Shown here: piece by piece, positions 1 to 53,630 of the stretch
Layout: each line of letters begins with the position of its first letter
How positions within the stretch are numbered: the stretch's first letter is position 1
NCBI GenBank assembly: GCA_013285735.1
Contig: JABDGZ010000007.1
Coordinates: 1 to 53,630 of the forward strand
Direction: 5' to 3'
DNA from: Candidatus Omnitrophota bacterium
GTDB lineage: Bacteria > Omnitrophota > Gorgyraeia > Zapsychrales > Fredricksoniimonadaceae
DNA length: 53,630 bases
Position numbers and translations under genes: made by a program
Notes under the pieces: model-generated
Told to the model about the DNA's origin: nothing
Database searches by the model: none
The model's input: only the letters and a program-made list of their open reading frames with translations

Positions 1-548
1 ACAATCGCTGGGGCAAGGGAGCGAGCAGGATTCATTGATGCCCCTGTAATTGGCCCAGCAAAAATAGCTTCCAATGCGACCATGCCTCCAATAGCAACGC
101 CTGCCATCAAGCCCTTCTCCTTGGCTCCTTGGGCCACATGTATAATAACAAACATAAGAAAAAAGGTAAGGATTGTTTCAAAGACGAAATCACCCATTGG
201 TGAAATCAGATTAGGCACAGTAATCCCTAACGTCTTATGCTGGGGGAATATAATTCTTAACAACACACTGGCTGTAAGGCCACCTAATATTTGGCTAATC
301 ACAAAGGGGAATAACTCTTTAAGAGAAAGTCGTTTTGCTAACCAGAATCCAAATGAAACGGCAGGATTAAAATGTGCTCCTGATATTTCACCCAGGGCAT
401 AAATCATGGTCATTATGATTAAACCAAAGACTAAACCAACACCAAGATGGGTAATCACTCCCCCGCAAATATCATTGATGATAATAGCTCCCGTACCAGC
501 AAAGACTAAAGCAAAAGTGCCTATGTATTCACTAAAATATCTGTTCAT
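1..548 (-). CDS. MIP/aquaporin family channel (aquaglyceroporin-like), truncated by the window edge
   Basis: Reverse-strand translation from 548 gives [21 protein letters not shown]...[16 protein letters not shown]...[19 protein letters not shown], with both NPA boxes; the frame runs off position 1. Confidence 0.9.
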
Positions 549-991
549 GTTTTATTAGTAGATGTACAAACTTTAACACACCAACCTTCAATCTTCTGCT
601 TTATAGCGTCACGGATAGGTCTTATTTGGTTAAGTTTTTCCTTATGACTTCCCGTGGCCTTTGAAGGGTCAGGGAAGCTCCAATGTAGCCGTTGGGTTAA
701 GCCAGGAAAAATAGGACATCGTTCTGCGCTGGCCTCGTCACAAACAGTAATAACATAGCTAAAATGTTCTCCTCTTTTAAAAAGGTCAAAAACTGCCTGT
801 GTCTTTTTACGGGATATATCAATTCCTTCCTCTTTCATAACTTCAACGACCAACGGATTCAATACACCAGGCTCAAGACCTGCACTTTGGGCTTCAAAGG
901 AATCACCACAGATATGGTTTAACCATGCCTCTGCCATCTGGCTTCTTGCTGAATTGTGAATACAAACAAACAACACCTTTTGTTTAGACAT
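545..991 (-). CDS. arsC: Arsenate reductase, thioredoxin-coupled low-molecular-weight phosphatase type
   Basis: N-terminal [18 protein letters not shown] (P-loop CxxNxxRS), later VITVCDEA and HWSFPDPS; overlaps the start of the MIP gene. Confidence 0.88.
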
Positions 992-994
992 GGC

Positions 995-1291
995 TTATCC
1001 TCCTTTAATGACTTTACAACAGCCACCCTCTATCTTTAATGATTTAATTTCTACTAAGGCTTGAGCAATTTTCTTACGGGCAGATGAGATTATTCTTGAG
1101 ACAGTGGAACGATGGACACGCATTTCTTTAGCGGCCTGTAGCTGGGATAACCCTTCATGGTCTAAAAGCCTTACAGCTTCAAACTCATCCAAGGTTAAGA
1201 CAATGGCATCTTTTGCATTACCTTTTGGCCGAGGCTCAAAATTCCGTTCCGCAGGACTACATTTAACCCAACGTATTTTCTTTGGCCTCAT
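995..1291 (-). CDS. DUF134/UPF0251 family HTH DNA-binding protein
   Basis: MRPKKIRWVKCSPAERNFEPRPKG...LTLDEFEAVRLLDHEGLSQLQAAKEMRVHRSTVSRIISSARKKIAQAL is typical of DUF134; the internal Met at 1291 is preferred over the ORF-track start at 1309. Confidence 0.85.
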   Translation of the reverse strand: MRPKKIRWVKCSPAERNFEPRPKGNAKDAIVLTLDEFEAVRLLDHEGLSQLQAAKEMRVHRSTVSRIISSARKKIAQALVEIKSLKIEGGCCKVIKGG

Positions 1292-1499
1292 AATAAATCT
1301 ATTATGCACATACGTGCATTATTATCAAGATAAAAAAGCCTGCATAGGAGGAGGGAGAGGTCTAATTTGCAACGGTCCCATCAATCAATAACACACTCTC
1401 TATGCTTCGATACCCCCTGGTCGGATTTGCCAAAAGTCATTTTCCAGAAAAAACCGGCTGGCCCAATTTTTTTAGGAACTGATTTTTTTGATTACCCTT

Positions 1500-1658
1500 T
1501 TATCTCCTGCGGCCTCCACCTAAAGATAATACAACAATCAGATAGGCAAAAACTAGGCCTGGTATTGCCATGCAAAAAGCGACCACGAGCATGTTGAGCG
1601 CCACCAGATGCCAGTTCTTTTTGATAACTCTATAGTTTATATCTTTATCACCGTACAT
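1500..1658 (-). CDS. Small single-TM protein (52 aa), not in the ORF track
   Basis: Hand translation: MYGDKDINYRVIKKNWHLVALNMLVVAFCMAIPGLVFAYLIVVLSLGGGRRR, stop TAA at 1502-1500. One long hydrophobic helix flanked by basic residues; no strong SD seen. Confidence 0.45.
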   Translation of the reverse strand: MYGDKDINYRVIKKNWHLVALNMLVVAFCMAIPGLVFAYLIVVLSLGGGRRR

Positions 1659-1787
1659 ATAATTTTCGGATCTCTATTGTAAGGTTTAGATTAAGTCCTG
1701 CTGCGAAAGAATAAAAATCTATCTTTGAAATTATTGTTGGTAAAAAATATAATAACGCTAAAATAAGTAGTCCCACATTCTAAACAA

Positions 1788-1816
1788 AGGATAACACCTC
1801 TTTTGAGAGGTGTCAA
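1788..1816 (-). promoter_or_regulatory. Sigma70-type promoter (TTGACA-17 bp-TATCCT) with an embedded inverted repeat
   Basis: Minus strand: TTGACA (1816-1811), 17-bp spacer, TATCCT (1793-1788). ACACCTCT-TTTG-AGAGGTGT (1794-1813) is a perfect 8-bp dyad inside the promoter. Confidence 0.55.
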
Positions 1817-1843
1817 GATACAGACCCTATAGAGACAAAGCGT

Positions 1844-2059
1844 ATGCAAACGGCTATAAATTTAAGATTTTCTAAACGATTACAGGAATTAAGAAAAAAG
1901 CACAAGTATACTCAGCAGGAATTAGCAGATTTAGCAGGTGTCGGCTATAAACACTACCAACGCTATGAAGGTGAAAATCCTCCTCTCGCAAAGCTTGATT
2001 TTGTCGAAAAAATTGCCAAAGCCTTCAAGATAACCCCTTCCAAACTATTGGATTTCTAA
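1844..2059 (+). CDS. XRE/Cro-C1 family HTH regulator
   Basis: RLQELRKKHKYTQQELADLAGVGYKHYQRYEGENPPLAKLDFVEKIAKAFKITPSKLL is a classic HTH_3 pattern. Confidence 0.85.
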   Translation: MQTAINLRFSKRLQELRKKHKYTQQELADLAGVGYKHYQRYEGENPPLAKLDFVEKIAKAFKITPSKLLDF

Positions 2060-2071
2060 AAGCTCTGGATG

Positions 2072-4171
2072 TTATGCTCCAGAGAGAGCTCTCATTTTTC
2101 TTGCTTCATTAATTTCAAAATAAAAATCGAGGGAACTAAAAGTAAGGTGTCTAGTACTCCATAGTTCGCGTTTAAAATCTTCATTTGATCGGACCTCATC
2201 GAGAAGAACTAGAAATTGCGGAATGCTAAGAAACCAGCTATTGAAATAGGGAATCTTATGTTTCACATCTATTTTGCACAACTCGATTTCTTGAGAATAC
2301 AGCTCTCTACATTTTTCGTTTAGTTCATCAAAATCAACCTGATGCTTTGGGTCTACTGCATTGAACTGTGCAGTCGTTACCAATCGCATTAACTGAGCTA
2401 TTACCCTTCGATCCTGAATCCCACCGTAATCTAAAAGTGTAAGCGAGATTCTTTCTATTCCACGATCTTTATGCTCTAGTCGGTATGTTGTTCCAGAAGA
2501 ATCTTCTAAATCCAGGTATCGTTGTTTGCGTATTGCTATTTCATGATTACCAAGCTGAATCTGTGAATCTATTAAACTCTTAGATATATCTACAAGAAGT
2601 TTTACGTCATTTCCTCCCTGGGCCTTCCGTGTAAGAACCTTCGATTTAAGTTCAATGAAAATAATTGCTTCTTTAGTTTCAATTACGCAATCACATTCCC
2701 ACTGCTTCCCGTTATACGAATACTTTCCAGAGGAATAGCTAACATTTCTTGCCACCAATTCCCTTTTTAAGAATCTCTCCCCTGCCAATCCTATTCTTTC
2801 TTGTGTTCTCTCTGAGCCAACATACGATCTTATGACTGAAGCAACCGCCTCATAAAAACCAACACTACACCAAGACAAATCCATTAAACAATAATCTTGT
2901 TCAATTTGTAAAAGAGGTTTGAATTGATAATCAATGGATTCAACTTCATGGGGAATACTAAACTTATGATTGGGCCCAGGTTTAACGTGAGAAAATGCCT
3001 TAAGTATTATTTCGACGACCCCATCATTCACATTTTGAGTATTAGTGATGACATCCTTGGTATTAAAGAATACGGTTTTTTGAGGTGGGGTTAATCGAAG
3101 TATGGCATTTATTACCTCAACAGCCTGTGTCATATTCCATCTCAACTTTTCCTGCATTTCTGAATTATCTACCCAATCGAATAAATTTTGGATCAGTTTA
3201 ACAATATCGGAAGGTCGCAGCTGTCGAATTAAAAACAAGGAATCGTAGAGACTGATTTCCCTTAAAAAATCTATTAATGTATCAACTGTCTGAAATTCAA
3301 TTTCAAACCGAGAGTACGGCTGAACATCATATAAACAACCAAGAGCTATTAATTCATCCTTAAATCTTTCTATGACTTCTTGGGTCAGCTCACCACCAAT
3401 TAAATTATTCGCTTTTATACATAGATTTAGAACATACCCTAAGGGTATTTGAGCAGAAACTTCCTGGCCTGTATTAGGACAGTTTCGACAAAGATGATAT
3501 CTCCCTAACGCCGAATCAAATCTTTCTGAAAGTTTGATAAAAATGTGAACGGCCATCTTGAGTCCTCCGAGACTACGAAGATCTTTCTCAATAGACTCAA
3601 TCAACACTTTCAATTGATCATCCGGCAATTGAAAACGCCCACTCTCAACAGATAATCCATCAAAGCTATGTTCATTTAACCAAATCAATCCCTTAGCGGG
3701 TTTTGATAATCTGGGGAATCTAAGTTCGTTATCTGCATTTGTGTATTGATTTGGATATGGCGACCTCAAGATAAGTACATCCTTAATCAATTTAATCGCA
3801 TCTTTCCATTCTTTATTCTTATCAAAGAATAGAAACCTCTGATTCTTTTGTAATTTTCTTGATGCTTCTTTAAGGGTATCCGCAACAGAAAGATAACTAA
3901 CCAGATCCGACCTCTCGATTATCTGCTGTCGAACCAGCTGCTTAAATAATAGCCAAAAATCTCTAGAGTAAAACCCTTCATTTGAGGTCACAAGTGTTTC
4001 TACGATTCGACTCTCAAGGTGGCTTATAACATGATTCACGGTCAAGGATGAGCCAATAGACATTTCAAAATGGTTATACAATTTCGACAAGTCTACTGGG
4101 TAAGCCTCCAATGAAGGCTTTACTGAATCAACGATGCTCTTAAATTGTTCCTCTTGGATCATATTCTTCAA
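2072..4171 (-). CDS. Large uncharacterised protein with a PD-(D/E)XK nuclease-like domain
   Basis: ERFLKRELVARNVSYSSGKYSYNGKQWECDCVIETKEAIIFIELKSK contains E...(C)D...(I)ELK spacing like NERD/Mrr-type nuclease cores; no other domain recognised. Confidence 0.6.
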   Translation of the reverse strand: MKNMIQEEQFKSIVDSVKPSLEAYPVDLSKLYNHFEMSIGSSLTVNHVISHLESRIVETLVTSNEGFYSRDFWLLFKQLVRQQIIERSDLVSYLSVADTLKEASRKLQKNQRFLFFDKNKEWKDAIKLIKDVLILRSPYPNQYTNADNELRFPRLSKPAKGLIWLNEHSFDGLSVESGRFQLPDDQLKVLIESIEKDLRSLGGLKMAVHIFIKLSERFDSALGRYHLCRNCPNTGQEVSAQIPLGYVLNLCIKANNLIGGELTQEVIERFKDELIALGCLYDVQPYSRFEIEFQTVDTLIDFLREISLYDSLFLIRQLRPSDIVKLIQNLFDWVDNSEMQEKLRWNMTQAVEVINAILRLTPPQKTVFFNTKDVITNTQNVNDGVVEIILKAFSHVKPGPNHKFSIPHEVESIDYQFKPLLQIEQDYCLMDLSWCSVGFYEAVASVIRSYVGSERTQERIGLAGERFLKRELVARNVSYSSGKYSYNGKQWECDCVIETKEAIIFIELKSKVLTRKAQGGNDVKLLVDISKSLIDSQIQLGNHEIAIRKQRYLDLEDSSGTTYRLEHKDRGIERISLTLLDYGGIQDRRVIAQLMRLVTTAQFNAVDPKHQVDFDELNEKCRELYSQEIELCKIDVKHKIPYFNSWFLSIPQFLVLLDEVRSNEDFKRELWSTRHLTFSSLDFYFEINEARKMRALSGA

Positions 4172-4223
4172 TCAAGGTCTTTGTGTATTTTAGTTTTGAA
4201 GGACTTCGTAGGAATGATGGAAT

Positions 4224-4949
4224 TTATTTACTACAATGGGCAGCTAAATAATCATTATACGCATTAATGCTGGCATTATAATCGTCTATCCTTTTCTGAA
4301 GCGCATCCCAATCATTATTATATGATGATTTTTTACTATTATATTCATCGACCTTTTGATTATATGAATCGATTTCATATTGAGGCGAGTCAGATGTTAT
4401 TCCCATGTTGTTCATGTCAGTCATTAAATTATCGAGTTCTTCCTTACGCACCTTCAAGTCAGCCTGAGTACTTTCAATAGATTCTTTTTCAGAATCAGGA
4501 GGATTTAATAATGCCGCCTGATTATGATAATACTGCGAACAACTATAGGAACCGTCAGTTACAACACCGTTTGATTCGGTAGAATAGTTTGGAGAAGGAT
4601 TGTAAGACGATGTTGTTGATGTAGGGGTTGAATAATTAGAGTGATACCTATTATTTTTAGTATATGAGCATAACAATACCAAAAGAAGAAGCCATACCCA
4701 AAAATGCTTCCAAAGAAACCTATAAAACCAAACAAGACCACTCCACAACATTACAAAAATATTCTTAGAATTTGAAGTTTTTCCCTTTCCTGATTTCTTT
4801 ATTGAAGCTGATCGACCTTTCTGGTCGGCACTAGCTGACGTTTCATTCTTTGATTTGGTATCTTCCGTGACCTGCTCCCTACAATATGGACAAAATTTTG
4901 TCTCATTTGGTAAGTCTCTTTCACAACATTTACATACTGCTGTGGTCAT
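4224..4949 (-). CDS. Zinc-ribbon / single-TM / coiled-coil protein
   Basis: N-terminal CKCCERDLPNETKFCPYC zinc ribbon, TM segment HFWVWLLLLVLLCSY, C-terminal Lys/Glu/Asn-rich helical region. Confidence 0.7.
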   Translation of the reverse strand: MTTAVCKCCERDLPNETKFCPYCREQVTEDTKSKNETSASADQKGRSASIKKSGKGKTSNSKNIFVMLWSGLVWFYRFLWKHFWVWLLLLVLLCSYTKNNRYHSNYSTPTSTTSSYNPSPNYSTESNGVVTDGSYSCSQYYHNQAALLNPPDSEKESIESTQADLKVRKEELDNLMTDMNNMGITSDSPQYEIDSYNQKVDEYNSKKSSYNNDWDALQKRIDDYNASINAYNDYLAAHCSK

Positions 4950-5335
4950 TTTTTATCTCCAAAAAAAACGTCATCATCTGAACCGCTTAAATTTCTCTTT
5001 ATTTCCTTTATTAAAAATACTGCTTCAGTATTGCCAAACTTGATCTTATCGTTATTCTTTAACTCAGATTTTTGTTCTACCTTAACGCCATTTAAATAGG
5101 TCCCATTCGTACTTTTTAAGTCCTCTAGAACATATTTATTCTTATCCTTAAAGATTCGAGCATGTTTTCTTGAACAAAAGGAGTCATAAGGAATTTGAAC
5201 GGACGAATTCTCCTCACGGCCAATAATAACGGGCTCCGTAGATTTAATAGCAAACCTATGCCCTTGCATCGGCCCTTCTGTTATTAGTAAAAAAACCACC
5301 TCAATATCCATCACATCATTATTCCCTTTTTCCAA
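4946..5335 (-). CDS. FHA-domain protein
   Basis: EPVIIGREENSSVQIPYDSFCSRKHARIF...YVLEDLKSTNGTYLNGVKV: the FHA GR...SxxH...NGT/NG signature. Confidence 0.92.
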   Translation of the reverse strand: MEKGNNDVMDIEVVFLLITEGPMQGHRFAIKSTEPVIIGREENSSVQIPYDSFCSRKHARIFKDKNKYVLEDLKSTNGTYLNGVKVEQKSELKNNDKIKFGNTEAVFLIKEIKRNLSGSDDDVFFGDKK

Positions 5336-6372
5336 CCCGATAAAATAGGTCCATATTTCGATAACAATTCCGACTTCTTGCCCGATGCTTGTTTAGAAAT
5401 TACCTCTTCTAATATCTCAACTGCTTTTGAGAGTGTTGCATATTGTTTACCTAAAGACATTGCCTGATTTATTGCACCGTTTATACCTTTGGAACTATTT
5501 TCTTCATATTCAACGAGGGCCTCTAAAAAGGAACCCGCATCTTGATATCGGTCTTTCATATCTACAGCTAATGCTTTAAGAACAATTGCATCAATTTCTT
5601 TATCTAAATCTTTGTTAAAGTTTGATGGCGGAGGAGGCATTTTACTACGTGAAGCTTTAATAGCTGCCTCAGCTACGGCCTTTTGCGTATACGTTTCTTC
5701 AGGCATCACGTATGGTGGAACTCCAGTTAGCATCATATAAAAAACGATGCCAGCAGAAAAAACGTCACTGGCTGGAGATTCATAATTCCAAAAAGCTTCA
5801 GGTGGCATATATGCAAGCGTGCCACCCGCTGTTATGAGCTTTGTTTCAGAATCTACGTGCCGGGCAAGACCAAAATCACCAACTTTTGCACAGAATTTAC
5901 CTTCTTGGATTAAAAGTAATATATTGTTTGGTTTTATATCCCGATGAACCACTGGAGGAGTCATCTTATGAGCTTGTGCCAATCCCCTACAGATATCCTT
6001 TTGCAAATTTAAGGCCTCATTTATAGACAACCTTACTTTATTATCGATATATTGAGCTAAATTAGGCCCGTTGACAAACTCCGTAGCTATATAGTTAAAA
6101 CGTCGTGAATCATAACGGAATGAATTAGCTTCAAAAACCCTTACTACATTTTCTTGAGCAATTTTAGAAAGAATAAAAGCCTCATTAAATAATTCTGCCT
6201 CTTGATCCATTGATATACTTCCAGGATGAAAAATCTTTATTGCCTGAATTCCAAGATACTTATGACGAACCTTATATACCGCACCAAATGCCCCCTGCCC
6301 AAGGAATGCGTCAATGGTATAGGTTTCCTTTATTTCTAGAAAACGTGGTAATCTTTCAATCTCATAACTCAT
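5311..6372 (-). CDS. Eukaryotic-like Ser/Thr protein kinase
   Basis: GQGAFGAVYKV (G-loop), AIKIF (Lys), VVHRDIKPNNILL (HRD), GDFGLAR (DFG), MPPE motif; catalytic motifs intact. Confidence 0.95.
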   Translation of the reverse strand: MSYEIERLPRFLEIKETYTIDAFLGQGAFGAVYKVRHKYLGIQAIKIFHPGSISMDQEAELFNEAFILSKIAQENVVRVFEANSFRYDSRRFNYIATEFVNGPNLAQYIDNKVRLSINEALNLQKDICRGLAQAHKMTPPVVHRDIKPNNILLLIQEGKFCAKVGDFGLARHVDSETKLITAGGTLAYMPPEAFWNYESPASDVFSAGIVFYMMLTGVPPYVMPEETYTQKAVAEAAIKASRSKMPPPPSNFNKDLDKEIDAIVLKALAVDMKDRYQDAGSFLEALVEYEENSSKGINGAINQAMSLGKQYATLSKAVEILEEVISKQASGKKSELLSKYGPILSGWKKGIMM

Positions 6373-6374
6373 TG

Positions 6375-8843
6375 TTATCTTATCCCTGCATCACTAACTT
6401 TATTCTGAATATTATCCTGGGTATCTTTGGGCATGAGTCCCCAAATTTGCCACATGATACTCTTTAAAGAATCGAAATCTTGTCTCTGAAGCGCTATCCG
6501 ACCTTCATTAATTAAACTTTGAGCTTTTACAGGATCGGTATATGAATAATTGCCACTTTTCACCTCTTGGAACACACCAATCCAAAAATCAGATTGGTCA
6601 AATGTAATTTTCCAATGAAGATTGTTTAATTCATCAATAAAATGGCTTAATTTCTTTACATCTTTAGAACCTATAGCTTTTTCACATTCAATTTTTAATG
6701 ATTCAAAACGATCTTTATCTTGTTGCTTACCACGGGTCTCCACTAAAGGTTTCACATTCTTGAGAGCTTCATCATAACTTGCCATAAGAGACGGCCATTT
6801 AGTGAGACTCTCTAAAGAATCTAAAGCAATCTGTAAATCCTTTAATCTCCTATCAGCCTTTTCTGCTGCATCAGGATCGCCTCCTTGGGCAGCATTAATA
6901 TCCGACTCTAATTCTTCCACTTTGGAAGAAATATGTCCTTCTCCTAACCTTTCAACTAAATCACTATTACCTGAACTTTGAATTTTACCTTTTATTTCTT
7001 GATAACGACTACTTTCTTCCTTTAAATCTTTGGCTAACTTCTGGGCATCTGGTTTAGGAGAAACTTTATTTACTAAAACATCATCGAACTTTGCATCAAT
7101 ACATTCAATATATGCTGAGATCTTTGGGCTCCTATCCTTATCGATGCTTAGAACAATGTCTATATTTTGATTCTCAGGAACCGTCTTTTTAATCATTGTT
7201 CCACTAATTATAAGCTCACCGACACGGCGATTCCTTTTAGCAAACTCACTTTCTCCTTCACAAACTATAATCTTAATTTCACCGTTTTCATTTGGTTTTA
7301 GTGTTTTGACCGCTTTATATGTCTTCATCTTACCTCTTGCTGGTAACGTAATGCCACGCTCCAAATGCTTATCGAATGAACCATCTTCTAATTCAAGACC
7401 AATTGAGCGTGTCAACGTTGCCTCACCGACAGAAATACCCTGAGTAATAGTAAAATTATCTGGATCACAGGGTATAGAATTACCCGCATTATCAACAATT
7501 GATACACTGAATGAATTTAATTTCTTTTCCGATAACGGCACTGTTAATACAAATGCTCCATTTTGAAGTGCGACTAAACCGCTTTGCCAATGTCCGTCAT
7601 TTCGACGGAGCTGAACCTGACAACCAGCGGGCGCACCTTCTAATTTCCCTGCAACATGCGTCTCAATTTCTATAGTCATGGGTGAATAATTCAATTTTAA
7701 CGAATGTTTTGACTTATCTTTTATGACTAAATCATCCGGCAACATTTGAGTTGCCGCATAAATAGCAGCTCCTTGTGCAACGACCGTTAAAGGATTGATT
7801 CGGAATTCAACTGGAATACCAAGCTCGTCCTTTAATCTTTGTCGAATTATAGGAGTTTTTGTTGGTCCTCCTACCAATAAAATATTAACGATGTCGGATG
7901 GTATTAATTGTTGTTGTTTTAATGCCGACTTCAATAGATCAACGGTCTTTATAACATAGTCCTCTATCAGATCTTCATACTGCTTTCTGGTGATAGGTAT
8001 ATTTATAGAAATTTCCCTGCCGTCTTTATCTTTATACCGGGAATCTATGGTTATTTCCGCCTTGTCACTATTAGAGAGCTCAATTTTTGCTTTTTCACTC
8101 TCAGCCTTCAAAACAGAATTTAAAGACTGATACGTTAGATTTGTTCTATTTAAATTTGGCAAATTATATTCTTTAGCAAGAATAGGATGGATAAAGCGCT
8201 CAACGATCCTCCAATCAAAATCTTTACCTCCCAAATAATTATCTCCACAATGATCGACAACTGTTAATCGCCCTTCCTTTGCAGACATGATTGCAATATC
8301 AAAAGTGCCCCCACCCAAGTCATATACTACCCAATAACCTTTAGGCATGTTTTCAATAAACCCATAAGCAATTGATGCTGCAACAGGTTCTTGCAACAGA
8401 GGAGAATATTCAATACCTGCCAATTTAGCAGCTCTCTTTGTCGCTTCACATTGTATATCTTCAAAGTTACATGGAACTGTTATTACAGCGGCAATAACAT
8501 CCTCATCATAACTATTTCGAGCTGTCGCTCTCAAATTCTTTAATACTTCAGCTGACATTTCCTCCGGGGTTAAAGTACGTCCTGAAGCTTTAAAACTGCC
8601 CGTCTGATGTGTCCCCATCCACCGTTTAAATTCAATAAAGGTATTCTCAGGATCGCTAACATGACGTTCGTATGCCTTCCTTCCGATAATAACTTCGCCT
8701 TTCTCTGTCAGCCTGACTACCGAAGGTGTGAACTCCTCTTCATAGTTATTCTTAAGAACCCTGACCTCACCGTTATGCATACAAGCAACTTCAGAATTAG
8801 TGGTGCCCAAATCAATACCAAAGTCTATGGTTCTTCTGGCCAT
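6375..8843 (-). CDS. Divergent Hsp70/DnaK-family ATPase (822 aa) with an additional inserted domain
   Basis: FGIDLGTTNSEVA, VYDLGGGTFDIAIM, LLVGGPTKTPIIR; NBD followed by an extra beta-rich segment and then an SBD-like region. Confidence 0.93.
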   Translation of the reverse strand: MARRTIDFGIDLGTTNSEVACMHNGEVRVLKNNYEEEFTPSVVRLTEKGEVIIGRKAYERHVSDPENTFIEFKRWMGTHQTGSFKASGRTLTPEEMSAEVLKNLRATARNSYDEDVIAAVITVPCNFEDIQCEATKRAAKLAGIEYSPLLQEPVAASIAYGFIENMPKGYWVVYDLGGGTFDIAIMSAKEGRLTVVDHCGDNYLGGKDFDWRIVERFIHPILAKEYNLPNLNRTNLTYQSLNSVLKAESEKAKIELSNSDKAEITIDSRYKDKDGREISINIPITRKQYEDLIEDYVIKTVDLLKSALKQQQLIPSDIVNILLVGGPTKTPIIRQRLKDELGIPVEFRINPLTVVAQGAAIYAATQMLPDDLVIKDKSKHSLKLNYSPMTIEIETHVAGKLEGAPAGCQVQLRRNDGHWQSGLVALQNGAFVLTVPLSEKKLNSFSVSIVDNAGNSIPCDPDNFTITQGISVGEATLTRSIGLELEDGSFDKHLERGITLPARGKMKTYKAVKTLKPNENGEIKIIVCEGESEFAKRNRRVGELIISGTMIKKTVPENQNIDIVLSIDKDRSPKISAYIECIDAKFDDVLVNKVSPKPDAQKLAKDLKEESSRYQEIKGKIQSSGNSDLVERLGEGHISSKVEELESDINAAQGGDPDAAEKADRRLKDLQIALDSLESLTKWPSLMASYDEALKNVKPLVETRGKQQDKDRFESLKIECEKAIGSKDVKKLSHFIDELNNLHWKITFDQSDFWIGVFQEVKSGNYSYTDPVKAQSLINEGRIALQRQDFDSLKSIMWQIWGLMPKDTQDNIQNKVSDAGIR

Positions 8844-8854
8844 ATCGTTCCCCT

Positions 8855-9352
8855 TTATTTCTGCGTGGATTTAGCCACCACGACTTCTCCATGAAAAATT
8901 ACTTTTTCGTTATAAAAAATAGTTGGTCTAATAGTTTCTACAATCTTCGCATAACCAGCAGGTAACGTAGGATCGTCTTCAAAATGTAAAACCCGCAATG
9001 AAATACCTTCTTTATATCCTTGCTCTAAATAGTCCTTAACAACAATACCTTCACGGATAAAAAGATCTTTTATACGTTCCATCTGATCAAAGAACGCACT
9101 GAGATCTACACTTGGCTGCTCCTCCTTAAGCTTCTTGAGTCGCTTTTCCAAACGCCACATCTCCACACAAAATGAAATGGTCAATTTAAATCCATTATTA
9201 AAATCATTAACAGGAATTACGTTATCTGGATGAAAGAGTTGGCACGGTTTTGTCATACAATCTTTTAAAAGAGAATTGTTCTTAAATCCAAAAAAGATGA
9301 AATCGTCGCTACCTTCACTTGGACCTTCTTTAATCCGAACTTTAGGAATCAT
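8855..9352 (-). CDS. GrpE-like protein (putative nucleotide exchange factor for the adjacent Hsp70)
   Basis: Coiled-coil-like helices followed by ...GYAKIVETIRPTIFYNEKVIFHGEVVVAK, resembling the GrpE beta-wing C-terminus; position next to Hsp70 is supportive. Confidence 0.5.
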   Translation of the reverse strand: MIPKVRIKEGPSEGSDDFIFFGFKNNSLLKDCMTKPCQLFHPDNVIPVNDFNNGFKLTISFCVEMWRLEKRLKKLKEEQPSVDLSAFFDQMERIKDLFIREGIVVKDYLEQGYKEGISLRVLHFEDDPTLPAGYAKIVETIRPTIFYNEKVIFHGEVVVAKSTQK

Positions 9353-9379
9353 TATTTATTTCTCCAGTTAAATATTCAC

Positions 9380-11008
9380 TCAAGAATTGCACATACCAAC
9401 GACAGCCCACGTTGAGAATAAAGCCATGCCCCACTGCCACACTTTTTGCCACTTGTGCAATTCAATTTCACCAAAGAACCTGTAACTGCCGTTACTAACA
9501 AGTTCCAATGTATATCTTCTAATAGGAACTATCGGAATAAATAAAAAAACCAAATACAATGTATCACCGTATATCCTTGAGCCGAATCCATTAGTGGTCG
9601 ATAAATTAGGGGCACTTTTTATAGGTTTTCCCTGTTTTTTAATTCTCTCTTCGAGGGAATCTTTAATCTCTTTCAATGTATTCTTAATTGACTCACTGGT
9701 ATCTTTATCGTCTAGATACTCATTCAACACAACCATAGCTTGATCTGAATTACCATTCTCAATTTCCCTCATTATTCTATTTACTATTACTTCTTGTTCC
9801 TTATCAGATGACTTATACAACAAATTCTTTTTAAAAACATCCCTATCTTTCTCAAATCCCTGTTTTATATATTCGGAAGAAGCTATAGCAAGGGCTTTAT
9901 TAATCAATAACAATGCATGAGCATCATCGTTGTTGGGAGCTTTATTCAAAGCGATAGAAAAATTTCTCATTGTTTGAGCTAATTGATCTTTTGCCAAAGA
10001 AGCCTCAGAAATTGAGTGATTATCTACTAAATTACATTCATACAAAGCGTCGGCAGTTTCTTTTAATAACTGATTCGATAAGGTATAAATTGCATTTGGA
10101 TACGGAGAAACATCATCTTTCCTAAGCAAATTAAGATACTTTTCAGCTGCCTCACGAATTTGATTATTGCGAACTTTCAGAATATCATTAAATCCTTCCC
10201 GTAAAACATCAATAGGGAAAGTCCTATTACTGATCAATGAAGAGTGAACCTTAACCCGTTTATAATCCTTTGAAATTAATGAACTCTTTATTAAAGAAAA
10301 GTTTATATTTAAGAAATCAGCGACAAATTTCTCATGCATAGACTCAACTTTCGCATTATTTAATCTCGCATCTGCAAGGTTACGAGCTCTTTCATGAACC
10401 GTTTTCCAGAAATCAGAGGATTGGTTAATCGACAACATTAAATCCATTGCAAAATCCCAATTTTTCCAATGATTATCGGACAACCTCTTGAATCCTTCTT
10501 TAGGCACTAAAATTAATTCGTCACCACATTTAACACAATACACGTAATTTTCGTTATGGTATTCTTGGTCACATGAAGAGCAGCGTATGACCTTTTCTGA
10601 CGTGCTATAAACAATGGTTGCTTCAAGGCCAATCACTATGCTATGCACTAATATAAAGCGATTGTGCTTCGCTGAAATATCATCCGCCTTCCAAAGATTA
10701 TTGGCCCCTTGTTTATCCCCTTTTGTCAATAAAGCCATTGCAGCCTTATCGTTATCTGTATTAAACCAAAACCAAGCAATTTCTTCTTGGAGCCTTGAAA
10801 CTGGATTTTCTAATCGCTGAACGGCATTGTTAATATTCTCCTCACTGCGATCGACTGGCCCCATCCAGGGAAAGTCATAATCATAGGAAACATCCATTCC
10901 TACGGAACTTTTAACTTTGATTTCGTTTGCCCTAGAGAGAATGCCCTTGCCGTCTGTATTGGGCATAAGACCAAGAACACGAAATGCGTTATTTTGATAT
11001 TTATTCAT
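9380..11008 (-). CDS. Zinc-ribbon/helical-repeat/TM protein with a degenerate J-domain-like N-terminus
   Basis: NAFRVLGLMPNTDGKGILSRANEIK...RLENPVSRLQEEIAWFWF; CSSCDQEYHNENYVYCVKCGD zinc ribbon; C-terminal hydrophobic LYLVFLFIPIVPI and WQWGMALFSTWAVVGM. No HPD motif. Confidence 0.55.
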   Translation of the reverse strand: MNKYQNNAFRVLGLMPNTDGKGILSRANEIKVKSSVGMDVSYDYDFPWMGPVDRSEENINNAVQRLENPVSRLQEEIAWFWFNTDNDKAAMALLTKGDKQGANNLWKADDISAKHNRFILVHSIVIGLEATIVYSTSEKVIRCSSCDQEYHNENYVYCVKCGDELILVPKEGFKRLSDNHWKNWDFAMDLMLSINQSSDFWKTVHERARNLADARLNNAKVESMHEKFVADFLNINFSLIKSSLISKDYKRVKVHSSLISNRTFPIDVLREGFNDILKVRNNQIREAAEKYLNLLRKDDVSPYPNAIYTLSNQLLKETADALYECNLVDNHSISEASLAKDQLAQTMRNFSIALNKAPNNDDAHALLLINKALAIASSEYIKQGFEKDRDVFKKNLLYKSSDKEQEVIVNRIMREIENGNSDQAMVVLNEYLDDKDTSESIKNTLKEIKDSLEERIKKQGKPIKSAPNLSTTNGFGSRIYGDTLYLVFLFIPIVPIRRYTLELVSNGSYRFFGEIELHKWQKVWQWGMALFSTWAVVGMCNS

Positions 11009-11055
11009 TCTTAAACACCCTACTTACAAGCTCGTCATTATTTCTTATGTCCCAC

Positions 11056-11268
11056 TCAGTTATTCTTGAAGTTTTCTATATCCTTCTTGATTAACTCGTT
11101 GTGCTCTTCGATTATTTTCTTTAGTTCTGTGACATCACAACTATTTTTCTCGACAGTATATAAAACTAAAAGGAAAATACCAATAACCACAAACTGAATA
11201 TAATAATGATGAATCAAGAAACTTAATCCCAATGACACAACTCCGCCGATTAAATAGAAATATTTCAT
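11056..11268 (-). CDS. Small two-TM membrane protein
   Basis: YFYLIGGVVSLGLSFLIHHYYIQFVVIGIFLLVLY hydrophobic hairpin; start overlaps the stop of the upstream HTH gene. Confidence 0.65.
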   Translation of the reverse strand: MKYFYLIGGVVSLGLSFLIHHYYIQFVVIGIFLLVLYTVEKNSCDVTELKKIIEEHNELIKKDIENFKNN

Positions 11269-11453
11269 CCTCTCCCAGCCTCCTTTAATTTACGATGAAT
11301 ATATCTTTTAACTTCGTCCATCGTAATTCTGTAACCACCCCGACGACCTTCTTTATAGGCTTTGATCTTCCTTTGACGAATAAGCTCCCTAACGTATTCT
11401 TCGCTTAGACGAAGCATACCGGCGACCTCTTTAGTAAGTAATACCTTTTCCAT
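11265..11453 (-). CDS. Excisionase/MerR-type (HTH_17) DNA-binding protein
   Basis: LLTKEVAGMLRLSEEYVRELIRQRKIKAYKEGRRGGYRITMDEVKRYI: HTH_17/excisionase pattern. Confidence 0.85.
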   Translation of the reverse strand: MEKVLLTKEVAGMLRLSEEYVRELIRQRKIKAYKEGRRGGYRITMDEVKRYIHRKLKEAGRG

Positions 11454-11470
11454 AGCAACTCCTTCTTTAT

Positions 11471-11544
11471 TTAAAATGGATCAAGGCATTTTAATACAAT
11501 CTAATACAATAAACAATAAATTAAAATCGGCTTAGGCATTTTAA
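11471..11544. promoter_or_regulatory. Two tandem 24-bp dyads, candidate operators of the chaperone-kinase operon
   Basis: TTAAAATG-GATCAAGG-CATTTTAA (11471-11494) and TTAAAATC-GGCTTAGG-CATTTTAA (11521-11544), 50 bp apart, in the divergent intergenic region. Confidence 0.55.
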
Positions 11545-11636
11545 ATATTAACATATACATGACTTAGATGCTACCTTTAGGTAGTCGACTGATAAGTAGC
11601 ACCCTCCTACAATAAATGCTATTCAGGAGGTGTTAC

Positions 11637-11846
11637 TTGGCTGAAATTAGTAAAGAGGTTGGGAAACGAGTCCGGCTTTATCGTCAAAAACGGGGCTGGA
11701 CACAGGAACAACTTGCCTTTGAAGCTGATTTGCATCGAGCTTATGTGGGGCAAATTGAACGTGGCGAAAAAGCCATTGGTATCGAAAATTTACAAAAAAT
11801 TGCTAAGACATTAAATGTAAAAATGTCAAAATTGCTCGGCGAATAG
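11637..11846 (+). CDS. XRE/Cro-C1 family HTH regulator (probable TTG start)
   Basis: GKRVRLYRQKRGWTQEQLAFEADLHRAYVGQIERGEKAIGIENLQKIAKTLNVKMSKLL; AGGAGG at about 11625-11630 sits at SD distance from TTG 11637, in frame with the ORF-track start at 11616. Confidence 0.85.
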   Translation: MAEISKEVGKRVRLYRQKRGWTQEQLAFEADLHRAYVGQIERGEKAIGIENLQKIAKTLNVKMSKLLGE

Positions 11847-11853
11847 ACTCTTC

Positions 11854-13197
11854 TCAAACAAAATTGTATTTATAACCACAAACAGCACATTCCATTTTTG
11901 GACTCTTCAGACCTACTTTTTTAATAGTCATCGAGGTTATGGATTCTCTAAAATCCATTTCCCCTCCTTGATCCAAGAAAGGTTGAACCAAATGTCTGAT
12001 GAACAAAGCAGCAAAACTGGCGGCTCGCATATTCAATTCCATAACAGCAGGCTGCTTAATATCAATATCCTGACAATACCCTAAACCAATATGCCTCCTT
12101 CTTTCCTGTAGCTGAAGACCTTCCAATCTTATTCTTTCATGGTCAATTAACCCCCTACAATTTAAACACGGTCCTCCTGGATAAACATAGGTTACACGGG
12201 CGTCTAAAGATTGTAGTTTTTCCCCGGCGATTCCAATTTCGCTACCTAAATCAACATAAGGCATAAAATATTTCACGGCAAAATCATTTAAAACATACCT
12301 TGGATAATCTTTATCGATACACCCAATCAATAAATCAATTCCACTTAATTTATGAAGGACTGAGGGATTGGTCACATTCCCGTCGATGATCTCTAACTTA
12401 TTTTCCAAAACGCATTGATCATTGGCCCTCAAAGCCACCGACACTTTTTTATTTTTCTCTTCGACATCAGTTGATGAGGCAAACAAAAGTCTATTGAGAT
12501 TTGTATCCTCTACAATATCATCGTCGATCAATAATAGGTTTCCACAACCTGCTCTCCTCAACAGTTCAACCATCAGGCAACCCGTACCTCCGGCACCGAT
12601 AATTGCGATCTTCATGTCTTTTAAAATCTGAAGTGCTCCCGCTGATGTCACCTCTTTCGCACGATCAAAAATATGTGAAGGCATTGGCGGTTGGACACGA
12701 TTCCCAAACAATGAAATGACCTTTATGGTTCGCCCTATGACGTATAATTTCATCAAATCCTGGGCCCGTTCACCTTGCAAATAAACCCTTCCTTTATAGG
12801 CGTTTTTACCAACGACGATGCTAATGTGTTCTGAACCTGGCCAGATCTCCCGAAGGTTCTTTATTAATAGGGGTTCTTGAGTATCATCAAACCAAGAGAA
12901 AGACACCTGGTCGTTGGCCAAAGGGTGTGTATGGAAGAATACCAGCCCGCTCTTGCCTTGTCGCTGCGCCCAGAGCTGTGCCCGTCTGATATAAGGGGAC
13001 GAAAATATAAGCCCTCCTTCTGATTGATCCAAGTCTTTTTGTGTTGGTAGGAAAATTTCCCGTATAAGGAAGACTTCATCTCCCAATTTTTCTACAACAC
13101 CAATTATTCCCCACTCTAAAGTCCTATTTTGGTTAAAAGACCGATTTAAAATCTGATCAATCTGTGTCCAAATAATTTCACTTGTTCTGATTATCAT
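11854..13197 (-). CDS. JAB/JAMM deubiquitinase-like domain fused to an E1/ThiF-like adenylating domain
   Basis: JAMM motif: upstream Glu in LEWGIIG, FFHTHPLANDQVSFSWFDD (HxHPx7SxxD). E1: IAIIGAGGTGCLMVELLRRAGCGNLLLIDDDIVEDTNLNR, plus CLNC/CAVC Cys pairs. Confidence 0.92.
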   Translation of the reverse strand: MIIRTSEIIWTQIDQILNRSFNQNRTLEWGIIGVVEKLGDEVFLIREIFLPTQKDLDQSEGGLIFSSPYIRRAQLWAQRQGKSGLVFFHTHPLANDQVSFSWFDDTQEPLLIKNLREIWPGSEHISIVVGKNAYKGRVYLQGERAQDLMKLYVIGRTIKVISLFGNRVQPPMPSHIFDRAKEVTSAGALQILKDMKIAIIGAGGTGCLMVELLRRAGCGNLLLIDDDIVEDTNLNRLLFASSTDVEEKNKKVSVALRANDQCVLENKLEIIDGNVTNPSVLHKLSGIDLLIGCIDKDYPRYVLNDFAVKYFMPYVDLGSEIGIAGEKLQSLDARVTYVYPGGPCLNCRGLIDHERIRLEGLQLQERRRHIGLGYCQDIDIKQPAVMELNMRAASFAALFIRHLVQPFLDQGGEMDFRESITSMTIKKVGLKSPKMECAVCGYKYNFV

Positions 13198-13206
13198 ATA
13201 TATTCC

Positions 13207-13596
13207 TTAATTTGACCTTGAACCCTTTCTTAAGAAGTCTTGACAATGATAGATGTGCGTTAAAAACGTGTCTGAGAAAGACCAAGGTTTATTATAATGC
13301 CATGAAACTACCCCCCAGGACTTTCCCAATATGTTGGGCGCTGGCTGTACCCTCGGATGCTTCTGACCGTTATGTAACATCAGGGCACTATCTATATAAA
13401 AAGCATCCAATCCTCCCACGGGATAGGTATTAGGAACCGAAATCAGCATATCGACGGTAGCAATGGTCCAATCCTTATTTAATGTGGGCACACCATTAAC
13501 CAACATATATAATTGACCATTCTCCATACGGTCGCAGGCATTAAATCCACCTGCGACCGCCTCTGATAATTGTTTTAACATAAGCGTTTGTTCCAT
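13207..13596 (-). CDS. E2/UBC-like protein (prokaryotic E2 family E type)
   Basis: VPNTYPVGGLDAFYIDSALML...GKSWGVVSWHYNKPWSFSDTFLTHIYHC pattern (YP..LD.FY / W..WH...W....D.LTH), located between Ubl and E1 genes. Confidence 0.72.
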   Translation of the reverse strand: MEQTLMLKQLSEAVAGGFNACDRMENGQLYMLVNGVPTLNKDWTIATVDMLISVPNTYPVGGLDAFYIDSALMLHNGQKHPRVQPAPNILGKSWGVVSWHYNKPWSFSDTFLTHIYHCQDFLRKGSRSN

Positions 13597-14195
13597 TATC
13601 TGCCTCCGTATTTTCCATCTTTTAGAGCGACGAAACGCTCACCTCGATGAAGCTTTACCAAGGTGTCAATAGGCAATGGCTCGCTGCCATCCAAATGGTA
13701 TAATGAATACTGACCGTCATCCAAATCAAATAATTGCAGTATTGCACGGGGTGTCATTTCTTCTTTGGGGGCGATTTTCCAATTAGCATTGACCTGAATG
13801 CTGAGAGATAATTTCAAACTGAGCTTTAGCCTGGCGTGATGTTGGGTTATTACTTCCCATATCGGGGCAGCTAAGTCCGTTATTGGCCCCATTATGTTAT
13901 TATGACGGTCATAATAGAACAACTGGTCTAATGGTTGTTCGGGTTCGGGCGGTAAAAGCTTTTGATGAAATTCTTTGGCGATAATGTGCATGACTTCTTT
14001 TACAGAATCAGATAATTTAATCTCTATAACCTTAAACTCATCATTGGAGAGGATGCTGACTTTGAATGGTATCTTTAGCCCAAGGATTTCTTGTTCAGAA
14101 ATCTTCAGTATTTCCTCCGGCAACCCTTCTTCCATGTCCAAAGACTCGATGATTTTCCCGATACCACGAAATTCCTGCTCAATAACTTTTTCCAT
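13596..14195 (-). CDS. Tandem ubiquitin-like (multiubiquitin-type) protein ending ...KYGGR
   Basis: Two Ubl-like segments (IPFKVSILSNDEFKVIEIKLSDSVKEVMHII... and SIQVNANWKIAPKEEMTPRAILQLFDLDDGQYSLYHLDGSEPLPIDTLVKLHRGERFVALKDGKYGGR); one-base overlap with the E2 gene. Confidence 0.75.
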   Translation of the reverse strand: MEKVIEQEFRGIGKIIESLDMEEGLPEEILKISEQEILGLKIPFKVSILSNDEFKVIEIKLSDSVKEVMHIIAKEFHQKLLPPEPEQPLDQLFYYDRHNNIMGPITDLAAPIWEVITQHHARLKLSLKLSLSIQVNANWKIAPKEEMTPRAILQLFDLDDGQYSLYHLDGSEPLPIDTLVKLHRGERFVALKDGKYGGR

Positions 14196-14265
14196 TTGTT
14201 ACCTCCTATTTTTTAATCTGTCGCATGAGAAGCCTTTCTTCCCAATTAACTGCATAATACATAAT

Positions 14266-14311
14266 GCTGCTAATTATGTCAAGCAATAAATAGCAGCTTG
14301 ACTTATCAAGC
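14266..14311. promoter_or_regulatory. Candidate operator region between the Ubl operon and XRE-ImmA genes
   Basis: Inverted pairs GCTGCTA (14266-14272)/TAGCAGC (14291-14297) and GTCAAGC (14278-14284)/GCTTGAC (14296-14302), plus another TCAAGC at 14306-14311. Confidence 0.4.
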
Positions 14312-14357
14312 ACTAAAATGCTATACTATTTCCATAAATTCTAAGAAAGGAGGCCTT

Positions 14358-14735
14358 ATGAATACACCAGAATCTACTGTGGGCTTAAAATTAAAAGAGC
14401 TGCGACTACTTAAAGAGTGGAGTTTGAGAGATGTAGAGAAAGCCACTCAAAATATGGTATCCAATGCTTATTTAAGCCAGATTGAATCGGGCAAGATAAA
14501 ACAACCTTCCCCTCATATTTTAAACCATTTAGCTGAAGTTTATGAAGTGGATTACAAAGACCTTTTAACCACAGCCGGATACATTAAACCAGCAATTGGA
14601 GAAAAAAAAGGCAAAGGACATGGCATCGCTTTTTTTAATCAACAAGATGTCACTGAAGAAGAAAAAAGGGAACTATTAGATTACCTTCAATTTATCCGTG
14701 CTAAAAAGGGTAAATACAAACATGAAAAAGAATGA
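14358..14735 (+). CDS. XRE-family HTH regulator
   Basis: LKLKELRLLKEWSLRDVEKATQNMVSNAYLSQIESGKIKQPSPHILNHLAEVYEVDYKDLL; GAAAGGAGG SD before ATG 14358. Confidence 0.9.
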   Translation: MNTPESTVGLKLKELRLLKEWSLRDVEKATQNMVSNAYLSQIESGKIKQPSPHILNHLAEVYEVDYKDLLTTAGYIKPAIGEKKGKGHGIAFFNQQDVTEEEKRELLDYLQFIRAKKGKYKHEKE

Positions 14736-15630
14736 TTGCTTCCTTGAACCCATTGAGTTGGAAAATGTTCGTGCTTATGCACAGGTTTTATTAAATAAAG
14801 CCGATGCTATGCGACAATTTCCAACTCCTGTGGAAAGAATTTTGGAGACTGCGGATTTATTTGTAAATCAGGAAATTTCATTGGAACATGCGCCTGGATT
14901 GCTTGAAAAATTTGGATCAGAACTACGAAAGAAAGCCAGGCTGCCTGTATCAAACATAAAAAAATTGTTTGGTCTTTTGCACGTACCTTCCGGCGAGATT
15001 ATTCTGAACCACTCTCTGCATAAAAACAAGAAAACCTTTGTCAAATTACATGAGGCTGGCCATAGTTTTATTCCTCATCATAAGAAATTTTTTGAAGTCA
15101 TGGAAGATGGTGAGGTTGAATTGGACCCGTATATTGATGACCTTCTCGAACGTGAAGCCAATAATTTTGCGTCGGAGGTCTTATTTCAACTGGATGAATA
15201 TGCAAAAATTGCAGCGGATTATGAGATATCAATCAAGACGCCAATGGATCTTTCCAAAAAATTTGGAAGCTCTGTTTATGCAAGTATGCGGAGATATGTC
15301 CAGACCCACTTCTCCCATATTGCACTTGCAGTATACGAAATCGATCCATTGGTTCAAAATGGTTTTATTTTAAGAAGAGAGCCCTTTCATTCCGAGTCAT
15401 TCTTAAAACAATTTGGTGTACTTAATCTTCCTGTTTCTTGCTCCAGCGATGAACCTCTGGGACGGCTGCTTGGATTCACAAAGCTTGATATCACCCGCAG
15501 AATGTTCATTAAGGACAGACGGGACGAGAGTTACGAATGCGCCCTTCATATTTTTAATAATTCCTATCAAATATTCGTCCTCTTAATACCCTCAAAGAAA
15601 TCAAGAATCTTTATCCAAGAAATCTTATAA
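14722..15630 (+). CDS. ImmA/IrrE-type zinc metallopeptidase (COG2856-like)
   Basis: FVKLHEAGHSFIPHHKKFFE (HExxH) with following LEREANNFASEVLF; overlaps the end of the XRE gene (ATG 14722). Confidence 0.9.
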   Translation: MKKNDCFLEPIELENVRAYAQVLLNKADAMRQFPTPVERILETADLFVNQEISLEHAPGLLEKFGSELRKKARLPVSNIKKLFGLLHVPSGEIILNHSLHKNKKTFVKLHEAGHSFIPHHKKFFEVMEDGEVELDPYIDDLLEREANNFASEVLFQLDEYAKIAADYEISIKTPMDLSKKFGSSVYASMRRYVQTHFSHIALAVYEIDPLVQNGFILRREPFHSESFLKQFGVLNLPVSCSSDEPLGRLLGFTKLDITRRMFIKDRRDESYECALHIFNNSYQIFVLLIPSKKSRIFIQEIL

Positions 15631-15632
15631 AA

Positions 15633-15659
15633 AAAGGCAGCTATAATTAAGCTGCCTTT
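15633..15659 (+). terminator. Rho-independent-like terminator after the ImmA/IrrE gene
   Basis: AAAGGCAGCT-ATAATTA-AGCTGCCTTT, 10-bp perfect stem just after the stop codon. Confidence 0.75.
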
Positions 15660-15686
15660 GTAAACATGCCGTCAAACATTTCTAGA

Positions 15687-15866
15687 TTAATCTAAATACT
15701 TCTTCCTGGATTCATCAATAGCCAAGGATTTGTTTCTGTCTATTTCCTTAAACCTGGCTTCTGTACTCTTCTCAAGCTCTAATCTTGTTTTTTGCACGTC
15801 GTCGGATGAATTGAATATTGATTTTGTCTTCAGGAAGGGATTTTTTTCAATTCCTAAGATAGGCAT
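15687..15866 (-). CDS. 59-aa small protein, not in the ORF track
   Basis: MPILGIEKNPFLKTKSIFNSSDDVQKTRLELEKSTEARFKEIDRNKSLAIDESRKKYLD; TAATG overlap with the upstream gene and SD GAGGAGAG. Confidence 0.7.
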   Translation of the reverse strand: MPILGIEKNPFLKTKSIFNSSDDVQKTRLELEKSTEARFKEIDRNKSLAIDESRKKYLD

Positions 15867-17353
15867 TACACTCTCCTCAGGTTACTTATAAATATACTAT
15901 ATTCGGTGATGTTTTCAAGCGCTATCTCGGAAACTTTAAACCTCGATGGCGCATCCCCAATTTCATTTCTGTCATTAACCAAAAAGAATCCTGGATAATG
16001 AATATACATAAAAGAAAACATGTCATGTTTGTTAGCCGTGGAGTCAAATATGATCTCTCCTATAACCTTGCCTTCCTTATATTTATCGACGGTGGATATT
16101 TCCACTACCCAAATAAATCTTGGCATAGGTTGTTCAATATAAAACTTCTCTAATCCGACATACATTGGATTTCTTCTTCGGAAATGTTTGTATTTCCTGG
16201 AAGATGTCAGGAACATACGCAGTATTATTTTGTCGTCCTTAAATTTCTTTGTGTGTTTCTTAAAACCCAGGTTTGGATCAGAAATAACTGAAAGCGCCAA
16301 AGTCTCCATCTCTTCTGCCGACAAATAAATCTTTTCATTAAGTGGAGCTATAAATGAATCCACTTCGGAATGGCTGTATTCGGAGACCTTATCCCCAGCG
16401 ATCTTTTTCTTCAACAAATATCTGTAGGGTAAATAATTATCATCATTGACAATAAAGCCGTTAATCAAATCTGCGGAATTATAATATTTAAAGCCCTTGT
16501 GGTCATACTCTACCAATGACTGAAAATTTAGTTCAGTGCAATGCCCAAAAACGGCCAAAGCGTGCCTATTGTCTACACTTGCAATGATAGGAATACCCGA
16601 TTCAATATAGTAATACAATATTTTGTCAAAATTTGCCTTGGAGTAATTTTTTATGTACAAATCGGGGTGCATTCCGTAATTAGCAATTATTTCGGATATT
16701 TGTGACATCGTTAGCCCCTTGGAGGGCAATAGTCTTCCTAAGGACACATCTTTTGTTAACTGAGCAATCTCAAAAGGCTTTATTTCAGGATAATAATTAT
16801 ACTTCTGTGAAAAATATCTTAAAATCATCCAAATGGCTGCATGAGCACAGACGGTTACGTCAGTATCCTGCCCTATAAATGGGAATGCCTGAACTTGAAG
16901 AGTAGACCCCAATAAATTTACTTCATTACTGCAAGTAAAAAGAGTAGCGTCTTTAACACCAACCAAGGAAGGGTCCAACATGGTCCTTCCAATTGAAAAC
17001 CTGTCCAAGGGTCTTAAAACAATATAACCGATATAATTATCTTTATACTTATCGTCAAGAGCCCAAATATTCTCAAGATCCATTTCTACATTAAAAAAAT
17101 GAGCCCTGGAACATTTTCGATTATATTCTGTGAATTTCTTTGAATAAAAATTATGGTAGGAATTTTTATAATCCTTACATTCATATTTATATTCGACGAT
17201 GACACTCTTAACCACCGGTTTCAAATACTCCCGGATTTTCTTCAAATAGGCTTTACTGATGTCAAAACCTAAATTATTTCCGAAATTTATCCAATCGTCA
17301 TCCGACGAAAGGTTCAGAATAAAGAAATTGTCGCTTTTGTCTAATTCACTCAT
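15866..17353 (-). CDS. Papain/C39-like cysteine-peptidase-fold protein (paralogue of 19547-21082)
   Basis: DVTVCAHAAIWMILRYF ... ESGIPIIASVDNRHALAVFGH ... FIVNDDNYLPY: Cys/His/Asp boxes; collinear motifs shared with the second copy. Confidence 0.6.
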   Translation of the reverse strand: MSELDKSDNFFILNLSSDDDWINFGNNLGFDISKAYLKKIREYLKPVVKSVIVEYKYECKDYKNSYHNFYSKKFTEYNRKCSRAHFFNVEMDLENIWALDDKYKDNYIGYIVLRPLDRFSIGRTMLDPSLVGVKDATLFTCSNEVNLLGSTLQVQAFPFIGQDTDVTVCAHAAIWMILRYFSQKYNYYPEIKPFEIAQLTKDVSLGRLLPSKGLTMSQISEIIANYGMHPDLYIKNYSKANFDKILYYYIESGIPIIASVDNRHALAVFGHCTELNFQSLVEYDHKGFKYYNSADLINGFIVNDDNYLPYRYLLKKKIAGDKVSEYSHSEVDSFIAPLNEKIYLSAEEMETLALSVISDPNLGFKKHTKKFKDDKIILRMFLTSSRKYKHFRRRNPMYVGLEKFYIEQPMPRFIWVVEISTVDKYKEGKVIGEIIFDSTANKHDMFSFMYIHYPGFFLVNDRNEIGDAPSRFKVSEIALENITEYSIFISNLRRV

Positions 17354-17420
17354 AATGGCACATCTCGTGAAGGGGATATTTTGTAATTCTTACGGTAGGG
17401 CTCATTATATTCCTGCTTCC

Positions 17421-17684
17421 TCAAAAATCAAGCTCTGCTTTTCCAGGTCCAATTAATTTCTCTGATTTCAGCATTTGTACCAAATCTTCTTCTTGGTCAA
17501 TACCCTTTAGCCGTCCCCAAAGGTATCCAAGTCTGTAAGATATTCCTTCACTCATAAGACGCCAGTTGGTATCTTTCAATGCCTTCTTTAGAAACCTTTG
17601 TAACTTATGCACACTGTCCCATTCCTTCCGTGCGGCATCGGCATCCTGAACGCTAAATGGAATTATGAAATCCCTGCCTACCAC
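17421..17684 (-). CDS. Small uncharacterised protein (87 aa)
   Basis: Intact ORF tightly placed between two co-directional genes; no recognised domain. Confidence 0.5.
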   Translation of the reverse strand: MVGRDFIIPFSVQDADAARKEWDSVHKLQRFLKKALKDTNWRLMSEGISYRLGYLWGRLKGIDQEEDLVQMLKSEKLIGPGKAELDF

Positions 17685-17691
17685 TGGCTTA

Positions 17692-18558
17692 TCAAATGTC
17701 AGCTTGATGTATTTTTTCTTTTTCCGTTATTTCATGGATGAGCTTTTCCAGTTCGACAACACTCAGCTTTTTTAATTTCGCTGCCTCTTTATAAACAGGG
17801 TCGGAAGTTTTCTTTTCCATCTCATTTAACAGCTCTGTGAGAGATTCTAGCCTTCTAATGCCCTCCAAGTATTCCTCTCCTTCTTTATCAGATAAACAAA
17901 ATTCTGCCCTGTGTTTTATCAGTAGATCCTGCTCCCGTTTTTGTTGTTCTTTGCGTTCTGCTTCTCTCTGTTTCAGATCCTCTTTCTCGGCTTCCTTAAA
18001 ACCACAAGATGAGCAATGTTTTGTCCATGTGGCAATATTTCTTTTTTCAGAATACCCCACTTTTACTTCTTTATTACATTTGGGGCAGCGTTCTCGTTCA
18101 TAAATCCAAGGTTTTCCATCTTCCCACAAAGACTCTCGTTTTTCACATGAGGGACACTCAAACATAAATAAGATCCGTAATGGGTCCTCCGTGCCAAGAA
18201 ATTGCTTTAAAATACTATTCATTTTTGTTGAACAAATTGGACAGTAAATCCCAGCGGGTTCTTTGGTATTTTCCAATTTATCATCCAGCTTCCGGTCTTT
18301 TTCCATCCATTTATTTATGGTTGAAGTCCTGTCCTTATATTGATCTCCTTTTATAAAATATAATTCCTGGAATGCGGCGAGAGAGAGTGCCCTAGCTTTC
18401 TCCTCATCAGTCATATTTTCAACTTTCATCTCACTAAACCGCTCCTCTCTTAATTTGCGCCATCGTTCAATCGACCTCAGACACCTTTCTACGGTCCAAA
18501 GGTCATAGCGGTCATCGTAATAGGACTTTTCTTTAAGGTACTGGTAGATAGTGGTCAT
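17692..18558 (-). CDS. Multi-zinc-ribbon protein
   Basis: YCPICSTKM, FECPSCEKRE, RCPKCNKEV, HCSSCGFKEAE CxxC knuckles. GGGGGAATGGG sits upstream of an ATG at 18558 (ORF-track start 18573). Confidence 0.65.
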   Translation of the reverse strand: MTTIYQYLKEKSYYDDRYDLWTVERCLRSIERWRKLREERFSEMKVENMTDEEKARALSLAAFQELYFIKGDQYKDRTSTINKWMEKDRKLDDKLENTKEPAGIYCPICSTKMNSILKQFLGTEDPLRILFMFECPSCEKRESLWEDGKPWIYERERCPKCNKEVKVGYSEKRNIATWTKHCSSCGFKEAEKEDLKQREAERKEQQKREQDLLIKHRAEFCLSDKEGEEYLEGIRRLESLTELLNEMEKKTSDPVYKEAAKLKKLSVVELEKLIHEITEKEKIHQADI

Positions 18559-18581
18559 AGCCCATTCCCCCAATGAATAAG

Positions 18582-18611
18582 AAAGGGCCCTCTGTCATCA
18601 GAGAGCCCTTT
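18582..18611. terminator. Hairpin terminator-like element
   Basis: AAAGGGCCCTCTG-TCAT-CAGAGAGCCCTTT followed by TT on the plus strand, lying between the GAPDH fragment and the zinc-ribbon gene. Confidence 0.55.
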
Positions 18612-18724
18612 TTAGTTTGGTACTTTTTTTAAAATGGCACACGTGTGTGCAAAAAACTGTCATACGTGTGTGAATTTGAACGTTCCTGCTATCCTACTTC
18701 TTGTCTTATTTCTTCTAACTCTAT

Positions 18725-18991
<267 letters not shown>

Positions 18992-19023
18992 TTAAACCTG
19001 ATTTTTTGCGTGCCCCAGCTGCT

Positions 19024-19539
19024 TTAGCCTAGATGTTGCGGGTGTTTAAATTCGGTAGGGCTGGTGATTGGGTCATATTTTTGAAAAACTTCAAGAAGAA
19101 AATAAGTAGCTTTGCCTATATTCCACAGCACATTAGAACCAAGAATTAGTGTTTGAGCGCTAATACCAAATAATAGAGCATCCCTTAGTACAAGATTTTT
19201 GCAGCCATGATTAAAGAGATTGGAAAAGAAAAATGCAAGTATTAATAAAATCGCCAAAAGAATCGTGGCATAAAACAATCTTTCTCCTGACTTAACAAAA
19301 ACCTTCTTTACTTCCCCATCTGCGCTTGCACTAGCAGAAAAAGACAACGCGGAAAAACCAGCAACAATGATCACTGCAGATGATAGGCCTACCAACCCTT
19401 CATTAACTAATTTAATATTGAATAGAGGGAAAATTAGTAAATCTATCCAAAGAAGACCAAAAGTAAGAAATGCAATTATAGCCGTAAATATTAAGCTTAA
19501 GTGTCTCGTTAACCAGAATATCTTAAAAGAATCTTTCAC
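19024..19539 (-). CDS. Multi-TM membrane protein (171 aa)
   Basis: Several hydrophobic segments (LIFTAIIAFLTFGLLWIDLLIF, GLSSAVIIVAGFSALSF, LFYATILLAILLILAFFFS, ALLFGISAQTLILGSNVLW). Confidence 0.7.
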   Translation of the reverse strand: MKDSFKIFWLTRHLSLIFTAIIAFLTFGLLWIDLLIFPLFNIKLVNEGLVGLSSAVIIVAGFSALSFSASASADGEVKKVFVKSGERLFYATILLAILLILAFFFSNLFNHGCKNLVLRDALLFGISAQTLILGSNVLWNIGKATYFLLEVFQKYDPITSPTEFKHPQHLG

Positions 19540-19546
19540 AGCAGGC

Positions 19547-21082
19547 TTACTCCGAAAAAACTCTACTATGCGTTTTTATTCCACAATCCCTCTTCTGAAC
19601 AAAAATCTTTGAATTTTCATCCAAACCAAAAAAATAAAACTGTCCGGGCAAACGGGCTAATACATAGGTCGATAAATCCAATTCTTTTGATAACTCAACC
19701 TCTGCATTTAAAACAATTTCACCTAATTTTCTTCGATTAGCTGGGAACAATTCCGGCAGAGAAATTTCGACAACCCAATAATATCCTTTTAAGCCATTTT
19801 CTAAGACATCCAACACTTTGGGATCAATTATCTCATCCTGCCATCCTTTTGAACCTCTTAAATGATCTATGTATTCCTTACCTGACATAAAAATCGTTCG
19901 TAACACTACCCAACCGCTCTTTATAAGAATAGCTTCCCTCAATCGTCTAAGCCATCGATTGACCTCATTGGGGATCATGTTGACAGCAATTGAATATAAA
20001 TAGTCAACAGCAATTGCTTCTGCATTAATGGCATCATATTTTACTTGTTTCGGTTTAATGGCAATAACGAACAATTCACTGTTCTTAGACATGTATTGCC
20101 GGGGAAGGCAAAAATGAGAACCAAAATTATCATCATGACATATATATGAACTCACCCATAATTCACTTGGCACATACCTGGTATCTTTACCTATCGTAAA
20201 ATAACTTGTTTCCGCATTGGGGACCCATGTGTCTTCATTAAAGGTATGCCCTATGACTGGAATGATATGCCCTGAAGCGCCACCAAAAGTAAATCCTAAA
20301 AGTGCTGGATAGCCGGATTCCACACTTGCATATAAATATTTTTGAAAAGGAACATTAGGCTGTTCTCCAGTCAACGGATACCATTGGTCGGAATATTTAA
20401 TACCTAAACTATCTAACACCGTCTTAATTTGCACAATAGATAAAGGCTCCCCTACCCCGTGAGGGAATCCCTTTGCTTTTAAAATCCTATTCATTTCTCT
20501 GTAACTAAAATCATTAAAACCTTCAACCATTGAAATACATGTTCTCAAAGCGACATGGGCACATACATTTGTCAAATCATTCTGCTGACAATAAATATTA
20601 CCTTTTATGCTGAAGATTTTATTATGGCTGGAAACTTTGTATTCACGCGTGGCGTGATAAAAATTATTATCATGCCTTGCAGGATTAGTGACGGACTCAA
20701 AAACGATCCAACGAAATCTATTCCCTGTCGGGACTGCTTTTAATATTGCGTACCCCAGGAAATCTTCATTTGACTGATTTTGGATATCAACAGCATTAGC
20801 AAATATACTCTTAAAGAAAGTTAAACGATAAAGAGGCCTATTAATCGGCTTTAAACCTGCTTCAATGAGATCGGTATCATCTTCTTTGGACAATCCCACG
20901 CTCGGTATTTCCTCAATAACCAAGGTGCTAAAACCACCCATTCGTGCTTGAGAAAATATTCTTCTAATCGGAACGCACTCGCCTCCGAAGCGGTCTTCTA
21001 CAAAATCAAAATTAGAAAAGGGTGGCCTGACATCCAATATTTCTGGATTGCCAAGACACCCTTGAGTTTTTAATTCTTCCAT
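19547..21082 (-). CDS. Papain/C39-like cysteine-peptidase-fold protein (paralogue of 15866-17353)
   Basis: LTNVCAHVALRTCISMV ... SVESGYPALLGFTFGGASGHIIPVIGH ... SYICHDDNFGSHF; also shares the WVVEIS...GEIVL C-terminal block. Confidence 0.6.
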   Translation of the reverse strand: MEELKTQGCLGNPEILDVRPPFSNFDFVEDRFGGECVPIRRIFSQARMGGFSTLVIEEIPSVGLSKEDDTDLIEAGLKPINRPLYRLTFFKSIFANAVDIQNQSNEDFLGYAILKAVPTGNRFRWIVFESVTNPARHDNNFYHATREYKVSSHNKIFSIKGNIYCQQNDLTNVCAHVALRTCISMVEGFNDFSYREMNRILKAKGFPHGVGEPLSIVQIKTVLDSLGIKYSDQWYPLTGEQPNVPFQKYLYASVESGYPALLGFTFGGASGHIIPVIGHTFNEDTWVPNAETSYFTIGKDTRYVPSELWVSSYICHDDNFGSHFCLPRQYMSKNSELFVIAIKPKQVKYDAINAEAIAVDYLYSIAVNMIPNEVNRWLRRLREAILIKSGWVVLRTIFMSGKEYIDHLRGSKGWQDEIIDPKVLDVLENGLKGYYWVVEISLPELFPANRRKLGEIVLNAEVELSKELDLSTYVLARLPGQFYFFGLDENSKIFVQKRDCGIKTHSRVFSE

Positions 21083-21086
21083 GAAA

Positions 21087-21266
21087 TTACTTAAATAATA
21101 TCTGCGCCTCTGATGATTTTTTCTCCCAATTTTCTTTCTCTTTTAAAAACTGAGAAACATCGTGAGATTCCCTTAAAGTAATGCTTTCCTTTTCATGTTC
21201 AGAACCAAACAACTTATCTAACGCTTGAACCAAAATTGGGCTACCGAATGTTCTTTTATCGGCCAT
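21087..21266 (-). CDS. 59-aa small protein, not in the ORF track
   Basis: MADKRTFGSPILVQALDKLFGSEHEKESITLRESHDVSQFLKEKENWEKKSSEAQILFK; SD GGGAGGGG upstream; 4 bp from the start of the following peptidase-like gene. Confidence 0.7.
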   Translation of the reverse strand: MADKRTFGSPILVQALDKLFGSEHEKESITLRESHDVSQFLKEKENWEKKSSEAQILFK

Positions 21267-21436
21267 AAGTATCCCCTCCCATAGGTTGATTCTTAGTATA
21301 GCAAATACAGAAGAAATTTGATGTTTTTTTCACTTTTTTTCTTATAAAAATTTTTTATACGTCGGGAAGAAAATACCCCCAAGCCAAAGAGCCATAATCT
21401 TAACCATTTAACAGTTTAACTGCAAGAAGAATATTT

Positions 21437-21688
21437 TTAGCGACATTCATGCAAAATCAATATTAATGCCCCAAATAGGCATGGCACAATCTGGATAAAA
21501 CAAAGCAAAGTATCAAGCCAATCCCTCCGGCTATGAAATAAAAAACAATAGCCCCTAAAATAAGAAAATAAATTCCCCGCAATATTTTTAAAACCCATAG
21601 CCCTATGAAAACTACTATCATGTAAATTATGCCCAATATTTTTAATTTTCTGCATAAAGCTATTTAAAATCACTGTGATTTGAACCAT
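21437..21688 (-). CDS. Small putative membrane-associated protein (83 aa)
   Basis: Alternative start inside ORF-track 21437..21739: ATG 21688 (MVQITVILNSFMQKIK...) with AAAGGGGGG upstream; hydrophobic C-terminus IVPCLFGALILIL. Confidence 0.4.
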   Translation of the reverse strand: MVQITVILNSFMQKIKNIGHNLHDSSFHRAMGFKNIAGNLFSYFRGYCFLFHSRRDWLDTLLCFIQIVPCLFGALILILHECR

Positions 21689-21716
21689 ATAAAACACCCC
21701 CCTTTTTATTCCTATT

Positions 21717-21757
21717 AATGTGCACATTAAAAACAACATTTTCTAAATGTGCACATT
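21717..21757. promoter_or_regulatory. Two perfect 12-bp palindromes (AATGTGCACATT), candidate operators
   Basis: AATGTGCACATT at 21717-21728 and again at 21746-21757, centres 29 bp apart, upstream of the small ORF. Confidence 0.6.
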
Positions 21758-21867
21758 TTCGCCTATATAATATTAAGGAAGGTAAAAAGAAATGTTGTTT
21801 TCTCTTTATCTTGCCTTTCGGATGTAAAAAATAAATCGTAACTAAAAACATAGCCTTTTTATCACTC

Positions 21868-23046
21868 CTATTTTTTATCGTTGGATTCGGTACTTGGGGA
21901 TTCCTCTAGAAGCATATCCAGTTGCCTTGCAGCGTCCGCGTATGTTTCTAAGGGTAATAGGTGGCCGTAACGGTCAATGGTTGTTTGAATTGACGCGTGG
22001 CCTACTTGATTTGAAATAAACTTAATGTTTTGGCCCTGATCAATCAGTATTGAAACAAACGTGTGCCTGAGATCATGAAAACGGATCTTTTTAAGCCCCG
22101 CACGTTTTAATGTTGGCAAAAATTGTCTATTACGAATATTATCCGGATCGAGCGGCTGACCTTCTTCACCACAAAAAATCAATTCATGGGGGCTGGTTGG
22201 CGCTGTTACCTTGTGATTTTCTAAAGATTCTTTTAATTTCGGTGTTAAAAGAACAGTGCGATAAGAACTGCGGGTTTTAGGTGTGATAAAACGCCATAAT
22301 TGATTATTTTCATCCCTATTCTTTGTTGTCCAATAGATACTGCGCCTGACATAAATGACACCGCGCACCCAATCAATATCCGGCCATTGTAAGGCCAAGA
22401 GCTCACCCAAGCGCATACCGGTGAATATAGCGGACATAAACAGGATTTTATAGGGCTCCTGGGCATGTTTAAGCAGTACGCGTACATTCTCTGGGGGCAA
22501 AAAGTCCATTTCTTTATGAGTGCTTTTAATACGATCAACCTTCTCCGCAGGATTACGGGAAATATAGTCCCAACGATAGGCGTATTTAAAAATTGTCTTA
22601 ACAAGGACCAAAACATTATTGGCAGTTTTAGGGGACCGGTTTTGTTTAACCCTGGCTATAACGTCTTGGATCTTCTCAGTTGAAATTTGAGAAATCTCAT
22701 AATGGCCAATTGACGGTAATATATGATAATTGATGGTGTTAACGTAGCTGTCATAGGTAGAAATTTTGATGTTGGGCTTGGCATAGGTCTCAAGCCATTT
22801 GGTGACAAAGTCTTTAAAGAATATTTTCTTAGGAGTAACAAAAGAATTGTTAGCAAGTTGTGTATTTATTTCGTTAAGTCGACGCTCTGCTTCTTTTTTA
22901 TTGGAGCCTATAGTTTCTGAGCGTTGTTTATACCCTTCGCGGTAAACAATAACGTACTCAGCCTCTTTATGATCACATGAAGCATAACCTGTGCGCCCTT
23001 CTCTTCGACAAATACGACATCGTTTTAAAATGCTTCCTCTTGCCAT
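21868..23046 (-). CDS. Tyrosine recombinase / phage-type integrase
   Basis: SAM-like N-terminal (KDFVTKWLETYAKPNIKISTYDSYVNTI) and catalytic TGMRLGELLALQWPDI, HDLRHTFVSILIDQG, HASIQTTIDRYGH: R..HxxR..H..Y. Confidence 0.97.
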   Translation of the reverse strand: MARGSILKRCRICRREGRTGYASCDHKEAEYVIVYREGYKQRSETIGSNKKEAERRLNEINTQLANNSFVTPKKIFFKDFVTKWLETYAKPNIKISTYDSYVNTINYHILPSIGHYEISQISTEKIQDVIARVKQNRSPKTANNVLVLVKTIFKYAYRWDYISRNPAEKVDRIKSTHKEMDFLPPENVRVLLKHAQEPYKILFMSAIFTGMRLGELLALQWPDIDWVRGVIYVRRSIYWTTKNRDENNQLWRFITPKTRSSYRTVLLTPKLKESLENHKVTAPTSPHELIFCGEEGQPLDPDNIRNRQFLPTLKRAGLKKIRFHDLRHTFVSILIDQGQNIKFISNQVGHASIQTTIDRYGHLLPLETYADAARQLDMLLEESPSTESNDKK

Positions 23047-23054
23047 AATCTCGC

Positions 23055-23225
23055 CTATGCTATTTCAACTTTTTTAACAAAGGCCATGACTTCATCCGGA
23101 TCAAAACGGACGTACTTTCCCAACTTGTAATGTGGCATTGTCCCCTGACACGTCCTGCGATAGAGCCAGGAAACAGGCAATCCCAAAATATTTGCCATTT
23201 GATGTATGTTGACTAAAGATTTCAT
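23055..23225 (-). CDS. Excisionase/AlpA-type HTH_17 protein (56 aa), not in the ORF track
   Basis: Hand translation: MKSLVNIHQMANILGLPVSWLYRRTCQGTMPHYKLGKYVRFDPDEVMAFVKKVEIA; ends 8 bp before the integrase start. Confidence 0.9.
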   Translation of the reverse strand: MKSLVNIHQMANILGLPVSWLYRRTCQGTMPHYKLGKYVRFDPDEVMAFVKKVEIA

Positions 23226-23296
23226 ATCCTGATACCTCCTATGTTTGATTTCTTATTCTTTATGAGTATAAACCATATTTGCGAAGATGTCAATGG

Positions 23297-23333
23297 TTGT
23301 CACATAATATAACAAGTTATAATATTTTGACAA
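23297..23333. promoter_or_regulatory. AT-rich interrupted dyad between excisionase and XRE-cupin genes
   Basis: TTGTCA...TGACAA outer arms (23297-23302/23328-23333) with inner ATAAC-AA-GTTAT (23309-23320). Confidence 0.4.
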
Positions 23334-23393
23334 TTATTGAGTTACACAAATTAAGAAAAATATTTCAAATAATTGCGAAATCAATTCACAATC

Positions 23394-23422
23394 TTGACTA
23401 TAAACACAAATGCTGTTATAGT
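23394..23422 (+). promoter_or_regulatory. Sigma70-type promoter of the XRE-cupin gene
   Basis: TTGACT (23394-23399), 17-bp spacer, TATAGT (23417-23422), 7 nt before ATG 23430: predicts a leaderless or near-leaderless mRNA. Confidence 0.6.
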
Positions 23423-23429
23423 TACCAAT

Positions 23430-24041
23430 ATGAACGAAGAAAAAATTCCTTTGGGACAAAAAGTAGCCCAATTAATTGAAAAAAGCCCCTTTAAAAGCCC
23501 TTTAAATTTCCACAATGAAATTATTAGAAGGTATGGTAAGGATGCCATAAAACAACGGCGTTTATATTGGGTTATTAATTACCGCGGCAACCGTAGGATC
23601 AAAGATGAAGTTATTTCTCAAATAGCAACAGCATTGAAATTAAAATTTTATGAACTAGTCGGTGGAACCACCAGCGAACCCCCTGCTGAGGGACCTTCTA
23701 AAGCCTTTTTCCCTTATGGACCAAAATCAAACGATAACGCAGCCATCCTTTATAACCTTTATCATGGCCTGCCCTTTAAACCTCAACGGATTAAAATCTC
23801 TGGCCGCGCCTCAACCATCGAAGAAAACGAAGCCATTAAAGGATTTCAATGTTTTAAATTAGCCGTACTTGAAAAAGGATTGGTTGAACTGGTGATAAAA
23901 CACAAAAATGGCGAGTCCGAACGTGTAGATTTAAAATCTTCTGAAGGGTTTAATTTCAACTCCGGTGAACCGCATTATTTTGAAAACAAAAGCAAACTAA
24001 CTTCAAAAATCTTTGTTATTAGTTATTTAAAACCTGCTTAA
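23430..24041 (+). CDS. HTH + cupin-like transcriptional regulator
   Basis: MNEEKIPLGQKVAQLIEKSPFKSPLNFHNEIIRRYGKDAIKQRRLYWVINYRGNRRIKDEVISQIATALKL... then a cupin-like tail (EGFNFNSGEPHYFENKSK). The internal ATG is preferred to 23373. Confidence 0.65.
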   Translation: MNEEKIPLGQKVAQLIEKSPFKSPLNFHNEIIRRYGKDAIKQRRLYWVINYRGNRRIKDEVISQIATALKLKFYELVGGTTSEPPAEGPSKAFFPYGPKSNDNAAILYNLYHGLPFKPQRIKISGRASTIEENEAIKGFQCFKLAVLEKGLVELVIKHKNGESERVDLKSSEGFNFNSGEPHYFENKSKLTSKIFVISYLKPA

Positions 24042-24208
24042 TTCTATCCCTCTTGATCTAATCTGATCTGATCCTAATTCAAAGTTAAAGATGACAAAAA
24101 TTTATAATCCTGTCACATGCAGCATTAAAAAGTGACAAGATTTATTCCATAACTTCTAAATTTTTGTTAGCCGGTTGTTAGCCGAAGCCTCTTTTTGATA
24201 AAAGCAAG

Positions 24209-24244
24209 AAAGCCATCCAGCGTTGTAACATGCTGAATGGCTTT
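24209..24244 (+). terminator. Hairpin terminator-like element
   Basis: AAAGCCATCCAGC ... GCTGAATGGCTTT (one mismatch), 168 bp after the XRE-cupin stop. Confidence 0.45.
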
Positions 24245-24278
24245 AACTGCCCTTCCTGACAGATAGGTAACAGAAAAT

Positions 24279-25545
24279 ACCGGAGACATGGGTAACACTT
24301 TTATAATAATGGCATAGAAAGGGGTACTACTATGCCATGGAAAGAGAGTGTACTTATGGATGAACGGATGAAATTCGTTGCACGATTATTACAAGGCGAA
24401 AAAATGACTGAGCTCTGCCGTGAATTTGGAATCTCCAGAAAGACCGGTTACAAATTCTGGGATCGGTACAAAGATGTGGGTTTGCATGGATTGACTGACC
24501 GAAGCAGAAGACCTGTCCGATACGCTAACCAATTGCCCATGCAAATAGAGTGTGAGATATTAAGAATCAAGAAAGACAAGCCATCATGGGGAGCACCAAA
24601 AATCCGAGAAATACTGCGAAGAAAATACCCTGAGGTTAGAACACCGGCTAAAAGCACCATTCACTGTATCCTTGACCGGCATGGATTGGTCATCCGTCGA
24701 AGAAAAAGACGATTTAAGCTTCAAGGAACACCTTTAACCACGCAACATAACCCTAACGATTTATGGTGTGCAGACTATAAGGGTGAGTTTATGTTAGCCA
24801 ATAAACAGTATTGCTATCCTCTGACTATTACAGACTCCTGTAGCCGTTATCTGCTGGCTTGCGAAGGCTTAGAAAGCACCAAAGAAATACATGCCTTTAG
24901 CATCTTCGAACAGACTTTTCAAAAATATGGATTACCAATGACTATCCGCACAGATAATGGCCTTCCCTTTGCTTCTCCCCATGCCCTGTTTGGTTTAAGC
25001 AGACTTTCGGTATGGTGGTTACGTTTGGGTATTTTTATCGAACGGATTAAACCTGGAAACCCTCAACAAAACGGCAGGCATGAACGGATGCATTTAACTC
25101 TTAAAAAAGAAGCTACAAAACCACCTGGTGAAAACTTCTTGCAACAACAAGAAAAATTCGATAACTTTATTCAAGAATTTAATACTCAAAGGCCACATCA
25201 GGCCATTGATATGAAATTCCCAAGTGAAATTTATACACCTTCACCTCGTCCTTATAAAGGAATTCAGGAATTAAGTTACCCTTTTCATGATAAAACAGCA
25301 ATCGTTACAACCTGTGGAAGGATTTGCATCAATAAACACAAGGTTAACTTAAGTCATGTCTTTGCCGGACAGAATATGGGTGTTAAAGAAGTAGCGGATG
25401 GTATTTGGCTGGTTACTTTTATGGATTACGACTTAGGATATTTTGACTTTGAGACAAATAAAATAGAGCCCTTAGGGTACCCGTTCGCACCGGAGATGGT
25501 GTAACCCATCTCTCCGGTACGAACTGTTACCCATGTGTCCGGTAT
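24279..25545 (+). mobile_element. IS481-family-type insertion sequence
   Basis: Near-perfect 21-bp inverted ends: ATACCGGAGACATGGGTAACA (24279-24299) and TGTTACCCATGTGTCCGGTAT (25525-25545), with a second internal copy TGTAACCCATCTCTCCGGTAC at 25500-25520. Confidence 0.75.
24332..25504 (+). CDS. IS481-like transposase (HTH + rve integrase core)
   Basis: LCREFGISRKTGYKFWDRY HTH; rve core: WCADYKGEF, RTDNGLPFA, QQNGRHERMHLTLKKE. Confidence 0.93.
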   Translation: MPWKESVLMDERMKFVARLLQGEKMTELCREFGISRKTGYKFWDRYKDVGLHGLTDRSRRPVRYANQLPMQIECEILRIKKDKPSWGAPKIREILRRKYPEVRTPAKSTIHCILDRHGLVIRRRKRRFKLQGTPLTTQHNPNDLWCADYKGEFMLANKQYCYPLTITDSCSRYLLACEGLESTKEIHAFSIFEQTFQKYGLPMTIRTDNGLPFASPHALFGLSRLSVWWLRLGIFIERIKPGNPQQNGRHERMHLTLKKEATKPPGENFLQQQEKFDNFIQEFNTQRPHQAIDMKFPSEIYTPSPRPYKGIQELSYPFHDKTAIVTTCGRICINKHKVNLSHVFAGQNMGVKEVADGIWLVTFMDYDLGYFDFETNKIEPLGYPFAPEMV

Positions 25546-25559
25546 GGACCAACTTGTGA

Positions 25560-25636
25560 TGGTTGCGGGGACAGGATTTGAACCTATGACCTCCAGGTTA
25601 TGAGCCTGGCGAGCTACCGGGCTGCTCCACCCCGCG
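25560..25636 (-). tRNA. Initiator tRNA-fMet (anticodon CAT)
   Basis: Reverse strand CGCGGGGTGGAGCAGCCCGGTAGCTCGCCAGGCTCATAACCTGGAGGTCATAGGTTCAAATCCTGTCCCCGCAACCA; C1-A72 mismatch and encoded CCA. Confidence 0.96.
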
Positions 25637-25649
25637 ATATCTTATATCG

Positions 25650-25919
25650 CTACTGCTTCACCGGTACGATTCTGTAAACTGTTTCTCCTGGGCGAATCAG
25701 ACCCATTGTTTCACGACCTACTTTTTCTACATAATCCGGGTCGGTTTGTAACAAGTGACGCTCTTCTTCAAATCTTTTGTTCTTCTCTTCCAACGCTGTG
25801 ATCCTGCGGGCATATTCAAGATTTTTAAGCTTTAAATCCTGCATCGTCGAATATGACGGTAAAAAAAGTGCCAGGATAATGACTGTTAATATAAATAGTG
25901 AAAGAGCGTTCTTAAGCAT
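25650..25919 (-). CDS. FtsB/DivIC-like septum formation protein
   Basis: Single N-terminal TM, coiled coil, then YVEKVGRETMGLIRPGETVYRIVPV, typical of FtsB/DivIC. Confidence 0.8.
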   Translation of the reverse strand: MLKNALSLFILTVIILALFLPSYSTMQDLKLKNLEYARRITALEEKNKRFEEERHLLQTDPDYVEKVGRETMGLIRPGETVYRIVPVKQ

Positions 25920-25978
25920 TTATGGATTCCCGCTTTCGCGGGAATGACAATATTTATGTTTCAATGACATAAATTATA

Positions 25979-27289
<1,311 letters not shown>

Positions 27290-27602
27290 TTAAGAGTTCG
27301 TAATCTAACATAGTTAAACCCCTTTGTCAATCTCTTACGATTCGCCAAGTTGAAGAAATAGGGCATTTGCATAACGAAAATGTGCTATGCTTTAATCAGG
27401 AAGTTGGTAAGAGGTTTGTAGAGGGTTCTGGGATCACAAAGGAATTTGTACGTGTGGGCAACAGCCAAGAATGACTGTCATTATTATTTAAAATACTCCC
27501 GCATCAAACAAATCCTTCAAAGACCATAACGCTTCTATCAAGCCCGTGCCATTTTCTGAAAGAAAGTTGGTTTAAGCCCAATTCTTAGGAAAGGGGCTAG
27601 AG

Positions 27603-28100
27603 GTGCGTATGAAAAATTTGGCTAATACAAAAGGCGGCTTTACGCTCGTTGAGGTACTCGTCAGCACGGGGATCATTCTTATTTTTCTCCCCTTTGCCGC
27701 GAGCATGCTCACGAATAGCCAATTACTTGCCTCCTATTCAAAACATAAAATCCAGGCAGCTTATGCGGCCCAGCAAATCATTGAAACACAACGCCAAAAT
27801 CCATTTTTAATAATATTGCCTGGACACTCCGTCACTATTGGCCCTGCGGCAGTCGTCCTGGACACTAAAGGTAATTACGCCAACACCAATTGCAGCACCA
27901 ATCCTAATCTTTTTTGCGGTACCGCGAGCGTAACAGTGACCCCGGCAGTTTATACCAAAAGCTCCGGAGCCCAGCTTACCAGCGCTGTGGTGGACCACTT
28001 CGTGGTTCAAATTTCTTGGGTTGAACGGATATCAGCCCTACAGGTTCCTATGACTGAAACTTACGCGGAGGACATTGCAAATGATCCGATGCTTAACTAA
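27603..28100 (+). CDS. Prepilin-type (N-methylation) protein
   Basis: KGGFTLVEVLVSTGIILIFLPFAASML type IV pilin-like signal; likely ATG at 27609. Confidence 0.85.
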   Translation: MRMKNLANTKGGFTLVEVLVSTGIILIFLPFAASMLTNSQLLASYSKHKIQAAYAAQQIIETQRQNPFLIILPGHSVTIGPAAVVLDTKGNYANTNCSTNPNLFCGTASVTVTPAVYTKSSGAQLTSAVVDHFVVQISWVERISALQVPMTETYAEDIANDPMLN

Positions 28101-28728
28101 AAAGAATGCATTTACCCTGGTCGAAATGCTGATGGCTGTCGCCTTTACGGTGCTTTTGATGACGGGTGTTTTTGGTTTTTATAACTCCTCAAACCAGGTT
28201 TATTCGTCAGGGATAACTGGACAAACACTTCAAGACGGGGCTAATATTGTGCTTAGTAAGGTGATTGAGGGCGAGACAGAATCAAACGTGGTCTATCGTT
28301 TATCTACCGCTGTTTCTTATATGTTACCCAATGGCAGCGCCAATGAATTGTATAGTTGTGGTGGGCCGTCTCAAGCTGCTCCTTGTAATGCCAGCAATTC
28401 TTTTAGTGAATTGTACTATTGTCAGGACAGCCCTTGTGGCGGTGCTAGTGATGCGACCGCCCGATGGTATTATTTAAACAGCACAGGCACCTCTGTCATT
28501 TATCATCACCCCTCCAGCAACGGTGGTACTGTCGAGGAAAATGTTTACACCGCTCCTGCAGGAACGTCTTTGAAGATACGTTTTTCGCCTGCTGCGGTGA
28601 GCACGCCATTGAATGTCGTTGAGATCGATGTTGCTTTGACAAAAAATCTATCGCCCAATATTACAAATAGCCGGTTGGCCACCAGCGGTGCTGTGTCCAC
28701 CTATGTACTTTTGAGGAGTCATCCATGA
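28075..28728 (+). CDS. Minor pilin/prepilin-like protein
   Basis: KNAFTLVEMLMAVAFTVLLMTGVFGFYNSSNQ prepilin signal; overlaps the previous gene. Confidence 0.85.
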   Translation: MQMIRCLTKKNAFTLVEMLMAVAFTVLLMTGVFGFYNSSNQVYSSGITGQTLQDGANIVLSKVIEGETESNVVYRLSTAVSYMLPNGSANELYSCGGPSQAAPCNASNSFSELYYCQDSPCGGASDATARWYYLNSTGTSVIYHHPSSNGGTVEENVYTAPAGTSLKIRFSPAAVSTPLNVVEIDVALTKNLSPNITNSRLATSGAVSTYVLLRSHP

Positions 28729-30092
28729 TTGACCTCCGTCAAAACAAAGGCTTCGCGTTAACCTTCACCCTGATATTCATGTTTTTAGTTGTCTCCTTCA
28801 TGGCGGTGTATGTTTTTGTTGTTAGCAGCGGTCTGGCCTTGGCCAACCGGACGGCGAATGAAAAAAAAGCCTACTACATCGCTGATGCAGGACTTGCAGA
28901 CGCTTATGAACGCATAACGCAGTCTGGTGTCAACACCATCCCAACGACTAATTCTTATATCCCATCATCAACTACCGACAATGGCATTTACTCGGTGGGA
29001 TCAGTTACCGGCAGCTACACAGTATCCGTAGTGTATTCAAATTCACCCCGGACTAATTACACGATAATCTCGACTGGCACCTACGGTAATATTTCAAAAA
29101 CGTTACAGTTAAGAATGATCGGTGCAGCCATTTCGAAATATGCTTATTGGAGCCAAACAGAAATTAATCCTGCATTTGGAGGCCCCTTGTGGTGGGTCGG
29201 AGAACCTGGTTTGGAAATGTTAACCACCGGGCCTGTACAAACGAACGGAGCACTCAATATCTTTGGTAATCCCATTTTTAACGGAGCAGTAACAGAAGCT
29301 GGGGCGAGCCCTAACTATTACCCGGGGGTCTCAAGTGATCCCAGCATCATTTTCCCTGCAGGCCTGACAAATAATGCCCCTACTATTAATTTACCACCCC
29401 AACAAACTTTAAATGCTATTGAAACAATAGCGTCTGATGGTTCTGGGTTGGTTTTAACCGGCGCCAGCACGGTCATCTTCAACCCTACCGGGACAATTAC
29501 TGTAACCGGAGTTGTAAAAAATTCCCAAGGCACTGTTACAACGACCTATAACAATACAACCATGAGCCCTCCGGCTAATGGTGTCATTTACGTGCAAAGC
29601 AATCAAGGACAGCAAGATGGTAATGTCACCGTGCAGGGAACTGTCAACGGTCAGCTAACAGTTGCTGCCGACCAAAATATTGATGTCTCAGGCAGTGTTT
29701 CCTACAATAACGACCCCAGGATAAATCCTTCCAGCACAGATTTACTGGGTTTAGTGGCCAATCAAAATATCACTATCATTGAAGCTTCTGCCCCCACCCA
29801 GCTGGAAATGTCTGCTGTCATGGTAGCACTTCAAGGTTCATTTCAAGTGGACCAGTGGTGGGTTTATAGAGGCAACTCTTCAACAGCGGTCATGGATCAA
29901 TTTGGCAGCTTAATCAATTATGTTTGCGGGGCAACAGGCGAAATGGACATGTCTGGAAATTTATTAGGCGGATGGAATCAAATACAAACTTATGATACAA
30001 GGCTTTCGACGCTGGCTCCTCCGGGATTTCCCCCTTATGTCAATAATGCGGGAGACGGGGTCTATACCAAATTAGGTATCACGGAATTATAA
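28725..30092 (+). CDS. PilX-like pilus assembly / minor pilin protein
   Basis: NKGFALTFTLIFMFLVVSFMAVYVFVVSSGLALANRTANEKKAYYIADAGLADAYERI. Confidence 0.75.
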   Translation: MIDLRQNKGFALTFTLIFMFLVVSFMAVYVFVVSSGLALANRTANEKKAYYIADAGLADAYERITQSGVNTIPTTNSYIPSSTTDNGIYSVGSVTGSYTVSVVYSNSPRTNYTIISTGTYGNISKTLQLRMIGAAISKYAYWSQTEINPAFGGPLWWVGEPGLEMLTTGPVQTNGALNIFGNPIFNGAVTEAGASPNYYPGVSSDPSIIFPAGLTNNAPTINLPPQQTLNAIETIASDGSGLVLTGASTVIFNPTGTITVTGVVKNSQGTVTTTYNNTTMSPPANGVIYVQSNQGQQDGNVTVQGTVNGQLTVAADQNIDVSGSVSYNNDPRINPSSTDLLGLVANQNITIIEASAPTQLEMSAVMVALQGSFQVDQWWVYRGNSSTAVMDQFGSLINYVCGATGEMDMSGNLLGGWNQIQTYDTRLSTLAPPGFPPYVNNAGDGVYTKLGITEL

Positions 30093-30112
30093 GGTACTTA
30101 CAGGAGTATGCT

Positions 30113-31051
30113 ATGAAGAAGAAAAAATTGCCGCTGATAAAATGGATACTGGGGATTCCAATCATCCTGCTGGCCTTATCATTTTGCACGTACCAGACAT
30201 CCCAATATATCGAAATCCCTAAGATCTCCAATATTTCATCTCATCGTAATTTCTTTGAATTCCTGGAATATTTGATAGGCATACAAAACCAAGGCCCATC
30301 GTCCAGCGAGTCTTCCAGCGATAACAACGTATCCAATCCAAACAATTCAAATTCTTTGCAGGCAAAAAATGCTACTACAGCGAATCAACAAAATTCTAAT
30401 TCAATGACAGCCGCAAATTCATCGACGGCGCAAGGATCTGGCTTGGCCCAGCAGGGAAATAATGCCGGAAACAACACCTTGGGAATTAATCCGGAAAATA
30501 ACTCGGAATTAAATGCAGGGAACTCTGTCGAACTTAACGCAGAAAATAATCCCGGCAACAATCTTCTGAATAATTCAGAAACCAACGCAGACCAAGAAAC
30601 AGGGAGTAACACAGACAACAACCCTGACAATAACCCGTCAAATAATGCCCCGAGTAACGAAGAAACTGGTTCAGGGAACAACCCAGGTGACAACTCAGGA
30701 GCTGGTTTAGGAAACAATTCGGGAAATAACCCAGGTGATAACTCCGGAGGTGGTACAGGTGGTAATTCAGGAAGTAGTTCAGGAAATAATAATCAAAGCA
30801 ATCTTCCTACTATCAATCCTATACCATCAGATGATCAAGTTTCACAAAGCATCGCAAAACAGAATCAACAAGGTGATTCGCTGGCGGCTTTGGTCGCAGC
30901 CCGCCAAGCGCTTGTTATCCCTGTCCAGCAACAAGCTCAAGCTTCAAAATACCAAACAGTTGACCCAGCAAATATCCCGGCTCCCAGCTCAAATCAACCC
31001 CCTTCTGATGTAGAGGCAAAAGTACAAGCCAAGCAATTAACATTTCATTAA
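30113..31051 (+). CDS. N-terminally anchored Asn/Ser/Gly-rich low-complexity protein
   Basis: TM WILGIPIILLALSFCTY followed by long NNxGNNx repeats (ENNPGNNLLNNSETNADQETGSNTDNNPDNNPSNN...). Confidence 0.7.
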   Translation: MKKKKLPLIKWILGIPIILLALSFCTYQTSQYIEIPKISNISSHRNFFEFLEYLIGIQNQGPSSSESSSDNNVSNPNNSNSLQAKNATTANQQNSNSMTAANSSTAQGSGLAQQGNNAGNNTLGINPENNSELNAGNSVELNAENNPGNNLLNNSETNADQETGSNTDNNPDNNPSNNAPSNEETGSGNNPGDNSGAGLGNNSGNNPGDNSGGGTGGNSGSSSGNNNQSNLPTINPIPSDDQVSQSIAKQNQQGDSLAALVAARQALVIPVQQQAQASKYQTVDPANIPAPSSNQPPSDVEAKVQAKQLTFH

Positions 31052-31142
31052 ACTTTTTGAAGAAAATTTTTGGATTTATGTGATATACTCATGGATGTTT
31101 AAAATTTAAAAGTTTTCATAAAATATTCCTAAGGACAGACTT

Positions 31143-33650
31143 ATGATGAAAAATCGTGTATTTAAATTTATCCGGGTGTACTGGAAAGGCATTTTAATCT
31201 ATGCACTCGCTGCGGCCTTGGTAAGCTTCCTCATCATTTTTATGTATTACGGCGGGTCCAGCTTCTTTGGCATGGAAGGCTTTTACCGCAAGAACATGAT
31301 GGCCCAAATGGGCATTTATTTGGTGGTCTTTCTGGTCATCAGCGTCATCCAAGCCGTACTCTTCTCTTATTTCCAAATGTATTTCATGATGGGCGGCGGC
31401 ATGTCCAAGATGCTAAGCAAAGACAGCGCCGAGACCGCCAAAGCAGATATCAAATGGGATGATGTTATTGGCATGGAAAATGCCAAGCGCGATGCCTGGG
31501 AAATCGTTCAATTCATTAAAGACGCGAGCAAGGTCAAAGCCATGGGCGGCACCATGATCAAAGGTGTTTTGATGGTGGGCCCTCCAGGCTGCGGTAAGAC
31601 CTACTTGGCCAAGGCCATGGCCTCTGAATGCAAATTGCCCTTCCTATCCGCAGTAGGCAGTGAATTTGTGGCGATCTTTATGGGAATGGGTGCCGCACGC
31701 ATCAAGTCGTTATTTAAAAAAGCCCGTCAATTAGCATCTCTCGAAGGTGGTTGTATTATCTTCATCGATGAGATCGATGCCTTTGCTACCCCTCGCAGTG
31801 AAGATGCAGGATTTGGCGGCGGTGGTAATATTTCGCACAATGCTACCATCAATCAATTCCTCACTGAACTTGACGGACTTAGAAAGCGTGAAAATCATAT
31901 CGTCGTTATTGCTGCTACTAATATGCCCCCGGAAAAAATGGACCCCGCCATCATGCGCTCAGGCCGTTTTGACCGCAAGATTTCTATTGAAAAACCCACG
32001 GCTAAAGAACGTGAAGCTTTGATAAGCTATTACCTTAAGAAAGTTGTTTGTGATGCCACGATCGATGTCCCTCTCATCGCCGAAAAAGCCCAATGGTTTT
32101 CTCCGGCAGACATCCATAATATGGTGCGCGAGGCCAGTGTCCTGGTCATGCGCGACCGGCGTTCCAACATCACGCAGGAAGATATGTTAAAGTCCATGAA
32201 TGATGTCATGGTCAATTTGGAAAAGACTGGCGAAGAAAAAATCCTTTCTAACAAAGTCAATGTCAAATGGAATGAAGTTATTGGGATGACCAATGCCAAG
32301 GAAGAAGCCTGGGAGCTGGTAGAGCTTTTGAAAGATCGCAACCGCATCAAAAGTGTTGGCGGAAAAATCGTCAAAGGTATTTTATTATTAGGTCCTCCGG
32401 GCTGCGGTAAAACTTATTTAGCCAAGGCCATGGCCACTGAATCTGGCTTTCCATTCATATCAGCCATGGGCAGTGACCTCGTCGGCATTTATGTCGGCGA
32501 AGGTGCTAAAAAGATGAAAAATATTTTTAAAGAAGCCCGTCAATTGGCCAAGGCTGAAGGCGGATGCATTGTGTTCTTTGATGAGATCGATACCTTTGCC
32601 ACCCATCGTGTTGAAGAACGCGGCTATGGCGGCGGGATCTCACATAATGCCACCATCAATCAATTCTTAATGGAAATTGACGGCCTGCGCCAACAGGAAA
32701 ATAATATCGTAATCATCGCCGCCACCAACCTTTCTGAAAACAAACTGGATCCAGCCATTTTACGTGCCGGACGCATTGAACGAAAAATTTACGTAGGGCT
32801 TCCCAATCTCCAGGAGAGGGTCGACCTATTCAAATACTACCTGACAAAGGTCACCACCGACGCATCCGTTGACCCTGTATTGCTTGGCCGCAAAACCCTA
32901 TGGTTTTCCCCTTCAGACATCGACAGCATGATCCGTGAGGCTGGGCTTATCAGCCTTCGGGACAAGAGGGATGCCATTAATAACAAAGACCTCTCTGATG
33001 CCTACGACCGTATCCTTTATGGCGCTAAAAACAACACCATTTTAAGCCCAGCAGAAAAAGAATGGGTGGCCTATCACGAAGCAGGTCATGCGATCATCGG
33101 GTTTATGCTACATCCGACTGATGATGTTATCAAAGCCACCATTATCCCGCGCAAAAGTTCCCTTGGTTTTGTCGCCCCGCGGCCGCGGGAAGAAGTCCAT
33201 ATTCATAAAAAAGAATGGTTCCTAGCCAAAATCAAGGTTTGCTTGGCTAGTTATGCGGCTGAAACTATTAAATACGGCACCACTGGCAGTGGTGTAGGCG
33301 GCGGCCCAGGCAGCGATTTTTACACCGCCACCTCTTTGGCCTATGATATGGTATGGCACTATGGGATGGGTAAATCTAAAATCATCGGGGACATGAACCA
33401 ACTTGTAACCAATTACGGCCAGAACTTTATGTCGGAAAAAACCAAAGAAATCCTTAATGACGATGTTCAGAGCATCCTGCAGGAGTGTTTATTAGCAGCC
33501 TCTGAAACCCTCAATAATAACCGCCAACTACTGGACTATTTCGCCCAAGAGCTTTTAGCCAAAGGTGAATTAGAATATGATGAAATTGAAGCTATTTTCC
33601 AAAAATTCGGCATTAAACCCACCTCACGCCCGATCTTGGCCGCTTCCTAA
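31143..33650 (+). CDS. FtsH-like membrane AAA protease with two tandem AAA modules and an M41 peptidase domain
   Basis: Two complete AAA modules (GPPGCGKTYLAKAMA twice, FIDEIDAFA and FFDEIDTFA, AATNMPPEKMDPAIMRSGRFDR and AATNLSENKLDPAILRAGRIER), then YHEAGHAIIGFML and PGSDFYTAT. Confidence 0.93.
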   Translation: MMKNRVFKFIRVYWKGILIYALAAALVSFLIIFMYYGGSSFFGMEGFYRKNMMAQMGIYLVVFLVISVIQAVLFSYFQMYFMMGGGMSKMLSKDSAETAKADIKWDDVIGMENAKRDAWEIVQFIKDASKVKAMGGTMIKGVLMVGPPGCGKTYLAKAMASECKLPFLSAVGSEFVAIFMGMGAARIKSLFKKARQLASLEGGCIIFIDEIDAFATPRSEDAGFGGGGNISHNATINQFLTELDGLRKRENHIVVIAATNMPPEKMDPAIMRSGRFDRKISIEKPTAKEREALISYYLKKVVCDATIDVPLIAEKAQWFSPADIHNMVREASVLVMRDRRSNITQEDMLKSMNDVMVNLEKTGEEKILSNKVNVKWNEVIGMTNAKEEAWELVELLKDRNRIKSVGGKIVKGILLLGPPGCGKTYLAKAMATESGFPFISAMGSDLVGIYVGEGAKKMKNIFKEARQLAKAEGGCIVFFDEIDTFATHRVEERGYGGGISHNATINQFLMEIDGLRQQENNIVIIAATNLSENKLDPAILRAGRIERKIYVGLPNLQERVDLFKYYLTKVTTDASVDPVLLGRKTLWFSPSDIDSMIREAGLISLRDKRDAINNKDLSDAYDRILYGAKNNTILSPAEKEWVAYHEAGHAIIGFMLHPTDDVIKATIIPRKSSLGFVAPRPREEVHIHKKEWFLAKIKVCLASYAAETIKYGTTGSGVGGGPGSDFYTATSLAYDMVWHYGMGKSKIIGDMNQLVTNYGQNFMSEKTKEILNDDVQSILQECLLAASETLNNNRQLLDYFAQELLAKGELEYDEIEAIFQKFGIKPTSRPILAAS

Positions 33651-34614
33651 AGCTGCACTGGCTTGTACGCTGCTCTTGTGTACGCTCAGCCTGGGTGGAT
33701 GTACGTCTAAAAAAATTGTCCTCCCCCGTCCAGCTCCAACGGATTTACAAAAAAAATTCGAGCTCAAATGCAGCAAAGACTACAAGCTCAATGTTATTAC
33801 CCGGCTGGTCGGAAAAACCTTCTGGATCTACGCGCCGACCGATAAGCCGCTTTTTGATTTTGCGGCTGAAAGCGCCTCTCCGCCGGACCCTCTCAAAAAA
33901 CCAGCCAAATATGATCTCCTTTATGTCGATGGCTCATTTAAAGACAACTCATTTAATTTTGAATATGACGTCATCCCCAAGATTAAATCTGATATGTCCA
34001 ACGAAGGGATACGCAACGAAGGCACGGATTATTTTAATAAACTTTATAATAATTTATTTACCGCTGTCACTGAAACCCTGCTGGACCCCCAAACACCTAT
34101 TTCTTTTGTGGTGATGTCCATCACGGATATCAAAAAAGGCATCGAAGCCCGTTACACTTTCTATTTAGAAGACTACCGCATGGCTTCAGTGGAAGGCATT
34201 CCCTACGATGAATTCAGCAAACGCGTCCTGCAGGAATCAAAAGGCAGTACCGATTATATTGGCGATGAGATTGGCCAGCATTTGGAATACAATGATATCT
34301 ATATGCCTGATTTTCTCACCAAACAAATGATCAATCGTATCCGTTTTAAATTCACCCAAAGTGATTTTCCGCCCCAGGAAAATTATGAAGAAGCTATTAT
34401 TGGTGTTATTGCCGACACCACCCGTTATTATCATTTTAAAGATTTCAAGGACGTGCGTACCGATGATATCCGCAGCAAAAAGAAAATGATTTTCACTCCT
34501 CAACAACTGAGCTTTTTTGGTGATGATAAGCCTAAAGACCAAGACTCAAAACAAAACGGCAAGCTTATCCACATTATCTTTGAAGACGGCAAAACCACCT
34601 TCAAAGATCAATAG
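33577..34614 (+). CDS. Predicted lipoprotein of unknown function
   Basis: Lipobox-like ACTLLLCTLSLGGC; ORF overlaps the end of the FtsH-like gene, exact start uncertain. Confidence 0.65.
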   Translation: MMKLKLFSKNSALNPPHARSWPLPKAALACTLLLCTLSLGGCTSKKIVLPRPAPTDLQKKFELKCSKDYKLNVITRLVGKTFWIYAPTDKPLFDFAAESASPPDPLKKPAKYDLLYVDGSFKDNSFNFEYDVIPKIKSDMSNEGIRNEGTDYFNKLYNNLFTAVTETLLDPQTPISFVVMSITDIKKGIEARYTFYLEDYRMASVEGIPYDEFSKRVLQESKGSTDYIGDEIGQHLEYNDIYMPDFLTKQMINRIRFKFTQSDFPPQENYEEAIIGVIADTTRYYHFKDFKDVRTDDIRSKKKMIFTPQQLSFFGDDKPKDQDSKQNGKLIHIIFEDGKTTFKDQ

Positions 34615-35200
34615 CTTTCCCATTTCCTATCTCTACATGACCGCGGGCAAAGAGATCAATCACTTCGGGATAAATGCGGTGCTCAAGCTTGTGAATTTTT
34701 TCTTCGAGGGATTCCAATGTGTCATGAGGTTCAATGGGCAAGCTCTCCTGCTTAATAATTGGCCCTGCATCCATTTCTTCAACAACAATATGTACCGTGA
34801 CTCCTGTCACCGCGACGCTATGCTCAAAGGCGTCCTTGATAGCATGGGCGCCTTTAAAATCAGGAAGCAGCGACGGATGGATATTAAGGATTTTATTCGG
34901 GTACTGCCCGATAAAATAACCACTAAGCAATCTCATATACCCTGCTAAAACAACAAAATCTATGTTGAATTCGCGTAAACGTTCAACAACAGCACGATCA
35001 AATGATTCGCGATCTTGAAAATCTTTGGGGCTAATAAAAACATCAGGTATCCCTGCCTGACGGGCATGCTCGAGGGCATACGCGTCTTTTTTATCGGAAA
35101 CCACGACTTTAAGATCCGCCTTGATCTTTCCGGCTTTAATAGCTTCAATGATCGCCTGTAAATTACTGCCGCGTCCTGACGCTAAAACCGCGAAATTCAT
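34601..35200 (-). CDS. purN: Phosphoribosylglycinamide formyltransferase
   Basis: MNFAVLASGRGSNLQAIIEA, VLAGYMRLLSGYFIGQYPNKILNIHPSLLPDFKGAHAIKDAFEHSVAVTGVTVHIVVEEMDAGPII. Confidence 0.97.
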   Translation of the reverse strand: MNFAVLASGRGSNLQAIIEAIKAGKIKADLKVVVSDKKDAYALEHARQAGIPDVFISPKDFQDRESFDRAVVERLREFNIDFVVLAGYMRLLSGYFIGQYPNKILNIHPSLLPDFKGAHAIKDAFEHSVAVTGVTVHIVVEEMDAGPIIKQESLPIEPHDTLESLEEKIHKLEHRIYPEVIDLFARGHVEIGNGKAIDL

Positions 35201-36450
35201 ACTGTCTCTCCTCTAAATTTAAATAATCCCACAACACCCACCACCATAAATACACCACCCACCGTAACTAAAATCCAAAGGCGGTCGATATGTTCCGATA
35301 AAAATGAGCTTACCATCATCGCGAGCAAAAAAGCCAAATACACGACAAATTCCAAGGCTGCAAAAACTTTTCCTGACATTTCCATAGCGCATATCTTATT
35401 GATCACCGTGCTGGGCGCAGACATCACAGGTCCAATCACAACCCCCAAGACAAAAGACAATACCAGTGCCCATAGGCGTTCATGCGTGGCCTGTACAACG
35501 CACGTAAACAGGACAACCATGGCGCCTCCCAAAATCAACGATGAAAAAATTATTTTATAGGCAGCGATCCTCTTGCCCCATTTCCCATAAGCCAAATTTC
35601 CCAAAAACAGCCCCACCGTCAAGGACACAGCTAAAAAGCCCAAATCCTTGGTAACGCTATGAAAGGCCTGCTGGATAAACACGATAATCACCACATAAAT
35701 CGCACCCACCGCAGCCAAGAGGATAAACATCATCCAGAATATAAATTTAATTTCCTTTTGGGAACGAATATACTGAATACCATCGACAATTTCATGCCAT
35801 ACGCTTTTTTCTACACTGATCATTTCCTTGGCACCCTTGATAATGGTCTTTTTATCCGGCAATCGACGGCGCAAGGCAGTGATAGAAAAAACCAGGGCTG
35901 CGGAGAGCAAATAACACACTGAGTCCCAGCAAAATCCGGCAAAAGAACCGGTACGCTCGACAATCCAAGACCCTAAAAGCACCCCTAATCCTCCGGCAAT
36001 CATACCCGTAATGGTCGACAGGGAATTGGCAATATGTAAATCATCTTGATGGACTATCTCTGGGATAAAAGACATTTTGGCTGGTATATAAAAACGGCTT
36101 AAAGAAGAGATGGCAAATACCACCACATACATAGGCCAAATAAAAGGCAATCGAATCAAATAAAAAGCAGCCGACAAAACAAGAATGCCCTGGATAAAAT
36201 ACGTGATAAAAAGAACGGTCCGTCTGTCCCAACGGTCAATATATACTCCCGCGATCGGCCCCAGGATAAATGCAGGGACAATACCAAAAGAAAACAACTT
36301 GGACATTTCCATCACAGACCCTGGATGAAGCGCCGTCATTAAACCTACCAGCGCCATTTGATAGACCCTGTCACCAAACTGAGAGATCAGCTGGGCAAAC
36401 CAGAACCGGAAAAAATCACGGCTTTTTTTATCACAGATAAAATACCACAT
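35197..36450 (-). CDS. MFS transporter
   Basis: About 12 hydrophobic segments, GVYIDRWDRRTVLF motif, SLSRFYIPAKMSFIPEIV. Confidence 0.88.
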   Translation of the reverse strand: MWYFICDKKSRDFFRFWFAQLISQFGDRVYQMALVGLMTALHPGSVMEMSKLFSFGIVPAFILGPIAGVYIDRWDRRTVLFITYFIQGILVLSAAFYLIRLPFIWPMYVVVFAISSLSRFYIPAKMSFIPEIVHQDDLHIANSLSTITGMIAGGLGVLLGSWIVERTGSFAGFCWDSVCYLLSAALVFSITALRRRLPDKKTIIKGAKEMISVEKSVWHEIVDGIQYIRSQKEIKFIFWMMFILLAAVGAIYVVIIVFIQQAFHSVTKDLGFLAVSLTVGLFLGNLAYGKWGKRIAAYKIIFSSLILGGAMVVLFTCVVQATHERLWALVLSFVLGVVIGPVMSAPSTVINKICAMEMSGKVFAALEFVVYLAFLLAMMVSSFLSEHIDRLWILVTVGGVFMVVGVVGLFKFRGETV

Positions 36451-36455
36451 ATACT

Positions 36456-38216
36456 TTAACGATTCTCCATAGCAGTTAAGTGCCTTGAAGCAAAATCCCT
36501 TTGAAAATCAGTTAAATCATGAAGCGCTAATAATTTCTTATACGCCATCCTGGATGCTGGCCAATTTTGATCTACTTCATATAATGAACCCAAATTAAAC
36601 CAGGCATCTGTCTGGCTAGGATTTAAACCGACACTTTTGAGAAAGGCGTCAATGGCTTTGCTGTTTTGGCCAAGCTTGGCATAATAAATCCCTATCGCCA
36701 ACCACCCACGGGCATCAAAAAATTTTCCCTGACTTAACTGCTGACGGATTTGCGTCATAGTCAATTTTTCTTCTCGCTCAACCAGGGCTTTATCTTTACC
36801 TGGATCATAAACAACAAGCTGCTCCAGCCCTTCAATCCATTTGCCCTGTTGGCATAAAGCTGTACCTAAAGCGATGTGATAGGTTGGATTTAGAGGTGCT
36901 AACTTGATCGCTGTTCGAAAACGCTGCTCGGCATCAGGAATATCCTTCCTGAAAATGCTTAACATCCCCATTTCTGCCTGGACTCGCGGATTATTTGGTT
37001 CAAAGCTGAGGGAACGGTTGATCATGCTAAACTCATTCGCAGCATAGATGCTCTGCTCAACAGCAGTTAAAAATAAAAACACCAAAAATCCTCCAGCTAA
37101 AAACTTTAATACGAACGGATTTACAAAATTTTTCCTGTCATTATATTCAAACACCCATCGAAAAGCCATCACCATGCCTATAAAAACAGGGATGCAGGCT
37201 AAATATAAAAAATGTTCTGCCGTTGATATACGTCCCACACCGACCCCGATACTGGCTACTAATTGTGAGACCGGTAAAAGCTCGAAGGCAAACCACGCGA
37301 TCAAAAATAAAATAAAAGGTTTAATTTTCCGATAACAAAAAACAAAAATAATCAAAACTGTAACCCAACAAAAACAAGTCCCCAACGCCTGCGGTTCTTT
37401 CAACGACTGCATAAATGGCAAGCAGCGGTCATAATGTAAATCCACTGGAAAAATAAACAAACGTAAATCAGTAATGACTGAACGCAAAAATGACACAAAA
37501 CCTAAAATCAAAATAATTGGCTGGCTAGTCTGATGAACATTCGTAATACCGAAATACTGCCGTAAAAAAAGATATCCGGCGATCCCAATAAAAAAAGGCC
37601 AAAGGTATTTAAATTTTTGAGGCCAAGAGCAAGTTTTATCTATTGCCAGATACGCCATAACAACAAATGGAAGCATCCCCGCTGATTCTTTGCATAATAA
37701 ACCCAAAAAGAATGTGATCAAGGCCAAAAAACCAAAGAACAATCGACGATTTTTATAAAATTCCAAAAACAAGACAAAACTGCTTAACACAAAAAAGGCT
37801 CCTAGAAGTATGGACCTCCCAGGGATATTACAGACAGCCTCCCATTGCACCGGATGGATCACAAACAAAAGTCCTGTCCAGAAACCCATTGTATCATTAT
37901 TTGTCAGCCGCCACACCAGAAGAAACACCAAAAGAGCGTTTAAAATATGCAGAATGAGATTATCTAGATTATAGAAAAAAGAGTTATATCTAAAGGCTTG
38001 AAACTCGCCCATGAAACTCAAATTGATCAGGGGCCTGTAATACGATTGGTCATGGAAATACCCCTCTTTAAAAATTTCAGGGATATTCTTAGTGGATTTA
38101 ATCGCAGGGTTATCGACGATAGAGATACGATCGTCCATGATCCTAAACGGTGCTGGCAGCATGGAACCAAAAGCCAGAAACCCCAAAACAATAATGACGG
38201 CAGTACGTGCGAGCAT
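36456..38216 (-). CDS. TMTC-like multi-TM protein with C-terminal TPRs
   Basis: N-terminal DDRISIVDNPAI with many TMs, then TPR repeats (AIDAFLKSVGLNPSQTDAWFNLGSLYE). Confidence 0.8.
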   Translation of the reverse strand: MLARTAVIIVLGFLAFGSMLPAPFRIMDDRISIVDNPAIKSTKNIPEIFKEGYFHDQSYYRPLINLSFMGEFQAFRYNSFFYNLDNLILHILNALLVFLLVWRLTNNDTMGFWTGLLFVIHPVQWEAVCNIPGRSILLGAFFVLSSFVLFLEFYKNRRLFFGFLALITFFLGLLCKESAGMLPFVVMAYLAIDKTCSWPQKFKYLWPFFIGIAGYLFLRQYFGITNVHQTSQPIILILGFVSFLRSVITDLRLFIFPVDLHYDRCLPFMQSLKEPQALGTCFCWVTVLIIFVFCYRKIKPFILFLIAWFAFELLPVSQLVASIGVGVGRISTAEHFLYLACIPVFIGMVMAFRWVFEYNDRKNFVNPFVLKFLAGGFLVFLFLTAVEQSIYAANEFSMINRSLSFEPNNPRVQAEMGMLSIFRKDIPDAEQRFRTAIKLAPLNPTYHIALGTALCQQGKWIEGLEQLVVYDPGKDKALVEREEKLTMTQIRQQLSQGKFFDARGWLAIGIYYAKLGQNSKAIDAFLKSVGLNPSQTDAWFNLGSLYEVDQNWPASRMAYKKLLALHDLTDFQRDFASRHLTAMENR

Positions 38217-38239
38217 ATGGGAAGGCTAGAAAAATAAAA

Positions 38240-38312
38240 AGCTGGCGAGAGGGATCGAACCCCCGACCTGCGCATTACGAATGCGCTGCTCTACCAACTG
38301 AGCTACGCCAGC
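38240..38312 (-). tRNA. tRNA-Thr (anticodon CGT)
   Basis: Reverse strand GCTGGCGTAGCTCAGTTGGTAGAGCAGCGCATTCGTAATGCGCAGGTCGGGGGTTCGATCCCTCTCGCCAGCT; complete cloverleaf. Confidence 0.96.
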
Positions 38313-38349
38313 GATTTAGAGAGTATTATATATCAGATGGATATGAAGT

Positions 38350-39069
38350 CTACTGATGTATCAATACAAATATACCAATAAGCAAAATCATACCTGAAAC
38401 GATTTTCTTAAAAAACTTCTCCGGAATCTTTCCCAAAGCAAATACCCCTAGCTCAGTTCCGATCAAAACACCCACCGCAGCAAACACGAGAAAAGGCCAA
38501 ATGTTTAATATTTCCTTCCACTGTGTTACGAAATAAACCGGCATGCGGGCGCAATCAACAGCCAGCGCAATACCCGTTGCCGTAGCCACAAACTCTTGTG
38601 GTTTAAGGTCAAAACCAAACATGGCTGCGGAACGAATCCCGCCCTGATTACCGACCAAGCCGCCAAACAGACCAGACAAGGCTCCAGCCATCCAGGCAAC
38701 TGGCCCCTTTAAGCGCCATTGTTGTGAAATTCCGGTCAACCCTGTAAAGCCTGCAAAAATTAATAACGAACCAAAAATAATGGTTAAAATGACATTCTGA
38801 AAAATATCATGAAACACAGCACCCAGCAATCCACCAACAGCGCTTGTAATACCAAAAGTCAAAAGAACTTGGCGATTGATGTATTGCTTCCATTTCCAAA
38901 ATCTAAAAGCCGTACCTAAAAAATGAACAATAGAAACCCCAGCAACGGCAATACCCGTACAGGTTTTAAATGCCAACAAAGGTGTCAAAAAACTACCTAT
39001 TCCAAAACCACATAGGGAAGCTACCCCTCCAGCTAAAATACCAACAAGCAGTAAGCTAATGTTAAACAT
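38350..39069 (-). CDS. TauE/SafE family (sulfite-exporter-like) membrane protein
   Basis: LLVGILAGGVASLCGFGIGSFLTPLL ... AGALSGLFGGLVGNQGGIRSAAM. Confidence 0.88.
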   Translation of the reverse strand: MFNISLLLVGILAGGVASLCGFGIGSFLTPLLAFKTCTGIAVAGVSIVHFLGTAFRFWKWKQYINRQVLLTFGITSAVGGLLGAVFHDIFQNVILTIIFGSLLIFAGFTGLTGISQQWRLKGPVAWMAGALSGLFGGLVGNQGGIRSAAMFGFDLKPQEFVATATGIALAVDCARMPVYFVTQWKEILNIWPFLVFAAVGVLIGTELGVFALGKIPEKFFKKIVSGMILLIGIFVLIHQ

Positions 39070-40022
39070 TAACTAGCCCCGATAAACCAACCTGCCAGGA
39101 AAACAAGTAGCCCTCCCACAATGACTTGAAACGCGGCAGATAAAAAAGCTGTATCCATAAAACGCCAACGGATAAAGGAAATGATCGCTAATTCAATAAT
39201 GACCACCACCATGGCAATGGTCATGGCCAAATGGAAATTAGGAATCAAAAATGGTAAGGTATGCCCCAGTCCGCCTAGCGTCGTCATCAGCCCGCAGACT
39301 ACCCCTCTAATCCAAGGAGTCCCTCGGCCACTAAGTCGCCCGTCGTCAGACAAAGCTTCGGCAAAACCCATACTAATACCCGCACCTACTGAGGCTGCAA
39401 GACCTACTTTAAACGTTTCCACGGTGTTGGCCGTAGCAAATGCGGCTGCGAAAAGCGGGGCCAAGGTTGATACTGACCCATCCATTAAACCTGCTAAACC
39501 CGGCTGGACTATACGCAACACAAAAATCCTTCGCGCGACATTTTGTTCAATGTCTAGTTCCCCGTTAGCAGCCTGTCGCTCGTTAATCTGTTCGGCTACC
39601 TTTTCATGTCGCCCCTCTTCTTGAGCAAGATCGCCTAACAGTTGCCTCACGGCGGCATCCTTACTCTGCCCAGCTGCGGCCTCATAAAACCTACGCGCAC
39701 CCACTTCCATTAAAGCTGCTTGCTCACGCGCTTTTTCAGGACGCAGGCTATGCAAGAGCAATGAAGAACGCGGCACCATAAAACCCTTAATATCCTGCCT
39801 GCGTACAAGAGGGATATGTTCACCAAATTTCTTTTGATACAGCTCAATCAATCGATGACGATGCCCAGACTCTTCATCAGCCATATGTTCAAAAAGTTCC
39901 GCCGTCGCTGGAAAATCTTTACGGAACTCTTGGGCAAAATCACGAAAAATACGTCCATCTTCTTCCTCTGCAGTTATAGCTACTGCTAACAACTGCGATT
40001 CATTAAGATCACAAAAACGCAT
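39069..40022 (-). CDS. Ferritin-like + VIT1/CCC1 membrane protein (MbfA-like)
   Basis: Ferritin-like half ([17 protein letters not shown]..., [31 protein letters not shown]) followed by a VIT-type membrane domain. ATG 40022 with SD GGAGGGG chosen over ORF start 40121. Confidence 0.85.
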
Positions 40023-40030
40023 AACCCCTC

Positions 40031-40897
40031 CTATAACCCTTGAGCATGCAGCAAGAGAATTACAACTGATGCGCCCAAACAATAAAAACCAAATAAATAC
40101 CAACGGCCACCTTCCAGCCAATTAGACAGCCATTTCAAGGCCAAGATTCCAGAAACAAAACTTAGTACCATACCGATCAAGCTAGGTAAAAATAACCCTA
40201 TCACGTTTGTTCCATGCGATGCTGACGCGTGCTGGGCTTTTAAAAATCTTACAGCTTCCATCAAAATAACCGGTGGTGTCAAAATAACAGCAAGAGCAAA
40301 ACTAAAATCCTCTACTTTCTTTTTCTCAATCCCCAAAATCAACCCTGTGGATATCGTCGCTCCTGAACGTGAAAATCCCCGGAAGGGCAAACAAATTCCC
40401 TGCACCAATCCGATCACCCATGCTGCCATCAATCCCACCTTTGGTTTTTCATCCAACGAATCTTCCTTCTTAAAACCTGTACAAAGAATCAAGGCACCGA
40501 CCATTGCCAGCGATGCTGCGATTAACAACAAATTGCCAAAAAGCAACTCGATTTCAGCATGCGGAGCGCCTTTTAAAAAGATTTTCTCGATTATTATTTT
40601 TAAGGCAAGTCCTACAAAACCTGTAGCTATTGTTGCAACAATGATTAATTTTACAGATTCCCAAAAGACTTTTTCTGACGAAAAGAAATTTGATTTCCAC
40701 GAACTCCAGAAAAAAACGATAACAGCCAGCATCGTACCTGTATGCAGCATGACTAAAAGAAGCGTCATCTCAGGCGAGGTTGGATCAAGTCCCATTAATT
40801 TCTCGGCAACAATAACATGCGCTGAACTTGAAACCGGTAATAGTTCAGCGGCGCCTTGAATAATGGCAAGAATTAAAATTTTTGGTATGTTGATCAT
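40031..40897 (-). CDS. uppP: Undecaprenyl-diphosphatase
   Basis: [24 protein letters not shown] and [24 protein letters not shown]. Confidence 0.94.
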
Positions 40898-40956
40898 TAG
40901 ATTAAACTCTTAACGCGTAATAATAACCGTCTTTTCCCGCAATTTCAACGGAAGAT

Positions 40957-42819
40957 TTACTTCTTCATTTTAGAAATAAAGAATACAGTGGTTAGAAGAA
41001 AAACGATTTCAGCAACGGCATAGATGATCAAGGATGTCGCAATACCAGAAGTAAAACCATAAGAATGAAGGCCCACACTTAAAAGATTTACCCCAAACCA
41101 GGCCCACATCACAACCATCATGCCGATCACAGCACCAACAGCAAGGCCTCGCGGACCGATCATATTCGCGACCTTAGCATGAAAGAGTAAGGCTGTCCAA
41201 AGGACGATCATCAAGGCCCCGTTTTCTTTAGGGTCCCATCCCCAAAATCTACCCCAGCTTTGATCAGCCCAAATACCGCCGAGATTGGTACCCAAAAATG
41301 TCAAGCACAGGGCCACGCCTAGAATGCCAAGAATGGTTTTGTAGGTTTTATCTAAAATTTGACTGTCCTTTTTAAAGACAGCTTGAAGGAGCCACATATG
41401 CCCTAAGAGACCGCCCACACAGGTAGCGGCATAGCCCATGGTGATGGTCGTCACATGTGTCGCTAACCAGAAATTGGAATTAAGTACAGCAACGAGTACT
41501 TTAAGAGTATCTCCTTCAGCACTGTATTTATTGGCAATAAATAATAATGCTGTTCCACTAATAGCTGCCGTGACAATTCCCAACCATTGGCGGTTAAAAT
41601 GCTCAATGGCAAGCCCTAAAAAGACGGCAATAAGTCCGACAAAAATAAAGGTTTCATAAAGACTAGACACCGGCGGGCGACTCATAATGATAATACGCAT
41701 GAGCAGGCCCAACAAATGCGGGATGAAACCCGCGACGACACTTAATAATCCTAAATTGTACCAAAGGGGTTTCGAAGAAGTAAACGAGACCACAAAGAAA
41801 ATAAACGCAAAAATATAAAACATGATAGACCACGTGAATGGGCTGCTTTCCTGATAGAACAATTCTAAAGGGAATTTATCTACCCTTTTAAGATCATCTT
41901 TAGACAAAGCTTCGCGTACCCAATGATTGTAGGTGTAAGCTGTCCTGTTAAAAGCTTCATCATCGCCTTGCGTATAGCTGATGGCCATATTATTCCAAAG
42001 CATGACCAAGCGGCGGCTTTGCTCATCACCAAAATCTGTGCCAAGCGCATCCCAGGGACTTAGCCATTCTTCATCTTGACCCGACGGAATGACCGTAAAA
42101 GGCAAGTCTTTATAATCCTGCGCCCAATGAAAAAAATGAGTTATTACCTGGGCAAGCTCAATTTCATCCGTTGTATATTTCGAGGGCGATTTATTACCCA
42201 GACTTTTAGCTGCTTTACTTAATTCATTGGCCTTAAGTGCAATATCGATAAAACTGAATTGGTTTTGACTAAGCGGCAATCCCAATTGTGTTTTAGTCGC
42301 TCGAGAAATAATTGTAAAATCGCTTTGTGGATAGGCAAATGTAAAGGAATGCGCAAGGTCCGCGTAAAGGCTTATATTATCAAAAACACGCATAATCTCA
42401 TTTTCAGCGAGGCTGCGCTCTTTATCAGGAATTTTTGATGCTGCTTCCTGTAATTTTATCAGGGACGAATAACTCTGTTGCAGTTGGCTGGGCGTATAGC
42501 GTCGGTCTTGCTGCGGCGTAATCCCTAAAGCTACCGCGACATCAGGATTATTAATTAAGAAGATTTTATCGTTGCTGACCGATGCCGGATTAAAAAAAAG
42601 TGAGGCAAGCCATACGCTAGCCTCTTGTTTTTCGTAATGATCTTGGCCTGAAAATTGAGTCAGTAAACTTCGAGCAAAAGTATCTAGGGGTTTAAGACGT
42701 CCGTTATCAAGCACCGGAATTTTCTTAAAATTACTAAAATCGCTGATGCCCGGCTGGGCAAAAGATGTGCCTCCCAAAAATAAACTTAACACTAGAGTAA
42801 AAAATATATTTGTTCTCAT
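40957..42819 (-). CDS. Cytochrome c biogenesis protein, CcsA/CcsB type
   Basis: C-terminal WATHVTTITMGYAATCVGG, WGRFWGWDPKENGALMIVLWTALLFHAK: WWD-type heme-handling motif. Confidence 0.92.
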   Translation of the reverse strand: MRTNIFFTLVLSLFLGGTSFAQPGISDFSNFKKIPVLDNGRLKPLDTFARSLLTQFSGQDHYEKQEASVWLASLFFNPASVSNDKIFLINNPDVAVALGITPQQDRRYTPSQLQQSYSSLIKLQEAASKIPDKERSLAENEIMRVFDNISLYADLAHSFTFAYPQSDFTIISRATKTQLGLPLSQNQFSFIDIALKANELSKAAKSLGNKSPSKYTTDEIELAQVITHFFHWAQDYKDLPFTVIPSGQDEEWLSPWDALGTDFGDEQSRRLVMLWNNMAISYTQGDDEAFNRTAYTYNHWVREALSKDDLKRVDKFPLELFYQESSPFTWSIMFYIFAFIFFVVSFTSSKPLWYNLGLLSVVAGFIPHLLGLLMRIIIMSRPPVSSLYETFIFVGLIAVFLGLAIEHFNRQWLGIVTAAISGTALLFIANKYSAEGDTLKVLVAVLNSNFWLATHVTTITMGYAATCVGGLLGHMWLLQAVFKKDSQILDKTYKTILGILGVALCLTFLGTNLGGIWADQSWGRFWGWDPKENGALMIVLWTALLFHAKVANMIGPRGLAVGAVIGMMVVMWAWFGVNLLSVGLHSYGFTSGIATSLIIYAVAEIVFLLTTVFFISKMKK

Positions 42820-43865
42820 GCACGAACCTTATGAATTAACGCTTGAATAAGAAAATGCAAAGCTAACCCAAAGAAAACAACAAAGCATGCGATATACGGT
42901 AAAATCCTGACGAAGTTCTTAACCACGGCCAGGGTTGAATGCTGCCTTCCCATACTATCCGTATCATAAGAAGCTTGATAGACGGTGTAATCTTTATAAC
43001 GTAGGGGATTGTTCATATAAATACGCACCTGACGCTCTAGTGAACCTGTGGTGATCGTGACCATGCTTTGATAACTTTTGGCTACTTCAGTTCCAGGATG
43101 GAATGTTGCTTTAAAATTGTCTAGCCTGATTATAAAAGGCAATTGATAACGCTTATGACGCAAAATAAAATAATAATGCTGACCAGCGATATTGACCAAG
43201 GTGGCTTGACCTTTAGCACCGTACAAAATCAAAGGATAGGACTTGCCATTAACCTTTAAATCAAAAAACCCGCCCTGGGCATTTTGTTCTTTTTCCTTAT
43301 CAACGGGCTTCTCAGTTAATCCACTCGCCCAATCGCTGTTTAAATAAAACCTGTTAACAGTGAGAATAAAATTCTTATCTTCAAAAGGAATTTGAAAACC
43401 TGGTTTAAAACTTTTAGTATCAAAAGCTGTCACGTGGCGCACGTTGCCATCATCTTTCCAGTAGGCTAATTCCCAATCCTGGTAAGAAGCAGAGACATTC
43501 GTCCCTTGGCCTTCTGCTAAATGCACGTTTGATTCCTGGGCAACATGAAAAATCATGAAGGCTGCAAAGAAATATAAAACAAGGCCCAAATGAATAATAA
43601 GAAGCCCCACATTTTCCCATTGGGTTAATTTCTTGATGCTAAGGAACATCATGCAGATCAAATTAACAAAAAACACCCAGAGGACCAATTGCGCGCCGGG
43701 AAAAGGAATGCATCCCGCGGCCAAAAAGAAAAAGGAATTAAAATAACGCTCCTGGGCCACATATAGACCCTGCTGAACCTGGGCGATCGTGCCCCAAAAA
43801 GTCAGGATAAAAAGTAGAAATAAACAGACAACAGTAATGCGTGAAGAACTCAAGAATTTAATCAT
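42816..43865 (-). CDS. ResB/Ccs1-like cytochrome c biogenesis protein
   Basis: SSRITVVCLFLLFILTFWGTIAQ..., NPLRYKDYTVYQASYD; overlaps the CcsA-like gene. Confidence 0.85.
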   Translation of the reverse strand: MIKFLSSSRITVVCLFLLFILTFWGTIAQVQQGLYVAQERYFNSFFFLAAGCIPFPGAQLVLWVFFVNLICMMFLSIKKLTQWENVGLLIIHLGLVLYFFAAFMIFHVAQESNVHLAEGQGTNVSASYQDWELAYWKDDGNVRHVTAFDTKSFKPGFQIPFEDKNFILTVNRFYLNSDWASGLTEKPVDKEKEQNAQGGFFDLKVNGKSYPLILYGAKGQATLVNIAGQHYYFILRHKRYQLPFIIRLDNFKATFHPGTEVAKSYQSMVTITTGSLERQVRIYMNNPLRYKDYTVYQASYDTDSMGRQHSTLAVVKNFVRILPYIACFVVFFGLALHFLIQALIHKVRA

Positions 43866-43871
43866 ATCAAT

Positions 43872-44435
43872 TTAGTTACGGACAAAAGAACCTAACAATT
43901 TTAAAAAATTAACTTTATTTTTCTCTACCGATTCAACAGAACCCGTCATCTTTACAAAAACAGTCGTTTGATCCAAAACAATCATGGCGGCTATCATGCT
44001 TTTATCTGAAGGCAACCCTTGAGTTTGCAGGGTCGTAAAATCAAAAACTTTGATCTCAAGGCCATCCTTGGTTTTTAGAATTTGGACTGATGAAGTTAAC
44101 TGGTTCAAACTATCATCAGATGCCTGAAGCCCTAATTGTCTAAGCCAACGCTCTAAATTAGCATTGAGCCCTCCCACAGGACCTGCTAAAGAAACAATGG
44201 AACAATCAATAGCATCAGGATCGGCGATAAGATAAAAAGTTGCCAGACGCATCCCTTCCCCAGGCTCTTCTTTCCATCCTTGAGGCACTGCCCAGGACAA
44301 AATGCCCGTTGCTGCAGGAATATTGGGAGAATTAACTTGCGGGGCTTCAAGAACGATCTCTGTATAATGCCGCTCTTGAGACTTTTGCTCGCAGCTGCTA
44401 AAAAACAAAACAAAAATGCAGAGTACCCAAACCAT
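43872..44435 (-). CDS. Putative lipoprotein of unknown function
   Basis: MVWVLCIFVLFFSSCEQ lipobox; ILSWAVPQGWKEEPGEGMRLATF. Confidence 0.65.
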   Translation of the reverse strand: MVWVLCIFVLFFSSCEQKSQERHYTEIVLEAPQVNSPNIPAATGILSWAVPQGWKEEPGEGMRLATFYLIADPDAIDCSIVSLAGPVGGLNANLERWLRQLGLQASDDSLNQLTSSVQILKTKDGLEIKVFDFTTLQTQGLPSDKSMIAAMIVLDQTTVFVKMTGSVESVEKNKVNFLKLLGSFVRN

Positions 44436-45040
44436 TAATGCCCTTCCATAGTTAAGTACACCTTAATGCCCCAATTCACTGTAAAGTAATCCCCTACTAC
44501 AATACCGCCTCGGTCAAGCAATCTGTTCCAAACAATATTGAAACGCTTACGGTTGATGCTCCAATTACCTTGAATATCGAGCAATCTCTGTTTGGTTCCT
44601 TGATCAATAACAATCCCGACTTTAAAAGGAAAAGTCATTCTTCTTTTTATGCCGTGCATTTCCAAAATACCCTTGACCCTGTACCCATTCTTATCCTGTA
44701 CAATTTCATCACTTCTAAAAATAATCTTCGGAAACCGTACGGTGTTTAACAATCGTCTTGATCGTGCCAGCCTATCGTACAAAGGATGGTTCGACTTAAT
44801 ACTCTTGGCATCTATTTCCAGATACACCGATTGGATCTGCCGTGTGTCCTCATCCAAAATAATCCTTCCCTTAAAGGAAGTAAACTCTGCTTTATACCTG
44901 CCAATGACAGAATACGGGATAGAACCAATGATCTTGGTTTCCTGGGGGCCAAATGTAATGATTTCCTGGGTACTAGCTTGGCTGCCCCCCATTCCCCATG
45001 ATACGATCAGAATAGATAAAAATATAAATCTCATCATCAA
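44435..45040 (-). CDS. YceI-family periplasmic protein
   Basis: SVIGRYKAEFTSFKGRIILDEDTRQIQSVYLEIDAKSIKS ... GILEMHGIKRRMTFPFKV. Confidence 0.85.
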   Translation of the reverse strand: MMMRFIFLSILIVSWGMGGSQASTQEIITFGPQETKIIGSIPYSVIGRYKAEFTSFKGRIILDEDTRQIQSVYLEIDAKSIKSNHPLYDRLARSRRLLNTVRFPKIIFRSDEIVQDKNGYRVKGILEMHGIKRRMTFPFKVGIVIDQGTKQRLLDIQGNWSINRKRFNIVWNRLLDRGGIVVGDYFTVNWGIKVYLTMEGH

Positions 45041-45115
45041 ATTGCTCTTTCATTCTCGAATTTTACATTCCCTTCTGATATAATAACTCAAAAATTATAC
45101 TTGTGGAGATTTCTA

Positions 45116-46432
45116 ATGTACTTTATCAATGAACTACTGATCATTTTTGTCATGATCATTCTCAATGCTGTTTTTTCCGCCTATGAAATGGCCCTGGCCT
45201 CTATCTCACGGACTAAACTCACCTATTTAGTACACCACAAAATCGGCGGCGCTGCCGAAGCTTTGTTCATGAAGGACCGCATGGAAGCCAGTTTGGCCGT
45301 CGTGCAATTGGGAGTGACCCTCGTCGGATCAATAGCCGCTGCCATTGGCGGTGCCGGTATCACCGAAGCCCTCAATCCGTATTTTCAGACGCATTTGGGT
45401 TTATCTAAAAATATGGCCGAAGTCCTAAGCCTGATCACCCTGATCATCCCTTTAAGTTCTTTTACCATCGTATTCGCTGAACTGATCCCTAAAATTTTCG
45501 CCATTAAAAATAGTGTCTGGGTCATCTTAAAACTATCAAAAATGATGCTCTATTTTTCCTATATCGCCAATCCCGTCGTTTCCTTGATGGAATTTATCGT
45601 TAAATCTGCGATCAAATTCATTGATAAGAAAAAAAAGATCAGCAGTGCAACCGATGATACTCAAAGCAGCATGTATGAGCTTACCGCTGCCCTGTCACTG
45701 GCCAGGACATCCCGATTAATTGACGCCCAGCAAGAAAAAATAGTTTTGTCCGCGGCCCAACTTTCTTTAAGGCCGATCAAAGAAATCATGATCCCTACCG
45801 CTGAGATATGCATGATCCCGCTCAACAGCACCTTGTCTGATGCCTTGATCCAAGCCCATCTGGATATGCATACGCGCTTTCCTGTTTGTCAGAATATAAA
45901 CGATCCTCAAACAATCCAAGGCTATATTAATTTTAAAGACATCATTGCAGCCCTTAAAATCAATCCGGATGATCCGACCATTAAAGGCACTCTGCGCCCC
46001 ATCATGAGATTTGTTGATACAACACCAATTTCAAAAGTATTGGAACGGATGATCCAGGAAAAACTGCACATTGGGTTGGTTGAAAATGCCCAAAAACAAA
46101 TTGTAGGCATGATCACTCAGGAAGATATCATTGAAGAATTAGTCGGAGAAATTGAGGATGAATTTGACCGCCTTCCCAATCATATCCATCCCTACGGCCA
46201 ACAATGGTTTGTTGGAGGAGCAGTTCCCATGTCTGCGCTCGCTAAAACACTTGGAATAGATGGGCCCCTTCCAGCTAATGAAGCTGATCTTAAATTAGCT
46301 GACTGGTGCCAACGGCACTCTGAAAAACCTTTCAGCGGCGGTGAAATTATAAACGGGAACGGCTTTCAAATTACCGTAAGAAAATTAAGAAGAAAAAAAA
46401 TCAGCGAAGCATTCGTTGCAAAAAACCCTTAA
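45116..46432 (+). CDS. CNNM/CorC-HlyC type membrane protein with CBS pair
   Basis: DUF21-like N-terminus (FFINxx..AYEMALASISRTKL...VVQLGVTLVGSIAAAIGG), CBS (IKEIMIPTAEICMIPL), CorC_HlyC C-terminus. ATG 45116 with SD GGAG. Confidence 0.88.
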   Translation: MYFINELLIIFVMIILNAVFSAYEMALASISRTKLTYLVHHKIGGAAEALFMKDRMEASLAVVQLGVTLVGSIAAAIGGAGITEALNPYFQTHLGLSKNMAEVLSLITLIIPLSSFTIVFAELIPKIFAIKNSVWVILKLSKMMLYFSYIANPVVSLMEFIVKSAIKFIDKKKKISSATDDTQSSMYELTAALSLARTSRLIDAQQEKIVLSAAQLSLRPIKEIMIPTAEICMIPLNSTLSDALIQAHLDMHTRFPVCQNINDPQTIQGYINFKDIIAALKINPDDPTIKGTLRPIMRFVDTTPISKVLERMIQEKLHIGLVENAQKQIVGMITQEDIIEELVGEIEDEFDRLPNHIHPYGQQWFVGGAVPMSALAKTLGIDGPLPANEADLKLADWCQRHSEKPFSGGEIINGNGFQITVRKLRRKKISEAFVAKNP

Positions 46433-48032
46433 TGATCTGTTCCCGATGCTGCTTTTAACGCTTTTAGAAGAGGCTGAATACGTTCTAAATCAATAGGCGT
46501 CCCCATTTCTTGTATTTTACGTACATCTGCCCAAGCTTTATCATATTTTCTCAAATCATAATAAGTTGTAGCCCGCCCCCAATAAGCTCGTGTGTATTCA
46601 GGATCATTGTTGATAGCTTTGTTATAATCATCGATAGCATGATTAAAGTCGCCTTGCCTCAAATAACTGGCCGCGCGATTACAATAGGCAAACCCGAAAT
46701 TAGGATTTAATTCAATAGCTTTATTAAAATCAACCATGGCCTGAGCGAAATCCCCTTGCATGATATAGGCATTACCGAGATTATTATACGGTCTTGCTTT
46801 CTGGGAGGATTTTTGAACTACGTCCTTCCATAATGAAACTTCATCCCGCCAAACCTTATTCCTTTGATACGTCAACACTAAAAAAAAATTATCACCACAC
46901 CCAAGATCACTCCCATGATTTTAAGTGAATTCTTTCCCCATAAATAATACACGCCAGTGACGAGAAATATACTAAACCCAACTAATGGTAAATAAAGCCG
47001 ATGTTCAAAGATGATGTCATTTTGTGGGATAAAACTTGATTCAGGTAAAAGGGTCAAAAAAAACCAAAAAATAGAGAAAGCGACAATTCTATATTTTGAA
47101 AACAGGCATTTCGCCCAAGCAAGAATGGTTATTAAAAATAAAGAACTAAAAAACACGGGCCATTCAAAAATACTCTTAAAAACAGGATAATCATAATCCA
47201 GGTTCTGATTGAGCGGCAGAAAAGATAATCTTATATAGGTGACGATCACCCTAAATTGAGTCAAAAAATAATGTATCGGAGAAATGCCTGCTGGAGCTTC
47301 TGCAATACGCTGAATTTCCTGAATCCTTCCTGACTGACTCAATAACGTTGTTACGGGAATAATCAGGATGGTCAACAAGAAAGGTGTAAGCTGCTTCCAA
47401 AGTAGATTTTCCTTAACCTCAAAAAAACTAAACTCATAAACCAGGATCATCAACGGCAGTGTTACGGCATTCTCCTTGGTAAACATGGCCAAGATGGCCA
47501 TCATCAAAGAGGAAATATAATAAGACCTCCGCAACACCCGGTGTTGCGGAGGTTGTAGCCGCGATTTTACATACAAACATAATGATGCCAAGTAAAACAA
47601 GGCCATCATCGACGCAGCCCTCTGCCAAATATAGGTTACCGCGCCAGTTTGGACTGGGTGACTAACAAATACCAGCCCCACCAGCAAAGCTATGACATTG
47701 GCATGCTGGGTGATTTTATTACCTTTCATGGCAGGCGTTGAAAGGGTCAGTAGTGTCAGCCACCAGACAAAACAAGACGAAATCAAATGGACCACCAAAT
47801 TAAAAAAATGGTAACCAACCACATTGAGCCCGCCACAATGATAATTAAAAGCGAAAGAAAGAAAGATAAAAAAACGGCCAGGATAAAATTGCCAGATGCC
47901 TTGCAGATGATGAATATTTCTTATGGCAGGATTATCGACGATAAAACGAATATCATCGTAATGAAAAGCACAATGAAAAGTATTGGAGTAGACAAGAATC
48001 CCTAAACAAAAGATAAGAAGTATCGAAATCAT
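46429..48032 (-). pseudogene. TMTC-like TPR membrane protein split by a frameshift in a T9 run
   Basis: ORFs 46878..48032 (TM half, ending ...GVVIIFF*) and 46429..46878 (TPR half, starting LTYQRNKVWRDEVSLWKDVV) become one frame (VIIFFLVLTYQRN) if the T9 at about 46880-46888 is T10. Confidence 0.75.
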
Positions 48033-48052
48033 GGCTATGCATTACTACAAAA

Positions 48053-49711
48053 TCATTGACGCTTTAGGTAGGCGCCCATCACATCACTGATATCCTCATA
48101 AAATGAGTCTTTTCCCATCAACGTGGTAAGTTCATACCTGTCGAACTCTAACCTGACAAGATCAGTAACATTCACCCAGATAAGACGAACTCCCCTATCC
48201 TTCAAAATAGCATAGATCTCTCGCAAAGTTTCCGCCGCTGAAAAATCTACATCCGCGATGGCTGAGGCATCAATACAAAACCAGGAAAGGGAAAGATTTG
48301 CTTCTTGGGTAAGCCCAATAATCTGGTCGAAAAGCTGTTGTGCATTCGCGTAATAAATGGTGTGTGCAAACCGATACAACAAAAGCCCTGGCTCGACCTG
48401 TTGGGGTGACGTTACCGGTAAAAGCTGCCAGGTATTTGTATTTTTATTCATCGTCAATACAACATTCTGCGAGCGGTAAGAGCGCCTTACATGTTCAATC
48501 AGGGAAAGCACCATGGCAATGACTATCCCCTGTTCAACACCAACCAGGACAACCACCACCGTGGTGATCAGCGCCACCCAAAATTCAGGTGGACGTTGAC
48601 GCCAAACCTTGTGCATCCCGCGAATATCAATCAGTTGAAGGCCAATGAAAAAAACCACGGCAGAAAGAACAGCGCTGGGCATATTTGTTAGCAGGCCTGT
48701 AAAAAAAAGCAGTACCAAAAAGACAATCAGGCAGGTGATTACCTGAGATAATTGACTGCGTCCGCCGGCACTATCAACCATCTCGGTCTTGGTAGGACTT
48801 CCGTTGACGACAAACGTTCCGGATAATGCAGCACCTATATTAGCCAACCCCAGACCGACTAGATCAACATTCTCGTTAAAATCCTCGTCGTATCGCGCAG
48901 CATATGCCCTTGAGGTCGCGGCACTTTGGGCTAAAATAACGACGAACATGGCAAAAGCCGTGGGGAGCATTTTTAAAACCAAAGCAAAAGACCATTGAAG
49001 ATCCGGCAAGCCGATCAGTGGCAATCCCTTGGGAACTGCACCCAGCAGATGAACATTGTAGGCTTTGAGATTAAACACCGAACTAAGAACAATAGCGCCA
49101 ATTACAACAATAAGGGCGCCAGGAATTTTCTTAGAAATTCTTTTTGATCCCGCAATAACTCCGATGACAATGCATGATATCATCAGGTCGTAAAAATTTA
49201 CCTGTCCCATCTGTTGCCAATCATGCAGGCCCAGCATGCCAGGGATTTGGCCTAGAGCAATATGAATCCCAACCCCGGTCAAAAATCCAATCAGCACGGT
49301 CCTTGACAAGAAATCCGCCATAAAACCCAATCCAATAACGCGCGCAAGGATCAAAAGACAAGCGGACATTAAGGCCAATGCTCCGGCGAGTGCTACATAC
49401 TCGTGAGATCCTGTGGCCGCAATCCCAACTAAGGCTGATGCAAGAATGGCTGCCGTTGCCGAGTCAGCGGCGACAACCAAATGACGGGACGAACCAAAGA
49501 TGGCATACAAAAGCATGGGGACAAGTAAGGTATATAACCCCGTGATCACCGGGGTACCGGCAATTTTTGTGTAGCCCATCACTTCAGGAATGGCAAGAGC
49601 TGCCAGGGTGATTCCCGCCATCACATCAGTCAATATTTCCGAATCTTTGATTGGAAATATCCCTTGAAATAGGGGAAGCCCTGGGTGGGTTTTCTTATCA
49701 ATTGTAACCAT
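48053..49711 (-). CDS. SulP-family anion transporter with C-terminal STAS domain
   Basis: DVMAGITLAALAIPEVMGYTKIAG, GSSRHLVVAADSATAAIL, STAS DASAIADVDFSAAETLREI. Confidence 0.95.
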   Translation of the reverse strand: MVTIDKKTHPGLPLFQGIFPIKDSEILTDVMAGITLAALAIPEVMGYTKIAGTPVITGLYTLLVPMLLYAIFGSSRHLVVAADSATAAILASALVGIAATGSHEYVALAGALALMSACLLILARVIGLGFMADFLSRTVLIGFLTGVGIHIALGQIPGMLGLHDWQQMGQVNFYDLMISCIVIGVIAGSKRISKKIPGALIVVIGAIVLSSVFNLKAYNVHLLGAVPKGLPLIGLPDLQWSFALVLKMLPTAFAMFVVILAQSAATSRAYAARYDEDFNENVDLVGLGLANIGAALSGTFVVNGSPTKTEMVDSAGGRSQLSQVITCLIVFLVLLFFTGLLTNMPSAVLSAVVFFIGLQLIDIRGMHKVWRQRPPEFWVALITTVVVVLVGVEQGIVIAMVLSLIEHVRRSYRSQNVVLTMNKNTNTWQLLPVTSPQQVEPGLLLYRFAHTIYYANAQQLFDQIIGLTQEANLSLSWFCIDASAIADVDFSAAETLREIYAILKDRGVRLIWVNVTDLVRLEFDRYELTTLMGKDSFYEDISDVMGAYLKRQ

Positions 49712-49795
49712 TGAAACTCATGGTAATTGATAGGCTGGAAAAAGGCAAGTAAAAGCAGGTTAACAAACACCAAGAGTTTACAAAACCAACAGGGC

Positions 49796-50383
49796 TCAGC
49801 TTTGTAATTTAAATCTCACCGGCACTATTACATTGGATTCAACGGATAAATCACCAATCCGTCCTGGTTGAAACTTCCAATGACTGACTGCTTTTAGTGC
49901 GGCCTGATCAAGCATCCTATAATTAGAGCTCTGCTCAATTTCAACTTTAATGGGTATTCCATCACGGCTAACATCTACCGCTAATATGACAAGCCCTTCC
50001 TGGTGCATTTGCTTTGCCAGTTCAGGATATACAGGCGGTGGATTTTGGATATAATCCGGTTTAGCCTCTACTTTTACCTGTCCGTTAGATCTTATTACCT
50101 GCTTTAGTTTTTCTATAGGCTTAACTACCTGTTTTACTATTTTAGGAATTATCTTCTCAACCTGTTTAATAACAGGCCTTGCTTGTTGCTGAACTTGGGA
50201 TTCCTCTTTAGGTGTATCAATCAAGTTAATATCAATCTCTCTAGTTGGTGCAATGGCAAATTGAGGTGGCTTGATGAACATTTTTCCAGTAAGAAAAAAG
50301 AACAAGACGTGGATCAATAATGCCACCGTCCAGGCTATAACGATATCCTGCTTATTGTCATTTCTAGATAAAAAAACATTCAT
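49796..50383 (-). CDS. tonB: TonB-family energy transducer
   Basis: N-terminal TM, Lys/Pro-containing linker, C-terminal PPVYPELAKQMHQEGLVILAVDVSRDG...LDQAALKAVSHWKFQP. Confidence 0.9.
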   Translation of the reverse strand: MNVFLSRNDNKQDIVIAWTVALLIHVLFFFLTGKMFIKPPQFAIAPTREIDINLIDTPKEESQVQQQARPVIKQVEKIIPKIVKQVVKPIEKLKQVIRSNGQVKVEAKPDYIQNPPPVYPELAKQMHQEGLVILAVDVSRDGIPIKVEIEQSSNYRMLDQAALKAVSHWKFQPGRIGDLSVESNVIVPVRFKLQS

Positions 50384-50802
50384 TGGTTGATAGCATCCGC
50401 CCCTTTAGTTTGAATGACCACCCTTGTAATTCCGGCTAGCCTTACTTTATCAAGAACTGTAATAGCTCCCTGGAAATAAGCCTGTTTATCACCATCAATA
50501 AAAACTTTTAAATTAGGGTTCTGGTCTTTTAATTCTTTAAGACGTTCTGACAAAGAATCCAAACTCATCTTTTCCTGATTAAGATAAACGTCATTGTCCT
50601 TAGTAACGGTGATTGTCACTGCAACTTTGCGATCCTGAGAAACAGCGGTTGACGCCGACGGTAAATTAACATTCAACCCCTGATTTTTAATCATGGACAA
50701 TGAGATCATCAGAAAGGTTGCTAATAAAAAGAATATAACATCGATCAGGGGAATGATCTCTATTCTGGCCTTCCGTCGGCTTGTCGGTGAGGGTATCATC
50801 AT
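50380..50802 (-). CDS. exbD: ExbD/TolR-family protein
   Basis: ARIEIIPLIDVIFFLLATFLMISLSM ... VFIDGDKQAYFQGAITVLDKVRLAGI. Confidence 0.93.
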   Translation of the reverse strand: MMIPSPTSRRKARIEIIPLIDVIFFLLATFLMISLSMIKNQGLNVNLPSASTAVSQDRKVAVTITVTKDNDVYLNQEKMSLDSLSERLKELKDQNPNLKVFIDGDKQAYFQGAITVLDKVRLAGITRVVIQTKGADAINQ

Positions 50803-51401
50803 AAATTTTTATCCTTCAAAAGAAGTTCCAGATGAGTGGTGATGTCCTCAATCTCATGCCTGGCTTCTTCCAGACGGGCGTTGAGATAATTAAACGGGAT
50901 CAAAGCTATAATGGCCACACCAAGGCCGCAGGCGGTGGCGATCAAGGCCTGAGCAATACCTCCGGTAATAACGGTCGGGGCTTCAAGTTGACTGTTGCCC
51001 AACAAACCAAAGGCATGGATCATGCCGGTCACCGTCCCCAAAAGGCCTAGCAAGGGGGCTAAGGTAATGACTGTGTCAAGGACAGGCAGTCCTTGCGCAT
51101 GCTGTTTCAATTCTAAATTAGCAGCCCGTAACAAGGCATTGGTCAGAGAGGTCTCGCGATGACGCAGACCGTAGGTCAAAATGGTGGCCACACAGTCATT
51201 GCTTTTCTCTCCTAAACGTATGGCCTCTTCAATATGACCGGCCTCAACTTCTACAAATATCTTATCAACGATTTCCGGCTGCTTTAACCGGTGTTCGCGC
51301 CACAAAAACAAAAAACGTTCGATGACCACCGTCAGTGTAAATACCGACGTAATAAGCAACGGCCACATCACCGGCCCGCCTTTTAAAAATAAACTAAACA
51401 T
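50799..51401 (-). CDS. exbB: ExbB/TolQ/MotA-family protein
   Basis: GPVMWPLLITSVFTLTVVIERFLFL ... APLLGLLGTVTGMIHAF ... IAQALIATACGLGVAIIALIPFNYL. Confidence 0.94.
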   Translation of the reverse strand: MFSLFLKGGPVMWPLLITSVFTLTVVIERFLFLWREHRLKQPEIVDKIFVEVEAGHIEEAIRLGEKSNDCVATILTYGLRHRETSLTNALLRAANLELKQHAQGLPVLDTVITLAPLLGLLGTVTGMIHAFGLLGNSQLEAPTVITGGIAQALIATACGLGVAIIALIPFNYLNARLEEARHEIEDITTHLELLLKDKNL

Positions 51402-51417
51402 TTAATTTCCCTCCCTG

Positions 51418-53556
51418 TTAGAAATCATATGTTACACCGCCATAAAATCCCCGGCGTGGACCATAGGACGGAGCAAAAACACCGACTCCGGAACCACTCC
51501 GTAACTCATAGACCTCATCAGCGACGTTAACAATATCAAAGCGGACCTTAATGTCGCTTTTGTTATTGATCTTAAAGGTATGTTCAATACCCAAATTAAC
51601 GGGATTATAAGAACCCACGCGTTTACCATTGGGAATGTTGTCGGGTTGACCGGGATCGCTGCTTTGACGCAACCCGCTGCCGAAAAGCAGATCAGCATAA
51701 ACTTTTGTATTATTCAACGCTGCATATCCAGTATTTTGAAACTCATACGCCACCCCGGAAGAAATAGTCAAGGCCTGGTCATGGTCTAAATATATCCAGT
51801 GATTGGCAACATAATTTAAATCAGCTTGAGAAAATTGAAATTGATCAGAAATCCACTGCTCACCAAGCGCATGACTCCAAGCAGCATTAGCGTAGCTCGT
51901 AAATCCCCCATTTTTATAATTCATCGTCAATTCAACACCGCTAACCTGGCCATATTTATAATTAAACGGTGTCACAATAGGAGCAGCATTAAACTGTCCA
52001 TCGTCCAGTTGATCTATCGCGGTTTTAAAATAACCATCCAAACCAGCCTCGAATTCAGGAGAAAATTGATGGGTTACACCTGCATCATAATAATTGGAAC
52101 GCTCTGATAGGTCAGGTGAATTTGTCGTAATCGCGGTTGCATTGGTTGTATTGTTAAAAATGGCAGGATTAAAATTTTGCTGCTCCTCAAGCGGCGGCGG
52201 GGTAAAATAACGGGCATATCCCACGTGAACCTTGGTTGCTGGATCAACTTCATAAACGGCATTAATACGTGGGCTTAACTGATACTCATTGAGATATTGG
52301 TAAGATTGATCAAAACGAGCACCGTAATTGATGGTCAAAGGGTCAAAGACCTTCCATTCATCCTGCAAATAAAGGCCATAGGTTTCTCCCTGCTTTTGAT
52401 TATTGCCATTAATCGATTCTTCAGGCCCGTTGACATTTCCACTACTATCTACAGGGAAAACCAAAGAATTACTCTCGTTGATAGCATCACTGATGGTAAA
52501 CATTGACCCTGCACGCAGAGTATGCTGCTCATTTAACTCATAACTGCTGTCGAACTCGAGCCCGTTAGTAAAGATACTGTCATTAATGGTCGATGCTACC
52601 CCATTGTATTCCAGATCGCCAATAGGATCTGCCAGATAATTAACCTCGCTGAAACGGGTAAAAGCCGAGAGCTGATAATTAAGTTTGTCTTCGGATTTTT
52701 GATATGCTACAACTCCATAAAAATTCTGTTCTATTTGACGGTCGTTGACATCCTGAGAAGGAATGAAAGGCAAAGGCAATGTACTGCCATTAGCTGTGAA
52801 CAGTGTTCCACCTGGAGCATTAGGAATTTGAAAATCACTGTGAGAAGCACCGAGCATGACACTAATACGGCTTTCATCATCGATGATTTTAGAGATATAG
52901 GCAAACATCTTGCCCTGCTGGGTCTGGTCATGGATCGCTGATGTACTATTCGTGTTATTATCAATACCAAGATTGTCTTCCAAATAGCTACCGGTGGTAA
53001 AATAATTAATTCCTCCCGGTGCAGGTCCTCCGTAACTAAAACTGGGGTTTACCTCTTTATTACTCCCGCCGTACATGGAAATGCTGCCGCCATTTTCAAA
53101 TACCCCGCTCTTGGTGTGAATATCCACGATACCTGCGGTATGAAAACCGTATTGAGCAGGCAGAGTTCCATCAATTAAAGAAACATTTTCCACAAAACGT
53201 GGATCAAGTTCAGCCCCAAAGCCAGTAAGTCCCTCAGGCAGCAAGACATCATTGATCCTGTATTGTAAATTGGCATGTTCGCCGCGAATATGCACTTGTT
53301 CCCATTGATCTTCAGCAACCCCTGGAGCTCTTAGAATGACCTGATCAAATGAGGTATTATCCCCCCGACTTTCATCGTCCATTTGGTCACTAGTAATATT
53401 AAAATCCGTAGCCCCAAGGCTGGGTTGAATGCTGTTGCGTTCCTGGTCCAATTGCCCGATAACATCAACTTCATTGAGTTGAGTTGATGATGTGTTATCG
53501 GCATATCCATTAATAGAGAACAAAGATAAAAAACAAACCAAAAACCATATCCACAT
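51418..53556 (-). CDS. TonB-dependent outer-membrane receptor
   Basis: Signal peptide, plug-like VHIRGEHANLQYRINDVLLPEGLTGFGAELDPRFVENVSLIDGTLPAQYG, beta-barrel strands, C-terminal ...RRGFYGGVTYDF. Confidence 0.94.
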   Translation of the reverse strand: MWIWFLVCFLSLFSINGYADNTSSTQLNEVDVIGQLDQERNSIQPSLGATDFNITSDQMDDESRGDNTSFDQVILRAPGVAEDQWEQVHIRGEHANLQYRINDVLLPEGLTGFGAELDPRFVENVSLIDGTLPAQYGFHTAGIVDIHTKSGVFENGGSISMYGGSNKEVNPSFSYGGPAPGGINYFTTGSYLEDNLGIDNNTNSTSAIHDQTQQGKMFAYISKIIDDESRISVMLGASHSDFQIPNAPGGTLFTANGSTLPLPFIPSQDVNDRQIEQNFYGVVAYQKSEDKLNYQLSAFTRFSEVNYLADPIGDLEYNGVASTINDSIFTNGLEFDSSYELNEQHTLRAGSMFTISDAINESNSLVFPVDSSGNVNGPEESINGNNQKQGETYGLYLQDEWKVFDPLTINYGARFDQSYQYLNEYQLSPRINAVYEVDPATKVHVGYARYFTPPPLEEQQNFNPAIFNNTTNATAITTNSPDLSERSNYYDAGVTHQFSPEFEAGLDGYFKTAIDQLDDGQFNAAPIVTPFNYKYGQVSGVELTMNYKNGGFTSYANAAWSHALGEQWISDQFQFSQADLNYVANHWIYLDHDQALTISSGVAYEFQNTGYAALNNTKVYADLLFGSGLRQSSDPGQPDNIPNGKRVGSYNPVNLGIEHTFKINNKSDIKVRFDIVNVADEVYELRSGSGVGVFAPSYGPRRGFYGGVTYDF

Positions 53557-53630
53557 AAATTTTCCCTTTCAATATAGATAGAAATAATTTCTATTTACGG
53601 ATTAAAAAAAATTAGCACAAAATTGGCTAA

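What the first reader, a model, noticed from the sequence alone, without database searches (positions are those of the whole stretch)
2072..11453. Nine-gene Hsp70 / GrpE-like / Ser-Thr kinase / FHA operon with a nuclease-like last gene
Seen: nine co-directional, tightly packed or overlapping genes on the minus strand encode HTH, small TM protein, zinc-ribbon J-like protein, GrpE-like protein, Hsp70, Ser/Thr kinase, FHA, zinc-ribbon/TM protein, then a PD-(D/E)XK-like protein. Established: Hsp70 works with J and GrpE cofactors, and FHA domains bind phosphothreonine produced by Ser/Thr kinases. Inference: this is a self-contained chaperone/phospho-signalling sensor with a nucleolytic effector, possibly anti-phage. 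Its island setting beside an integrase and a ubiquitin-like module fits that reading. I do not recognise it as a named defence system.
Basis: partly seen in the sequence, partly recalled or inferred. Interest (0 to 1): 0.82.

Follow-up and report, generated by a model that had tools for sequence, protein, structure and literature searches.

The report
Mobile Hsp70-kinase operon, probably antiviral
A mobile gene island in an uncultured bacterium carries its own unusual Hsp70 chaperone with a GrpE-like partner, a protein kinase and a phospho-reading protein; relatives of this Hsp70 module turn up beside known antiviral genes in many bacteria, including one E. coli strain, so it is probably an undescribed chaperone-based defence module.

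Summary
The nine genes are real and at the stated coordinates. The Hsp70 is not housekeeping DnaK: it belongs to a separate clade (support 100/99) whose ten aligned members share a ~100-residue beta domain inserted between the ATPase and substrate-binding domains, plus a long helical tail. HTH, scaffold, GrpE-like, Hsp70, kinase, FHA and zinc-ribbon/TM genes recur in the same order in a second Omnitrophota genome of another family. A wider family (GrpE-like + Hsp70 + scaffold + membrane coiled coil, with an IetA-like AAA ATPase, or a kinase-AAA fusion, in place of kinase + FHA) occurs on plasmids and in one of 5,426 E. coli genomes, often beside BREX, Zorya, RADAR, Gabija or Tn7-like genes. 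PADLOC-DB 2.0.0 has no model for the Hsp70, GrpE-like or scaffold proteins, and I found no description in open-access papers. Two corrections: the PD-(D/E)XK gene is an independent, solo mobile gene absent from the syntenic locus, so it is probably not the effector; and J-domain homology of the "J-like" protein is not supported. Best reading: an Hsp70 machine, partly membrane-tethered, that gates a signalling enzyme during phage infection. Genomic evidence for defence is moderate; the mechanism is inferred.

The parts
11265..11453 (-). HTH_17 / excisionase-type DNA-binding protein (62 aa), first gene of the operon
   Evidence: Pfam HTH_17 2.8e-11; 60% identical, collinear homologue in L011
11056..11268 (-). 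small protein of 70 aa with two predicted hydrophobic segments
   Evidence: hydropathy; no homologue found in L011, so not part of the conserved core
9380..11008 (-). zinc-ribbon helical scaffold ('J-like', 542 aa; N-terminus YQNNAFRVLGL)
   Evidence: homologues in L011, L023 and, remotely, the AAA-type loci (hhalign P 1.5e-6); J-domain homology not supported
8855..9352 (-). GrpE-like nucleotide-exchange-factor candidate (165 aa)
   Evidence: hhalign to housekeeping GrpE P 8.8e-5, score 35 against null maximum 17.5
6375..8843 (-). divergent Hsp70 (822 aa): NBD ~1-375, inserted beta domain ~376-478, SBD-beta ~478-583, helical tail ~584-822
   Evidence: Pfam HSP70 3.5e-95; domain mapping; separate clade 100/99
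5311..6372 (-). Ser/Thr protein kinase with intact catalytic motifs (353 aa)
   Evidence: Pkinase 2.8e-45; motifs; 57% identical in L011
4946..5335 (-). stand-alone FHA phosphothreonine reader (129 aa), overlaps the kinase by 25 bp
   Evidence: FHA 8.9e-22; 41% identical in L011
4224..4949 (-). zinc ribbon + one TM + YN-rich coiled coil (241 aa)
   Evidence: homologous to the TM/DYNSRC/peptidoglycan-binding protein of AAA-type loci, hhalign P 1.4e-5, score 37.8 against null maximum 19.6
2072..4171 (-). PD-(D/E)XK nuclease-like protein (699 aa); probably an independent solo island gene
   Evidence: invariant D494..E507-x-K509; solo homologues on plasmids; absent from L011
1792..1815 (-). terminator-like hairpin after the last gene
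   Evidence: pattern scan only
21868..23046 (-). tyrosine integrase of the island
   Evidence: Pfam Phage_integrase 1.1e-26
25560..25636 (-). tRNA-Met next to enolase: island integration site
   Evidence: ARAGORN; in sibling G468 the same tRNA bounds a different ~16-kb island with a 63-bp perfect tRNA repeat

Best explanation
A mobile, dedicated Hsp70 signalling module, most likely for defence against phages. Shown by sequence: a conserved operon with a family-specific Hsp70, a GrpE-like exchange factor, a zinc-ribbon helical scaffold, an active-looking Ser/Thr kinase, an FHA reader and a membrane-anchored coiled-coil protein. Inferred: the Hsp70, driven by its own partners, binds a client exposed by infection (unfolded phage protein, or an envelope change passed on by the membrane coiled coil). 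Its nucleotide cycle then releases or assembles the neighbouring enzyme: the kinase, whose phosphothreonine marks recruit the FHA protein, or in relatives an IetA-like AAA ATPase. The output probably stops growth or phage production by phosphorylation or protein remodelling. The nuclease-like gene probably acts separately.
For: Same gene order in G134 with 53% (Hsp70), 57% (kinase), 41% (FHA), 33% (GrpE-like), 38% (scaffold) and 60% (HTH) identity. Separate Hsp70 clade 100/99 with a shared inserted beta domain. GrpE-like homology. In Haliscomenobacter the gene after Hsp70 is a kinase-AAA fusion, and the GrpE-like domain is fused to a TM coiled coil, linking kinase type, AAA type and membrane. 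Neighbours: BREX, Zorya + BREX, RADAR + DptF in E. coli, Tn7-like cargo, Gabija + type IIG, DrmC-like and GajA-like genes. Patchy distribution: 3 of 384 Omnitrophota, none in six same-genus genomes. Precedent: bNACHT25 senses phage through DnaJ/DnaK (PMC12169576); kinase + FHA is used in KKP defence (PMC11341870).
Against: No experiment. Defence association rests on few loci: 6 of 7 family loci against 2 of 7 control regions of the same records (one-sided Fisher p = 0.05), and the controls were judged by annotation alone while three family loci were also scanned with PADLOC. No toxic effector is recognisable in the conserved core. The kinase + FHA form is known from only two genomes. J-domain not demonstrated. 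The client and the phosphorylation targets are unknown.
Confidence: 0.55

Rival explanations
1. A stress-response or envelope-maintenance module of mobile elements: a dedicated Hsp70 system that protects the element or its host from protein or envelope damage, with no antiviral role.
For: Peptidoglycan-binding and TM coiled-coil partners; many loci are on plasmids; Hsp70/GrpE chemistry is proteostatic by default.
Against: Neighbours are mostly defence genes and island cargo rather than stress genes; kinase + FHA and kinase-AAA fusions suggest signalling; distribution is patchy.
Confidence: 0.25
2. One reading: all nine genes form one system and the PD-(D/E)XK protein is the nucleolytic effector switched on by phosphorylation.
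For: Co-directional, 52 bp downstream, terminator-like hairpin after it; intact nuclease motif.
Against: Homologues occur without any Hsp70 or kinase neighbour in Xanthomonas, Alteromonas, Methylobacter and Bradyrhizobium; absent from the syntenic G134 locus.
Confidence: 0.1
3. Degenerate duplicate of housekeeping dnaK-dnaJ-grpE next to an unrelated kinase/FHA pair.
For: Hsp70 and GrpE-like genes are adjacent, as in dnaK operons.
Against: Distinct clade, family-specific inserted domain, conserved linkage to kinase + FHA in another genome, same-genus relatives keep separate canonical grpE-dnaK loci.
Confidence: 0.03

Closest known systems
GAP1-N2 GTPase-centric conflict systems, HSP70/GrpE/DnaJ theme (Kaur et al. 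2020, PMC7159879; predicted)
   Same: HSP70 + GrpE + DnaJ- or TPR-type partner, zinc ribbons, TM and peptidoglycan-binding parts; predicted membrane-proximal conflict role
   Different: Here no GAP1 or TRAFAC GTPase and no FNIII repeats; kinase + FHA or AAA instead
CoCoNuT type III (CnuD Hsp70-like; PMC11090510)
   Same: Hsp70-like protein in a defence setting
   Different: CoCoNuTs need an McrB-type NxD GTPase and have degenerate Walker A-like motifs; here ATPase motifs are intact and no McrBC is present
KKP kinase-kinase-phosphatase module (PMC11341870)
   Same: Ser/Thr kinase with an FHA domain, in phage defence
   Different: KKP has two kinases, a PP2C phosphatase and a CSD, no chaperones
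MADS (mad1, mad6) and PD-T4-6 kinases
   Same: Kinase domain and HTH score against PADLOC mad6, PD-T4-6 and mad1 models
   Different: No other MADS component among the nine proteins; PD-T4-6 is a stand-alone kinase
IetAS (AAA ATPase + subtilisin)
   Same: The AAA ATPase of the sister type scores with IetA models
   Different: No subtilisin found in these operons; coupled to Hsp70 and GrpE-like proteins
bNACHT25 with host DnaJ/DnaK (PMC12169576)
   Same: Chaperone-dependent phage sensing
   Different: Uses host chaperones and a NACHT receptor; here the chaperone is encoded by the system

Membership tests
Housekeeping DnaK-DnaJ-GrpE | Hsp70 groups with DnaK | tested here: not met
   Separate clade 100/99 from ten DnaKs, HscC and a halobacterial Hsp70
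Housekeeping DnaK-DnaJ-GrpE | NBD joined to SBD-beta by a short linker | tested here: not met
   ~100 residues with no DnaK counterpart lie between them
Housekeeping DnaK-DnaJ-GrpE | J-domain with HPD | tested here: not met
   No HPD; profile score 18.1 against null 17.1; no J-domain in structure search
Hsp70 with a GrpE-type exchange factor | GrpE-like C-terminal beta domain | tested here: met
   P 8.8e-5, score 35.4 against null maximum 17.5
GAP1-N2 HSP70 conflict systems | GAP1 and TRAFAC GTPase genes | tested here: not met
   No GTPase or GAP1 Pfam hit in the operon; none among the L011 flanking genes scanned or the sister-type proteins scanned
CoCoNuT type III | McrB-like GTPase / McrC partner | tested here: not met
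   None among the nine proteins
MADS | Full mad1-mad8 gene set with methyltransferase | tested here: not met
   Only mad1-like HTH (2.2e-5) and the general kinase domain match
KKP | Two kinases (CSD and FHA fusions) plus PP2C | tested here: not met
   One kinase, separate FHA, no PP2C
TerY-P triad | vWA + PP2C + kinase-zinc ribbon | tested here: not met
   No vWA or PP2C
PD-T4-6 (stand-alone defence kinase) | Kinase acts alone | not testable with these tools
   Best PADLOC hit 8.2e-59 covers the kinase domain; independence needs an experiment
PD-(D/E)XK nuclease superfamily (last gene) | D-x(n)-[DE]-x-K motif conserved | tested here: met
   D494, E507, K509 invariant in five homologues; fold not tested
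New Hsp70 family proposed here | Insert + helical tail + GrpE-like neighbour | tested here: met
   Ten aligned members share insert and tail; GrpE-like gene next to Hsp70 in nine of them, as a TM fusion in the tenth

The most novel reading that the evidence does not exclude
An undescribed class of antiviral system built on a dedicated Hsp70 cycle: an element-encoded Hsp70 with an extra beta domain in its interdomain linker, its own GrpE-like factor and a membrane/peptidoglycan-anchored coiled coil sense infection and switch on interchangeable enzymes (kinase + FHA, kinase-AAA fusion or AAA ATPase).
Probability: 0.35. Interest if true: 0.85.

Novelty: new variant of a known kind. Interest (0 to 1): 0.66.

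Why it matters
If true, bacteria carry a transferable chaperone machine whose output is signalling rather than folding, coupling the Hsp70 cycle to a kinase or AAA ATPase in immunity. It would parallel host-chaperone sensing (bNACHT25) but with the chaperone encoded by the system itself, and the E. coli HeN100 copy makes it testable in a laboratory strain. The inserted domain between NBD and SBD also poses a structural question: how does allostery work when the DnaK linker is replaced by a folded domain?

Tried and rejected
J-domain membership: profile-profile at noise level, Foldseek gave only non-significant helical-repeat matches. PDB profile searches of the GrpE-like family and of the nuclease family found nothing. 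Pattern scans of GTDB contigs and of viral contigs with the scaffold protein, and of viral contigs with the nuclease, gave no additional loci. AlphaFold of the Hsp70 with a two-row alignment failed (pLDDT 50), though it placed strands at 381-469 and helices at 600-819. PADLOC, NCBIfam and PHROGs have no model for the Hsp70 tail, GrpE-like or scaffold proteins. Open-access paper searches gave no description of this operon; subscription papers and bioRxiv were not searchable. No attachment repeat of the tRNA-Met was found elsewhere in the window, so the far island border lies off the contig.
Full report
OBSERVATION. The window is a whole contig (G000:C7) of an incomplete genome (71% complete); its nearest named relatives in hand are Candidatus Omnitrophota MAGs. 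All nine minus-strand genes are present and packed as described. Domain calls: HTH_17, HSP70, Pkinase, FHA. Zinc ribbons are visible as CxxC pairs but score below Pfam cut-offs. The GrpE-like call is upheld by profile-profile comparison with nine housekeeping GrpE proteins: P = 8.8e-5, score 35.4, best of 30 column-shuffled controls 17.5. The J-like call is not: score 18.1 against 17.1 for shuffles, no HPD, no J-domain in the structure search. I call this protein a zinc-ribbon helical scaffold.

CONSERVED SYNTENY. A search of 384 Omnitrophota genomes found G134 (same class, different family; deposited as MAG RS_5_28), with HTH, scaffold, GrpE-like, Hsp70, kinase, FHA and zinc-ribbon/TM genes in the same order and strand. 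The small TM gene (11056-11268) and the PD-(D/E)XK gene have no counterpart there. The coiled coil at the end of the window's zinc-ribbon/TM protein matches the end of the scaffold protein in G134 (tblastn 1e-5), so parts are shuffled.

A DISTINCT HSP70. On ATPase-domain sequences the window Hsp70 and ten relatives form one clade (100/99) apart from ten DnaKs, an HscC and a halobacterial Hsp70 that lies near a tubulin-like gene. Domain mapping against DnaK shows NBD to about residue 375, then about 100 residues with no DnaK counterpart, then SBD-beta (about 478-583; tail score 55 against at most 30 in shuffles), then about 240 residues predicted helical. The insert is present in all ten aligned members. 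A profile of the tail separates the family cleanly: three Omnitrophota genomes score 529-592 bits over the whole profile, while other genomes' DnaK-length proteins score at most about 40 bits and only from position 105 onward. Six other genomes of the same genus lack it. Same-genus relatives carry canonical grpE-dnaK loci.

A WIDER FAMILY. Full-length relatives lie on plasmids of Pseudomonas, Haliscomenobacter, Vibrio, Polaromonas, Shewanella/Aeromonas, Aminobacter and Sinorhizobium, in Omnitrophota G304 and in one of 5,426 E. coli genomes. A GrpE-like gene of about 115-130 residues sits next to Hsp70 in all of these except Haliscomenobacter, where the GrpE-like domain is fused to a TM segment and a coiled coil (hhalign P 1.9e-5). 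The enzyme slot varies: an IetA-like AAA ATPase, a kinase-AAA fusion in Haliscomenobacter, kinase + FHA in the window and G134. The membrane protein of the AAA type (TM, DYNSRC coiled coil, sometimes PG_binding_1) is homologous to the window's zinc-ribbon/TM protein (P 1.4e-5, score 37.8 against 19.6). The scaffold's N-terminal region is also shared (P 1.5e-6).

DEFENCE CONTEXT. Family loci sit beside BREX, Zorya and BREX, RADAR RdrB and DptF, Tn7-like transposition genes, Gabija and a type IIG enzyme, a DrmC-like gene and GajA/OLD-like ATPases. As a rough control, 25-kb stretches from far positions on seven of the same records held clear defence genes in two cases: 6/7 against 2/7, one-sided Fisher p = 0.05. 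The comparison is uneven because PADLOC was run only on the family side. It is suggestive, not proof.

ISLAND. The operon lies with a tyrosine integrase (21868-23046) on the distal side of tRNA-Met next to enolase. In sibling G468 the same tRNA bounds a different island of about 16 kb, with a 63-bp perfect repeat of the tRNA end, an integrase-like protein, a DNA methyltransferase and a reverse-transcriptase-like protein (names from my reading of the translations); none of the window's island genes is there. The site is therefore an integration hotspot. The far border of the window's island is not on the contig.

THE NUCLEASE-LIKE GENE. Five homologues share D494-x12-E507-x-K509, so a PD-(D/E)XK nuclease is likely, though no fold was tested. 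The homologues stand without Hsp70 or kinase neighbours on plasmids. Only the window's copy matches over the full length in 384 Omnitrophota genomes. Its place at the end of the operon is best read as neighbouring cargo.

MECHANISM. Shown: components, order, conservation, catalytic motifs, modular exchange of the enzyme slot, membrane linkage. Inferred: Hsp70, with GrpE-like exchange, acts as a switch that responds to infection-exposed proteins or an envelope signal and gates the kinase; FHA reads the mark; output unknown. Published precedents for single steps are bNACHT25 (DnaJ/DnaK-dependent sensing), KKP (kinase + FHA in defence) and the predicted GAP1-N2 HSP70/GrpE systems. None has this gene set.

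VERDICT. A real, conserved, mobile and, as far as I could search, undescribed Hsp70-centred module; probably defensive; mechanism open. Filed as a new variant of the known kind 'chaperone/NTPase-based conflict systems' rather than categorically new, because no function has been measured and subscription literature, bioRxiv and recent DefenseFinder models could not be checked.

Noticed in passing
window 11854-14195 (-): Ubiquitin-like conjugation module: 199-aa putative ubiquitin-like protein, Prok-E2_E protein (PF14462, 3.7e-13) and a ThiF E1 with an N-terminal JAB-like region (sub-threshold), directly upstream of the Hsp70 operon. Xanthomonas plasmid L007 has a JAB + ThiF cluster near its nuclease homologue too.
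   Followed up: partly
window 15866-17353 and 19547-21082 (-): Two ~500-aa island proteins that look alike by eye; the first resembles Peptidase_C39_2 weakly (3.9e-4), neither has a PADLOC match.
   Followed up: partly
window 14298-15630 (+): HTH repressor followed by an M78/IrrE-like peptidase, divergent from the ubiquitin-like module; looks like an ImmA/ImmR-type switch of the island.
   Followed up: no
L139 612-17009 (G468): A different island in the same tRNA-Met site of a sibling genome, with a 63-bp tRNA repeat at its far end and proteins that read as a DNA methyltransferase and a reverse transcriptase.
   Followed up: partly
L025 1-25696: Haliscomenobacter plasmid segment with SIR2, WD40, Hsp70/kinase-AAA/TerB and BREX genes in a row.
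   Followed up: no
L011 15355-17004 and 4166-4624 (G134): Phospholipase-D-like protein upstream, and multi-TM and possible restriction-fold (QVKT) small proteins downstream, of the syntenic operon: candidate variable effectors.
   Followed up: partly
window 545-1309 (-): Low-molecular-weight phosphotyrosine phosphatase gene next to a DUF134 HTH gene, beyond the terminator-like hairpin; no sign that it belongs to the kinase operon.
   Followed up: no
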